Assembly (NCBI GenBank): GCA_021399435.1
Contig: JAJTUP010000083.1
Coordinates: forward strand, 124,001 to 188,000
From: Diaporthe sp. PMI_573
Taxonomy: Eukaryota; Ascomycota; Sordariomycetes; Diaporthales; Diaporthaceae
Direction: 5' to 3'
Length of the DNA stretch: 64,000 bases
The stretch's first letter is position 1; the number at the start of each line of letters is the position of its first letter. The translations under genes were made by a program, and so were the position numbers. This document shows positions 1-64,000 of this stretch, piece after piece. Below the pieces are notes generated by a model. That model was not told where the DNA came from and ran no database searches. It saw only the letters and a list, made by a program, of their open reading frames with translations.

Positions 1-182
1 CTCTCCTCTCCTCTTCTGTCTTCGCGGCTGCAATTATCTGCAAGTATTGTGGTGGAACATGGGAACGATTCCAATGCTGTTGGCAGCATCGACGCTACGT
101 GTAAGTGGATGACTTATCTGGCCTCTGCGTGAAACCAAGGCTCTCGGAAGGCTACGCCCAGGCAGCAGTCCCGTTTCGGGGC

Positions 183-815
183 GTACGGGGGCACAAACGA
201 CCATTCACACCACAGGCGCACCTGTTGGACACACCAGGCGCCGATTGTGTCGTGCTGACTCGACCAGTCATAGAATCGCTTATCGAAAGGCTTGGCGATT
301 CAATTCGTTTCCGGAAACACTTTTGACTCAAGCTGCAGCGACACCTGGCAGCCTTGGTATGGAGTTACTCAAGTGAGAACACAGAGGCAACAAGATCCAG
401 AGTTTCAATAAGAGCTCTGCACCACCCACCGTGATAAAATGCTATCACAATTTCACGCATAGATATCACATACGGTCGTTCGCATAGTCGTGTCCGCATG
501 GCATAATCGACGCCGCTTTCTTAAGATTGATACATCCAACGCATACTGGGGCTTATGTGTCTAAATGGTGCTATGTCCTGGAAGCCTAGATATAGGACTG
601 CTACCTAGCCTTACCCTTGTGGGAGCCCTGTTTTAACGCTGAGGCCGAATTAGGGGCCCATCTATTGGTGATAATCACTTTAATTGCCTCATTGCATTGG
701 CTGAGATGCGAGAAAACTGCGAGCATCGACTGTACCGGACCGCTGGCCCCGCAGCCCCGGCTCTTGTCTTGACCGAGCCGACCCTCCACGCTCCACGAAG
801 TGCCTCCGGGGTTGT
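183..815. repeat. Left arm of a ~620-bp inverted repeat
   Basis: This arm matches the reverse complement of 4942-5565 along its whole length, with scattered mismatches and indels. Clear anchors are the stretch at 204-300 (paired with about 5460-5550) and the stretch at 620-800 (paired with about 4960-5140). The two arms enclose about 4.1 kb that carries a broken DUF7924-type gene. The layout fits long terminal inverted repeats of a decayed DNA element, or two inverted copies of another repeat. No target-site duplication was found at the outer ends, so the class is unknown. Open frames inside the arm (for example 601-1110 minus) look like repeat shadows. Confidence 0.75.
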
Positions 816-1770
816 CTTGATCGCAGTGGCAGTCATATCTATCTTGAGATGGCCACCTTCTGGTGAGATATGACTCAATAGAAGCGCCAAAAACACAAGG
901 GCAAAGATCGCCCGTATTGCGCAAGAGTCCACCTTGGGATCCGCCTTGCCTTGCCTGTCCTCGATGCCCTGAAACGCTCTCCTCTTGCTCCGCACTCGCT
1001 TTTGGGCCGCCTCGATCAAGCCTCATCGCCATTACTAACCCATCTGAATGGCGGCCAGTGTGAATCAGAAGCAGACAGCACAGCAGTAGAATCAGGACGA
1101 AAACCTGCATTTCCCATGATCAGTCTCATGCGCGACCTTGGGCCAATCATTTTAGCCGCCCCCAACTTTTTGATGCCTCAGGTGGTTCATCCAGACCACA
1201 GCAAGTATGTTTTTGCGGCCTTCGCGAAACAAAGTTGAGCCGCATCAAAGATGGCTGGAATGAATGCAGATTTGGTTGGGTGTCAAACTCAGAAGATATC
1301 GCCGCAGCGCGAACATGCGCTGGCAGAAGCGCTCGACCGTGATCAACGTGCTGCGGAAACGGTCGAATGGCAGGTCGAGGCGCCAACTTTGCGCCAATCC
1401 CGCACGAACGTCGGGAAAACGAGACATCCGACGACCAATCGTTAGCCGCCCCCATACCATTGCTGCCTATTTCTCGTTGTCACCCGAGTCAAAATTCACC
1501 TCGACCCAAACAACTCTTCACGACTGCTTGTGACAAAACGAACGACCTTGCGGCTCGCAGGCCTTTTCGTCGGCCGCCTCAGCGCCGATAGAATTTACCC
1601 CCATGCACGCGCCGGCACGCTCCTCGCCATGAACTGCGGAATTTCCGCGTGGACCGGCCGCTCTCGTTTGAAACCCTCCGAGACGTCGCCAAAAAGTTGC
1701 TGGACGCCGTTGCAAGTACGGGTACAGGTATGCGTGTCGGCAATCCCCTTTACCCGGTGAGTGGGATGAC

Positions 1771-3676
1771 ATGTTAATTCATTTAGGTGCAGAGCTTCCG
1801 CCGAGCCACCGAGAGCAGTCTCTACAGAGTGGAGATCTCGCCGGAGACACGACGCCGGTGCAAGCTCGGAAGAGGCGACTCGACCCGACAACTAAGAGCG
1901 ATCCGGCGCCCGCGAAGAGAGCCCGATTGACACGGACGGACACGCAACAGCCTGGAGTTGAGGTCGAGAAAGCAGAGCCAATGGACAAGGTATGACATCT
2001 GTCACCGACGCAAATCCACAACTAACGGAGCAGCCCGTACAGAGGACTCTCCAGCAGCCAAAGCCCAAGCCTCCCAAGCGTCCATACGTCTCGTTCCTCG
2101 AAGACTTTGTCGACCCCGTCCATCCAGATCGCCGTGCCGCATCTATCCACACCTTTGTTTCCCAGTGGCTCGAGTCTATCGGGCGGGAGAAGCACTGCCG
2201 GTCGGACAGCCATCCGCAACGTTCTGACGGCGATTCCATATCGAGGCAGCTCACGAGATCGGCGCCGGAGGTGGCTTGCACACGGGATGCCGATGGGTTT
2301 GCGGTGCCGCCGACTCCGGCTTCTACCGGGTCGCGGTCGCGTTGACCCAGCACAGCGGAGAATTGCAGTCAGTTCTCTGCTGCCGGCGCATCTGGTACTT
2401 CTAGTACATCTTCTGGCGTTTGACATCGAATGTACCGCCAGAACAACCTGGAATTCAACTATATTTATGTCCAACACCCTGCTAGCCGGTTTCCGAACGC
2501 TGTATCTAGCCACATCAACGAGACATTACGCGCGGAGCGGGACTCGCCCGAGCTGTCGTCCGATGATCTGAAACAGGCCATGTACCGGCTGGATGAACTC
2601 GCAGCCGGGTGCGATGAGGACGACGTGGCGGCCTTCCTGAACGATACAATATTTCCCAACCCTAAATCGGACCCGACTTATGGGCCTGATACGGGTTTGG
2701 TGAGCACCTCTGGTGCGCTTATATCTCAACATCTCATTCCTATCGACCTTACAAGTCCCTACAGAGTTACTCAACCGAAACCGGACAAGCTGTATGGATA
2801 TTCCGGGAACGCAAGCAGAGCGTTTAAGCAACCACAGCTCCTTGCTCAAACTACAATCCATCCACGAATCCCACGCTATCCGGCGGCGACATCGCAAGGC
2901 CTTCGTTTCCCTTTCTTTGCCATCGAATTCAAAGCTGCCGGAGGCATTTGGGGCGACCTCTGGGTTGCCACAAATCAATGTGCGGGTGATTCATCAACTT
3001 GCCTCAATGCTGTCTACCAGCTAAATACCTTGCTCCCAGAGCATCTGGGTGTGCAACGTGTCGACAACTTATCCTACAGCATTGCTGTGGACAACAATGC
3101 CGCCTAGTTATACATATCATGGAAGGAGGATGATTTGAACTATTACCTCCAACGGGTTGATGCTTTCCTCCTATCAAGCCCAGAGCATTTCAAGAACTTT
3201 CTCAAACAGGTCCGAAATATTCTTGATTGGGGAAAGGGCGCGCGCCTGAAACAGATTAAGGACGCCTTGGATATTATCCTTAAGGAAAACAGGATGAGAG
3301 ATTCTGAGGCGGCGAAGTCCCGCAACCGCCATCTGATGGTTCGGCGACCAGCAGTGGCAAGAGGCGCAAACCCTCATCGCGCAGAAACAGCAGCAGATCC
3401 GACAGTGTGCAAGGACAAAGTGGGGAAACAAGCGAGCCATATTGGGATGAGGATGACAGGCCCCGACAAGACACCTATGAGGAGCCGTCTGTCCCACCTG
3501 ACACTGGCGACCACACGACATCCCAAGACGAGGGATTTGCTCTTGCCGACTACCTCCCAGAGGACGACCAGCAAGACAGAGACGAGGGACTTGCTGCCGC
3601 CGAGTACCTCCCAGAGGACCAGCAAGACGACGAGGGACTTGCCCGGTACCTTCCAGATGACGACCAGCTGGGTTAG
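1771..3676 (+). pseudogene. DUF7924-type fungal protein, disrupted
   Basis: The translated pieces line up with a large fungal family of unknown function (DUF7924, recognised from memory). An N-terminal Lys/Arg-rich piece (1771-1989) is followed by an intron at 1990-2033 with a CTAAC branch point. Then come the segments 'SRQLTRSAPE' and 'PPTPAST' (2034-2345), the core (2430-3104) with 'FFAIEFKA' and 'LWVATNQC', and the tail 'NYYLQRVDAFLL' (3108-3320). An acidic C-terminus at about 3530-3676 has three ~17-residue repeats around 'YLPED'. The frame is broken between 2345 and 2430, by an in-frame TAG at 3105-3107 (a Gln codon is expected; CAG to TAG is CpA to TpA, as in RIP), and near 3320. The IEFK motif is reminiscent of PD-(D/E)XK nuclease folds, which is only an inference. 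The gene lies between the arms of a long inverted repeat. Confidence 0.7.
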
Positions 3677-3694
3677 GACAGAATGACTGTGACA

Positions 3695-4243
3695 TCATAT
3701 CTGTTGGAAACAACCAAGTAGGGGCAGGGGCGAACCCGGGGCACTACCGATGCCCTCCAACCTGGCGAGCTGTGCCGTGATTAGAGTGGTCGTGTCAATA
3801 GGCCCGTGGAAGCTAGTTCGTGGCGCAATGTTCGGGGATAGGCCTTCCACAAGCCTCAGCAATCGAGTTGCAACGCTACGAGGCTGTTTAGCACCTGTCT
3901 GATCTGTGGAACGAGTCTGGAGCTGCAGTGCGATACAGCTGCCCAGGACAGCCCTTCGTCTTTCGCCGGAGGATGGTTGGAGACTGAGTCGGTACGTATG
4001 GTTGAATCGCAGATGGCCGCGGACCTGCGCAAGCTTTCCGTACAAGTCTTCCCACGTTCCAACGACGGACTCCTCCCCGTCCACAGTCCTCCGACGGAAA
4101 TGCAGCTGATAAAGGTGCAGCTGCACGTCGAAAAGGAACCATTGGCCTTCCCACTTGTTGGGTTGAGGAAAAGGTAACACGTGCATGGACAATGGCACAT
4201 CGATGCCGTCGATGCTGCTGAGGATACGCGGAGTGTGGAGCAC
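3695..4243 (-). CDS. Unrecognised ORF, 182 codons
   Basis: This open frame starts at an ATG and runs 182 codons with no family I recognise. The composition is plausible for a protein, with Trp, Phe and His residues clustered in the first half ('NKWEGQWFLFDVQLHLYQLH'). No catalytic motif, signal peptide or membrane segment is visible. It sits inside the inverted-repeat element, tail to tail with the DUF7924 pseudogene. It could be a passenger gene, an exon of a longer gene, or chance. Confidence 0.22.
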   Translation of the reverse strand: MLHTPRILSSIDGIDVPLSMHVLPFPQPNKWEGQWFLFDVQLHLYQLHFRRRTVDGEESVVGTWEDLYGKLAQVRGHLRFNHTYRLSLQPSSGERRRAVLGSCIALQLQTRSTDQTGAKQPRSVATRLLRLVEGLSPNIAPRTSFHGPIDTTTLITAQLARLEGIGSAPGSPLPLLGCFQQI

Positions 4244-4377
4244 AAGTGCGAAATATTTATTTGGTGGGAAAGATGAGCCGAAATTAGGCTAGAGTGATTG
4301 AAGATGTCGCAGTGCTTGAACCTTACGCATTGTTATAGCACTGCGTTTAGCACTTTGTACTTGTTTTTAGCACTATA

Positions 4378-4490
4378 CCGTGGCTGTTCATCGCGGCCCC
4401 TTCATCGCTGTTCATCGCGGCCTCTTCGTCGCTGTTCGTCGCGATCCGTCGCGGTTCCTTCGTCGCTGTTCATTGCGGTCTTCGTTGCCG
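4378..4490. repeat. Degenerate short tandem repeat
   Basis: Units resembling 'ttcatcgcggcc' and 'ttcgtcgctg' alternate about eight times. The stretch is GC-rich, imperfect and gives no convincing protein. It lies inside the inverted-repeat element. Confidence 0.6.
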
Positions 4491-4941
4491 CCCGCACCAC
4501 GCATGCTGGTTGCTGCCTGCACCTCTGCGTCATGTGCAATGCTGCCCGAAGCCCGACTTCGCCGCGGGCACTCTGATGCCTTCACCGCGGGTTGGAGACA
4601 CTAGCCAGGGCCCGGGCCACGGCCAACTCCCGCTTTGGTTTCGCGCAGGTGAGCTCTCTGACAGGTATTCACGCTACTACTCGTTCACTCTCTTCGCCAT
4701 CCTGCCCATCATGTGGTAGGCCAGGTACCGCACATGGCCAATGCTGTCCTTGCTCAGAAATCACTCTGGAAGTTTTGGCGGGCATTGGGGACATTCTCCA
4801 AGTCGTTTAGATGAGCCCGGGACAATGACCTTTCCCGTCCCATCCGTCTCTGGTGTTGCATCATTGCAAAAATGACCCTGGGCTTTAGCTTTGCAGCACC
4901 CTTTCCATGTGCGATGAACGTGTGTGTGCTTGACAGTCAAC

Positions 4942-5230
4942 CCCGGAGGCACTTGGTAGAGAATGGAGGGTCGGCTCGGTCAAGACAAGAGCCGGGGCTG
5001 CGGGGCCAGCGGTTCGGTGCAGTCGATGCTCGCAGTTTCCTCGCATCTCAGCCAATGCGATGAGCAATTAAGGCGATTATCACTAACAGATGGGCCCCTG
5101 ATTCGGCCTCAGCGTCAAAACAGGGCTCCCACAAGGGTACGCCTAGGCAGCAGTCCTGTATCCGCATCATTCATACCCTTAAGCCCCAGCGTGTGTTGAA
5201 TATATCAATTCCAATTCCAATTCCAATTCC

Positions 5231-5261
<31 letters not shown>

Positions 5262-5565
5262 GCATGTGATATCTGTGCGTGAAATGGTGACAGCGTTTTG
5301 TTATGGCGGATGGTACAGAGCTATTGTTAAAACTCTGGATCTTGTCGCCTTTGTGTTCTCATTTGAGTAACTGTATACCAAGGGTGCCAGGCGTCGCTGC
5401 AACTTGAGTCAAAAGTATCTCCGGAAACGAATTGAATCGCCGAGCCTTTCGATGAGCGACTCTATGATTGGTCGAGTCAGCACGATACAATCGGTGCTTG
5501 ATGTGGTGCGCCTGCGATGTGAATGGTCGTTTGTGCCCTCCCTACGCTATATGCTCCCACTCCAG
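4942..5565. repeat. Right arm of the inverted repeat, with A-tract
   Basis: This is the reverse-complement partner of 183-815. It contains an extra (aattcc)n microsatellite and a 29-bp A run at 5206-5259 that the left arm lacks. The A run was therefore probably gained after the arms duplicated, perhaps by insertion of a short retroposed sequence. Confidence 0.7.
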
Positions 5566-5756
5566 CAGCCCTATAATCAGGGGTACAAGCTGCTTTCCGC
5601 CATGTATACGTGTTCTTTTGGACAACTGGGACTCAAAATTCGTCTGTCCGTTGATTGTGGCTGAACCGGGCTCTCACGCTTAGTCCCAACAGTCTGCCTG
5701 TAACCTGTTCTCCATCCTCCTTTCATTCAGTTTTTACAACGTTGTTGGAACTAAGG

Positions 5757-6995
5757 CTAAGACAATGCCGACGAAACACCGACTTCTCCTTGGGCGTTCC
5801 CGTTTCCAATGTTCTTCGCCGCGTTTGTCAGATATTGTTGGATGACCTCACAATCGCAGTTCCCATGTTTGAGCAGTTCGTTCTTTAGTATAAGCACTTC
5901 TTCCCTGAGCCCCGTGACTGTCGTCGATAGCTGGTAATGCTCCGTATACATCGTCTTCTCAGTCGCCTCGAGGTCCGCCATTGCGGCCTTCGTCTTGGCG
6001 CGGCATTTGCTAGCTGCTATACGGTTGCGTTTGAGTATGGATTGCCGCTGTTTTTGGAGCTGGGATTCGTTTGACTGTTCAGACAGTGAGTGGTGGTTCG
6101 AGTCGTTGCTGTTGGTGTCTTTTTGGAGTTGGTCTGGTGTTACGGTTTCCTTTGGAGACTGTGTCGACTTTTTGGCATATGGTTCATGGCCTCTAGCAGG
6201 TTTCGCCTGGATTAAGGATTTCCTTTTCTCCTGTTTCCTGTCTTCCTTTCTCTTCGACACACTAGCAGACGATATCCTCCTCTTTCTCAGCAACTCCTCT
6301 GGTGACGGAGGCATTCGATAATCCAGTTGTCTCGGTTCGATTTTGTTTCTTGGGGATGGTGGGGTGTAAATGATGCTGTTCGTCTTTGAAGAGGCCGAGT
6401 TTCCAGAGCTTCTCGGGGAAACGGCAGTGTTCGATGCCGTTTGCGTCATTGATGGTGAAGATGTGTCTTGCGTGAACCACGATAGTGTTGCAAGTTCGAG
6501 GTTGTTGCTGCTGCCGCCGCCTGGGACTGTCGTGGAAGGGTAACGCTGTCCGGAAAGGGTGCTCCCCATCGCCGTTGTTGTGGGGTCATGAGGACTTGCC
6601 ATTGTGGGAGCGAATCCACTTATGCCATCGCTATTGTTGTCCATGGTTTCCGCCGTCGTAATCTGTTCGCAATCCATGTTGAAAAGGCTCGGATGGCACA
6701 GCTCATTGCTGCTTATCCACCTTGTCATTGAAAGGCCTGGGCCAATATGGTCGTTCGACGACGTGTTGGTATCATTGACGTCAACAAAACTCGGGTACGG
6801 TGGGTAGAATTGGGCATCTATTTGAGCGTCGTTACAGTGAAACCGGTTCTGTATTGGCTTGGGAGACTCTGGGTCTAAGGCGAGGATATAGACAAATGGT
6901 CCAGTACCTGATACCGTTGGGTACTGTGTTTTAGTCTGGTCGAACTCGTCAAGTCCGAGCCTGTCGTCTCGTGACGAGGGGTTTGTTCGAGACAT
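5757..6995 (-). CDS. bZIP transcription factor, ATF/CREB-like
   Basis: This is a single-exon, 412-residue nuclear DNA-binding protein. The basic region is at about residues 320-340 ('KRNRIAASKCRAKTK', fitting the N-x7-R layout of bZIP proteins). A leucine zipper follows at about 341-378 (heptad positions include L342, L356, L363, L368, L370 and L375), then 'CDCEVIQQYL'. The 'RNRIAASKCR' core is typical of the Atf1/ATF2-CREB branch, whose members bind TGACGTCA in fungal stress and conidiation responses. The first 300 residues are Ser/Thr/Pro-rich and low in complexity, as in many activation domains. A basic patch (about 236-260) may be a nuclear localisation signal. The ATG at 6995 is the first in frame. 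A perfect TGACGTCA lies about 0.8 kb upstream. The intact frame and clean motif argue for a working gene. Confidence 0.9.
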   Translation of the reverse strand: MSRTNPSSRDDRLGLDEFDQTKTQYPTVSGTGPFVYILALDPESPKPIQNRFHCNDAQIDAQFYPPYPSFVDVNDTNTSSNDHIGPGLSMTRWISSNELCHPSLFNMDCEQITTAETMDNNSDGISGFAPTMASPHDPTTTAMGSTLSGQRYPSTTVPGGGSSNNLELATLSWFTQDTSSPSMTQTASNTAVSPRSSGNSASSKTNSIIYTPPSPRNKIEPRQLDYRMPPSPEELLRKRRISSASVSKRKEDRKQEKRKSLIQAKPARGHEPYAKKSTQSPKETVTPDQLQKDTNSNDSNHHSLSEQSNESQLQKQRQSILKRNRIAASKCRAKTKAAMADLEATEKTMYTEHYQLSTTVTGLREEVLILKNELLKHGNCDCEVIQQYLTNAAKNIGNGNAQGEVGVSSALS

Positions 6996-8315
6996 CCAAG
7001 ACGATATGGTAGTGAAAAATGGTTACTGTTGTTCGGTCCTGTTAAGGGACGCTAGGCTTTGAAAGCTGGTTGTCCGAATAGAGTTTCTTCTAGAAGGGCT
7101 GTTGATCTTCGGGGTACAATTACCACGAGTCTTCTCTTGTGTTAGATTCTCTTGTCTGAAAAAGCTACATTACTGTGGATTTGCAGATGCTTGAGGGGAG
7201 AGGAATAGGAAGCAACTTTTGTACCTTTTGAATACTAACATTAATCGGAATCGGAAAATAGACCGGTACCTCAGGCAGACAAGATATGTGGCAAGGAAGT
7301 ACAGTCTTGCCGGGAGGACAGCTACCAATAAACAAAGGCGGACTACCTCCGGCGGCGCTAATTAGTTGAAGAGACGTTGAAAGTTGAGGGGGCTGGGTCT
7401 CTTCGTCTAACGGCATCCGAACAAAAGGTAGCCCTAACAGACTTAGAGTTCAAATAGCGTTTATTGGGAATGATGGAAACCTGTATGGGATGGCATTTGG
7501 TGTTTCGGTTGACAATCTCGATCGAACAAGGCAGAGAGACATCGAAAACTTTAGTCTTTTCGATTTGCCGAGGAACCAGAGATTCAAGGTTCAACATCCA
7601 ACATTGGATTGGAAGCGCTGAGCGACGTGGAGGACGGGGCAACTTTCAAGTCTCCGCCCAGAGCATTCAGTCCTCCTCCTATATATAATTACGTCTTCGG
7701 TATTTGTCTCGGCCAGGACCCGGACCTGCAGATCTTGAACCAAGTTCGCGTAGCCGTGGACCTTTGTTTGGGTTACAGGACCCTGAGGGATCGGCCCCAC
7801 GTCATGGCTGACGTCAACAGTTCCCATCGATAACCTAGGCAACCGCGATGGCCAAACGAAGTTCAAACGGCGGCAACTGCCGACGCTAGCCCCGTTTTTC
7901 ATGCTTTCAGGCGAGCGCCTGCTTGTCTTCCGTCATTGTCAAGCCTAATGCCGACTAGCTGACGAGGTCATTAAGGCTTCTTCTCTCCATTGATGTCATG
8001 ATCATCAACCTACAGGACTAGTCTACTTGCCCATGCGAGATGCTCAACTTCGTCAAACCCACCAAACTGGAAAAATGATGAAATTACTTGTAAATCGTCA
8101 CAGGATTGCGGCATAACTGGCCCGCAATATGTCTCCATGCACTAACATACACAACCCCTGTACGCCATGTGGTTGCAGCCATCCGTCTTCTCCATAGAGG
8201 TTTTGCACCTCGGACAGTCCTTGACACCCGGCTTCTTCAAAGGAGCGCGTTTGAAGTTAGTGAAATAACCTTCAATGAACGTGAAGCTACTCTTGAGAGC
8301 CAAAAACATCCAAGA
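6996..8315. other. Intergenic region, no gene seen
   Basis: Apart from the CRE site, I found no convincing gene. The open frames here are short, overlap on both strands and match nothing I know. It contains the promoter side of the bZIP gene and the 3' side of con-10. Confidence 0.5.
7809..7816. promoter_or_regulatory. CRE palindrome TGACGTCA
   Basis: A perfect ATF/CREB site lies between the bZIP gene (start 6995, reading left) and con-10 (ending at 8316). It could serve autoregulation of the bZIP gene. A second copy at 6777-6784 falls inside the bZIP coding region. An 8-mer can occur by chance, so function is inferred only. Confidence 0.35.
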
Positions 8316-8675
8316 TCACTTAGATCCACCCTTCTGGCCTGCCTCCCTAGCTCTCTCGCTGCCGGGTTCAAAGGAACCAGACGAAGCCTGTCCTCCCTGA
8401 GAAGCAATCTCCTTCTGTCATTCAAGTCAGCGGCCTCCCACAGTAACGGCGACTGCTGCTAGACATCCTACCTGTTTGTCAGGGTCCATATTGGCGAAGC
8501 CACCGCTGTGGCTGGCCTCGCCACCCTTGGATGCAATTTCCTGGACCTCCTCCCTCGGTCTAGACTCTATGGTTAGCGTGCAGCTCTTCAAGAATACCAG
8601 CGGCCAATACTATATGGAGGAGCTGGGAATATACCGATTAGCGAAGTTGCCTGGATTCGTATTGGCAGACGACAT
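8316..8675 (-). CDS. con-10: Con-10-like conidiation/stress protein
   Basis: Three small exons at 8675-8635, 8559-8472 and 8414-8316 encode 75 residues. The introns (75 and 57 nt) have GT donors and AG acceptors. Joined, they read 'MSSANTNPGNFANRPREE', followed by two KGG-type modules: 'EIASKGGEASHSGGFANMDP' and 'EIASQGGQASSGSFEPGSE', ending 'AGQKGGSK'. This is the hallmark of the fungal Con-10 / stress-induced KGG-motif family (Neurospora Con-10 is of similar size). These are small hydrophilic proteins made in conidia and under stress or light; their biochemical role is unsettled. All frames are intact and the splice phases agree. No single exon is long enough to stand out as an ORF, so this gene is easily missed. 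The nearby ATF-like bZIP factor belongs to a class known to control conidial stress genes, but a link here is inference. Confidence 0.88.
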
Positions 8676-8796
8676 TCTGTCTATCAAGTTTGCTGCTGCG
8701 GAAATTGGGTCTGTGGATGGAGATATATGTCTCTGAGAGTTTTAGGACGTGAGGATTACCTTTAAATGGAGAGAGCTGTGCGATATTAAATAACTA

Positions 8797-8876
8797 CATG
8801 AAATCATCTAGTTTTGGATGAAGTCATCGTTTTGATGAAGTCATCGTTTTGATGCAGTCATCTGGCTTTTCGATGA
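8797..8876. repeat. Short tandem repeat, unit ~18 bp
   Basis: Three to four copies of a unit resembling 'gatgaagtcatcgtttt' lie upstream of con-10. The core 'gaagtcatcg' recurs. It may be a simple expansion; a regulatory role is not shown. Confidence 0.55.
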
Positions 8877-9486
8877 ACTTGTCTTAGTCGCTGCTTGTGG
8901 ATTCTATGTAGCACCTCTTCCAAATGCCAATGGGCGAGCAGTCACCAGAGATCGTAGTGAGAGACTGTGATCGAGTCACCACGGGTCACTGTGAGAGACC
9001 GCGAGACGACAAAGAACAATTGTCTATAGAAGTGCCCTTATATACAGTATTTAGATCATCATCAGTACAAATGCTCATTACTCCGTCACAGGCTCAGAGA
9101 CCCCTGAACACTACCTACTTAGGTAGGCATTCATGCTTTGGCCCAGCTGTAACCCTAACCCCATTCACGAGGCTGCGAAGGACCGTGATACTTACCTTCC
9201 CCCCGGGATTCCCGCAACTTTAGCCGATTTCAAATTGAGCTCGATAATGCTTCCCATGTCATTCGGTCCTTAATGCTGATAGACAAACTCATTACGAGAA
9301 GAGAAGATAGAAGCGTTTTAGCATCAGCCCAAGTTGGACTTTCGACGCGGAAGCTTCCACACTGCCAGGCCAGTACGATAAAGTCTTAGATGATGAGGTT
9401 CTGGGATGGCTGTTATAATTACCTCAGATGATCTGTACCTGAGGCATCTGGTAGATGTCTTTAGGATCTACAAGAAAGTTACCGAG
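8877..9486. other. Gap between con-10 and the phosphoketolase pseudogene, no gene seen
   Basis: I see no supported gene or RNA here. The stretch contains the upstream side of con-10 and the 3' flank of the phosphoketolase relic. Confidence 0.5.
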
Positions 9487-12178
9487 TCAGCATATGCCTT
9501 GTAAGGTACGAAGCTTGGAGTCTGAAATGAGTTCCTTGCCTTGACCATTGTCATAAATATACTTCCTGATATCCTCAACCCTCTTGTCAATATCTTCAAT
9601 AGCCTTGTCTAAATCCTCGTGAACTGCCTCATTCCTCCATGTAGCCTGCCTCAGCGCTGTCCTTGCCACGTCATACCTACTGACACCGTAGAAGCATCAT
9701 ATGGAACGGCGTAGTTGTCGACCCCTCCTCCCGGTATCTGTTGATGACTATCCGGTTCAATCTCGGCCGGTCAAACAGAAGTCCCTGGAGCTCGGTTGGG
9801 TAGCCATGATAGTTGAAAATAACAGTCCGGTCCTCGGTAAATATGTCCTTAAAGCCTTGACGGCTTATTGCATGCGGGTGATCTGACTCTTTCCGCAGCA
9901 CCATTAGATCCGTTACGTTGACAGTCCTGATCTTGAGTGCTGGCGCCAAAGACCTGAGGAGCTTAACCGCCTTGACCACCTCGAACGTAAGCTCCACGCC
10001 GATACCGACAAGCACGATGTCGGGATCGTCTCCACTATGAGTTGAGGCGAACTTCCAGATGCTGGCACCGCGCTTGCAATGTTGAGCGGCCTCGTCAGCA
10101 GAGAGGTACACGGGCGTGGGCTGCTTGGAGCCAATGATAAGGTTAACGTATTTCCTCGATTTCAAGCAATGGTGGACAGTATTCAGAAAGCAGTTGGCGT
10201 CAGGTGGAAGATAGACCCTCGCGGCAGCAGACTTCAGATTTAAGACAGCGCCGATGAAGGAAGGATTCTGGTGCGAGAATCCATTGTGTTCCTGCCGCGT
10301 CCATGTGCTCGTCTCGATATAATTGATCAAAGGAACATCGCTTCTCCACTTAACCTCTGCACTGATCTTGAAAAATTTCGAATATTGAACCATCATTGTA
10401 TGTACAATTCCAAGGAACGACTCGTAACTGGGGAAAATACCAATTCTGACCGTGAGCGTGTAGCCCTGCAGGAAGCCTTGGCAGCAGTGCTCCGACAGCA
10501 GCTCGATGACACGACCGCCTTGTGCGCGAGAGTACTCGTCCCACTGGAAATTTCGGCTGGTGCAATCGAGGACCGCATCGAGTTTGTTGCTTTCGAGCTC
10601 GCCGGGGGAGAAGACTTGTATCTGGCGCTGGTTCTTTTGGACAACTGCTTTAAGCAACTCACCCGCCGTTTTCATACAACTGTCCTCCGAGCCCTTTGGT
10701 CGGCTGAGGAACTGCCAGTCGGGTAAATCGAGACCTATCATAGGTGCGAAATAGTCTTTGACTTGGCCGATTTTCTTAGCGTCTTTCCTGGGTAATATAT
10801 TCAAGATCTTGCTGCTGGGACGGCCGTCCTCCTGAATAAGTCCGGAGATGCCGTAGCTTGACAGCCACTGCTCTAGGAGCTTAAGTTGTCCTTGGTCCTT
10901 GTTCGCTTTGGGAAGAGGAACCTGATGAGAATGGAACGAGCCCTCAATGAATTGTCCGTCCACCTTCTTCGGACCCGTCCAACCTTGCGATGAAATATTA
11001 GTCTCGATTGCAACAATTGCCCAATGAAAGAATACATACCTTGGGCGTCCGGAGCACGATCATCGGCCAGCGCGGCTTGACAACCGGCTCCTTCAAACGC
11101 GCTGCCTTCTGAATATTACAGATTTCACCCAAGGCCCACTCCAATGTGCTTGACAGAACGTCGTCTATACACTCAATGTCCTCGACGACGGCCACCTGGT
11201 ACCCGTACCCTGAGAACAAGGAGACTAGCTCCTTGTTATCCATACAGCCAAAAATGGTCCGTTCGCTGATCTTGAAGCCGTTCACATGCAGAATCGGGAG
11301 CACGGCACCAGACTCACTGGGGTCGATATATTAGATAGCATGCCAGGCTCTGTGATGTGCATGTCAGCATCTCAGACATCATTACTTTGGAGAAGTCAGG
11401 TTTCAAGTACTCACGCAGCTGTAGAGCCAGTCTCTGCCTCGTCGTCTCCTACCACACAAGTAATGACAAGGTCTGGGTTATCCATGATCGCACCGAACGA
11501 CACTGCCAGGGCATATCCAAGCTCTCCACCCTCGTGAATCGTCCCGGGTATCTGTGGGTTGATGTGACTACAGGGAATCACGATAATTTCAGCAACATTT
11601 TCGCCTCGGCACTCTCCTGGCAAAATCCAACATTCCTCGGATGTCCTCCCGGCACCAAAAATTTGGAAATCAAATTCCCTAGACCCTTGCGGTTGTAATC
11701 ATAGAGTCCAGGGTAAAACCTCTCCAGACTCCCCTCCAGCCACAGACACGCAAGAGCCGCGGGTGCACCGTGCCCTGGGCCGATTGTGAGCATCATACGC
11801 AGCGAGTCCTCGTGATTACGCAGGAGCAGGTTTAGATGCGACCAGACAACCACCAGGCCGGGGCAGGTGCCCCAGTGGCCCAGCAAACGCGGCTTGATAT
11901 GCTCGAGTTCTAGAGGAGACTCGAGGAGGACGTTGTCTCTGAGGAAGATCATCGCTAGGCCGGGAAGTTAGTTGCAGGATGGGTATTGGGGATAGGTGCT
12001 GAGTGATGGACCATACCAGAGGCGATGTAGCAAGCTGCGTGCTGGAAGCCCTGGAGGGACGAGCGTATGTCGTCTGGCAGGTGGTGGATCTCGGGGCGCG
12101 CCTGGAGTTCGAGAACAAAGCCCGGGAGGTGAGAAGGGAGGGGGACGGGTCGGGACGATCTATTTGCTCATGAGGCAT
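9487..12178 (-). pseudogene. Phosphoketolase (Xfp family), multiply inactivated
   Basis: Nearly the whole ~800-residue fungal phosphoketolase can be read in order. The intact enzyme is a thiamine-diphosphate protein cleaving xylulose-5-P or fructose-6-P to acetyl-P. Landmarks are 'MPHEQIDRPDPSP', 'KPRLLGHWGTCPGL', 'IGPGHGAPA', '[11 protein letters not shown]', 'LPILHVNGFKISERTI', 'SYESFLGIVHTMMVQYSKF' and 'NYIETSTWTRQEHNGFSHQN'. Lesions: (1) a one-base frameshift in a C run near 12141; (2) the intron donor at 11635-11634 reads GA, not GT; (3) TAA at 11333-11331 where Lys is expected; (4) an intron acceptor near 10985 shifted by one base (CAA for CAG); (5) a 2-nt loss near 9688. The cofactor motif GDGEAETG reads GDDEAETG. 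Normal introns remain at 12016-11955 and 11414-11350. The number and spread of lesions make sequencing error an unlikely sole cause. Confidence 0.88.
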
Positions 12179-12942
12179 TTCGGACAGTCTGTGAGAATTT
12201 CAAAGGTCAAAGTGGTAACAGGGACAGAATTCACAAGAAATCGGCGGGTGTTGCTGTGCGGTCGAAGCAGAAGCTCAGGATGACAGATTCTGGTATGCTG
12301 TTCTAAGGGAGCTGCGTAGGCCTTGAGTTTGTGAGGTATTTGTCGTGGCTTTCAGGGTCGAGCTTCCCAATACATGTGTTTCAAAAAAAACATTGAAGTC
12401 AGCGATGCAACCTCGGCCCTAGAGTGATGTGCAGGCTGTCTCGATGAGGTCATCCTGACAGGCACAGCTGGATCTGCTGATAGGGTTCGCACAACCTCAT
12501 ACAAGAGCAAGCAAAATGTCATAATCACAACGTTATTTCGACATATCACGAAGATTAAAATCACATGCTGAGAATCCTTCGATGAATTATATCACAGTCG
12601 CACTAGAAACGCCACATAGCGTACACATACGACTCTTTCGCCCCGCCTCTAGGAACACTGTGACGTATTATTGAATTGTATTGTTCCTTCCATTCGTTGG
12701 AACGAAGGTAAGAAAAACGTAGGACATCACGATGCGTCTGAAGCCCATGACGTAACCATATCGTAACTGGACCTACACGTGTTGCTCGCGGAGGATAGCT
12801 GAACGTCACCGCACGTTGACGGCCCTTACAACATATCATCCGGAACAAGTCATAAAAAGGCAAGAACTTGCAGCTGATAATCAAGAGTTTTACAATCCTA
12901 AATCTCTTCGCAAGTCAAGCTACTATTAGAGCGCACATAAAA
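12179..12942. other. Intergenic region upstream of the SDR gene
   Basis: No gene is supported. It holds the divergent upstream regions of the phosphoketolase relic (minus) and the dehydrogenase (plus). Confidence 0.5.
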
Positions 12943-14029
12943 ATGGACACAGTTAAGAAGTTTGTCGACAAGGCCCAGGGGGAGCATGACACTTCCGAGG
13001 AGCCAACCAAGTTCTCATCTGGTACGACTCACGGGGCAGCATAGCACAAATTTTGACGCTAACTGAAACCAGGCTACCATCACCCGCCCCAGACTCAGTC
13101 CCAGCCTGGACTGGAACGTGATATACACCCCAAGCCAGCGAAGACACACCTCCCTACCGAAGACACACAAGGCTACCAGCTGTATAAGGCCGCGGGCAAA
13201 CTTACTGGCAAGAAGGCGCTCATCACAGGCGGCGACTCCGGCATCGGCCGGGCCATAGCTATTCTCTTTGCTATGGAAGGCGCTGCCATCGCCATCACCT
13301 ACCTACCGGAGGAAGAGGAGGACGCGCAGCATACAAAGGCGCAGGTGGAGAAAATCAACGGCCACGTGGTGCTTCTCGCTTCGGATCTGCGCAGCCCTAC
13401 GGCCTGCCGCGAGGTAGTCGAGCGCGCGATTACAGCCTTAGGCGGCGACCATCTCGACGTATTGGTCAACAATGCCGGGTATCAGCAGGAGCAGATCGAC
13501 ATCGCAGACATTACGGAGTAAGTCGAGACTCTACACTCTACCGTCGTGTTCATCAGGGAGACGCCGCAGAGACTGACATATCGCTGTTTGTAGGGAGCAG
13601 TACCGCCGCACGCTGCAGAGCAACCTCGACGCCACCTTTTTCTTGAGCAAGTTCGCACTGCCGCACATGTCATCTGGTGGCAGCATTATCAACACAGCCT
13701 CGGTGGACGCGTATGCGGGGCCGCCGGCGCACGTCGATTACGCGGCGTCGAAGGGTGCCATCATTGCCTTCACACGGGCGCTAGCCAACCAGCAGGCCGC
13801 GCGGGGTATTCGCGTCAATGCCGTGGCGCCAGGTCCAGTGTGGACGCCGCTCATCACGGCGTCGCTAGGCGTCGAGGCACAGAAAGGCCTGCCCGGATGG
13901 ACGACGATGGGGCGCATTGGGCAGCCGGTCGAGGCAGCAACCAGCTTTGTGTTCCTAGCGTCGCAGGACGGAAGCTTCATGACGGGTCAGACGATGCATC
14001 CGAATGGAGGCATTGCGGTCGGGAGCTAA
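12943..14029 (+). CDS. Short-chain dehydrogenase/reductase, stress type
   Basis: Three exons (12943-13021, 13073-13517, 13594-14029) encode 319 residues of a classical NAD(P)-dependent SDR. The introns (51 and 76 nt) have GT donors, AG acceptors and CTAAC/CTGAC branch points. The nucleotide-binding motif 'TGGDSGIGRA' is at about 78-87. 'NNAG' follows, then the catalytic Ser (about 211, 'NTASVDAYAG') and Tyr/Lys (about 224 and 228, 'YAASKGA'). 'APGPVWTPL' comes afterwards. The 70-residue N-terminal extension ('TQSQPGLERDI') is shared with bacterial general-stress SDRs of the YhxC/glucose-dehydrogenase-like group. The substrate cannot be told from sequence. It lacks a signal peptide, so it is probably cytosolic. 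All key residues are present and the frame is intact, in contrast to the pseudogene just upstream. Confidence 0.88.
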
Positions 14030-14873
14030 AACTGGGGCGTACCGGTGACTGTGAGATCAGAGGTGATCTAGGGTGGAGCTCTTTGTCGTTGGGTATTTCA
14101 GTTGATCCGTCCCTCAAATTGCTCTCCCCTCTGTTTGTCTGCCCACCCCGGAGGACGAGGTCTGTACTGTATACCAGTGCCGAAATTCTGTAGTGCTATA
14201 CTCGATGCTACAGCTTAAGTAGGCGCCGCATATCGAAATCGAACGCAATTCCAGCAAACTTTAGCTGTTCAGTGGCTTTCAAGGGTTTTCATGTAAAGGC
14301 CACACCGAAGCTTTGGGGATATTCTATCTCCAAGGCTTGACAGGACATCCAACGGGGCCCTTCTTTCGCTAGTTTGCTGCTCTCTCTGTACAGCGAGATT
14401 GTGCAGGCCATCGTGAACCAACCGGCATCCCGGAAGCCGCCAACGAAAACGGGACCTGCCGGTACAACACCATCAACTCGATGCCGTCCGGTCGACTGCG
14501 GGTTCCGCTAGGCCTTATTCAATGGAATCTCGCAAGCACTTCCCCGATCCGTGTGAAACGCAAGCGGTGTTGCAGGCCCCTAGGTACCGTACATCCAATT
14601 CCTAAAAGCGAGAGATGTCTCTCCCAAACAGCCACGATATAGCCCAACAAACCGGCACCATGACCCTATTTCGCAGGCTCATTCCATACGTGACGTACAC
14701 TGCTCTCCAAAGTAACCAGGCCGTCGAGCCTTTCAATGTGTCTTCCTTGCTCTGATGTATCGCTTTGATACAGGCGCGTCGTTTCCTGCGACGCCTTTCT
14801 GCGCCCCTCTGCATGAGCTTGTCCCTACTCCTTGTCGTTCCGTTCCCGGTACCAACAATATTAAGGCCACATC
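14030..14873. other. Gap, no gene seen
   Basis: Only short overlapping frames on both strands. I see no RNA gene or repeat. Confidence 0.45.
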
Positions 14874-15200
14874 TCACCGAGTTGTCTCATACGCCGTTAT
14901 CTCAGCCCACCAGCTCCTTGCCAGGACCGTATCTGTCTCCTCGTCGCTTAAGCGCGCGTACCTGCTCACAAGCTCGGTCAGTGAGGCCTTCTTATTCGGG
15001 CAGATGATGGTCTTGTACAGCAGGAGTGTGTCGGCGAACCTCCACATGGGTGGGTTGATGCCCCACTTGATCATCGCCTTCAGGATCAGCTTCGGACCCC
15101 TCCGTGCGCAACCATCATCACGTCCCTGTCCCTGATCATGTCGCCGCCGATGTCCACAGACATCCTCGTGACCCTTCCAAGCCCTCAGCGCTGGAACCAC
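14874..15200 (-). CDS. Unrecognised ORF fragment, 108 codons
   Basis: The second half ('KAMIKWGINPPMWRFADTLL', then 'SLTELVSRYARLSDEE') has the feel of a real helical protein and ends at a natural stop. The first third is low-complexity His/Arg/Asp sequence, probably outside the true exon. I do not recognise the family. It may be the last exon of a decayed gene. Confidence 0.25.
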   Translation of the reverse strand: MVPALRAWKGHEDVCGHRRRHDQGQGRDDGCARRGPKLILKAMIKWGINPPMWRFADTLLLYKTIICPNKKASLTELVSRYARLSDEETDTVLARSWWAEITAYETTR

Positions 15201-15550
15201 TATTTTTCAGTATTCTCAGTGCTGCAATCACTATATTTTCAACGTTCTCAGCGCTGTGCCACTATTATTTTAGCTCCGACTCAAACAACACTCTGTAGTG
15301 CCTTAAGTAGCCAGCTGGCGTGCGGATTCTTGGACGGCGCAGCGTAAGAATATCTCTGTTAATCACTGTCCATATGTAGCCAAAGTCTCTCCTTCCTATC
15401 TCAAAACTATTTGCTTTGATGCCATGGCTTCCGGTTGTGTCAACCTAGGGAACTCTACCATACCAATGATGCTCTTAAACTCGCCAGGTGGCAGTTACAT
15501 TGCCTTCGTCAGGCTTGAGTGGAGTTCTGGGTACAAATGATGTATTCTTG

Positions 15551-16151
15551 CTATCTTGTCCTACCGCGAGATCTACCGCCCCGGGGTTTGGACACACCTT
15601 GAGGCTTCGCACTTTTCGGTTTGCTGGCAGCTGCTTGTCTTCTTTGTTGAGCGCCACTCCGGGATACCGCAGGTTGAGATGCTGCCTTGGCTGCGATGCG
15701 GCCGCTTCGCCGAGGTTGTGTGGAGGTCTGTCGGATGTGGGGGGGGGTATGGCTTAGCTTTGGGGATTGCGTTTCGCGCTTCCGCCGGCCGCCGCGAACC
15801 GTCTCCCTTTTGCGGGTCTCCTCCAAACAGACGAATTGGTGCCAGGCCTGCTCCAAATAGACGAATGGATGCCGGCTCCGCGTTCGCAACGGACTCGGTC
15901 GCAGGCCGGTCCGAGCCCAGTGTTTTGGGCGGCCCGGGGAATCTGGGTGACGAAGTTCCGCGGGCGGCGCTTGAGATAGACTGAAGTTGGTTTACCTCCT
16001 CCACATCTCCTCCAAATAGACGAATGGGTGCCGGTTCCCTGTTCGCAACAGCTTCGGCGGTAGGCTGGTCCAAGTCCAGTGCTTCGGGCAACTCGATGCG
16101 AAGCATATCCCCGAACGGATGCTCATGCTTCCAGGTCCTGCCGGGTAGCAC
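15551..16151 (-). pseudogene. Unrecognised gene remnant with internal ~80-bp repeats
   Basis: Two minus-strand frames together look coding. One runs from 16151 and contains 'ANREPAPIRLFGGD', 'ANAEPASIRLFGAG' and 'APIRLFGGD', that is, two to three imperfect copies of one module. At DNA level the copies are at 15817-15846, 15848-15930 and 16007-16090. The other frame ends at 15551 with a strongly basic tail ('STQPRRSGRIAAKAAS') of a kind common at the C-terminus of fungal nuclear proteins. Joining them needs a frameshift near 15800. No catalytic motif is visible and I cannot name the family. Confidence 0.3.
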
Positions 16152-17216
16152 GCCCCAAGCTGGATTCCATATCCCCCCACTTTGTCCACAGCTCCTTCAC
16201 CTCGTGGTATGCCATGGAAGGGTCGTCCCCATTGTTCGTAACTTTCCACATGCAGTGGCGTTCATGCACTGATCACACTGCATATTGCGTCCGACTGAGG
16301 CTCGGTGACCGGTTAGCTTTAATTCGAGTTTCAGGATTCCTCTGAAGTACCAACGTACTTTCTGCTTCTCAGAGTAGACGGAACCTGAGTTCCACCATGG
16401 CTAGCTTCAGGTAACCTTTGCGCTTCCCAGTTGGGATCTGAGGCAATCTATACAGCATGCTACTGTATGCACGAACAGATGGAGGAGTTAAGAGGCTAGT
16501 GGCTGAGGCCATCCAGTACCACGTTGTGTAGTATTTTCTTCGCTTGAAATACCTGCTGGCTCAACACTACCGGAAGCGGCCCACTACATATCAAAAAAGT
16601 AAAAGATTACATTCCTTCTTTTTGTTGGTAACACTAGGCATTGGGAAGGATTGGGATAAAATCTGAGCAACAATTGACCAGTTTCAATGGATGTGGTGCT
16701 GCAATTTAGGATTGGTGGTTGCCCATAAAATTGGTCAACCCGCCGGGGTTCAAAGTTGAGAACGGATAGAGTCAGCACATCAGCATGAGTGGAAGCGCAG
16801 TTAGGGAGTCACTTCCATAGCTCGAAATGTATTGGCCCTCATTGCCCATTGAAATCTTCAACAGACAGGGCAAGCTTGAACCTGTGCTCAACGCGAACAT
16901 GATCCACTAAGAATAGTGATCTGATCATGCTACAACCCTACTCGCACATGGTCCTCGAGTCAAACGAGGTAGGTCTAAGGTATAATAATGCGGCAGCGGC
17001 GGCATGCTGGTTTATGCTTGCCGATTCTTCATTCTGCCCGGCACTTTCACTTCGATCAAACGGTCAACTTTTCTTAGTGCTTCGGAAGACGGCCACCGAG
17101 TTCAGAGCGCTATTAAAAACATATCACTATTGCCAGTTGCGGTACCAGCCCGGTGCTCTTGCTTCTCCTCCCGCCACCACTCGTCACCACCCCATACTTC
17201 TTCTTTCGCAATGCCT
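16152..17216. other. Gap, no gene seen
   Basis: No coding pattern or RNA gene is convincing here. Confidence 0.45.
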
Positions 17217-18330
17217 CTAGACTTCTCTCAACCTCCCCTGGCATCGACCATCCCATGGCCCAGTGCCCCCAGAACGGCCTTGAGCCACCCGGCACACCAC
17301 CACCACACCATCACCAAGTTCAATAGCATGGGCGTGGACGTCCTTGTCCCTTTCCAATAGCACGCTGTATATCGCGCCTGTGTACCTCACCAGCCTGCTC
17401 GATCGCAAGTCAGCGTGGAACAGCCAACTTTGCCCGTCGCATGCATCGACCGCGAGGTCACCTGGGGGCAGAGCGATGGGGTGCCAGGGGGTCACGAGCA
17501 CCCCATCGAGCCGTACCATGACGTGCCTGCGTACAGGGGTCACGAGAACAGCGGCGACCCTCCGGGGCCCCGCCGGGGTGGCTACCAGGTGGCCGCCTCG
17601 CAGCGACGAGATCGGGACGTGTTGGTTGTTACCGCCGATGCCTGCCTGTCATGCGCATGGAGGTCTCCCTCGCGAAGCACGGCGCGGAAGAGGAATTGTA
17701 CGCCTTCATCGAGATTGTTGTATGAACACCGGGGAACCCCGAACTGTTGCCGATAAAATGTGCCATGGCGCCGCATCCAGCGGGTTTGCCGATGTTGCTC
17801 GGCTCCGGGGCGGGGAGGTCGTCGAAGGCGGAGCTCAGCGCGTCGCGGCACCTCGTGAAGAGAGGCGATCCGGCGCCATACCGCAGCGAGCCCGGGTCCT
17901 TGAAGCTGTTGCAGGCCTGCCTCGCGTGCGCGCTGTGCAGGGTAGTGCTGCCCATAGCGGATGAGGTACTTCTCGCTGGAGAGTGCGAGGGACATCTGGC
18001 CCAAGGGCTCGTCGCCTGCCGGGTCATGCATGAGGGTTGCGCACATCGGGTCGCTGGGAAAATGAGGCTGCGGACAGGGAGGCGATGAGGTCACCGAGCT
18101 GTTGCCGTTTCGCGGTGAGGCCGGCTGGCCCACCTGAGCTTGGCTTCGATGCGATGCTCCCTGGGGCGTCTACTGGGAAGAGGTTGGAGAGGAAGTCGCA
18201 GATGCCGGACGGGAGATGTGGCTTGCTATCTCGGCGTCGGAGCTCCTCACAAAGGTTGCTCAAAGGGATGATCGAGGTGTATAATGATCGAGGAAGGAGG
18301 GTTCGATTGTTGCAAATGCAGGTCAAGACT
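17217..18330 (-). pseudogene. C-terminal relic of a VWA/Hint-domain protein
   Basis: Pieces in several minus-strand frames follow the order of a fungal protein family with an N-terminal von Willebrand A domain and a C-terminal Hint (intein-like) domain. They include 'MSLALSSEKYLIRYGQHYPA', 'QACNSFKDPGSLRYG', 'LSSAFDDLPAPEPS', a Cys-containing Hint start near 17680 ('CFARETSMRM'), and 'LDGVLVTPWHPIAL' followed by 'AIYSVLLERDKDVH' (17543-17217). The pieces need at least three frame changes to join, and the VWA part is absent upstream, so this is a decayed 3' fragment. The match is from remembered family motifs. Confidence 0.6.
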
Positions 18331-18680
18331 ATCCAATTAGTTTGACGAATTTTGGCAAGTGGAAATACTGGGGAGAACCATACAAGGTTGTATCCAGCCT
18401 GAATCCTTCCTCTGTATAGTCTGCGGCAGGAAGAGTGGGAGGGCTTACAACATGGCACTGAATTGCACCTTATTGAATACACTTTCCTTCCCATGTGGCT
18501 ATGTTCGGCGGCCAGCTGGTCGCTATACTGAGTCTCCAAAAGCAGGCCTCGCAAGTGGGCTATGTGTCTTGCAAAGCCTCACCCTGTGCCAGAAATAGGC
18601 TCCTACATGGCCCCAGGTGCAGGCCTTATTTTGGTTCACCAGTATAGCCATAACGTCGAAAAGAAAAGGACGCGGCAGCC

Positions 18681-18688
18681 TATATAAA
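18681..18688 (+). promoter_or_regulatory. TATA box
   Basis: TATATAAA lies 88 bp upstream of the ATG at 18776, a normal position for a fungal core promoter. Confidence 0.45.
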
Positions 18689-18775
18689 TTGTCGCCTCAG
18701 GGGTTTCATAAATCTAACTCTGGTCGAATAGAAGCTAAGCCGTGAAAATCTCATCTGTGATTCGAGCATAATATC

Positions 18776-19373
18776 ATGGCTCCAACGTCGAATTCCCCCA
18801 CCGAGAACGGAATCACTGTCGCGCTCCAGGATCCGTTTTATTTTGATCCAGACTTTTCATTCGATTCATCCTTCTATGATGCTCAACAGTCTACAGAGTG
18901 GCTCTCGTGCGATCTAATTCCGGACCACTTTGATCCTGTAATTTTACCCAACACAGAATGGTTTGATTCACTACTTACCGAATTACCCCTCGAGCAACAA
19001 CCATCTATATGGCTACTAAAAGCCGAGACTTTGCAGAGAGAGCCTATTGGAGTGAACAGCATTGAAATCCAGTCAATGTGTCAGACGGGTTGTCACTCGG
19101 CTGTTGGCCGCCTCGAGGAAAGACTGCTGTCCCTACAGAACCAAGTAGATGCCAGGCTAAGCGAGATTGAGAAAACAGTAGATAACATTAGGACTGAGTA
19201 AGTCATCCTCATCCGTGATCGCGAGCCACCATTGACAAGGCCATTGCAGTTTGGAAGAAGACAAGACAAGGTTTTGCAGCGAAATTGATGAGCATATTCA
19301 ACGATTGAGGGGATGGGCGTCCGAGGTACAGGGCATTTTTGGGAGGGTGACACAGTATAGTGCAGGACATTAA
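18776..19373 (+). CDS. Small acidic coiled-coil protein, function unknown
   Basis: Two exons (18776-19197, 19250-19373) joined across a 52-nt intron (GTAAGT ... TTGCAG) give 181 residues. Residues 1-75 are acidic and aromatic ('YFDPDFSFDSSFYD', 'EWFDSLLTELP'), as in transactivation segments. Residues ~105-175 are a heptad-like coiled coil ('LEERLLSLQNQVDARLSEIE') continuing across the splice as 'LEEDKTRFCSEIDEHIQRLR'. The clean continuation of the coiled coil across the intron supports the model. A TATA box lies 88 bp upstream. I recognise no DNA-binding domain. It could be a truncated regulator or a fungal orphan. Confidence 0.55.
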
Positions 19374-19719
19374 GAATAACAGCAGTGATGAAAATCTATT
19401 TCCATGAATATAGGAAGACTCACTCAAGGTTTAGGCGGTGACTGAGAGCCGCCTGATAGAGCAGAGGCTTGCGACTTAATCTCCATAGACTTTTCCCCCC
19501 GAGTATTGAAATGGAAATCACAACAGAATCATCCTTACAAATACATTGGTTTCGTTTCTATTGATCAGGTCTCCCCAAGTGCAGTGCAGGATGGCGCTGT
19601 AGCCCAGAATGGTTCTAGGACAAATCCCCCCACAGATCGAAAATAGAGCAACTCAAAACTCCCTCCAGTCGTCTCCTCATAACTTATCAATCCACCATCA
19701 TACAGACTCTTACCAAATT

Positions 19720-19916
19720 ATGTCGCATAACGACTTTACTCTGCAAGCATACAATGGAGACATTGTTTCTGACGACGGGGCAAGTATTTGCCAGAGCTCA
19801 GAGGTGCTGCAGGATATGATCCACGATTTCTGCAGGATATGATCCACGATTTGGGGGAAGATGCCTTGAAAAGAAACCCTATACCGATAACTCCAATCAC
19901 CGCAACGCCTATTTAA
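19720..19916 (+). pseudogene. Short ORF broken by a 23-bp tandem duplication
   Basis: An ATG at 19720 opens a frame ('MSHNDFTLQAYNGDIVSDDG') that stops at 19842. The stop arises because a 23-bp unit (807-829 of the 19-kb block, that is 19807-19829) is repeated exactly at 19830-19852. With one copy the frame would run to the TAA at 19914-19916, about 58 codons. The product is unrecognised. The duplication looks recent because the copies are identical. Confidence 0.35.
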
Positions 19917-19957
19917 GCTACCCATGTCCAGGGCCGGTACTCGGCACCGGCCACTGG

Positions 19958-20095
19958 GACAATAAATAATGCTAAAGAAGCTTGGGAAAAACTAGAGTCT
20001 TTGTATAACCCTAAGGATTTTACTACACTATTTAATTCTTAAAGACTTCTTTAGTCTCAATTTCTCTAAATTTAATACTATAGAGGGTTAACGAT
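19958..20095 (+). mobile_element. Copia Gag (UBN2-like) relic
   Basis: The plus strand reads 'NAKEAWEKLESLYNPKDF' and, after a stop, fragments of the same module. This is the characteristic segment of fungal Ty1/Copia Gag proteins. It is only ~140 bp, AT-rich and stop-ridden. Confidence 0.55.
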
Positions 20096-20280
20096 GGAGT
20101 ATGGCCCATACTGACGGGCATAGAAGGCATTGAAAGCGTTTTGCCATTGCAACCAACCTCAAAACCCTGATAAAGTCATGATTCAGTGCCCTAGCAAGAA
20201 ATGCAACCGGTGGCTCCACGAGGAATGTTTGAAACATCACATCCTGCTGAGCATATACAAGCATCTGCAAAAGTTGGGGT

Positions 20281-23200
20281 CAGCGTTCCTAATAAGTCAA
20301 GTCTAGCAAGTCAAGTTGGCAAGTCAAATCAAGTCTTGCAAATCAAATCGTCGGGCTCACAACCCAAATCAAGTCAAGTTCTCCTCACTCAGACTTGCCA
20401 GACTTGCAAGTCATATATGGCATCTGGTTTTTCCTCTATATAGGGTCAATTGGCCCCGGAAAGTGGCCAAATATGGTTCTGGTGATAATTTTCTTGGTGT
20501 TGTCTCCCGTCTCCAAACTATTGCTTAGTCAGCACAAAAACATCTGGCGTCGCGCCGTCGCGGTGACGCGGTGCTCAACAAATTTCACCAAGACTTTGTC
20601 ACAAGTCATCAATTCCTCCACCAATTCTTGAGCTTTCGTACCGAAACAATGGATACGCCTTCCTCAACTGCCCTTTCAGATGCCGACGATTTTTCCAACG
20701 GATTGACCGCTGGAAACGACGCGTTCTCGGTCCTTAGACGAGCTTCGTCCTCGAATTCCCTGTCCTTTACCTACCAGACTGCCAGTATTCGAGCCGACGA
20801 TATCAGGGGCGCGAAGGATGTGGATGAACTCCCCAAGATCAAGCTGAAAAGTGACGGCAGGGTTAATACCTATATTCTTGAGGCATGGCTACACAAGAAA
20901 AGGAAGCGCAATTCGTGGATACAGCCCCATGTCAACTGTCTCGTTCGATTGAACCCCGACGACACGCACGAAGACGTCTTTCTTTGCAAGCACTGCGAAT
21001 CGATCGGAATAACGAAGCTATTCGATGGGGAGGCAACTACGTCAGCAGGCAGGCATCTCAAGAAACAGCACCGTATATTTCCAGATGGGGAGCTTCAAGA
21101 CCAAGATGGGGACGAGCCCCTTGCAAAGAGACAAGCAATAATCGACTTTGCGAAGACGTCGAGCTCCGGCAAGTCCTCCCAACGCCTCGTGGTTCGTACG
21201 GCAGCTGAAGAATTCAAGAATCTCTTGATGGGTTGGATTATCGACGCAAATATCCCCTTCTACGGCATTGAACACCCTCTTTTCCGCGAACTCCTTCTGG
21301 TACTTAATAGGGACTTCATCAATGAGCTCTTACCTGAAAGCGCTGATACAGTCAAGAATTGGATCACTATGGAGTACGAAACTCGAAAGACACTTCTAAA
21401 GCGTGAGTTCCAAGTGGCTCGGAGCAAAATCCATATCACCTTTGACCTCTGGACTTCTCCAAACAATATTGCATTGCTTTCCATTATCGCCCACTTTGTT
21501 GACACTTCTGGGAAGCTCCAGATACGTCTATTGTCCCTTGAACGGGTTGAAGGCAGCCACGGAGGCGAGAACCAGGCTCGGATCATGGTCCAGTTGTTTA
21601 GGGACTTCGATATTAGCAAGAAAGTCGGCTTCTTTACTGCTGATAACGCAGATTCTTGCGATACGGCAGTCAGGGCCATTCTTAAAGCGTTGAAGCCTCA
21701 CTTAACTGAGTACCAAAGAGTCAAACTTGAAAGGCAGGTTCGAATCCGCTGCTTTGGCCACGTACTCAACCTCTCTGCCAAGGCCTTCCTCGAGGGAGAT
21801 TCGTCAGAAATCTTCGACTCTGCCTATAATAAGGACAATCTTGATGTCGATACTGAACTGAGGCTTCTCAAAGAGTGGAGGAAATATGGCCCAGTTGGCA
21901 AGCTTCACAACGCCGTCCATTTCATCCGCAGATCCTCTCAACGGAGAGACCAATTCCTTGCAATCACCACTGGTCGAATCCGCGCGGATGTATTGCAAGA
22001 GCTGGGGCTTTGGCTAATCGAAAAGGACGTGGTGGGCTTGATGGTGAAGGCAGACAACGATACGCGGTGGAATTCGATATACCTTATGATCCTTCGCGCT
22101 ATCAAGCTTAAGGACATCATTGATACCTTCTGCAGGCTGAGCAGGACAGACGAGAAACCTGAAAAACGGATCCCTGAAGATGTCTTGCAACACGAAGACT
22201 GGCTCGTCCTCACGGAAATCCTCGAAATCTTGAAGCCATATATCGAGTATACCAAATACTTTGAGGGCAGGGAACCCAGGTTTGCGGAGGTCATCTCAAC
22301 AGTCTGTTGCTTGCAAGACCACCTCAAGGAAATGCAAAAACGCTATAATGAGGGCCTTGTTGGTACACCTTTCGAGACACCACAGATCGATCTAGAAGAG
22401 CCTTCCTTTGGGTCTTCCGATTCAGCTGAAAGCTGTATATTTGTTGCAGGTGACGAATCCCAGATGCCTCGGCGCTCGCAGAGGGAAATCAGACTTCCTA
22501 CCCGCCTCCAAGACTTCGAAGTCGATATTTCCTCTCCAAGACAAGCCTCCTCTATTCCTCAGAGCCGATCGTCTCCGCCTGAGTCACCAAGAGCCACTGA
22601 GGAGCTCCAACTCGGCGATCTAAGCCTCCGATATATACAGCACTCGCTTGAGTTTGCCTCTAAGAAGCTGGAAAAGTACAGGAATCTGATGGAGGAGACA
22701 GGGGTCTATTGGGCGGCAATGATTCTGCACCCAGCTCACAAGACACGGTTTATCGAAGTCTACTACCCCGAACGCAAGGAGGCCATTGTCAAGGACTTCA
22801 GGGCTTTGTTTGACGACTCATACGTGGATAGGGCAAGCGGGAGCTCTCAGCCAGTTCCTCAGAATGCCCAGGAGAAGAAGACGAAGACTCCGTGGATCAC
22901 TAAGGGCAATTATTATCAGACCCAACAACCACGCTTGATGGACGAGATTGAGGACTACCTTTCAGAGCCTCCACGGCCATTGGCTGAGGAAGAGACTAAT
23001 CAGGGAGGTGGGGAGGAAGCTGAGGACCTTATTTCGTGGTGGATCAGCAGAAAGGGCAAGTGGCCAAGGCTGTATCGAATGGCAATAGACTTCTTGACTA
23101 TTCCTGCCATGTCAAGCGAGTGTGAGAGGTGCTTCAGCGTTGCGAAGCTTCAGATCTCTTCTCAGAGGCATCGGCAACACTTTGCAACGATGAAGTCTTG

Positions 23201-23438
23201 TCAATGCCTCAAGAACTGGGCTAGGATGGGTATGTTCAATTGGAAAGAGATGGGAGTTAGTAAAGCCTCTGGAGAGAGCTCTGGAGGTTAGTCTAGGCCT
23301 AGGACAGTTTAGTAGGACTTGTCAAATACCACAAGTCAAGTCAAATCTACGTCAGAAACAAACAAATATAGCCTGAAAATAGGCCAAGTCGACAAGTCTG
23401 GGGGCCGACTTGACTTACTTGGCTTGTTAGGAACGCTG
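20281..23438 (+). mobile_element. hAT transposon 1, complete, with 8-bp TSD
   Basis: A 3158-bp element with terminal inverted repeats CAGCGTTCCTAATAAG (left) and the complement of CAGCGTTCCTAACAAG (right). It is flanked by an exact 8-bp duplication, gttggggt, at 20273-20280 and 23439-23446. Subterminal regions hold many copies of 'caagtcaag'/'cttgact', typical transposase-binding repeats. It carries one intact transposase ORF. A perfect duplication, intact ends and intact ORF indicate a young, possibly autonomous copy. It interrupts a PHD-finger gene fragment. Confidence 0.95.
20649..23291 (+). CDS. hAT transposase
   Basis: An 880-residue transposase that cuts and pastes its own element in the nucleus. 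The frame is open from 20571, but 20649 is the first ATG ('MDTPSSTALSDADDF'). A BED-like zinc finger lies near residues 95-150 ('FLCKHCESIG ... GRHLKKQH'). The RNase H-like core holds 'ITFDLWTSPNN' (first Asp), 'GFFTADNADSCD' (second Asp) and 'IRCFGHVLNLSAKAF' (the CxxH motif). 'DNDTRWNSIYLMI' follows. The C-terminal hATC dimerisation region is 'WWISRKGKWPRL ... TIPAMSSECERCFS' with the catalytic Glu. No frame break was seen. Confidence 0.93.
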   Translation: MDTPSSTALSDADDFSNGLTAGNDAFSVLRRASSSNSLSFTYQTASIRADDIRGAKDVDELPKIKLKSDGRVNTYILEAWLHKKRKRNSWIQPHVNCLVRLNPDDTHEDVFLCKHCESIGITKLFDGEATTSAGRHLKKQHRIFPDGELQDQDGDEPLAKRQAIIDFAKTSSSGKSSQRLVVRTAAEEFKNLLMGWIIDANIPFYGIEHPLFRELLLVLNRDFINELLPESADTVKNWITMEYETRKTLLKREFQVARSKIHITFDLWTSPNNIALLSIIAHFVDTSGKLQIRLLSLERVEGSHGGENQARIMVQLFRDFDISKKVGFFTADNADSCDTAVRAILKALKPHLTEYQRVKLERQVRIRCFGHVLNLSAKAFLEGDSSEIFDSAYNKDNLDVDTELRLLKEWRKYGPVGKLHNAVHFIRRSSQRRDQFLAITTGRIRADVLQELGLWLIEKDVVGLMVKADNDTRWNSIYLMILRAIKLKDIIDTFCRLSRTDEKPEKRIPEDVLQHEDWLVLTEILEILKPYIEYTKYFEGREPRFAEVISTVCCLQDHLKEMQKRYNEGLVGTPFETPQIDLEEPSFGSSDSAESCIFVAGDESQMPRRSQREIRLPTRLQDFEVDISSPRQASSIPQSRSSPPESPRATEELQLGDLSLRYIQHSLEFASKKLEKYRNLMEETGVYWAAMILHPAHKTRFIEVYYPERKEAIVKDFRALFDDSYVDRASGSSQPVPQNAQEKKTKTPWITKGNYYQTQQPRLMDEIEDYLSEPPRPLAEEETNQGGGEEAEDLISWWISRKGKWPRLYRMAIDFLTIPAMSSECERCFSVAKLQISSQRHRQHFATMKSCQCLKNWARMGMFNWKEMGVSKASGESSGG

Positions 23439-23790
23439 GTTGGGGTTGGCGGAACAACAAAAGAATAATCGCGATGTCGAAATACATGGAGGTGACGAGT
23501 TGGTCGAGCATGACGACGGAGTTGGACAAGACTTAGTTTTTCCTCTACTAGACGGCGCCCTGTTGAGGCCGCGAAATTGCGAACCATTGAAAATGCCAAT
23601 CTGTGTGGCTCGCAAGAGGAGAAGAAACAAAATTGCTCAGAGCGTTATAAGACCTTATGAAGGCTAGCTTCGGGCAGAGTTTAACCCGCAAGACGTGTTC
23701 GAGATCACATTCTCACCGGTGGGCAATGTAGGCGAGATGAGATGGAGGATGGAAATCCACTGCACTATCTGTGGCACGCGGATTCACTAA

Positions 23791-24498
23791 TTACTGAAAA
23801 AGATTCACCTCCTCTTCATCCACTTCTCTTATGACTTACAAGACTTGACCATGTTGTCCGTCATGAAGGCGTCAAAAAAAGTGGACATGACCATAAGACA
23901 TACAGAATATGGTCTCACCCTCTTCGTGGGCATGTGAACCTGACGAGGTCAGTGGGAAGATAGAGGTCATGGTAGTGAATACGGCTGACATTAGTCTACC
24001 AAGCCTCAATCCCGAGAACCCATAGAGTAGAGACACGTCCTCGTACGCTGCTGACCTTTAGGACAAGATGGATCAGTTTGGGAAGCTGCGAAGGATTAAG
24101 GTATGGGTTTCCCCAAAGGCGACAAGGGCGATTTTAGCCTTAACCGAAATCAAAACACTATCTCGTAACATACATACACTCCGACAGCAATGGTCTTTCA
24201 TTTCCAACCAGAGGGCTGTTGATATTTCTCACACTCGTCAACTAATGCGATTTTCATTAAAGTCCCGCAGAGACCATTATCATTAAAAATAATTAAACAT
24301 TTACTTATTTTCTATAACGTGGCTGGACAGTCAGTGGCGCGGGACAGCAAATGGCGCACTTTTTAAACATTTAGTCACGTTATTACTTAATTTAACCTAT
24401 TTATAATGGGAAATCCTAGTATTCTCTTTAATAAACTACTGTATTTTATATTTATAAACAGTTTTTTTAGTTTTTTCTTATTATTTAAAGTTAAGAGT
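23791..24498. other. Gap, partly AT-rich
   Basis: 24280-24490 is strongly AT-rich, probably RIP-like decayed repeat sequence. No gene is recognised. Confidence 0.45.
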
Positions 24499-24944
24499 TG
24501 TTATGAACCAACGGGCATGGCAGCAAGGGGACCCGTTTAGGTGACCCAGACAACCCGGAACAGGTGCCACGACGCAGCCCCACAAGCACTAGGGTACAGA
24601 GTCACGGGATATGCCAAAGCCCAGGGTTAGGGTCAGGGACCTAACCACAGGGATGGACCGACAGGACCGTCGGCGGTCCTGTCGACTACATGGAAGGACC
24701 GCTACGATCGCTCGCGGTCCCAACGGTCCAACACCAGGACGGATGAAGAGTCGGAACATATAAAGACATGGTCGTCACCACAGTAGATAGCTTTCATAGA
24801 ACAGACTCTTCAGTCGTCAATCTAAGTATTCAGTCCAACAACTGGGTAGCCTCACAGCTAGTGATCATACTCGGATATCAATCGTGTCTTACACAAAGCA
24901 GCCAAGTATCACCCCTACGCCGTATTGCTAACATAAACCCTACA
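24499..24944. mobile_element. Possible solo LTR, 446 bp
   Basis: The stretch begins TGTTATGAACC and ends ACCCTACA (TG...CA). It contains a core-promoter-like 'acatataaagacatgg' at about 24757 and has a composition unlike the AT-rich flanks. This fits a retrotransposon LTR. No 5-bp target duplication is present (agagt and ggcca flank it) and no internal coding region follows, so it may be one LTR of a decayed element. Confidence 0.4.
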
Positions 24945-26222
24945 GGCCATTACTAGACCCCCACAAAGGTTTAGTGTGATCATTACAAGAGTAAGGTTGT
25001 ATTTAGGGGTTAAAGTCATTAACTTTAGGTGGGCTCCATACATTTGCATACAAATCTCTAAAAACGTTGGTCCGTGCACTGTGCTTACTAAACATCTGAA
25101 ATTAGTACAAATTAATATACTAATCATTTATTATATAATGAAGCTAATTCCCAAGTAATAGGTCTATATTATTCTATTCTATAGAGTTATTAGGCTTTAA
25201 AGTAAAAGTTAATACATTACTATCTCATCAAAGCTTATAATTCCTAATATCTGTAATCGTCATTCACGAAAAGGCATCTGATGAAGGGCTTTACCCATGG
25301 ATAACTGCGTTCATTAAGCCAACGCCGAGCCAATCGGGATAGAGCAGAATTTCCTACATTTTCTTAAGCTTCCGCGCTTTCTCAGGCCAGATTGAACTAG
25401 CGCTCCGTTGTCCAGTTGTATTCATCCCTATACACATTACTCATACTCATTACAACAGTTAGATGTGAAATCTCTGAGGAGCTGAACATAAACAGAGGAT
25501 TTCGAGATCTCTGAAGGCCGATACATCATTGCCCAGTACTCTTCGTCCTGCCCTGTAGCGAGCAACCCAACAAAGCAAGAAATCTGCCGGAAGTCAGGGT
25601 GACTTGATGTACTGGGAGAAGCTTCGCAATCTCGAACAAGCAAGAAGGAATGGTCTTGCTCTCAAAGACAATCACCTCCCTCTGGGATTGACACAGTTGT
25701 ATACAATTGAAATTTTCCACCGGTTGGAGCGAGCTGCCTGGCGACAATTGATTGGTGGCTGGCTCTAGCAGGGCTGTGAATTGCGAGATCCGACCAGTCA
25801 ATCTTTTCCGAGTCTGCCACTTTGACTGTCAGAATGATAGAGCAATGAAGAAAGGTTTCATGTATCAAAATGTCATCAATACAGCGTTATACATAAAAAG
25901 TACATTTCATGTTGGAAATATTGTGGTTGGCAAACTCCTCAACAAGCACTGCGAGCAACCTCGACCGCATTGCCTGCTGTCGATATGCAGCACAGTCGTC
26001 GCCATAAACCGCCTTCACCACCACAGTACTGCAGGCAAGCCTGGATACTCACGTCCCGTATACATGACCAAACGCTCCGTTGTACCGCGGCGTACGTGGC
26101 AGCGCTGAGGTCTCAGAATTGAAAGAGAGCCACCCATTCCCTTGTCATTATCTGGGCAAAAGGCGTGGTCCATATCACAAAGCGGGATACCCAATGCACC
26201 AGGCCCCAAATCGGAGGCTGGG
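24945..26222. other. Gap, no gene recognised
   Basis: 25130-25260 is AT-rich. Minus-strand frames at 25437-25868 show weak coding character ('GLLATGQDEEYWAMMYRPSE') but nothing nameable. Confidence 0.4.
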
Positions 26223-26724
26223 ATGGATCTGGGTTCGAGCTCCGAATCCAGCTCAGAAAGTGAACCGGATGATTCTGCGAACGAGCGTTCGGGATGGAAC
26301 CGGGACGTTTCTGGCTTCGATTCCGGCTATGGCTCACCAGAGGAGGATTCAGATGACAAGGCGCGCTACTACGACGAATTATTAGAGCGCTTCCGGGCGG
26401 AAGGTCCTACATTAGCGGACCACTCCAAAAAACACAGTGAAAATGGAGGCGGAACAGGAGGCGAAGTGGGAAGAGTAGGATACGCGAATCTGTCTATGAC
26501 GATACGTGGCTGACACCAGACGCGACAGGTTCTGCAAATACAGGAGGCTTGACCCAGTCGAAACCCTCAAGGCGTGCGACTCTCCTGTTTTCAAAGTACA
26601 ACTAGTTTGGAGGGTCGAGAATTCAAGAATAAAGAAGGAATCATCAGTTCTCACGTACTGGAAGCTTCTCAGTATGGTCTATTCCCAGAACGTGGCCAGC
26701 TGGATGAAGGAGGAAGTGCTATAA
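26223..26724 (+). pseudogene. N-terminal fragment of a DUF3435 tyrosine recombinase
   Basis: The first frame gives an acidic, Ser-rich start ('MDLGSSSESSSESEPDD') and 'YYDELLERFRAEGPTLA'. A second frame from 26506 gives 'RRDRFCKYRRLDPVETLKAC' and 'LVWRVENSRIKKESSVLTYW', followed by 'KLLSMVYSQNVASWM'. This order resembles the start of DUF3435 proteins, the tyrosine recombinases that mobilise giant fungal Starship elements. At least one frameshift near 26500 and a stop at 26724 break it. The catalytic C-terminal part (R...HxxR...Y) is absent. Assignment is from remembered motifs. Confidence 0.5.
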
Positions 26725-27155
26725 GACATTTTGGTGGGACCGTGAAATCATCCCCACAATATATTTTGCCCCGAGAATTACAACAAAGTCTCGCTTACAG
26801 CTGCTGAACAGTGCAGTACACAGGTGTGTAGGACACGTAATGGCAAACTAATAGCAAGACAATCAAATAACAAGACTTGCTCAGTAACTGAAAGCCCACC
26901 CTGCACAGAATCTTGATGTTGGGCTAGGATGGCTGTGCCGGGTTCTCAGCGGTTCAACCCCGAAATGGGTTGACATGGGGTTATGGATTCGAATGCGTCT
27001 TCAATCTTAAATTCTATTCTCTACGGAAAGCCTAGGAAGGTGACCAGCCGGTATGTCTCGTTTCATCCAATCAATGATACTGTGTCCCGCGAAGGAGGTT
27101 CCCGATTCCTTCATCCTTTGCTAGGAGTTGGAGCGGCTCTTCTTTCTTACGAGTC
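26725..27155. other. Gap, no gene seen
   Basis: No supported feature. The frame downstream of 26724 may hold a few more decayed codons of the recombinase relic. Confidence 0.4.
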
Positions 27156-27171
27156 CTAGATGTCTTTATTA

Positions 27172-27733
27172 TCACTAATGCCACCTTGTTCTCGTCCTCT
27201 GACTCCAAGTGAAACTACCTCTGGCGACACGAGTGCTGCCTCGTGGTGGCAGAGAAGGATGCGCAAGAAAAGGCCGCTGGGTGTCGGTGAAAGAAGAGAC
27301 TGAGTCTGACGAATCAAGGTTGGTGCAGGCGGTGCTTTAGACTCGGGAGGCAATGATCCAAAAAGTGTGAAATTGGATACACAACTGACTGTGCCATTAT
27401 GTCGAAGGGGCGGAGGCAGGTTGTTGTTCCATTTATTGTCCGTGATGTTTACCTCGATGCATGTATTAGCTTTTGGCTTAACCTCAATCGGCGAAACCTG
27501 AATATTTACCAAATTAGAAGGGCATCGCCGTTGGGCACGCCGTCAGAAACCACGAAGCTCACAACTTCGGGCCCAGCACAATCGCTCGAATCGAAAATGA
27601 AAGTGATGGTTGGAAAAAAAACAGGCCGCACGGCAATGTTCCCAAAATGGGATATCGAATCTATCTTGTTAGGAAGTGAGATTGAGCGGAGTGCAACTGA
27701 CGCTGCCGAGATGTTAGAGACGCCAGCAACCAA
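27172..27733 (-). pseudogene. Possible secreted-protein remnant, unrecognised
   Basis: Two minus-strand frames read on from each other. The first, from 27733, contains 'FIFDSSDCAGPEVVSFVVSD'; the second, from 27512, contains 'VNIQVSPIEVKPKANTCIEV'. The Cys-poor, Val/Ser/Gly-rich beta-type composition recalls modular fungal extracellular proteins, but I cannot name the family. A frame change near 27510 is needed. Confidence 0.25.
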
Positions 27734-27904
27734 TGGCAGCTACGGCTCAGATACTCAAAATGACGAGGGTGGATAAAAGACTTCCTCGACCATTTTATAG
27801 CCTCAGTCAAATGTTCGCCCCATATATTCTCCGCCACCCGCCTAAGCTGGGGACAATGTCCCACCTTGTACTCAAATCCAATTCCGCTTTGAAAGGCTCT
27901 ATTC

Positions 27905-28327
27905 ATGACGAAGAAAAAACAATCTAGAACAAAACGGCGGTTTGCCTCGGATTCGGAACCCGTCGATTCCGATGCTTCCCACGTCTATTTCGTGTCCCGT
28001 TCGATCATCGATGACGCTCTAGCGGATCCTGCGACCATGTACGACCTAATTCGCTCGCTAGATATCTATCCAGAATATTGCAACCCCGCTGACCGAGACG
28101 ACGCGGTATACGTGCTTCAAATTTCCCTGTCGTTGCTTTTGTACTGTTTTCTCACCCTCATTCATCTTTCTAAATCCTTCAACAAACTTCTTCGCAGCTT
28201 CTTTCACATTTCCCTCCACTTCTCGACCACAGACAACGCATTTTTATATGATCCAGCAAGAACTGGTGTTATGGCGTACATTTGGATAGGACCGCGAAAT
28301 GATAGTATTGCAAAGAGGTTGGTATGA
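27905..28327 (+). CDS. Unrecognised ORF, 140 codons
   Basis: An ATG-initiated frame with a basic N-terminus ('MTKKKQSRTKRRFASDSEP') and an acidic middle ('ADRDDAVYVL'). The next part is rich in Leu, Phe and Ser and may be intron sequence read through. No motif was recognised. Confidence 0.25.
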   Translation: MTKKKQSRTKRRFASDSEPVDSDASHVYFVSRSIIDDALADPATMYDLIRSLDIYPEYCNPADRDDAVYVLQISLSLLLYCFLTLIHLSKSFNKLLRSFFHISLHFSTTDNAFLYDPARTGVMAYIWIGPRNDSIAKRLV

Positions 28328-29339
28328 ATTTGGCCAGCTTAAATCAAGCCTGACGAGTCACCTCACCTGCCAGCCAGCCGAGAGAGTAATGGAGAGACCC
28401 CTTAACGGTCTTACTACTTGTCAAGCAGGCAAAACTACTGTTGCCGAGGCTCTCACTAATGGCTTCGACCAAAACTGGACTGCATCAGATTGAGGAGGGA
28501 CCTCAGGGCAATAGCTATGTGCAGCTCCCTGCGCGACCTTGGAGTGTTGCTGCGACTGATCGAATTGTCCCCGAAATGATAACAAACCTGTTTCTGAAAC
28601 GATCAGTGCTCTCCCGAGCGATCGTAGAGTGACTTCTGAGCAACAGAGAGGAATCAGACTCAACAATAACTCAGGATCTGAGCTGAGCCTGAGTTACGTC
28701 CTGAGCGGCACAGTGTTTCTGATCCTGGTGGGATCAACCTCACTTGGCTACAGAAGATCAAACTTCCTGAAAGCTGTGGTGACGGGCGAATATGACATTA
28801 TGAGATTATGATGAACTATGACACAATGGGACATGCGACAAACCTGGCTGCAGATGCAACTGTAGCCATGCTCGACCAACAGCGGGGAACTGATCGGCAC
28901 GTGTCAGCAGAATGTCAGGAGCACATTCTGGCCAATCACGAAGTGTTCCGCATCACTAGTCTAGAAGGTGCACTGATGAGCGATGAATGAAGTGTTGATA
29001 TGGCGACACACGAGTGTCGATCAAGGGGTCTTGTCGAATGAAACATAAAGGATGACAGCCGTTCTTCCACCCCTTGCTGATGAAGCAAGGGAAAGCTCGC
29101 GTGTGCAGATCTGCAGATTCTGGCTTGGATGGCATACACAGATAGGAACATTGAAGGAACGGTAAACATACCGCGCATTCCTTCATGCCAAGCATGCGTA
29201 CCCTGTTGGCGGACTCCACTGGACACCCGCTGTAGCACAGGTGTCAAGTGTCATGATCAAAATAGTCTGTCGGGTTCCATTAGTTACACTCCTTATTGGT
29301 ACAGAGTACTAGCCGTAGAGCTTGGGAAGTTGGCGGTCT
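28328..29339. other. Gap, no gene seen
   Basis: Only short overlapping frames and no clear repeat or RNA. Confidence 0.4.
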
Positions 29340-29359
29340 CGTAGCTAACGCTCCAGCGT

Positions 29360-29720
29360 CAGCAACCGCACGTTGTACCGCTATGGTGGACGCCGCCGTT
29401 TGTCGGCATCGCCAAATTTGCTGAGACTGCAATTGAGGAACACGATGCCACAGAGCCAGGGACTATCTCTATCTGCACGGACGGAAGCGGTATCAACGGC
29501 CACGTCGGTCCAGCTGCGGTAGCACCCAAAACAGTGGCATTTGCTCTACCCGAACGGAATACGTCAGCACCACGAGAACCTCCACGGTATACGCTGCAGA
29601 GTTCAGAGGGCTAGTTCTCACAGTGCAGGTCGTGCTCGACTTACAGATCACCCCCGGCAAATGCGCCATCTTCACCGACAACTAAGCCGCCATCCAAGCA
29701 GTGGGCAGGTGGTGTACTGG
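29360..29720 (+). mobile_element. LINE RNase H relic
   Basis: The plus strand reads '[20 protein letters not shown]', then '[20 protein letters not shown]', then after a frame shift '[20 protein letters not shown]' and 'GKCAIFTDN' followed by TAA and 'AAIQAVGRW'. TDGS, E in AAEFRG and TDN are the catalytic landmarks of the RNase H domain of I/Tad-type non-LTR retrotransposons. The TAA replaces an expected Gln (CAA to TAA, a RIP-type change). Confidence 0.65.
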
Positions 29721-30009
29721 TAGGTTGTGAGTCCTAGATCTGGGACAGCCTGGGCGGAACGTAAGCCAGCTAGTCGGGGTCGCCTTGCGAGGGACCAGAA
29801 TTGGGTCTCACGATGCTGATATGCCTTTGAGGTCACTAACCCTGATCACAAAACGCAGCAATATTCTACCATCTATGTAACTCCATTTGGCCGTGTTTAC
29901 ATGCTCGGTCCATCGCCTATTGAAGTTGAGGAATCGAGTCTGCAACTCGCTACTGTTACTTTGCCCATACTGCTGCTTTGCCCAGGTTCCTGATACGGCT
30001 GCTCTCCAC

Positions 30010-32910
30010 CAGGGTAGGGAATCAATCCATCCACGTCAATATCCGACTTTGTGGATGGAATTGACGGCTTACTCAGCAAAGTGCTCGTGGATTGACGTCC
30101 ACGAAGCCATCTGTGGATTGATGTCCATAATATTGAACCCGTGGAAGACCCCTGTCACGTTAACTCGGATTTCCTAATCGGGCAATTCGGGAACCCGTCG
30201 CCGAAACTTTCTATTGCCTTACTCCTGGCGCTCCTCCAAACCAGCCCGTTCAACAGCCTCCTGTAACGCTGTATCGTCAAGCAGTATGCTATCGACATCT
30301 TCGATAATGCCTGCGCGTAACCAAGATCGCAGCGTTTGGATTAGTCCAATCGTCCCGGCGTCTAAGCGGTTTCGGAGGGGCGTGACCATCAACCCGGTGG
30401 CGGAGAACAGTCTCTCGCACTCCGAGCTCATGGCCGGCACTGTCATGACGTCAAGAGCCATTCGAGATAGCCTTGGATACTCAAACCTCTTGAGGACCCA
30501 ATACTCAACTGGGTCTGCGACGTCCTTGTCGCTCCCAGACACACTGGCCTGCCAGCGGATATATTCATCCGCTTGAGCAGCGGACGGTTGGCTTTGACGG
30601 TATCGGTTGCGATACCGATCAAAGGAGGACAAAGTCGTCTTTCGCCTCTTCACAACCGGACCTTCAGGAGAGGTGACTGTGATCTGTAGGTCTCTGTATT
30701 CCGTATCCCAAAGACGTTGTACGATTTCCTTCGCTTCATCGACCCAACCTGGATGCTGTTGACCCCAAACCTCGTCGAAATAGTCCCATCGTAGGCTAGG
30801 ATGCAAGGCGGCGGCGGCGTAGTATGCTGGCGAGTCCCTCAAAGTATTGTAATATTTATCGAGCTTCTTCCAGCCAAGGTTGATATTGACACAGAATTGC
30901 TCCGGTTCAGGATGCCTCTCAATACGCGATTTTGCGTCCTCGAGCCTCCCAAGTAGAAATTCGAACGCCTCCAGCACATCAGTCATGGAACCAAAAGCTT
31001 CCCTAACTCCAGACGATCGACATCGCGACTGTCCGTCTCCCTGAAGTACTTGCACAACGACGTGGAAATCAGAGAGTATCTCATCAAATGTCCTCAGCAC
31101 CGCCCAATCGCTCTCGTTGATGAAGCTCGACTCCTCGAGGCAGGGAGGAAGCTTCTGTCCACCCTCACCTTTCCGAGCGTCTCGGAATAGCCGCTTGGCT
31201 TTGGCGATGAATTCTTCGTAGACGGGCTGCAAGCGAAGCATTCGTTTTATCATGTAGTATTGGGACAACCATCTAGTATCGTTGTCAAGGACAACGTCAA
31301 CTGGCCGTTGCTTTCCACTTTCAGGCTCGCCAGAAGCTGCAAATGAGTCTCGTTGCAGTTGACGAAGCAACTGAGTCAGTAAGTCGGCCCGATGGACCCA
31401 AACGACGAAGTTATGCGCTTTCCCGACAGGACCCTTCCGCATCCACTGGTCATGGGTTGCTCTCGCCAAAGGCTCCTCCTCGACGAGAGATTTCTCAAAC
31501 GCATCAACATCCTTTCCAAAGAGAAGGGATTTAACAACAAGGTTAAGGATGTGTCCCATGCATCGAACTCGTCGTTGAACCGGGTCGAACTTCAGCTCTT
31601 CTGCAATCTCTGCCATTGCCGTTTCATTATTTGCTGCGTTGTCGAGAGTGAAGTAACCGACCTTGTCCTCGATGCCAAACGACCTAATGATCTCGAGGAT
31701 CTCGGCGGCAATGTTCTCGCCAGTATGTCGTTCTACCAGCTCCGGAATGCCGAGCACAACTTTTTGGAGCTGATTCTCGTGGTCTCTGAAGACAGCCGTC
31801 ACGCCACATAACGCGTGACGATTCCTAGTCTTTGCGCCGTCAAAGGCAATGTGGATCTGACCCGACGACCTCTTCAAGACCTGCTGGACCGTGCCATGAT
31901 ATCGCTCGAATTGTTGAACCGCCAGTCTGTGCACAGTCTTCGCCGTAATGTGCGCACTCGTAACCTTGACCGCCGGATTGAGGTATTCGAAAATCTGTTG
32001 CAATCGAGGGTGTTCAACCTGCTTGAACGATTGCTGGCTTTCGACTATCCAGTTGACAATGAGCTTCTGGAACTCTCCTCGATCGAAGCGTTTGATCAAG
32101 CTATTGGCCAGCGCTTGCTCCTTTGGATCGGAACGTTTGAGGCTCATGAAGTCCGAAATAGAAGCAAGAACCCTCTTGCCTCCTTTCTTCTCTGACGGTG
32201 TTGATCGTCGTCCTGATGGATCCCAGTAGCCGTGAGCTTTCCAGAGGTGGAGTTCAGCGTTTTGGGTGCCTTTGGATTCGTATGACTGTGGCGTGGGGGT
32301 CTTCTGGCGCACACATGGCATACAGATCCATCGTCGGGATGTTTTGGATTGAATCTCGACCCCGTAGTTCCATACCCATGATAGGGTATCTTTGCTGCGC
32401 TCGGCCAACGTAAATCCCTTCCAGACGCGGAAGATTCTCCGCTCCTCATCACTTGTTGGTGCCCAAGTAGAAGGCTGGCGGAGTTCAGGGTCTGGATCTA
32501 GAGAACGCCGAGGGACCTCGGCATGCCCCTCGTTGTTGGTCGGTAGTTCAGGGTCAAGAGGTAAGTCCGCCATCTCGAAGTTGAAGGTTCACCGAGCGTA
32601 TGAATCGAGTAAAGGAGGAGACATTCGGGTTCAGGCGTTATAACGCGTCGCGACGTGCCACAACGCGTCCGACGTTTGCCTGATTAGATCTGTTAGTGTT
32701 TGCGCAGAGATACGTAGCAAATATTAACGACATATATCAGGGTACCCATACCCCTGACTAGCGTCCACGTCAATCCACATCTCAATCCACGAGCCCCAAC
32801 CGTGGATGGATTGATTACGTAACAATAGGTCTCGTGGATTGACGTTGACGTGGATTGAAGTCAACATATTGATCAATACCGTGGAAGTCGTGGATTGATT
32901 CCCTACCCTG
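30010..32910 (-). mobile_element. hAT transposon 2
   Basis: Ends are CAGGGTAGGGAATCAATCCA at 30010 and its exact reverse complement, apart from the last base, ending at 32910. Subterminal repeats of 'cgtggattgac'/'gtcaatccacg' fill both sides. The 2.9-kb element has one intact transposase ORF on the minus strand. The flanking octamers (ctctccac, caccatac) do not match, so the target duplication has decayed or one side is rearranged. The right flank is the tail of an NLR gene. Confidence 0.88.
30219..32573 (-). CDS. hAT transposase
   Basis: An intact 784-residue transposase. A BED-like finger lies near residues 80-125 ('ICMPCVRQK ... NAELHLWKAHG'). The catalytic core holds 'HIAFDGAKTRNRHAL', 'GYFTLDNAANNETAM' and 'VRCMGHILNLVVKSL'. 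'LDNDTRWLSQYYMIKRML' follows. The hATC region reads 'EYPRLSRMALDVMTVPAMSS', then 'ECERLFSATG' with the catalytic Glu. It is a different family from the transposase of hAT 1 (different ends and low similarity outside the motifs). The frame has no break. Confidence 0.92.
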   Translation of the reverse strand: MADLPLDPELPTNNEGHAEVPRRSLDPDPELRQPSTWAPTSDEERRIFRVWKGFTLAERSKDTLSWVWNYGVEIQSKTSRRWICMPCVRQKTPTPQSYESKGTQNAELHLWKAHGYWDPSGRRSTPSEKKGGKRVLASISDFMSLKRSDPKEQALANSLIKRFDRGEFQKLIVNWIVESQQSFKQVEHPRLQQIFEYLNPAVKVTSAHITAKTVHRLAVQQFERYHGTVQQVLKRSSGQIHIAFDGAKTRNRHALCGVTAVFRDHENQLQKVVLGIPELVERHTGENIAAEILEIIRSFGIEDKVGYFTLDNAANNETAMAEIAEELKFDPVQRRVRCMGHILNLVVKSLLFGKDVDAFEKSLVEEEPLARATHDQWMRKGPVGKAHNFVVWVHRADLLTQLLRQLQRDSFAASGEPESGKQRPVDVVLDNDTRWLSQYYMIKRMLRLQPVYEEFIAKAKRLFRDARKGEGGQKLPPCLEESSFINESDWAVLRTFDEILSDFHVVVQVLQGDGQSRCRSSGVREAFGSMTDVLEAFEFLLGRLEDAKSRIERHPEPEQFCVNINLGWKKLDKYYNTLRDSPAYYAAAALHPSLRWDYFDEVWGQQHPGWVDEAKEIVQRLWDTEYRDLQITVTSPEGPVVKRRKTTLSSFDRYRNRYRQSQPSAAQADEYIRWQASVSGSDKDVADPVEYWVLKRFEYPRLSRMALDVMTVPAMSSECERLFSATGLMVTPLRNRLDAGTIGLIQTLRSWLRAGIIEDVDSILLDDTALQEAVERAGLEERQE

Positions 32911-33657
32911 CACCATACGGTTCATACCTTCCTTGAGCAGAAGTATCTTTACTGGCTCGAAGCTCTCAGTTTACTCCGAGCTATGTCGGAGGGTGTCATC
33001 GCCATAAGACAGCTTCAGGGCCTACTGGTGAGTCTGCACCACCAAATGCCAGAAAGCAAGACTAACGGAGACATAGGGACGCGCCGATCGAGGCCAACTA
33101 ACAGCACTTGTTCGGGATGCACACCGGTTTGCTCTGTCTTACAGATGGATAGTAGAGCAAGCCCCGCTTCAAGCGTACACATCAGCCCTCGTATTTGCAC
33201 CAACTGGCAGTTTGGTAAAGAAAATTTTCAACACAGAAGAGTCTAACTTGGTTAGCACGAAACCGGTTGTAGAGGCGGAATGGAATGCATGCCTCCAGAC
33301 GCTAGAGGGCCATCAACAGTTTGTTTACTCGGTCGCCTTCTCACCGGACGGCCAGCGGCTCGCGTCGGGCTCGGGCGACCGCACAATCAAGGTCTGGGAT
33401 ACGGCGTCGGGCCGCTGCCTCCAGACGCTAGAGGGCCATCACCAGTTTGTTCGCTCGGTCGCCTTCTCGTTGGATGATCCAGGTAGGCATGGGTACGGCT
33501 TGGGGCAGGACCAGACCTGGATTATTTGCAACGGCCGGAGGGTATTATGGTTGCCACCGGAATACCGCCCAAGCTGTTCTGCCGTCCAAGGGCGGATGAT
33601 ATCCATCGGCTGTAATTCGGGACGAGTTTTCATAATTGGCTTCTCGCGGGATGTCTA
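32911..33657 (+). pseudogene. Tail of an NLR (NACHT/WD40, HNWD-type) gene
   Basis: Two exons (to 33027; 33077-33657) around a 49-nt intron read 'TFLEQKYLYWLEALSLLRAM', '[20 protein letters not shown]' and '[13 protein letters not shown]'. These are the segments that link the NACHT region to the WD40 propeller in fungal heterokaryon-incompatibility NLRs. The propeller is reduced to one full 42-residue WD40 repeat and the start of a second, in 126-bp units at 33290 and 33416. The normal propeller end '[20 protein letters not shown]' closes it at 33657. The NACHT and N-terminal effector domains are missing, because hAT 2 lies directly upstream. The product class senses non-self and triggers cell death when intact. 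This copy is a fragment. Confidence 0.75.
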
Positions 33658-33893
33658 ATACATTTCAAGTTCTCCCGATTCATTCTCTTTATTTCTATTT
33701 TCTAGCTTGACACCAGAAGGGTCTGGGAGGATGGGTCAATTTATAGATATTTTAGAATTCTAGCATTTTCCAGCGGTACTAATTTACTTCGAGAAGGCAA
33801 AATCAACTTTGATTCTTTTCCCTTTATTAGAGCGACATTGAGCACTTCGTGGCGAAAATACTTAGTGGCGAAAATGCTTGGTGGCGGTCTTGT

Positions 33894-33920
33894 ACACACA
33901 CACACACACACACACACACA
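33894..33920. repeat. (CA)n microsatellite
   Basis: About thirteen CA dinucleotides. It lies just beyond the 3' side of the minus-strand LINE and may be its simple-repeat tail. Confidence 0.8.
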
Positions 33921-34225
33921 ATTTATTCCGCCCGGCGGGCTTAACCCGAAAGGGCAACTATTAACAATTTGACCATACATTTCCCAAGATATGCCTTGAT
34001 CTCCTTAAAGCCCATGCAAAGTCCATTCTAGCTTATTTGCCTTCTTCTGCCATTTCTCTTCGGGTTCTCGTGGGTTAGTAGGATTAGTAGTAGGCTGGCT
34101 TGGAGGCGATTCTCCAAGTGTTCAACGTCCTATCCTCGGCGGCTGAAGCGGTGCCTGCTGTCCGTGGCACGAGGTGATGGGTGTGGGTTCGGTGGCGGAG
34201 AGTGGTGGGTGATCGGTTAAGTGTT

Positions 34226-37200
34226 TTAGTTGCCCGACGGTTGGTTTGCGTCAAGTCGGCCCGTGGCTATTGCGAATCGTATCGTTGCCCGAACGGCCTC
34301 TAAGTTTGGAGACCAGTCTTTGTTATCTGATGCTGATTTTCCTCCTAGATAGAAAGAAATGTTGCTTCTGTGCGTGTTTGTACACCGGAGCATCTCCATC
34401 CGGTACGCCGTCCATTTTCTACATCGGAAGAGGAAGTGTTTTACTGTCTCTGCTGCTTGTCCACATGCGCACTGCTCTGACGGGGCTACCCCGATTCGGT
34501 GGAGGTAAGCGTTGAGTCTTGCCATGCCTGTTCTGAGTTGAGCAAGCACAGTGGCCTCCTTCCATGTTAGACGGTCATAGAGTTGCGTTGTGTGTTTGCC
34601 TGGCAATGCTGTGTCGACTCTCTTAGAGTGACTTCCAACCTTTTCTGGAAGGTGCTTGCTGGCGCCTGTCTTGGAACGAGCTACGTTGAGAGTAGTCGAC
34701 CGCATCCTGGGCGTTCCTGCTTCTGGAGTGGCACCGGGATGAGTGGCCTCTCTGGCGTTTTCCTTGGCAATTTTTAGGAGCTTGTCTCCTTCGCTCGCAG
34801 GGAGCCATCGTATTGCCACTATGTTTCCGCGTTTGCGCATTTCTCCGACAGCCTCATAGATGTGGCGGGTATGCTGTTGGCCAGACTGCTGTCGAGGTTG
34901 CCGAAGGGTGAGAACGGCCGCTTTGTTGTTCGTTGATAGCACGATACTGCTAGATCTGAGCGTTGGTAGCGTGCTGAAAGCGCGCTCCGTCGCTGCCAGC
35001 TCTCCGGAGTATGGGTTTTGTTCCGATCTTGCGCCGAGTGTAGAGGAAAAGGTCCCAAGCTTTGGGCTACCACAGACGGACGCGGGCAGCGAGACAGCCC
35101 CCCCAATTCCCACCACGCCGTTTCGTGCTGAGCTGCTTACGGCGATGCGCACATCGTAGTTGTCCGCTGACTGCGTCGCTGTCAAGTCCTCAGTAATGGT
35201 CTGTATGCGTTCCTCCCATGGCGATAGCGTGAACGGGTTGATGATTTCTAACTTCTCCATTGCTATGCCTTTCAGTGCGTCTGCCACCTGGTATAGCGGC
35301 GAGCGGTGTCGTTTTCTGAACTTCCGCATTCGAGACGTGTTTCTGCGTAGTGGATTGGTATCTGGCAGGGTGTGAATGTCGGTCCACAGCTTGGTGGCCC
35401 GTCTCCAGAACCGGTCTCGTGCGCTGGCGATGTGAGCCTCCGCTTCTGCTACACTCGTTGCCACTGTGAGGAAGGTCCCCACGATCGCTTGCGCCGCCAT
35501 TCTCTGGACCCTGTTGATGGGTCCCACGAGTTTGTCCTTGTATGCGTGCATCCATACACTGGAGGCGTAGTCCACCACCGGGGCGACTGTGCATGTAAAC
35601 AGCTGCCGCGCCGTGGATGGGGACAGGCCTCGGAGTCTCCGCAGTTCCATTGCTGCCTCCAAGCCCTTGGACGCAGCCCTCGAAATGTGTTGTTTAAACT
35701 TCAGCTTTGCATCCATAACCACTCCGAGGATTTTGACATGGTCCTGAGGTTCGACAGTCTGTCCCTTGACGATGAAAGGTAGCGCGTCCGTCTTGTGTAA
35801 ATTGCGAGTGAAGTGTATGATTGCTGTCTTATCAGCCTCGAATGTTGCACCGCTCCTTCTCTCCCAATCCAAGGCGTTCTTGATAATGGCGTCGATGCCT
35901 TCCCGGTTGCTCCGTGCCGTGGGTCCCGTGACCCACGCGTTGAAGTCGTCAATGAAGGCTATCGCACCCCCATAACTATCGATTCGTCGTTGCACTAGGT
36001 CTGCGTTGAAGAAGAGGAATAGAATCGGAGACAGGGGAGAGCCCTGTGGTAGACCAGCCTGCGGTAAGCTCTGAACCTTAGAGGACTGCCCGTTAACTTG
36101 GATCGTTGCTGTACGCTCCGAGCAGAATGCCTCTATCCATCGGAGCAGTCCCTCTGGGATGCCTCGCGCCCTCATCCGCTGAAGAAGTCTTTCCTTGCAG
36201 ACTCCGTTGTAGGCCCCTTTGACATCAAAACTGATCAGGCTGACTATCTTTCGACCTCGCCAGGCAGTATAGATCTGTTCTTGGAGCAGCACGAGCGCTT
36301 GTTCCGCAGACCGCTGTTTACGGGCCCCGAAGTGGTTAGTCGGGAGGAGCCCATACGTCTCGACCGCGTGAGAGATCCTTTCCGCGACTACCGATTCTAA
36401 CACCTTGCCGAGCGTTGCTAGAAGCGAGATTGGTCTCCAGGCTTTAGCCACTGTATAATCCTCTTTGCCAGGCTTCTTAAGTGGTATGATCCTGGCGTGT
36501 CGCCACTGGACGGGCAGCGTCTCCTCTGCTAGAGATGCTCGAAATAATGCGAGGACATGGTGTTTGACCACTGGCCACGTCTCTTTCCAGACTACCGCAG
36601 GCAGGCCGTCCTCGCCGGGCGCCTTCCAGGATTTTGCGGCGAACAGTTGTCGTTCCACCTCTTCCATGGTGATAGGAGGCAGCGCTAGGGGGGCTCTTTG
36701 CGGCCTGGGGCCTTCCTCTTCAATCCTCTCTGGCAAGGGAGGGAAGAAGTTGGTTAGAAGTTCTTCTGCCTGTTCCTTGTTGTCGGCGGTGACTGTTCCG
36801 TCCGCTTTGACGAGCTGTGGTACTTTTCCAAATGCTGTATCGTCGCCGGACTTCAGGTACTTGGCAGCCCTCCAGATATTTCCGTTGTCTGCGAGGAACT
36901 CGTCCCAGTGCTTCTTCTTTTGTTGTCGGATAGCGTCGTGATATTGCTTCGCAGCCCCTTTCGCCGTTTCTCCCAAGCCTAGTACAAGTCGCCCCGCTCG
37001 TCGTTCGGCACGGGCGCGATTTCTCCAGTATGTGTATATTCGGCGCAGTTGCGTCAGGTCGGTTGTCCACCATCGCTTGGCGTATGGTGATGGTCTCGCT
37101 TTTGGTGTCAAGGCGTTTACCGCCTCTAGAACCACTGACATCAGTCTATCGGTCTGCTCCTGAACTGTGCCACTAGACGGGGTTGGGCCCAATTCCGTTG

Positions 37201-38041
37201 CAATCCTGGTGTTTATTTTCTTCCAGGGTGCATTCTTGAGCAGAAGCCGGTCTTGCTGCTTCGGTACCGGGACCAAGGTGTCAAAGACTGTCTCGATTGT
37301 GCGGTGATCTGATCCGTGTTCCGCTCCGTGGACCGCACATTTTACTACCGAGTCTGCTAGCTCAGCAGAAGCTAGTACCAGGTCGATGGTCGTGTCGTAA
37401 TCTCCACCGTGCCATGTCTTCGTGCCCCGTGGCAGCAGACTGTTCAAGGCCAGCTCGTCCATGAGGTCGATGATTCGATCCGCTTCACCCTGCCTTACCA
37501 ACGACACATCGTCTCCTCCCCACAGTTGGTCGTGCCGGTTGAAGTCCCCTGAAATTACCACGTCCACCACCATGCCTGCGTTCCGCCTTACATCCATGAC
37601 TATTTTGCGTAGGTTGTCGCACGTGCCCCGCAGGGCCTGGGAATCCTCCCTTGGTACATAGACCGACACCACCAAGACCCGTCGACCAGGGAGCCTGAGG
37701 ATCGCTGCTGTCATGTCCGGGGATGGTATCGGTACTTGTTCCGCCTCCACGTCCTTATTCACCCAGAGCATACTCCGAATAGCCCATCTACCTTCCCTCC
37801 AAGTCGACGGAACCATCTTGATCCATCTGTGATGCCCCATAGGGGTAGTCAGGAGTCGACCCTGAATCCTTCGTGCTTGAGGTTCCTGGATGGCTAGCAC
37901 TGTTGCGTCCTGGATGTCCTTGTCGTTCATCAAGCTGTCGTGCACTACACCCTGCTTCCTTACATTAAGCTGGATTAGCCGTAGTGTCCTATTCATGTCG
38001 GGACGGATAGAGCTTCCGGCAGTTTCTGCTGAACGATTCAT
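34226..38041 (-). CDS. LINE ORF2: endonuclease, reverse transcriptase, RNase H-like
   Basis: About 1270 residues from the first ATG; the frame is open from 38071. The apurinic-type endonuclease opens with '[10 protein letters not shown]' and 'VLAIQEPQ', and has '[15 protein letters not shown]' and 'GSDHRTIE'. The reverse transcriptase has '[11 protein letters not shown]', '[12 protein letters not shown]', '[17 protein letters not shown]' and the catalytic 'AFIDDFNAW'. The C-terminal part aligns with RNase H ('[14 protein letters not shown]') but has Ser in place of the first Asp ('AVSSSARNG', usually TDGS) and Asn for a later one ('LSTNNKAAV', usually SDN). A terminal Cys/His cluster ('[20 protein letters not shown]') closes the protein, as usual in fungal LINEs. 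ORF2 overlaps ORF1. Confidence 0.92.
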
Positions 38042-39326
38042 GAGGGCCGGCGCATAGGACGCATTTGGCAATCACTTCACCACAATCGCCGTGGCGGTGG
38101 CCCTCCTTGGCGCATCTCGCACACACCTGAGGGTTCCTGCACTGGAAAGCTTTATGCCCGATCTGCTGGCAGTTGTAGCATTGTTCAGGTCGCATCCGAC
38201 GCTCGAACACCCCCGTACACCCAGATTCACCTCCGGCGTAGAAGAAGCCCTCGTTCAGGAGCGTTCTGGCGTCAGCGGTTTTGGTGACATACACCACCAT
38301 GGATCCATACGCTTTTGCGCTGTCTTTTCGACTCAACCAGGCCACCTTGGCGACCTGTATGTCGTTCTCACGGCCCAGAGCTTCAGTGGCCCCAGGGAGG
38401 ACCTTGCCTTCGTAGTCAAGGACGGCCGTGCGGTTGACATTGTCGACCTTGACTGGGTACAGCTGGTCTCGAAGGACTCTCGCACCTGGCGCCTTCTTAG
38501 CTTCAATAATATCTTTGATTTTCTTTACTTCTTCTTCGTTCCTGCCCATGATCCTAAGGCGGTTGGCATTTCTTCCATCTTTCGTCACCGCAACACAACG
38601 CCAACCCGGCTGGTCGCCAGGTGCTCGCATTTCGTTTTCGATAAGCTTGCGAAGTGCCACTGGTGTGGCTTCTCCAGTGTGTTCCTCTGGTACCCTGGAC
38701 ACATCCACCGTGCAGAACACTGGTTCTGGCGTTGCCGCCCGACCTGTGGAGGAGGCCGGGGTGGGAATGCTAACCGGAGGGGTGCGTCGAGCGACGTCTG
38801 CATACGCTGGTCGAACCGATGGGGCTCCTTGAGCTCCCGCCATGGCGTGTAGCTGGAGCCTGGTGTTCTCGAGCTCGCCGCGAGCTTGCGTAAGCTCCTC
38901 TCGCGCTTGCGATAGTTCTTGGGCCAACTGGGCCGTCATTTTGGCGACTTCCTTTGTCATCTGATCCCTAAGTTTTCTGAACTCTAGCTGAAATTCTGCC
39001 TTCATGATGTCCAATTTCTTATTGAAGTCACGGTCCACGGGTTGTTCTGGGCCGCGGCTCGCCTCGCTCGCGTCGTCGGCGGCTGCAGCCCGAATTGTGA
39101 GGTTTTCGTCGTTTCTCAGCACCCTATCACTGCCGTTTTCCTCTTCCCAATCCATATCGTCTTCCTGTCGCATCGCCTCCATCGCCTTCGCCGTTTTCAC
39201 CCTCTTGCGCTGGGGGCGGCGATGCCCCGCTCCCGGAGTTTCGGAATCGCCTCCCATGACGTCGATGACGTCTGAAGCGCCGCGCGCCGCACCAGACATC
39301 TGCCACAAGCCTAAATTCTCCGCCAT
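37989..39326 (-). CDS. LINE ORF1: Gag-like RNA-binding protein
   Basis: 445 residues starting at the ATG at 39326. The first third is charged, followed by a coiled coil ('[20 protein letters not shown]'). The C-terminus has zinc knuckles: '[14 protein letters not shown]', then '[14 protein letters not shown]' and '[15 protein letters not shown]'. Such proteins bind LINE RNA and form the particle used in target-primed reverse transcription. The end overlaps ORF2 by about 50 to 80 bp in another frame, which suggests termination-reinitiation or frameshifting to express ORF2. Confidence 0.9.
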
Positions 39327-39534
39327 ATGTCCAGAAGATGAAAAGAAGATAGATTCAGAGTGATTTGGAATTCGTGTTTTTTTTTTTTTTTTTTTTTGTT
39401 TTTTTTTACAGTGAAAGGCGCCTTAAAGTACAGTTGTGGTGGTTGTTTGCTTCGACAATGTGGTAGTGGTCCGGTCTTGTACAGCTTGAGTAATCAGGTG
39501 CGTCTGCACGTGATAACTGCGCGAAGAGGACACT

Positions 39535-39669
39535 TACCTCAGGCAGTCAGACCCACTTGGCGCGCTTAACAGCGCGACGCCTTCCCTAAAGGGGTAATGG
39601 CTCCCAGAGTCACGTGCGCTTAGCGCTTGCGTCTATTCGGCTAGTGTGTGGGTCTGAGTGCCTGAGGTA
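39535..39669. mobile_element. 135-bp MITE with 22-bp terminal inverted repeats
   Basis: Left end tacctcaggcagtcagaccc (continuing AC) and right end its reverse complement with one mismatch. A 9-bp direct repeat agaggacac sits at 39525-39533 and 39670-39678, probably the target duplication; one extra base lies between it and the left end. The interior is palindromic and non-coding. If the outer TA is taken as the duplication instead, a Tc1/mariner origin is possible. Confidence 0.7.
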
Positions 39670-40017
39670 AGAGGACACCTGTCAACCGTGACTCACCTTT
39701 CCCCCACCAGAGAAAAGACATCGCCACTCGCATACGTCTAGCTTCCTCGCATCCTTTCGGCAATGGATTCAGAAGACTCCGCAAATGATTGGTCCAGTAG
39801 CGACGAGCCGCAACGCCAAGTTCATAATGCCGCGAGTTCCGCTGCCCCAACGGAGTGAGCTGCGGCCTGCTCGCAAGACCCTCCCATTCGTGCCGTACGA
39901 GGACTGGGTCCCAGGCCAATCATATGAAGAACACAGGTGCAGCAAAAAAAAATGCTTACAGGCCTTGTGCAACGCAGGCAACCGTCCCCTCCCCCTCCCA
40001 TCGGGGTAGTCGGTAGT

Positions 40018-40853
40018 CGCACGCACCGCACACAAAGTTTGTGTTATTACTGTAGCTGCTATCCTGGGACTAATCAACATCAGCGTGTTTTGCATTTGGA
40101 TCCCAGCACACCTGCAAATATCTCAAGAGTTTATCAAGATAAACGACATCTGGGACAGGATCGAGAAGGTTATCTTTCTCTTCATTGACGCTGGCCTTAA
40201 TTTCTACTTCATCTACCTGATCCGGGCCAAGTTGATTGCCAATGGCCTTTCAAAGTACATGCCGCTTTTCAGGTTCAACCTCCTCATAGTCGGAGTCTCA
40301 ATGGCTCTAGATGTAAGTCAACCTCCGAGCAACTCAACTTCAACACAAAGTGGCTGAATGAGATGAAATAGATCACACTCATTGGGGTCATGTCGCTACC
40401 TAATGGCTTTGTGTACGTCTGAGCTCCACATGCTTTGAGAACATCACCCTGACTTAGCATAGCTACGTCCAATTTCACCCACTTGTCTACCTTCTCAAGC
40501 TTCATATCGAGATGAATATCGCCGATCTTATTGTCAAAGTCGTTAAAGAGACCAATCACAATCACGAGTATTCTGGAGCTGGCACCGAACTACATACGAA
40601 ACACAACACAGTCCGGGAGAGCGGGATCAACACAACAGCCCCTTTCCATGCCAGATCGGCCGTTTCAGCTACCTATGTTCATGCGCAACCGTCAGCTGAG
40701 CCAGTCGAGGAGTCGTTCAAAGGGATCAAGAAGACAATCTCGACTACAGTACTCTCGAGACCATGTGATGACGACGAATTTGGGAGTGAGTCGTCTTCCA
40801 CGCGCCAGCTGGGAAATGAGATGCAGGTGAGAGCCTATGTGGCCGGGCCTTAG
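40018..40853 (+). pseudogene. 5'-truncated multi-pass membrane protein gene
   Basis: Three exon parts (about 40018-40313, 40372-40412, 40463-40853) join across 59- and 50-nt introns (GTAAGT...AATAG, GTACGT...CATAG). They encode the last transmembrane helices of a fungal 7-TM-like integral membrane protein of unknown function. 'VAAILGLINISVFCIWIPA', 'KVIFLFIDAGLNFYFIYLI' and 'YVQFHPLVYLLKLHIEMN' are well conserved blocks. A polar tail of about 110 residues follows. Sequence before 40018 does not continue the protein, so the N-terminal half is missing. The remaining splice sites are intact. Confidence 0.55.
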
Positions 40854-41224
40854 TAGAGGGATGTGCACTTGTCGCGGCCGTTCTAAATGTACCCTCGATT
40901 TCGAGCTCCATCTCCGGGTTTCCTCCCCCGGGTGTGTTGATTATGAGTTCCCTTGGTCTTTTTCGACAAGGTCTGTGGATGGTTGTCAAGGACGGCCCGA
41001 CCCCATTGTGTCCTTCTACAGCCACTGGTTTAGGACCCGGGGGGAGGGGCGAGGGAAGGATGCTCTTGAATTTCGTAGCTCAACTGGATGGCATATTTCT
41101 GAACCCGTCCTATGATGAGAATGTACTGACCCCAGTCGTCCCGTGCAGAATGATATGGCGGGAAGGGATGGGTTGTCAGCTGTCAAGGTATTGGCCGTAT
41201 TTTTATTGCCGAGTCCTCCAGATT
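40854..41224. other. Gap, no gene seen
   Basis: No supported gene. The right end leads into subterminal repeats of hAT 3. Confidence 0.4.
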
Positions 41225-42890
41225 CAGAGACCCAAACAACTCAACCAACTCAACGGACGACCTATATTGAGTGAATTGGCTTAGTAATCGCCGACCTCTC
41301 GTTGAGTTGATCAACTGAACGCTTTCGTTGAATGGATTGACGTTGAGTTGGTGTGAGGGAACGATCATGTGACTTTCATACTTTATGAATAGTCTCACTT
41401 TATGAATATTGTTTAAATAGCTTAAGTCGGAGTTTTCCTTAGGCGTCTCTTCCTTTACTCGTAAACAATCATTTTACCCAAGTCACACTCGACCTCGTTC
41501 GTGCTCTTGTCCTGTCACAGTTGGCCTAGTTGACGAGATATTCGCGACATGCTCCACCAGTTATTCCCACCCGTTCTCCTCTTCTGCCAGCTCTCTCGCT
41601 CGGCCGAGAAATGACGCCATTGACTCTCTTGCGCCTGCCTCGCTTCTGGCGCTGCTCTCGACCTCGATTTGCGTGGGAACGAACAGAGGATCCAGGTCGT
41701 CGATTATCTTGGCTTGTAGCCACGAACGCAGCACTAGACACATCCCGATTATATCGACTTCGAGGCGGCTGCGCAGGGGAGTCACCAATCGACCTGCGGT
41801 AGAAAAGAGCCTCTCGCACTCGGCTGACATCGGCTGGATCGTGAGGAAATCAAGAGACATTCGAGAGAGGCGGGGATATTGAGCTCGGTTATCCTGCCAA
41901 TATGCGCTGGGGTCTCGAATATGGGTGTCTGTTGGAACCCAGCTTTGTTGCCACGCCTCGTACTCGTCCCTCAGGGACTCAGGAGTCGCAGAAGACCTCA
42001 TCCTTGCTGGCGTAGTCGTAGGCGTCGATAACCGGCTTGATGGCTCGTATCGTGACTGTTCGCAGTATTCCTCGAAGGCATTTTGGTACTTCCTTCGCCG
42101 TTTAGCAACGGGCTCATTTCCCGGGCTCAATACCACCTCGAGGTTGCGATATTCGGTCTCCATACCTCCTAAACCATCTCTTTCACAGTTGCGATCCAAT
42201 CCGGATGTTTCCCCGGTGTTCTTTGAACCAATCCCATCAATACGCAGGGTGGAGAGCCAACGCCGCGTAATATATTGGTGCCTCGTCGAGAATTGTGTAA
42301 TATTTGTTGAGCTTCTGCCACCCTAGGTTGATGTTGATCCTGAAGTGTTTGGGATCAGGATAATCCGCCGCGAATGCCTTGTACTCCTCCAGTTTTGCCA
42401 TTAGGAATTCAAAGCCTTGGATGACATCCCAGATATTTCCGTACAAGCCGACCCATTCTCTCTTCCGTTTGCGTTGAATACCGTCTCCCTCAAGGGTTTT
42501 GACGGTGACCTCGTAGAATCCAAGAATCGTGGCGAGGTGTTTAAGGACGTCCCAGTCCTTGTCTGAAAGCTGGTTTTCGGATAGGCAAATTCGCGGTTGA
42601 ACAGCCGACCTCCTCATCAGGCCCGTCTTTTTCGACCTATTGTCCTGCTCCCAAGCTTGTTTGTGTTTAAGAATCATCACATCGAGGTAAGGACGGAGTT
42701 TTATCGCGCGGCGGATCATGTAGAGCTGGGACAGCCATCTGGTATCGTTATCGACGACGATGTTCAGAGGCTTCCTCGCTCGAACTCTCGGATCGATAGA
42801 TTGGTCCATACCAGCCTGCTGAACACCTCGAAGAAGGTAACTCAGCACATCAGATCTGTCGATGTCAACAACGAGGTTGTGGAGCTTCCC
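41225..42890 (-). mobile_element. hAT relic 3, 5'-truncated and mutated
   Basis: Minus-strand frames at 42848-42237 and 42199-41561 give the middle and C-terminal parts of a hAT transposase: 'NIVVDNDTRWLSQLYMIRRA', 'NLGWQKLNKYYTILDEAPIY', then 'QYPRLSRMSLDFLTIQPMSA' and 'ECERLFSTAGRLVTPLRSR'. Between them TGA and TAG codons and a frameshift (42190-42250) break the gene. Coding similarity continues to 42890 ('GKLHNLVVDI') and stops abruptly. Subterminal 'caactcaac'/'gttgagttg' repeats at 41230-41350 mark the 3' side; CAGAGACCCAAACAACTCAA at 41225 may be the end. Several stops fit C-to-T decay. Confidence 0.8.
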
Positions 42891-43258
42891 GGGACGCGCG
42901 CCTGTCCTACGGCAAGCGCAGCGGCGGCGAGCGCAAGCGCATCGACCTCGCCCTCTTCTTCGCGCTGCTGTACGTCGGCCACGCCCGCTCCCCGCACCGC
43001 GCCCACTACATGCTCGTCGACGAGGTGTTTGACAGCCTCGACGCCGCGGGCCAGGCGGCCGTCGTCAGGTGGTGCAGCGCCCTGGCTGCGGGGAGGCTCA
43101 GCTACATCGTCATCACCACCCACAGCGAGGCCCTTGTGCCTCACGGGGCTCTCGCCGCCGGGGGCGAGCAGGAGGGCGGGCTTGGCGGGGCGGTTCTTGA
43201 GGTGAGAATGGGGGAGGCTGGTGTTGAGTTGGAGATGGATGGGAGGAGTGTTGGGTAG
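42891..43258 (+). pseudogene. C-terminal fragment of an SMC/Rad50-like ATPase
   Basis: The plus strand abruptly becomes very GC-rich and reads 'LSYGKRSGGERKRIDLALFF' (ABC signature), 'YMLVDEVFDSLDAAGQAAVV' (Walker B and D-loop) and 'LSYIVITTHSEAL' (switch His), ending at a stop at 43256-43258. These are the C-terminal ABC-ATPase motifs of the SMC/Rad50/SbcC superfamily. Walker A and the coiled coils are absent. The left edge coincides with the broken edge of hAT 3. The GC and codon bias are higher than in neighbours. It could be a captured gene piece or the end of a gene cut by rearrangement. Confidence 0.6.
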
Positions 43259-43623
43259 GATCGTGCTGCTAGGACGCCTCTCTCGTTGACTGAAATCAAA
43301 GGATAACGTTTGCCACGCTTTAGTGCGTAGTATTTTATAATACCTACAAACTTGAAAGGTGCCATAACCTACCCTAGGTACTAGTAATTGAGTAAGGTAT
43401 TAGAGTTAGGTATCTATAGTGGTTTTACTAGTATGGCTGTTATTTCCATAGTAGTATTGCTCTCATTGAGAATAGGATACTTGATTCAGCCTAATAGCTT
43501 TTCAATATAACATTTTGTGGTGTGAAGGATATGCTATGATATCGAAAATTTATCTTATGTTGCTATGGAAGCTTATATTCACAGAAGTCCACGTATAGAC
43601 ACAAGATATTGTAGGATATGATC
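43259..43623. other. AT-rich gap, no gene seen
   Basis: AT-rich sequence following the GC-rich ATPase fragment; the sharp change marks a junction. Confidence 0.4.
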
Positions 43624-44282
43624 TAGTCGTCCCAGAGCACGCTGCTTAGTCCGTTATCATTCTCTGGGGTACCAACAGACCCTACCCTGAGGCTCGCGAT
43701 TTGTGCACCAAGAAGGCCATTTGTAACATCTCTCTCCACGACTACAACGTTAGCTGTTGTCTGATCGCCTATGACGACCAAGTCACCAGACTTGTTGATA
43801 TGGAATGTCCGAGGGTATCTAGGTTCGGAATCAAGTCAGTCAACCTATAATAGCAGCGCTTGCCCCAGACTCCACTGCCCGCGAAAGGAAACGCCCGTTG
43901 AGTTACAGGGTTCTACTTACGTCCCGCCTGAGGAGGTTATATTCTGGAATGTCAGGAAACCATTGGATGCCATATTGAAAGACGTCAAGGAGTCATTTGG
44001 ATTGAATGTGAGATCCCGACGATTCGATACGTAGAGATTGTTGCCTTTTACGTGTATTTCACCCAGTTTCGTGCCTGAAGGTGCCGTTTTATTGCCAGCC
44101 ATAGTTGTGATGATTTGCCTCTGTGACAATGATATGCAATTGGACGAGTAGGAGACGTCGAATGCATGCACAGTATTGGCGAGCTCGTTTGCAACATAAA
44201 ACAAGCCGTTCGGAGCAAATGTACCATGTCTCGGACCAGTACCGCCCACCTGGGATAGGTAGTCGAGGCCGATCAGCTTCAA
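43624..44282 (-). pseudogene. 5'-truncated lactonase (7-bladed propeller) gene
   Basis: Two exons (44282-43921, 43818-43624) around a 102-nt intron (GTAAGT...CCTAG) give the C-terminal half of a 6-phosphogluconolactonase-like beta-propeller: 'GTGPRHGTFAPNGLFYVANE', 'LYVSNRRDLTFNPNDSL', 'YPRTFHINKSGDLVVIGDQT' and a natural end 'NDNGLSSVLWDD'. Family members are ~380-400 residues and often secreted in fungi, hydrolysing lactones. Here only about 185 residues remain, and no matching N-terminal exon is visible upstream. The remaining part has no stop or frameshift. Confidence 0.65.
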
Positions 44283-44422
44283 AAACAGTGGCTAATGAGA
44301 GGGCTGGTAGTCTAAGTACGTTAGTAGTGCCTGCGTAGAAGAGCAAAAAGGGTTTCATTATATCCTGTAACCAGCCAGGAAATCATTTTAATTGCACTGG
44401 TAAAACCTCGGTATGGGGCTAT

Positions 44423-44537
44423 CAGACCGACCTAGACCGACCGGCCGCGCACCCAGACAGACCAAGACCGACCGACCGGGAGCCTTGACCAACCCAAACC
44501 GACAGACCGAAGGGGCCGGTCTAGGTCGGTCGGTTTG
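44423..44537. repeat. 115-bp palindromic element rich in 'gaccgacc'
   Basis: The ends are inverted copies (cagaccgacctagaccgacc at 44423 and ccggtctaggtcggtcggtt from 44516), with more 'accgaccg' units between. It resembles a tiny hAT-type MITE or a paired set of subterminal repeats. No duplication of flanking octamers was seen. Confidence 0.5.
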
Positions 44538-45948
44538 TTAGCCACACTGAGCTGTACTTTATCGCTAGCCAGGTGCGGGGCATCATCAAGCAGAGCAATC
44601 CTGGCCTCACCGATACCGGGTCTGTCCGAAAAACAACAACAGGATCAACTCTAGTCGATCCGGCCAAGCAGCCACCTATCTTTGACCTCACAATACCGGA
44701 TCTGGAAACCTCTTCTAAGAGAGCCATCTCAGGCACACCTTCACCACATCGTCACCTCCGCTGCCGACGGCTCGGGCCTGCAACGACAGACTTCAATCTA
44801 GAAGAGGAGCCAAAGAAGCCCAATTCATTGCAGCGTCGGATAGACAAACACTTCGGGCCGTCATTAGCAGCTCGATCTTCTACAAGTTCCGGTGGCGCTA
44901 TGCGTAGGACATCTAACAGACACTGGCGCAGATATACAACATACTGAACAAGCGTCCCTTTTTCGATATGTTCTGTTCTTTAGGTATGGCCCATTGTCGG
45001 GAACCTTTGGAAATGGAAGGGGCCAGAATGGGAGGACGCATTGTCAATATTGCACAAGATATACTCGCAAGCTGCGCATCAAATCTGCATTTCATTCGGG
45101 GGCGGTGACGAGCCAGTATGGATCGTGTAGATGTAATCTACTACGAAAATACATATTTTTCTCCCCTGTGCCTTCTGGATCAATCGTAAGTAGTGAGTAT
45201 GAAACTCTTTGATTACACAACTCGACTACAGTCAATTTTTGTAGCACGTCAGTTGCGTGATTCCTTGTTGTTTGCCTGGATGTAGGAATCTGACTGTTGC
45301 GAGAGGCTGCGAGGTTGACCTAAGTCGGCTGTAGCGTCCTGTCTCAAAAGGCACAATTCAAGAGTCCAAGCAATCTATTGCACGCTTCTGACCTAAGGAT
45401 TCAATATCAAGAGAGAGGGCAGGTCCAAATGGGGCCATCGTCACGAAAGGTCTTTAAACGTCCCTGCACCTGATTCCGACCACCCCTGATTCCGACCGCC
45501 CCACACCCGCGTACGCGTATGCGCGCGTCAGGATCCACCCCATAAATACTCCTCGATATTTTTACGATGAATTTTTCTCTGATCACCAAACTTTAGACGG
45601 ATATCATTCCGATAATCTTGAAATCGTATACTGAATCTGAAGTGTGAGACGCGCTTAGTGCCATCAGAGATGGCATGTCAATCCGAGCGGCCTCCAGAGA
45701 ATGGCACATACCTCGACACACGCTAGCAGTGGGGAGAGGATGTTGAAACGCCCACGGGTAGTCACAATTTTGAGTCTAGTGCTCCAATAAGCGGGGTAAC
45801 GTGGCTGAAACTACACGTGACGACGGAGTGTATTTCGTTGAAAAGTCCGGGAAGGAAGAACCCATCAACTTCTAAGACTACCATCCCAGCCACCTAGATC
45901 GTATATGCCTCAGTCATTAATATCGTATCAGTCTTGTATCAATACAAT
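44538..45948. other. Gap with one unrecognised ORF (44573-44947 plus)
   Basis: The 124-codon frame at 44573 has a plausible composition ('KQPPIFDLTIPDLETSSKRA', 'NSLQRRIDKHFG') but no motif I can name. The rest shows no supported gene. Confidence 0.3.
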
Positions 45949-47007
45949 ATGAATACCGTCGATGTAACGGAACAAATTGTGGACAATATCATTGACTTGG
46001 TGTTCAAACGGTTGCCTGGGGTCAAATGTTTCAAGGAGGTTAAGCAACTCACACACTCATATGTCGAGCAGCTTCGAAATGACAGCAATCGTGACAAGCT
46101 CGAATTCCCATGTCCTTACCGGCAGCAAGACTGTGCTTACTTCAACGTGCGGGAATACAGCCAATGCGCTCTGCTCGGTTTTCAAGACATACCAGCTTTG
46201 ATGTAGGTTTTTCATACATGACTGATCAAGGTTTCAAAACTGTTCTCATGATTAACCAATTTTAGACGTCATATCAGAGCTCAACATAGACAAAATGCCC
46301 ATGAACACTCCTGTGATAGATGTGGCGGTTACTTCCCGACCAGGGAAGAATTGACGAAACATCACCGTCAACCAAAGGGCTGCAAGCTAAACCTCGAGAA
46401 GGGCGACCCACTCGACCCAAGACTCGGGCTCAATTCAAAAGAATGGCAATTATTGGGCAACGTATCCGGCAGCTTGATTTCATGGGACAACCTGTGGAAT
46501 ATCATATTCCCAAATCTCCAAGATGTTCCTAAACCTTGTGTGTACCTAAATTTATTCCCCGTATTATAGTTACCTCCCAGACCCATGAGCTTCACTTATA
46601 CTAAAATTAACTTAGTAGGTCTCAAACTGCCGATTGAGATTGATGAATTGGACGGCTCTCGTTGGATCTGGGTTTTGCAGCCAGAGATCGGGGAGTTGCA
46701 GGCCGCCAAGATCACCATAAATGTTGGCCTGGGAGGCAACTTCATAAGTCTCAGTCAAGCGCAGCACTATGGACTTTCTGTCATGGCGTTGTCCGCTCCA
46801 ACGTCGTTCTACTTAGGTTTGGGCAGGGTCAAAGTCGTTTGTCATTACCAAGTCGAAGCCTGTTGTGTGGGTGTAGGAGATGAAACAAGCACTGTTCAAT
46901 TCCATATTGTGCCTGCGGAAACTCAGCTCGAGAACCTCGTTTTTGGGAGGGATTCGATACGAAATATCCACCCCTTGCTTTTTACAGAATGCCCCGAACG
47001 GCGTTGA
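45949..47007 (+). CDS. C2H2 zinc-finger protein with a retropepsin-like C-terminal domain
   Basis: Three exons (45949-46202, 46266-46537, 46619-47007) give 304 residues with consistent phases. Residues ~1-84 are a helical N-terminus seen in fungal C2H2 proteins. A finger follows ('ALIRHIRAQH', then 'CDRCGGYFPTREELTKHH'), then 'WDNLWNIIFPNLQDVPKP'. The last 130 residues ('KITINVGLGGNFISLSQAQH', 'HIVPAETQLENLVFGRDSI') have the look of a gag-type aspartic-protease fold, but the expected D-T/S-G is GLGG, so it is unlikely to be catalytic. The second intron could instead end at 46570, in which case the join differs slightly. No lesions were seen. Its function may be regulatory; this is inferred. 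Confidence 0.5.
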
Positions 47008-47368
47008 ATATAGCTGCTAAGGCATTGCAATGCGGCGTGGCATGGACACGATTACACAGTTGCCTAACCACGAGGATGGAACACCATGGCTTGTGTGCCC
47101 CCGCGATGGCATCCCGCCTCACCATATCGAGACACACGAGCTGTCATACGCCGCCATGAACCCGAGGTGGATCGAATCATGAACGAGCATTTCAAGGACC
47201 TCAAAATCGGTTCTTCAGAGGCGGGCCCTATCAAGTGTCGCAGTAGATTCTGATTCGGACACCAATGCCGACGGCAAATAATTCGCACCGTTTCGTGCCT
47301 CATGTACAGTAAACAAGTTTTGGGCAGCCCTGCACCATTTGGTGCCAACTAGGTCTCAAGGTCTACAT
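47008..47368. other. Gap, no gene seen
   Basis: Nothing supported before the left end of hAT relic 4. Confidence 0.4.
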
Positions 47369-48630
47369 CAGCGCTCCTAATAGTCCAAATAGTCCGTCCG
47401 GACACCTCAGACTGCCCCTTTAGTCCGTCTGACTTGGTCAGACTAAACTAGCAGTCGTCTGACTTTGGTCAGACTGGACTGGCAGTCTGACTGAGATTGT
47501 GCAGACCGGACTGGCAGTCTGATTGAGACCTGCAGACTGGACTATCGGTCCGTCCGTCACCATCAGACTAGACTACAGTGCAAACTGTGGTCTAGACTAT
47601 TAGTCCAAACATAACACATCACTCGTGGCCTTGCGCCGTACCTGCCTCCAAGCTTCCCAAAGCCATCGTCGAATTGTGTTGGAAGAACTTCCCCTTCAAC
47701 TTCAGGGTCAAGATCAATATTAAAGTTTGAAGTCCTAGACGGGATCACTTAACGATATAAAGCCCCAAAGGACCTCTTATTGCGATCATAATAACTGACC
47801 CAAAGAATAATTACAGTCAATAACAAGACCAGCCTTTTTTTATTTTTATAAAGTGCATTCAGAATCCCTACACGATCTAATAACAGAATCTAACAACAAA
47901 ACGTCTCCGCGGCCGCCTTCCTTATCACCCTCAGAATCCTGAGCATCGGAGATTGTACCCGTTGCTGCCGGGTCGATATAGCAACACTAGAGTCGATGAT
48001 TAGACAATCGAACACCTCCCAAAGCGGAATGCTTACTTCTGAAGGGACTATTAGAGCGCTCCTGTCCCAGGATCGCAAACATTCCAAGAGATTCAAAGTT
48101 TCAATATTCATAGATCCTCGCTGGTCAGTTACCGTAAGTTTGGATTTAGAGAACAGTCGCTCTGTCTCAGTAGACATAGGCGCAATCGACAGAATGTCGG
48201 TGGCCATCAAGGATAAGTTAGGGAATCGCCTTCGCTGGGCCGATTCTAGCCACCATTTCAAAGGATCCGATACCATCAGCACAGGCTCGCGGCAGTACAC
48301 TTCGTACTCGTCATCATCCATGCTGAAAATCGTAGCCTTCTGCTCTTTCATCCACATTTTGTACCCATTTGGTCGTCCTGTAGATGGCCCTTGTGCCGAG
48401 CTTGGTCGAAAAACAGCGCAGAAGGAGGTGGTTGACTTGTACGTTTCCCTCCAAAGTTCCCCCACGCGAGCTTTAGCTTTCTCAATCCACTCATTCCTGT
48501 CCTCCCACGTCTTTTCCATGTAAACCCACTTGAGAGAAGGATGTAATACTGTTGCTGCTGAATAGACCGGTGAATCTTCCGTCAGTTCATAGTAGTCGGC
48601 CAGTTTGGCCCAGGCCGCCTCCATCATTGT
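47369..48630 (-). mobile_element. hAT relic 4 (left end and transposase C-terminus)
   Basis: The left end is CAGCGCTCCTAATAGTCC at 47369, followed to about 47613 by subterminal repeats built on 'cagactggactggcagtctga'. The minus-strand frame 48681-47890 then gives a transposase C-terminus: 'ADYYELTEDSPVYSAATVLH', then 'RRRFPNLSLMATDILSIAPM', then 'STETERLFSKSKLTVTDQRG' (catalytic Glu). The N-terminal two thirds are missing. The coding sequence stops at 48630, where another terminus of the same family begins. Confidence 0.72.
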
Positions 48631-49807
48631 CAGGGCTCCTAATAGTGCAACCAGTGCGTGTGAAAGCCTCAAACTGCTCATTTAGTGCGTTTGCCTTGGT
48701 CACACTAAACTGCCAGTCCGTTTGACTTAGCTACACTGAACTGCCAGTTTGCCTGAGATATGCAAACTGAACTATTGGTCCGTCCGTCAAGGTTGAAACT
48801 AAACTACAGTGCAAACTGTAGTTTACACTATTAGTCCGAACATAATAGCCCCACTTGCGGCTGGGCACTCCCCGTGCCTCTCAGGCTGCCTCCTGTGGGC
48901 TCCTGTCTTCAATAAGAACGATAGATAGCCTTTTGGGCGGACTGTAATTGACTTAATCTGCGCTTTGGGATGGGGCGTAGTCAGTAATCGAACCACGTTG
49001 ACGCAGAAACTGGGGGCCATGATTGGTACGATACACATTACTCCACCAGACACAACAATCTGCCATTCTATCTCAGACTACGATGGAATCGATACGAAAC
49101 AGAAGCTCTGAGCAAGCCAGTGGTTATAATCTCACTAGTTTGACTGTGATTCTCAAAGAGATTAGCGTGATTGGCATCTCAACGGCTTCGCTCAGGACGA
49201 TGCAATCCCAGCCCAACCTACCCTACAGGTATTGGATAGAAGTTACCTGGTACCCCGCCTATCTGTAATGGCAGGGTTGGTATCTCTTAACTCGTCGGCT
49301 TAAGGTTCGCCACTGAGATAACACACACTTCATCGTCTCTCAGGCAGTACATGCTTCTTGCAATCAGCCAGATAGCCCATTCCAAAGCTACAAAATTAGG
49401 ATACTGTTGAACATGTAAGTTTTAGGACGGATGGTTTCAGTTGCGACAAACACGGTACACTGGCTGTATTTGTTGACACTCCTTTAGCGCCATCTTTGAA
49501 ACCCCGCGGCGCGCGCTCTCGACGCATTGGACCGCGTACGTCCTGGCTGGGTACTCCGCAGTGGGCCACAAACTTGGAAGGGCTTGGGCGCACTAATAGT
49601 GCCACTGTTAGTCTGCGGCCCTCGCACTGAACTACTGGTCAGTCTGGTCGAGTTACACTGGACTATCAGTGTGGTCCGAGAGGCCTACACTGAACCATCA
49701 GTGTAGTCCGAGAGACGTCGCACTGAACCAATAGTGCATGGACTATTAGTCTGGACTACAGTGTGCACTAATAGTGCTCTTAATGGTCCGCACTATTAGG
49801 AGCCCTG
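48631..49807. mobile_element. Non-autonomous hAT element, same terminus family
   Basis: Left end CAGGGCTCCTAATAGTGC at 48631 and its reverse complement ending at 49807. Subterminal blocks (48631-48845 and 49590-49807) are full of 'cactgaac', 'actattagt' and 'cagtttg' repeats, and the left block is homologous to that of relic 4 (47369-47613). The ~750-bp interior carries no transposase. The left end abuts transposase sequence of relic 4. The flanking octamers (atcattgt, tcctcgat) differ, so a simple nested insertion is not proven. Confidence 0.65.
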
Positions 49808-50278
49808 TCCTCGATTAAGCTACTTTAGAAGCATATTTAATCGCAAGTCTATTTTGTAACCAAGTATATGTTTGAGCAGCTTATGGTAGCCGGGGAACAA
49901 ATGGGTCGGTGTTGGACTACGGAGGAAACTGTGTGCACCCACACCCTCCAGTGTGGTTTGGCCCTCATATGGTGACTTATCGGTTTCAACAAACAATGCC
50001 TTGCAAGAATCACTTTGCCCTCTGGTCGATGAGTAGACATAGCTCACTAGGAAATGAATTGATCAAATTTAATCCCCATCTAATTGGCGAAAGCATCTTC
50101 AGGAAGTCATTTAGAAAGACAATATTTCGGATACATTGAACGGAACTACACGGATCATTCGTGAAGAAATACTGAAAGCCTTGCTCCAGTATCGTCGTGT
50201 CAAGATGAGTTCGTTTTTTGAACGATTTAGAGTCCACCCGCCCGAAAACGCAAATCCAAACCTAAGTATTCCCATTTC
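49808..50278. other. Gap, no gene seen
   Basis: Overlapping short frames only. Confidence 0.4.
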
Positions 50279-51983
50279 TTATCGCCCTAGTCTCCGACGC
50301 AACCTGCCAAGAGATAACCACCCACTTTTTGAATTTGATTGGGTGTTGGGTTGTGCCCTTTCAGTGCCAAGCGATGGATTCTGAGAACTGCTAGCTAAAG
50401 GGGCTGGGGGAGTAGATTCTTGTGGGCTAGCGGATTGTATGGGGCTAGGAAGTGGTTGTGTCTCCTCTGGGGCGATGCTCGTCGCAGCGTTGGCGCTGTC
50501 CCCACCACTCTGCTTTTGCAAGGCCTTGTGTATCATGTCTGAAAGCTTGAGCGAATCAAAAACAAGCTCCAGATTTTGAAGACCGTTTTCTCTTGAAGCA
50601 GGAGGGATGAAGTCATGCAGTTCAAGGCGGAGCGTATGGTCAGTGACGAATCGGCCGTTTTCATTCCGCACGATTTCCTTTTTGCTCTGCTCTCAGCATC
50701 GGTCGCCGCTTCGGCATCATGGAAGTTACGTACCTTGAAATCATTTCTTTCCATGAGCCCACGGTTCACGTCCCTTCGCCACACAGAAAATGACGCTTTG
50801 CCTTGATTCAGGTACTTAGCCTTCCTGGAGTTTAGCTTTCGCGGAGCCGGGACATGCCAATAGATATCGTACAGATCGAATGCGATGATGGTTCTGACGA
50901 CACCATTTGACTGTCGGATCCAGTCATTGCACTTCTTCAGCAAATCACCGGGTTTCTGGGTCCAAGACACCTCAAGTATCACGTGAGGTACATCACCTAA
51001 GCCATGCCTGAACGAGCCGTCTGCCTGAAGGTCACTCTGAGTTCTGTTACTTTTCAGCGGAAATTGCGTCTCCCCATATGACTCGATAGACCCAGTAGCC
51101 CTCCGGGTTGCCTCTGTGCATGTGACTTTCTGACCATCCACATATGGGGTCTCGGGTTTCAGTAACCCATACCAATTCTTTATGCCATCCGTGAGCTGTT
51201 CCTTCATGGACTCGTGGCAGGGGCCAGGCATGCAAATTGTAAGCCTCTTGTAGGTGGCTGAATAGTTGTAACTTGCATGTTCCAAGGTTGTTAGCCGTCG
51301 TAATTGACATGATTCACCGCATGACTGGCAACGTACCCAAGTCCTTCTTCGAAGTATGCCGCCAGATCCTCAGACTCGGTCTCGAGTTCCTCTTGAAGTT
51401 CCTGGTACTCGGTAGGAAGGAGCTTCCTCCACGTGTACAGTTCTCCGCCTCTCAGTGTGCCTTTGCGATCTTTCAATTCCTTTATGAGTTTGAAGGCGCT
51501 GTTCACCCTGCGCACGCTGGCAGGATTTCTCAGACCACAACCTTTGTGGCGGGTCTCAAGGGCCGCTCTCCGGGCCGGAGACGGCCTAGAGGATCCCAAG
51601 CTTGGTGCCACACTGGACGATGTTTCTAGAGCAGCGTCTGCAGCATAGTTGTCGTGGAATAAAACACACGGATTGGATAGACTGAAGTCGGCGTCGGGAA
51701 CATCCTTCTCTGTATCATATACTTTGTGGTCCTCCATGCGATCGGGATAAGGGAAGTCTTGGGGAAGTGGAATGTGTGGATTTTGAGTTATTTTCTCTTC
51801 AACTTCAGGATGTTGGATCAAAAAAATATGATGCAGAATGACGCCCTGAGGCGTTTTATAGACAGTGAATTCTAGTCGCGAGTGACTCATGCGTCGGGCG
51901 GTCATGATGTCTGCATGTCCTAATTGGTTGTTGACAAGCTGGAACATGCAGCCACCCTTGTCGCCTTTACGAAGGTCAGCCAT
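50279..51983 (-). pseudogene. PD-(D/E)XK nuclease-like fungal protein, frame-disrupted
   Basis: Three minus-strand frames follow on: 51983-51291 (230 codons, with 'SAFKLIKELKDRKGTLRGGE'), 51285 to about 50680, and 50671-50279. The middle part matches a common fungal family with a restriction-endonuclease-like core: 'LQADGSFRHG' (candidate Asp), then 'PHVILEVSWTQK' (candidate Glu and Lys) and 'KASFSVWRRD'. The last frame continues with 'FVTDHTLRLELHDFIPP' and a Ser/Pro/Gln-rich tail ending in 'LGRLRRRLGR'. Frame changes near 51288 and 50690 break it; the second coincides with a 'gagcagagc' duplication. Splicing does not explain the changes well. Substrate unknown. The first piece could be a separate gene. 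Confidence 0.5.
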
Positions 51984-52090
51984 CCTCTCAAGCCGTCTAG
52001 GGACCCGTACCTGCGACCTCCCGCACCTGGCCTGCCAAGCCCGACACCCTCACAATTCCGTACAAAACGCGGTCAGGAGTTTGCTGCGAG

Positions 52091-52588
52091 ATGGCACAGC
52101 TAGTCAGTCGCGTCGACCGAGTTGGAGAACAACCTGGCAAGAATGGCTCTGTTCTCGCCGGGAATTCGCAAAGTTCCATCAAAGACGCCCCGCCCGGCCA
52201 ATGGGGCACCCTGGGAGGCGATGGCGCCCTCATGCCGCTACCCAACGAAGCGCTGAGCGAGGAGGAGCATCTCAGACTTCTCCTGGAGCACGCGAGGAAG
52301 ATCGAGGGGGAGGCCACAAAAAGGAAGGGTCTAAATCCAGCCACACGGCATAGCAAATGGATGGATGAGACAGCATTTTCATTACAGGGAGCGCCATTAA
52401 CAAACCAGGCAAGGCAGCCCACCCGCCCCGTCAAACTAGGCCCATCCTCCTCCTTCTCCGAGGTTGCTGCACGTGGAGAGCTGGCGGCCGTTACAGCCGT
52501 GCAACACTGTGGCTTGGCCTTGGAGGCACCCTTGTTTCTGCGCCGAAAACCTCCCGGATTTGCAGGGTTGTTGTGTGGTTGCCTGTAG
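52091..52588 (+). CDS. Unrecognised ORF, 165 codons
   Basis: An ATG-initiated frame with a charged helical stretch ('PNEALSEEEHLRLLLEHARK') and otherwise Gly/Pro/Ala-rich sequence. No family recognised. The opposite strand has a competing frame, so coding status is doubtful. Confidence 0.25.
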   Translation: MAQLVSRVDRVGEQPGKNGSVLAGNSQSSIKDAPPGQWGTLGGDGALMPLPNEALSEEEHLRLLLEHARKIEGEATKRKGLNPATRHSKWMDETAFSLQGAPLTNQARQPTRPVKLGPSSSFSEVAARGELAAVTAVQHCGLALEAPLFLRRKPPGFAGLLCGCL

Positions 52589-52658
52589 CCGAAACGGGAT
52601 CATTGGAAACAAATCTAATACTTAAATCAGTTTTAAAAAACATTCTATAACAATGCAA

Positions 52659-52880
52659 CTAACTACAATACCCATAATATGAGGGAATGAGTGCTGGATT
52701 TAGGCAAGATAGGTATATATATGGTTGCTGATAGTATGGATTCGGGATCAATATTTGGCTCGGGATCGTAAATGGTGGGGCGTAGCTTGGAGGTATCCCA
52801 TCTTGAGCCGTAGTCATTGGGCTGACATAAAATGGAACTTGAGGTCTGTGAGTTTCAATTGTTGCCTGTCCCGCCGCCAT
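52659..52880 (-). CDS. Small Pro/Tyr-rich ORF, 73 codons
   Basis: The frame starts at an ATG and reads 'GIPPSYAPPFTIPSQILIPN', then 'PYYQQPYIYLSC'. It resembles the Pro/Tyr-rich tails of some Copia Gag regions or a small fungal protein. No homologue is known to me. Confidence 0.22.
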   Translation of the reverse strand: MAAGQATIETHRPQVPFYVSPMTTAQDGIPPSYAPPFTIPSQILIPNPYYQQPYIYLSCLNPALIPSYYGYCS

Positions 52881-53100
52881 TTCCCGTCAACTATACTTGT
52901 TGAGTCTCGCTTCTGGAAATGTATTTGTCGGCTACCCATACTCAGTCAGCAACCTGAGGTGCTGGAAAAGCTAGAGGGCACAGCAACCAATATCAGCCTG
53001 CCTGGCATAAGAGATATGCGCAGCTATCGGGAATCGTCTGCGTTCTGCATGATAGCACAGGCATCAAAAGACAGGCAGGCGTTCAAAGGTCGAAAGTGCC

Positions 53101-55920
53101 GCGTCGAATCGCCCTTCTGAAACACAGCCTACAAGCTTCAAGAATCTGCTCCAGGCATGCTTGAAGACGCAGTGGCCAGGAAATGCGTTTCAGGCCTCCA
53201 ATACGACAAAGTATCTGCTCAAAGCACCCTACAACTCTTATCAGAACGGGGTGGCAGAAAGGGGGATTCGAGAACTTTGCGAAACCGCAGCGAAGTTTGC
53301 CATAATGACACAGATCCCCCGAGTATTTTGGTGCTATCTCTTCGAGACGACAGCTGCGGTCCTCAACGTGATCAGCCGTGACAGCACACCGGAAGGGAAG
53401 ACCCCCAGCCAAGGGTTCTACGACGAGTTCTTCCCAGACCGTGATAATGTGCCGGACCTTGAAGGGTTTAGGATCCCGGGCACAAGGGTGACTATCCACG
53501 TCCCCAAGGAGAAGCGAGTGCGATCAGCAAAGACTGCAGCTCGCGCTCAGCCGGGGATATTTCTAGGGTACGCGGATACCCACTACCACCCACCGAGCTG
53601 GGCGAACTACTGGGCTTACAACTTTACCACGAAAACTGTGGAAAGAACGCCTCATTTGACGTTTCACGAAGACGTTAGCTCTGATCAGGACTGGTGCAGG
53701 GACCCTGATGCAGAAAACAAAGACGTTCTGCGGACATTGCCGCCTCGTGCGCGGCGCAAGCTCGCCAAACGCCCATGGGCGCAGAGGGAGCAGCCCAAGG
53801 AAGTTGGGCCCGTGAAGATCACGTTCAGCGACGGCACTGTGAATGCTGCGTGGTTGTCCCGAGACCTCGAAGAAGACGACGCCGTCTCGGAGGGAGGGAG
53901 TATTGACAAAATTCCGGCTAAGCAGCAGCCAACTTACTCCTTCAACGCCCTTGCCAGATGCCTTGAAATCTTTAACGACGACTGGACTTTCTCGGTCAAG
54001 TATAACCCCGATCCAGGGTCAATCAAGGAAGCGCTTCAGCACCCAACCGAAGGCAGAGCGTGGCGGGAAGCCCTCTATAAAGAAATTGGGACACTGATTC
54101 GGACAGGCACTCTGGCCTTTAGATCACGTGATGAGGCAAGGAAGGGACGCCTAATTGGAGCCAAGATAGTCACACACAGGAAGCGCGATGCCTCTGGGGT
54201 AGTGACGAAGCTCAAAGTACGCGTGGTTGCAAAAGGCTTCACGCAAATCCAAGGGCTCGATTACAATAGCACCTTCGCCTCCACCGCACGAGCAACCTCG
54301 TGGCGTACGATCATCGCACTGGCGGCGGTTAGGAAGCACAAGATCCTACAGATCGATTTTGTGGCAGCTTACCTCAACGGCAAGCTCGAGTTCAGACTGT
54401 TCATGGAGCTCTTCAACGAGCTGAAGCAGTATATGGCTGATTACCCAGCCGTGGCGGAAGAGATGGCCTATACGCCCGATTCCATCATTGAACTCCTTCG
54501 GCCCCTCTATGGCCTCAAGCAGGGAGGCCATGACTGGCAAAACACTGTTCGGGGCACAATGGAAGCCATGGGCTTCCGCACACTGAAAAGCGACTCTGCG
54601 GTCTATCATAACGACCGTACAGGAGTCACTGTGGCGACACACGTAGATGACTTCCTCATCACGTCGCCTACAGAGCGGGCTAGCCAAGGAACAATAGACG
54701 AGCTCAGCCAACACTACGAGGCTGAAGACCTCGGCCTAGCCCAGTGGTACATTGGAGTCAAGATTGATCAGAACAACGATGGCATCGTGCTCTCACAGCA
54801 GGCATACATCAAAAAGGTTCTATCAGATCACGGCTTTGCAGACTGCCGGCCCGCAGATACCCCGATGGCATCAGGGGCGCTTGCTTACGCCGTCCCAAAC
54901 GAAGCTTCGGCCTCTGATCAGGAGTGCCACGAGTACGCTTCGCTCGTGGGATCAGAGATCTACCCAGCGTGTATCACACGGCTGGATATCGCCTACACTA
55001 CAGGTGTGTGGGCAAGGTTTATGGCGAACCCATCGCCGGCGCACCTACGGGGCGCAAAGCGGGTGCTCCAATACCTCCGACGCACGGCAGGACGCCGCCT
55101 TCGCTACCGATCAGAGGGCCCGGGACTGGGCCTACACGCCTACTGCGACGCCTCGCATAACGACGATAAGGAGACAAGCAGGTCAACTATCGGGTTTATC
55201 ATAATGCTGGCAGGCGCCGCTATCAGCTGGTCCTCAAAGCTGACAACTCCCGTACCGCAATCAACGTGCGAATCAGAGTACTACGCGGCCTACCTTGTAG
55301 CCACAGAGCTGGCTTGGCTGCGTGAGTTTCTTACGGAGTTGAACGAGGAAGAGTGGGTTCGGGAACCCATCACCGTCTACAGTGACAATCAGGCCATGAT
55401 CGCCGTCGCCAACAAGTGCGAGGTAACCAAGAGAACTAAGCACATTATGGCTAAGTATCACTATACCCGGGACGAAGTTAAGAAGGGTAATCTGGCCTTT
55501 GAATACATCCCATCACGGGATAACGTGGCCGACCTTCTAACGAAGTCACTGGACCGAAGCACGATGGATCGGTTACTGATCAGAGCTGGAATGGAATGGG
55601 ATGATGCCGACGAGCGCCTCAGCATGCCAGGGAAGCCATCGCAACTTGGGAGCGGCGTGGCTTCGGAGGGAGTGTTGGAAGGCAGCACTTCGGACCCGTC
55701 GGACCCGTCGGGGCCCAGCGTAGGGTGCCGTAGCAGCGCTCAGGCCCATGTGGCCCCATAGTCAAAGCGCCACTCCGTTCAGGTCAGCGCTCATCGAGAT
55801 CCATGAGAGGTAAGCAGGTCAGGTTATAAGATGGGTGGCTAGACGCACTAGAATCACAATGTAGTTAGGAATCGCAACATAGCACGGAATGTTCAGATCC
55901 TGATCTGCCCTCAAGCAATC
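53101..55920 (+). mobile_element. Copia retrotransposon, 5'-truncated
   Basis: Only the 3' two thirds remain: integrase C-terminus, RT, RNase H and the start of a 3' LTR. The LTR begins TGTTGGAAGG at 55673 directly after a purine-rich 'cggaggga' tract (polypurine primer). The polyprotein's last ~30 codons run into it. The LTR end is uncertain (about 55.9 kb). Gag, protease and the zinc-finger/first-Asp part of integrase are missing, and there is no 5' LTR. The element ends within about 150-350 bp of the P450nor stop codon. Confidence 0.85.
53161..55761 (+). CDS. Copia Pol polyprotein fragment (integrase, RT, RNase H)
   Basis: 866 codons with no stop. It starts inside the integrase core at 'APYNSYQNGVAERGIREL', which holds the catalytic Glu. 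'RAQPGIFLGYADTH' and 'TPHLTFHEDV' follow. The RT spans about residues 300-560 with 'VRVVAKGFTQIQGLDYNSTF', 'QIDFVAAYLNGKLE', 'LLRPLYGLKQGGHDWQ' and the catalytic 'VATHVDDFLI'. The RNase H has 'LHAYCDASHNDDKETSRST', 'STCESEYYAAYL', 'VYSDNQAMIAVANKCEV' and 'IPSRDNVADLLTKSL'. The frame is also open for some codons upstream of 53161, but without recognisable integrase. The long open frame indicates a fairly young copy that lost its 5' part. Confidence 0.92.
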   Translation: MKTQWPGNAFQASNTTKYLLKAPYNSYQNGVAERGIRELCETAAKFAIMTQIPRVFWCYLFETTAAVLNVISRDSTPEGKTPSQGFYDEFFPDRDNVPDLEGFRIPGTRVTIHVPKEKRVRSAKTAARAQPGIFLGYADTHYHPPSWANYWAYNFTTKTVERTPHLTFHEDVSSDQDWCRDPDAENKDVLRTLPPRARRKLAKRPWAQREQPKEVGPVKITFSDGTVNAAWLSRDLEEDDAVSEGGSIDKIPAKQQPTYSFNALARCLEIFNDDWTFSVKYNPDPGSIKEALQHPTEGRAWREALYKEIGTLIRTGTLAFRSRDEARKGRLIGAKIVTHRKRDASGVVTKLKVRVVAKGFTQIQGLDYNSTFASTARATSWRTIIALAAVRKHKILQIDFVAAYLNGKLEFRLFMELFNELKQYMADYPAVAEEMAYTPDSIIELLRPLYGLKQGGHDWQNTVRGTMEAMGFRTLKSDSAVYHNDRTGVTVATHVDDFLITSPTERASQGTIDELSQHYEAEDLGLAQWYIGVKIDQNNDGIVLSQQAYIKKVLSDHGFADCRPADTPMASGALAYAVPNEASASDQECHEYASLVGSEIYPACITRLDIAYTTGVWARFMANPSPAHLRGAKRVLQYLRRTAGRRLRYRSEGPGLGLHAYCDASHNDDKETSRSTIGFIIMLAGAAISWSSKLTTPVPQSTCESEYYAAYLVATELAWLREFLTELNEEEWVREPITVYSDNQAMIAVANKCEVTKRTKHIMAKYHYTRDEVKKGNLAFEYIPSRDNVADLLTKSLDRSTMDRLLIRAGMEWDDADERLSMPGKPSQLGSGVASEGVLEGSTSDPSDPSGPSVGCRSSAQAHVAP

Positions 55921-56047
55921 TTTGCACAGCATCTTCCCCTGACCTCTCGACATATTCTTTAGGTAGCCAAAGTACTGCTTATTTAGATTTTTAAACCTAG
56001 TATTTATTTCCTTAGGTCTAAATATCCTGTCTCATTAATAATAGTAA

Positions 56048-57761
56048 TCACCATGCTACCGGCAGCGCCGCGACACCGACATCTTTAATGAGTGGTGTGT
56101 ACTCAAGCTCGGCGATAGGGACGGTGATGCAGAGATTAGGTAGCTTCCGGTACAGAGTTGCTATTTCGGCTATCAGTAAGGTCTCCATTATGTATCATGC
56201 CTCACAAAGTGCAAGTGGACACGAAATCGGAGTAGTAGAGTGGAAGAGACTAAAGCGACATGGGGAGGGAGAGGCTTACCAAAGACAATCTCCATCTCGG
56301 CGCGTGCGAGCGGCTCGGCGACACACCTGTGCGGTCCGAAGCCGAAGCCCAGCGCGTGGTTGGGATCCGGCGTTCGGTGCATATCGAAGACGTCCGGGTT
56401 AGCGAAGACATCCTCGTCCCTGTTGCCAGACTGGTTCAAGGCGATGATGCCCTCGCCTGCCCTGATTAACTGTATTTAGTGCTCCCAAGGTTAGCATGCC
56501 ATTCTTACATGGAGCCGGAGTTTGTCGGTGGGGTGTGAGATGGTGGAGCTAGTAGCTTACCTTTCCGCCGATCTCGACGTCCTCAGTGGCGACTCGCTTC
56601 ATCGCCATTGAGGAGCCGGTGTGGTACCTGCAGAGCTCCTCGACGAACGCCGCAGCGAGGGACGGGTCGGCCTTGAGTTCGTCAAGCTGCTTCGGGTTAC
56701 GAGCGAGCTCGATAACGCCCTGGCGGCGCATTGTCAGGTACGAGATCCGTGACAAACGGGGAATGGAAGGGGCGGGAGGGGGGGTGGGGAAGACTTGCGA
56801 GCGCGATCATGTTCACCATCGTGGCGTTGCCTGCGACCAGGAGCAGGAAGGCGATCTGCACGGCGTCGGAGCGCTGGATGTGGCCGGGCCTCAGCTGCTC
56901 GACGGCAAGCCTGCTGATGAGGTCGTCCTTGGGCTCCTTCGAGCGCTTGTCGACCAGCTTTGCGAGGTAGTCGAGGAGTTCCCTGATGGGATTTCAGCGT
57001 ATGTTAGTCAACTGGGAGACATGGGGAGAGCGGACTGGCTCGCCGCCTGCGCCTGCAGAGCGGTCCCGCTGCCATTCGATCGGATCGCGTTCTGCTGCGT
57101 GAGGTACTCGAGGTCCTCAAACGGGACGCCAAGGATGGTGTAAATGATCTTGCCAAAAGACGGAATCAGCACAGTCCAAAGCACGATATTCAGGCTTGGC
57201 TTCACGTTTTTTGAATGAGACTCACATATGACGGGACATGCAGGGCAAAGCTGGCAACCAAATCGACAGGCTCCTCGCACCCCTTCTTGATCATCTGGTC
57301 GAGCAGGTCGTCGACGGTCTTCTGGATGTACGGCTTCATCGTCTCGACGTGGTCCTTGACAAAGACCGGCTCGACCATGCTCCGCTGTTCCATGTGCGCC
57401 GGCGCGTCCATGTCGACAAAGGTCGGCTTGTTCTTGGCCGCCGCCTTGCCGCCGGCGCTGAGCTCGGGAAAGTCCGGCCTGGTGCGCTCCTGTTCTTTCG
57501 CATCAGTATCGGGCTCACTCTGCCGACAAGTGAGTATGGCCGGGGTTGGAGGCTTTGGAGCAAGTCACTCGCCTTAGACAGGCGCGTGTCCGTGGCCACG
57601 GCGCAGACATCCTTGTACTTGGTCACGATCCATGCGACGGAGCCGTCGAAGAGCTTCACGCGGGAGACGGGCTCGGAGGCTCGGAGGCGGGCGTACTCGG
57701 CTGGCGGCTCGAGGCCGGAGGCGCGCTTGAAGGGGAAGCTGGGCGGTGGGGTGACGGCCAT
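56048..57761 (-). CDS. CYP55A: Cytochrome P450 nitric oxide reductase (P450nor)
   Basis: Seven exons (57761-57573, 57489-57226, 57148-57036, 56982-56799, 56719-56561, 56469-56280, 56160-56048) give 403 residues, the length of the Fusarium oxysporum enzyme. It reduces two NO to N2O, taking electrons directly from NAD(P)H. The start 'MAVTPPPSFPFKRASG', 'EYLTQQNAIRSNGSGTA', the I-helix 'LLLVAGNATMVNMIAL' (Thr243) and the haem loop 'LGFGFGPHRCVAE' (Cys352) all match that family; both residue numbers equal those of the Fusarium protein. There is no presequence from this ATG, so it is predicted cytosolic. The frame stays open ~39 codons further upstream (Arg/Ser/His-rich) but without an ATG. Introns 1 and 4 use GC donors (GCGAGT, GCAAGT); intron 3 has a weak GTCCGC donor. 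It is divergent from nirK and shares its upstream region. Confidence 0.95.
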
Positions 57762-58144
57762 GATGCTGCGGGTTGAGATTGAAAAGTGATGAGAGCTTGG
57801 AAGGCTTAAGGAAACAAAATGGCGGTGCCGAGTTCGTGGGCCTTGTGTCTGATGTTGTGCTTCTTCGCAGGTGGAATCTGCCGGCGAGGTCTGGTCGTTT
57901 ATTTATCTCATTGCAGTGTCCTTTTCTTCCCGGAGACAGCGACGCAGCACGGCGGCACATCTCATGGTCGTCCCGTACCAGTGTTTCTCCGTCGTAGCTG
58001 CACAGAACGGTCATCGAGTGGGTGTGGTCTGATGGTAACATGACCGGGAAATGGCATGCACGGGTATCGCGTGCCATGGCTTTACAGGGATATCATCGGC
58101 ATGCAGAGGGATGCGCTGACATGGGACGGGATGGGCGGGTAGAT

Positions 58145-58154
58145 CTCCGCGGAG
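58145..58154. promoter_or_regulatory. NirA/NIT4 site, perfect palindrome CTCCGCGGAG
   Basis: It contains both the Aspergillus NirA consensus CTCCGHGG (on both strands) and the Neurospora NIT4 octamer TCCGCGGA. It lies 384 bp upstream of the P450nor ATG. Zn2Cys6 nitrate regulators bind such sites; binding here is inferred. Confidence 0.5.
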
Positions 58155-58804
58155 TTGCCCAGTCTCTCGCCATTAAACCGAATCCAGACGATCTTGTTAT
58201 ATAATAGTCAGACCACAAAGGTCAGCTAACGGACCACATGCTAGTGGTCTTCATGCGTTGCTTAGAATACCATAGGTTTTCTTCGCATTTCGATGACGGA
58301 TCGATGGAGAAAGGAGTGCATCTCCAGATGCCGGCATTTGTCACCGTGGGTGCCGCCAGAGTTCCGAATCGGATTACCTTTGTATACACTGCTGAGTTAC
58401 TAACACAGTGGACATCGACGGGGGGAGGGGACCAACTATCGGGCCATGAACTTGACCGTTGCCTTGCCAGCAGTGCTTTCCTGCCTTCCATCCCGGCCCT
58501 TCCGATCAAATTCACTGTCATTCATGTATACTACTTCAATTTCTTCCCCAATTCCAAATCATGGGATCATTGGATTTCAAATCGAGTTTACGATTTGTCC
58601 TTGTGACAGGCCTTCTCTATCTACTTCTCGCAAGGTTGTATCCGATTACACATACAAAGTCACTAGCGCAAACTGCACGAGGAGGTCGTTACAAATGACG
58701 GCGCCTCATTCGTCCAAACATCTGTGCAGCCGTGTTTGTACAATGTGCGTCAGCGTCATGACGATACATCACGACCTGCGTGCCAGTGTCGTGGCTGTTG
58801 CCGA

Positions 58805-58812
58805 CTCCGTGG
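58805..58812 (+). promoter_or_regulatory. NirA consensus site CTCCGTGG
   Basis: Matches CTCCGHGG exactly, about 445 bp upstream of the nirK ATG and 15 bp from another match. Confidence 0.4.
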
Positions 58813-58826
58813 AGATGGTTCAACTG

Positions 58827-58834
58827 CCGCGGAG
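58827..58834 (-). promoter_or_regulatory. NirA consensus site CTCCGCGG (minus strand)
   Basis: Reads ccgcggag on the plus strand. It is paired with the site at 58805-58812 in opposite orientation. Confidence 0.4.
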
Positions 58835-59256
58835 ATGCTCAACCCAAGCCGATTTATGCCCGTGTTCAAGTGATGTTATTCCATGATCTAATGCCGAAAG
58901 GGTTCCGCTCGGCTAGGTTACCTCTTTCTATTCCTCGCTTAAGCCCTCGAAGCTTCCGACTTCGACGCCCGACACAGCCGCAGCAGAGCCTCGCAACCCT
59001 CGGCCGAGATCCTTTCTCAACCTCTTTTCCAATGGCATTTACATATCTATATGCAGCAGTATATGGTGTCTGATTACCAAGGTTGTGTATTGGGACCTCG
59101 CCTCCTCCAAGCCCTCGTCCATGGGCCGATTGCCCTGGTATAAGGTAATCACCCCGGCTCGCTCAGTCCTGTGCGTACCGAGATCAAGCCCATCGGTCCC
59201 AGGGATCATTATCTGTTTGCTCTTCCCCATAAGTTCTGACCAAGACGAACGGCCTG

Positions 59257-60688
59257 ATGGCGGCAAGCTGGAATATCTCTCCGGCAGCTAGCCGACTCAT
59301 TTTCAAGGGGGGGCGGGGAGGCCTCACCGCCGCCCTCGGTGCAACTGCACCTCGAAAGTTATCTCAATACGCCAGAAGAACTCTCTTTATTGGAGCTCGA
59401 TGTCAGTCTTTAAAATCGCGCGCTAGAGATAACCTAAATTATGCACGCTATGTTCCCATCTTCGCAGCATTGACCGGCCTGGTCCTCAGTGCGCTTTTGT
59501 ACAAGCGCAGTGGCTCGAGTCCCATCAAAATGGAACTTACACCAGGGTTTCATAATTTTGTAGATGAGACAAAATCTAATGAGGTAAGTCCTATAGTTAG
59601 AATTGAGATCTCGGATCGAAACTGACACCCTGCAGCCCCATATCATGATTGCCCCTGCCATTGGGGCCGAACCGAAATTGGAGGTTTTTGAGACCATGGA
59701 CGAAATATCAGACTTACCAGTGGAAGATGCGATCCTGACAACGGCCCCTGAAGTGCCACCAGTGATCACAAGAGACCATCCTGCCCTTGTCAAAGTCCCG
59801 TTGGTGACTACGACTAAGCTGGCACAGCTCACGAGCCAGTATAAATATGAGCAGTGGACCTTCAATGGCACAGTTCCTGGGCCCTTTATTCGAGCCAGAG
59901 TTGGCGATGTTGTCGAGCTGACTCTCACCAACAAGGATAAGGCAGGCAACCCTCACAATATTGACTGCCACGCGTTTACTGGGCCCGGCGGTGGTGCTGC
60001 GGTCACCACAGCAGAGGAGAACGAGACCAAGACCGGTCGCTTCAGGCTGCTCTATCCGGGACTCTACGTCTATCACTGTGCAGCAGCACCAGTCCCCGTT
60101 CATATCTCCAATGGCATGTACGGACTCATGTACGTGCAACCCGCGGAAAACGATCTTCCCCCCGTGGATAAGGAATACTACGTGATGCAGAGCGAGTTCT
60201 ATCACGAGCCGCCAGAGGTTGATGACGATGGACGACGATCCGAAATTGTCGAATTTTCATATCCCAATGGGCTTCGTGAAGAGCCCCAAGTTGTCGCGTT
60301 CAACGGCAGCGAGTCAGCCCTTACCAGAGATCACCCTCTCAAAGCCAACGTTGGCGACGATGTCCGAATTTTCTTCGGAAATGCTGGTCCCAACCTCACG
60401 AGCTCATTCCACGTTATTGGCTCTCACTTTAGAAACGTTTATCGAGACGGCGACGTGATCAGCCCCCCGTCCAAGGTCGTCCAGACCGTCTTGGTTCCCT
60501 CGGGTGGCTCAACAATCGTGGACTTGAAGATGGCTGTCCCAGGAACATACGCACTCGTCGATCACTCCATCTTCCGTATGGATAAAGGAGGTGTCGGGTT
60601 TCTGAATGTTTCGGGCCCACAAAATCCAGCCGTGTATCAGAGTACCCAACCGCCGAGCCCCTGCGTGGGATGCAAATTACACGCCTGA
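59257..60688 (+). CDS. nirK: Copper nitrite reductase, mitochondrial type
   Basis: Two exons (59257-59583, 59636-60688) around a 52-nt intron (GTAAGT, CTGAC branch, TGCAG) give 459 residues. The enzyme reduces nitrite to NO. Residues 1-~65 are rich in Arg/Ser/Ala ('TAPRKLSQYARRTLFIGA') with no acidic residue, then a hydrophobic helix ('YVPIFAALTGLVLSALLY'): a mitochondrial presequence with sorting/membrane segment. The two cupredoxin domains follow. Type 1 copper ligands are His216, Cys257, His265 and Met270 ('PHNIDCHA', 'VYHCAAAPVPVHISNGM'). Type 2 ligands are His221, His256 and His419 ('LVDHSIF'). The catalytic pair is Asp219 and His368 ('SSFHVIGSHFRNVY'). All are present. It is divergently paired with P450nor, which removes the NO it makes. 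The start was chosen as the first ATG of the frame that includes the presequence. Confidence 0.95.
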
Positions 60689-61358
60689 TTAGATCGTCTC
60701 CGGCCCCAACTGGGGTCCTCTCCTCTCATTCAGTGGTCATGGGTCAGATGAACAGCTAAGCAGACATAGGTCACCATATTCAGCTAGGATCTGGGACGTG
60801 AGGAAGGTCATACTCGGCCAGCTCTTGATTTGAGGGATGAAAGGGAGGGCTGTTCGTGATTAGACAGAGAGAAAGGGTTAGACAAATTCTATGCAGAATG
60901 ATTTACGGGTAGATTTGGATACAGATTGAATAAGGCGGGCAGGAGCTTTGGACACGGGGCATTGTCAATGTCAATGTCATGTTCCAACAACACTTGTAGC
61001 TGAGTGCAGACCTCAACTCTTAGGTAGTCCGCAATATGAAACCCACACATCACGTCAACTCCTTACCTCTCCAAGCCGTGATACTGCAAAATGCGAGTGT
61101 CACACACATCAGAAACGCCCTAGAAGAAGCATATTCGGTTAGACTAGATGTGTGCGCACCTCCATTTAGGTGCCTAGGTACTTAGGTTATGCAGAGACGG
61201 AATAGCTCATGCACCCTCGTCACGTCACGTCACCAGTCAGCAAGTCGCGAGACCCCACTGGGCACATAAGAAGGATGTAGCCCCGATCCCCTCTCTTTCC
61301 CTTTGTCAGTGCTGCTTCTTCTGGAGCAGAGATGGAAGCTGGCCTTGCGAAATAGGCT
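60689..61358. other. Gap 3' of nirK, no gene seen
   Basis: Probable nirK 3' UTR and spacer. No coding pattern. Confidence 0.5.
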
Positions 61359-61877
61359 TTGGAAAGCTTTGGCCCGTCTTCAGGGAACGTGAGATGCCTG
61401 CATTTCCGCAAACCACGCCCTACAAGTGGCGGTTTGCGCCTGCAGCAAACATGCGTCTGGACTGTGAATTGCCAGGACTTATCGCCGCCGGCCCGATCTT
61501 CGAGCCCATATTATCAACCTCGGATGCCGGACGAGGCATCCGGAGCCTTGTCGTCCGGGCCCCTGGCGCTTCTCTCTACGACTTCAATGCCTATCATTGC
61601 CAAGCGTTTAAAGAGGTGCAACAACAAGACCTTCAAGGAGAAGCTGTCCCCACTTAATCCATTTGAAATTGAGCTTTGGTCCATCTCTTCAACGCAGAGG
61701 CAGCTCGAAGATAGCGTTGAATACTTCGCAGCGGAGGACATCTCCGACATATTCAAGTTCGGCGTACGAAAGGAAAGGCGGCACGAGGCTCAGTATTGGC
61801 TCCAGCTTTCTCGTCTAGGTATTGATAGTGAGCGGCAGTGGGCCAAAGGAAAGACTAACCGTTCTGACGTTTCCTAA
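61359..61877 (+). CDS. Unrecognised ORF, 172 codons
   Basis: The second half is charged and helical ('SSTQRQLEDSVEYFAAEDIS', 'KERRHEAQYWLQLSRLG') and could be a real exon. The first half competes with an overlapping frame at 61394-61657 ('AANMRLDCELPGLIAAGP') that also looks coding, so an intron or frameshift may join the two. Family unknown. Confidence 0.3.
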   Translation: MESFGPSSGNVRCLHFRKPRPTSGGLRLQQTCVWTVNCQDLSPPARSSSPYYQPRMPDEASGALSSGPLALLSTTSMPIIAKRLKRCNNKTFKEKLSPLNPFEIELWSISSTQRQLEDSVEYFAAEDISDIFKFGVRKERRHEAQYWLQLSRLGIDSERQWAKGKTNRSDVS

Positions 61878-62122
61878 CTTCGTGGCTGCCTCGCAGATGA
61901 GATTTGCCATGGCGCTGCACGTGTTGTCATTCGTTCCGGAAATGGTTTCTAGCGTCCAGAGTCCTCATAGCCGTAGATAAAGTGCCGGCGCTGTGAATTG
62001 GAGCACGACAGGAAGAAAAGCGTGTATAGATAAAGTGGGTGTTATTGCACATTGAAAAAAGAAAAAGAAGAAAAGAAGAAAACGCCTCAATAATAGTCTG
62101 CTTAACCCCGGGCCAGTTGCAC

Positions 62123-63191
62123 TCAATTATCATGTGATAGTATCTGCTTGATCTGTGCTGCTCCCTCTAGAGGAATTAAGACCGAGACTCGAGCACATTC
62201 GGTCGCAGTCCTCGATACGACCATCGAAATACATGTCGTGCATTCATCTTCCCTGCGACGCTCTTCTTGATATCCTGGACCAGATAACACCACTTCTGCC
62301 AACATGTTCCCGAAAGTGGTGTAGATGGGTGCCAACTGGCAGCCTTCAAGCACCACTTCGTCTCTGGCCGCGTCTGCCCCACAAGGGGGTACCGAATCCC
62401 GTCTTGGTTCTCCAAGCACACTTTGAACAGTTGAGAAGCGATACTTTCTATCCTTCTGGGCGTCACCTCAATATTGAGAGAGGCGACCCGATCATCCTGT
62501 GTAGGCGTTATAGACACAGCGGCGGTCGATCCGCCATCCAGTTCGAATGTCGTACGATCGCTCCTGCAAGGTACTCGGGGAAAAAGAAGCTACAGGCAGT
62601 GATAGATGCTTCATCCATAAGCCAAGAGCTGTATTCATGCGAGACGCCCTGCTGTAACGACTGTGGGCTGCTGTCGTGATTCGAGGTTTGCAGTGCCGGC
62701 TCATTTGAGCCAGGTGATGGTGGCAGGAGGCTAGAGCTGCAGTCATAGGCGATGTTCAAGCCGGAGTCGCCATCACCCTGTTGAGATCCTGCCCCACCAG
62801 AGGAGATTTTGACTCGATCGCGTTTGATCTCGCGCCGGCGACTTCTTCTGATCCACTTCTCCAAATCCTTCGCCACGGGTTTCAACGCTGCCATGAGCTG
62901 CTCCGCCGCTGCCTGACGATTTTTGGTAGACAGTCTATCAAGGATTGTGACTAATCCCTTCCGCTCAACCTTCTTGGGCTGTTTGCCTTTGACGTCCTCC
63001 ACTGTGTATTGGGTAAATAAGTAGGCGATGCAAGCTGACAGGCCACCATAGTCGAGGAAAATTCGTTCTGTAGAGTTTTTGTTGGCGGTGTACACCTTCG
63101 CCAGGCGTCTCTGAACTGCCGGTGGGATTCTCTCGCGCTTTCCCACTTCCCAGAGAAGAAGTTCGACTTGTTCTTGATTGAGAGGCGGCAT
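62123..63191 (-). pseudogene. Fungal protein of unknown function, two frameshifts
   Basis: Frame 1 (63191 to ~62510) starts 'MPPLNQEQVELLLWEVGKRE' and has 'SACIAYLFTQYTVEDVKGKQ', a basic stretch ('KWIRRSRRREIKRDRVK') and 'MADRPPLCL' before a stop. Frame 2 then reads 'TPTQDDRVASLNIEVTPRRI' to 'ETKWCLKAA' near 62350. Frame 3 continues 'LAPIYTTFGNMLAEVVLSGP' and ends 'IPLEGAAQIKQIL' at 62123. The three read as one protein of ~340 residues, so single-base losses near 62510 and 62350 are inferred. It resembles a lineage-specific fungal family of unknown role; I cannot name it. Confidence 0.5.
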
Positions 63192-63532
63192 AGTGGTACA
63201 AGATTGAAGAGTGAATACATTGGGACGAGGACAGAGTTCTGAGGGATCAAGTCCCTCTTATAATCTCGCCAGTATCTGCTGATACGTCTTGATTCCTCGC
63301 CGCACATCCTTCACATCTCCTACTCAGCCACTTCATGGGGCCTGGAATAGAGAATCTGCATACTGGCGGCGCATGCACAGAAAAAAGGGGGAGTGGTGTG
63401 ATGGCTTTATTTCTTTGGCTTACACTAGACCAGGGCTCGTCTCACCGAACAACTTCAGCAGGACAAAGCTCGGGATGGAATGGACGATGCAACACAATGG
63501 CTGACTATTGTCGGCCAACACTGAAAGTATAA
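63192..63532. other. Gap, no gene seen
   Basis: Nothing supported before the ankyrin-type fragment. Confidence 0.4.
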
Positions 63533-64000
63533 TTCATCGGGGATGCTGATTCCCTGCCCATGACTATTGTCCAGGTTAGCCTAGCATACCTGCTAGGGAT
63601 TGACCATAGTCTTTTGGTTGCACGGATCAGACAGAACTTCCCCTTTGCTTCCTATGCAGCACAATACTGGGCAGGCCAGGCTGTAATGGTGGAGATAGAA
63701 AGTGAAGAGACTCAACAGCTTATAGCTGAGTTCTTCAAATGTGGCAACGCCTATAAACGTTACTATCAGCTGTACTGCCTTGATCAGCCATGGAAATCAG
63801 GCTTTGAAACGATTGAAAGATGCCCATCTCCTTTATTCTATGCATCTGTTGGAGGCCTTATTCATTCCTGCCAGATGCTGCTCGAGAATGGCGCCGATGT
63901 GAACGCCAAGCGAGTACGATCTCGATCACAAACAACAGCAAAAGACTGTTCAACACAAGACCAGCCACACACGACGACTATCTGTGGGCAGGAGACAGGC
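63533..64000 (+). pseudogene. NACHT/ankyrin-type NLR fragment, cut by the window edge
   Basis: An open frame with no stop to the end of the window reads 'VSLAYLLGIDHSLLVARIRQ', 'NFPFASYAAQYWAGQAVMVE', 'ERCPSPLFYASVGGLIHSCQ' and 'MLLENGADVNAK'. The 'YAAQYW' segment and the first ankyrin repeat are typical of the region after the NACHT domain in fungal NACHT-ankyrin proteins. After 'NAK' the sequence no longer follows the ankyrin pattern, so another junction may lie at about 63910. The NACHT domain itself is not in the window. It may be part of a larger broken gene. Confidence 0.5.

Follow-up and report, generated by a model that had tools for sequence, protein, structure and literature searches.

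A head-to-head nirK–P450nor gene pair in Diaporthe sp. PMI_573 that is likely to be the product of a recent rearrangement

Introduction

In the genome of Diaporthe sp. PMI_573, a nirK gene and a P450nor (CYP55) gene lie head to head, with their start codons approximately 1.5 kb apart. This arrangement raises the question of whether the pair is a denitrification locus that has been inherited, or held together by selection, as a unit, or whether two genes with separate histories have been brought side by side by rearrangement of the DNA. Enzymes of the NirK family make nitric oxide (NO) from nitrite. Fungi are not known to have an N2O reductase, and the denitrification genes that they carry therefore feed greenhouse gas output. 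Excerpts of the published literature state that P450nor converts NO to N2O with NADH (PMC5691058) and, in a review, tie fungal NirK to the mitochondrial chain (PMC10889981). No description of a head-to-head nirK–P450nor pair, or of nirK transfer into Diaporthe, was found among the titles and abstract openings searched; earlier reports of P450nor transfer or linkage may exist.

The DNA analysed, referred to below as the window, is a 64,000-base stretch (C200:124001-188000) of a genome assembled into 83.7 Mb and 217 contigs. The explanation that we favour, and consider likely, is that the two denitrification genes are real and that their head-to-head order is the product of a recent rearrangement in this strain, the genes having come from separate sources. 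Both genes of the pathway would thus have arrived in one neighbourhood, apparently from different sources, and the same genome retains unjoined sister copies that act as built-in controls. With these copies alongside, the birth of fungal metabolic gene pairs becomes testable within a single strain.

Two complete denitrification genes

The reading frame of the spliced P450nor model is uninterrupted (Table 1), and introns 1 and 4 are of the GC-AG type. In a comparison with solved structures, residues 6-402 match the Fusarium oxysporum P450nor 1xqd with 607 bits (E 1e-181); 12 F. oxysporum P450nor rows score 602-607 bits, and the next P450 scores 309 bits. This full-length match, far above that to other P450s, identifies the gene as P450nor/CYP55. 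Cys352 (heme) and Thr243 are in register in the spliced model, as are Ser286 and Asp393 in the alignment with F. oxysporum P450nor (CYP55A1); Thr243, Ser286 and Asp393 are residues that we take to have roles in P450nor. A preliminary description of this DNA, made from the letters alone, had put the length of the protein at exactly 403 residues and had placed Cys352 and Thr243 at the positions known from F. oxysporum, as the spliced model bears out. When the P450nor copy on contig C79 is spliced by the same pattern, the resulting protein is letter-for-letter identical to the public record P0001. The likeness to CYP55A1 does not extend to the tree, where the Diaporthe gene clusters with the P450nor of Colletotrichum, not with that of Fusarium.

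The nirK gene begins with an ATG at 59257 and ends with a stop codon at 60688, and its frame, which is interrupted by a single 52-base GT-AG intron, is intact. The closest solved relative of the protein is 1kbv (311 bits), which is labelled ‘Major outer membrane protein PAN 1’ and is presumably AniA of Neisseria. Alignment to 1kbv, alongside motif positions, locates the type 1 copper ligands (H216, C257, H265 and M270), the type 2 copper ligands (H221, H256 and H419) and the catalytic pair (D219 and H368), such that the protein has the residues of a class II copper nitrite reductase. The preliminary description was therefore correct in finding all copper ligands and the Asp/His pair preserved, as it was in the identities of both genes, in their completeness and in their head-to-head order. 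Over its whole length, NirK is 86% identical to the F. decemcellulare protein and 73% identical to that of F. solani among the best 120 listed proteins. It resembles the fungal mitochondrial and class II (AniA-type) NirK proteins in its copper ligands and in its full-length match to fungal NirK; it differs from them in its Diaporthales host and in the occurrence of four near-identical copies in one genome.

The composition of the NirK N-terminus was also considered: the first acidic residue does not occur before position 58, there are 11 Arg/Lys residues in positions 1-57, and a hydrophobic stretch spans positions 63-81. By analogy, NirK is probably mitochondrial. If the F. oxysporum system is a guide, NirK would reduce nitrite to NO with respiratory electrons, probably in the mitochondrion, and P450nor would convert two molecules of NO to N2O at the expense of NADH.

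Table 1. Features of the window around the nirK–P450nor pair
Feature	Position	Strand	Description
Copia-type element open frame (RVT_2)	53056..55758	plus	adjoins the P450nor 3' side
Copia long terminal repeat	55776..55952	plus	abuts the P450nor block; many genome copies, at least 40 further matches
P450nor block	56041..58425		matches C79:726744-729181 at 92-96%
P450nor (CYP55) gene	56048..57761	minus	spliced model, 7 exons, 403 aa
P450nor exons	57761-57573, 57489-57226, 57148-57036, 56982-56799, 56719-56561, 56469-56280, 56160-56048	minus
Junction	58425..58431	none	C79-like P450nor DNA ends at 58425; DNA of the other nirK copies starts at 58431
nirK block	58431..64000		common to C139 (to window end), C4 (to 63566) and C179 (to 60835)
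Gene-like remnant	58431..58509	plus	C196 homologue continues past the breakpoint
nirK gene	59257..60688	plus	exons 59257-59583 and 59636-60688; 459 aa

A junction between two duplicated blocks

A DNA search of the genome revealed that the two halves of the region 56000-60700 match different contigs. The blocks meet at a junction (Table 1) where five bases, lying between 58425 and 58431, match neither flank. Window positions 55952-58890 are found again at C71:50090-53029 with 5 differences; C71 holds the junction but ends before the nirK start codon. The junction occurs on two contigs (C200 and C71) whose flanks are not the same, which speaks against a fault of assembly. Inspection by eye of the block edges found no inverted repeats, target duplications or transposon ends.

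Copies of both genes occur elsewhere in the genome. A nirK frame without stops was found four times (C200, C139, C179 and C4), and all four spliced genes are intact; the three copies other than that of the window share 98-99% DNA identity with it, and none of them is joined to P450nor. P450nor was found three times, namely on C200, on C71 (where the coding sequence is identical) and on C79 (with 15 amino-acid differences), and two of these three copies carry the junction (C200 and C71), the C79 copy being an ordinary one. These numbers are lower bounds (at least four and at least three), and that for P450nor leaves out two remoter P450 matches of 28-30% identity on C162 and C35. The preliminary description had called the pair a compact denitrification locus: the two genes are indeed real and adjacent, but P450nor is joined to just one of the four nirK copies detected. 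The pair straddles a join between two separately duplicated blocks, and it was not inherited as a unit.

The other nirK copies also bear on the sequence of events. They carry, upstream of the breakpoint, DNA that is absent from the window, amounting to approximately 325 bp common to C139 and C4 and approximately 130 bp in C179. On C196 there is a single gene-like stretch that matches both this upstream stretch and window positions 58431-58509 (80% and 76% identity, respectively) and that we take, from its look alone, to be of the DUF3176 type. The alignment to C196 crosses the nirK-side breakpoint unbroken, and the decayed gene fragment is likewise uninterrupted across the breakpoint in the other nirK copies. 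Since the C196 homologue spans the breakpoint just as C139, C4 and C179 do, the comparison indicates that the joined order arose later than the unjoined one on the nirK side. The C79 DNA past the junction has no match elsewhere in the genome longer than approximately 60 bases, and the P450nor side is for this reason not polarised.

A series of four events is likely to account for this arrangement. The nirK gene would have been acquired, most likely from a Fusarium-like lineage, and segmental duplication would then have carried it, with a few kb of flanking DNA, to at least four places. One copy would have become joined upstream of a Colletotrichum-related P450nor gene, apparently by end joining that left five filler bases, and part of the joined DNA would have been copied again to give the C71 stretch.

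Selection or accident

Is there reason to think that selection has acted on the two genes, or on their proximity? Across 2,405 bases, divergence among the four nirK blocks is 0.58-1.08%. The nirK gene has 24 private coding changes: 15 are non-synonymous and 9 are synonymous, where a simulation of neutrality gives approximately 70% non-synonymous. The simulated probability that 24 such changes make no stop is 0.49. The intactness of the pair had been read as a sign of selection; for nirK it is weak evidence, because the changes are near neutral and the chance of escaping a stop in such young copies is about even. P450nor differs from its C79 counterpart at 30 of 1,212 coding positions (2.48%), 31 of 496 intron positions (6.25%) and 32 of 648 upstream positions (4.94%), a pattern that suggests some constraint on this gene.

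The closeness of the two genes is less readily put down to chance. By hand arithmetic, three P450nor and four nirK copies scattered uniformly over 83.7 Mb would yield two genes no more than 1.5 kb apart in approximately 4 cases out of 10,000. This figure was calculated after the fact and overstates the case against chance, as duplicated blocks may cluster in transposon-rich DNA; it still leaves room for an adaptive reading. Given this expectation, a purely accidental join would need such clustering, or luck. Among the 12 other species named in both of the best-120 listings, inspected by eye, nirK and P450nor lie on contigs of identical length in three, in two cases below 180 kb: Xylariaceae sp. 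FL0662B (122,099 bases), Pleurostoma richardsiae (176,797 bases) and Plectosphaerella cucumerina (2,285,534 bases). Linkage of nirK and P450nor may thus be recurrent in fungi, and a functional reason for the pairing finds its strongest support here. The Xylariaceae and Plectosphaerella genes are close neighbours in both trees, as joint descent would give, whereas the Diaporthe genes differ in this respect. It is tentatively conceivable, if somewhat doubtful, that the locus is a cluster caught at birth: after amplification of a nirK gene from a Fusarium-like fungus to four copies, one of these would have become fixed beside a P450nor gene from another source, nitrite respiration or the control of NO in this fungus having gained from the new neighbourhood or from the higher copy number.

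That the pair is a denitrification cluster under selection and joint regulation, preserved, or favoured when it was joined, because expression of the two enzymes from neighbouring genes curbs NO toxicity, appears unlikely. This reading would fit with the intactness of both genes, the rarity of such closeness under uniform placement, the equal-length contigs in three of the 12 species and the lower variation of P450nor coding DNA relative to its introns. Against it stand the derived state of the joined order, the C71 copy of the junction without nirK itself and the near-neutral changes in nirK (15 non-synonymous to 9 synonymous), alongside the separateness of the upstream regions: each gene has retained upstream sequence of its own (approximately 664 and 826 bp), and a shared promoter or co-regulation is thus not suggested by the sequence. 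The view of the locus as one held together by selection was not upheld, the joined order being derived on the nirK side and the phylogenetic relatives of the two genes being different.

Different relatives of the two genes

Phylogenetic trees of NirK (46 rows) and P450nor (55 rows) were built from hand-picked sequences, comprising 45 and 54, respectively, of the 120 listed proteins for each gene and the window's own protein; the clades tested were picked after the trees had been seen. NirK groups with F. decemcellulare in the 46-row tree (support 100/99), and a 12-row clade (98/94) unites 10 Fusarium and two Diaporthe rows. A constraint that kept Diaporthe out of a clade of the 10 Fusarium rows was rejected (AU p 0.00145). 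The F. decemcellulare nirK record lies on a contig of 4,307 bases and may be unreliable. In a tree without it, separation of 13 Nectriaceae rows from Diaporthe was rejected (p 0.00143), although this test also shut out Cephalotrichum, a possible driver of the rejection; with F. decemcellulare removed, separation of 14 Nectriaceae-plus-Cephalotrichum rows from Diaporthe was rejected less strongly (p 0.0127). Three further Fusarium rows (P0139, P0143 and P0154) fall elsewhere in the tree, so that nirK is discordant with species even within Fusarium. Among the NirK proteins listed (120), no further Diaporthe appears by name; they include the cluster of P0121, the names of whose 11 members are not given.

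These results bear on the proposal that nirK has descended vertically in Diaporthales with many losses, its grouping with Fusarium being an artefact, which we regard as distinctly unlikely. The NirK tree contains a single Diaporthales genome, and orders are mixed elsewhere in it too, with Plectosphaerella, Madurella and Xylariaceae rows grouping together, as such a history would allow; the rejection of Fusarium without Diaporthe speaks against it, as do the two rejections obtained without F. decemcellulare, the weaker of which let Cephalotrichum in.

P450nor has other relatives. In the 55-row tree it falls in an 18-row clade (100/99), the rest of which consists of Colletotrichum, D. eres, D. 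vaccinii and one environmental row, and its placement inside this clade is weakly supported (64/52). The five-row Diaporthe set, one row of which is environmental, was rejected as a single clade (p 0.016), and grouping of P450nor with the F. decemcellulare P450nor was rejected outright (p 3.5e-66). The differing tree positions argue against one F. decemcellulare-like donor of both genes, and the sources probably differ. In place of one shared history and an ancestral neighbourhood for nirK and P450nor, a derived junction and different tree positions were found, in keeping with the favoured explanation of a recent rearrangement joining genes from separate sources.

Remaining alternatives and the surrounding DNA

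Two further explanations can be set aside more quickly. That the pair is the ancestral order, from which the other nirK copies have broken off, would agree with the presence of the junction on two contigs; this is very improbable, and was already disfavoured, given that C139, C4 and C179 have in common upstream DNA missing from the window and that the C196 homologue spans the breakpoint. Carriage of the copies as cargo of a Starship giant transposon is similarly improbable. Genes of the DUF3435 (captain) type do occur in this assembly: 53 matches were recorded, among them a partial one on C139 approximately 13 kb from nirK and one with stops on C79 approximately 280 kb from P450nor. Four of the six copy-bearing contigs (C200, C71, C179 and C4), however, have no DUF3435 match, the shared blocks span just 2.5 to 5.6 kb, and the block ends vary between copies.

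The DNA around the pair was also surveyed. When the window is divided into 16 segments (4 kb each), there is no sign of RIP against customary thresholds (TpA/ApT 0.60-0.83; (CpA+TpG)/(ApC+GpT) 1.11-1.38). A TTAGGG array occurs nowhere in the assembly, and its absence is hence no guide to the proximity of the locus to a telomere. A neighbouring open frame at 62511-63257, for which no Pfam match was found, has one relative, and this is in the same strain.

Origin of P450nor in other Diaporthe species

In the 55-row P450nor tree, the listed proteins of D. eres and D. vaccinii (P0018 and P0019) are placed within Colletotrichum, at a position different from that of the PMI_573 protein. This difference in placement suggests that P450nor in D. 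eres and D. vaccinii goes back to a transfer separate from that in PMI_573.

Gene structure and divergence of the copies

The non-canonical introns 1 and 4 (see table) are common to all three P450nor copies in the genome, and the public protein of the copy on contig C79 uses the same GC splice sites. The nirK copies have 24 private coding changes in all; 11 lie in codons 52-84, the region of the presequence and a hydrophobic stretch, and most of these 11 are C-to-T or G-to-A substitutions.

The open frame downstream of nirK is also present in the nirK blocks of contigs C139 and C4; it has zero matches in Pfam, and its single relative by protein search is itself from strain PMI_573.

Features in the window
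Feature	Position	Remark
P450nor intron 1	57572-57490	GC in place of GT at 5' end
P450nor intron 4	56798-56720	GC in place of GT at 5' end
Cluster of private nirK changes	59408-59510	also corresponding stretch on C4 and C139
Open frame	62511-63257	249 codons
Long open frame	20529-23285	hAT transposase dimerisation domain
Long open frame	30225-32588	hAT transposase dimerisation domain
LINE-type element	34232-38071 and 37992-39422	long open frame and upstream frame

Transposable elements

The genes surrounding the nirK-P450nor pair are broken in part, not throughout: the LINE-type frame, which encodes an endonuclease and a reverse transcriptase, is open. The frame upstream of it resembles a gag frame. 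A partial copy (99%) of the first hAT frame is found on contig C71, close to the second copy of the P450nor-nirK junction.
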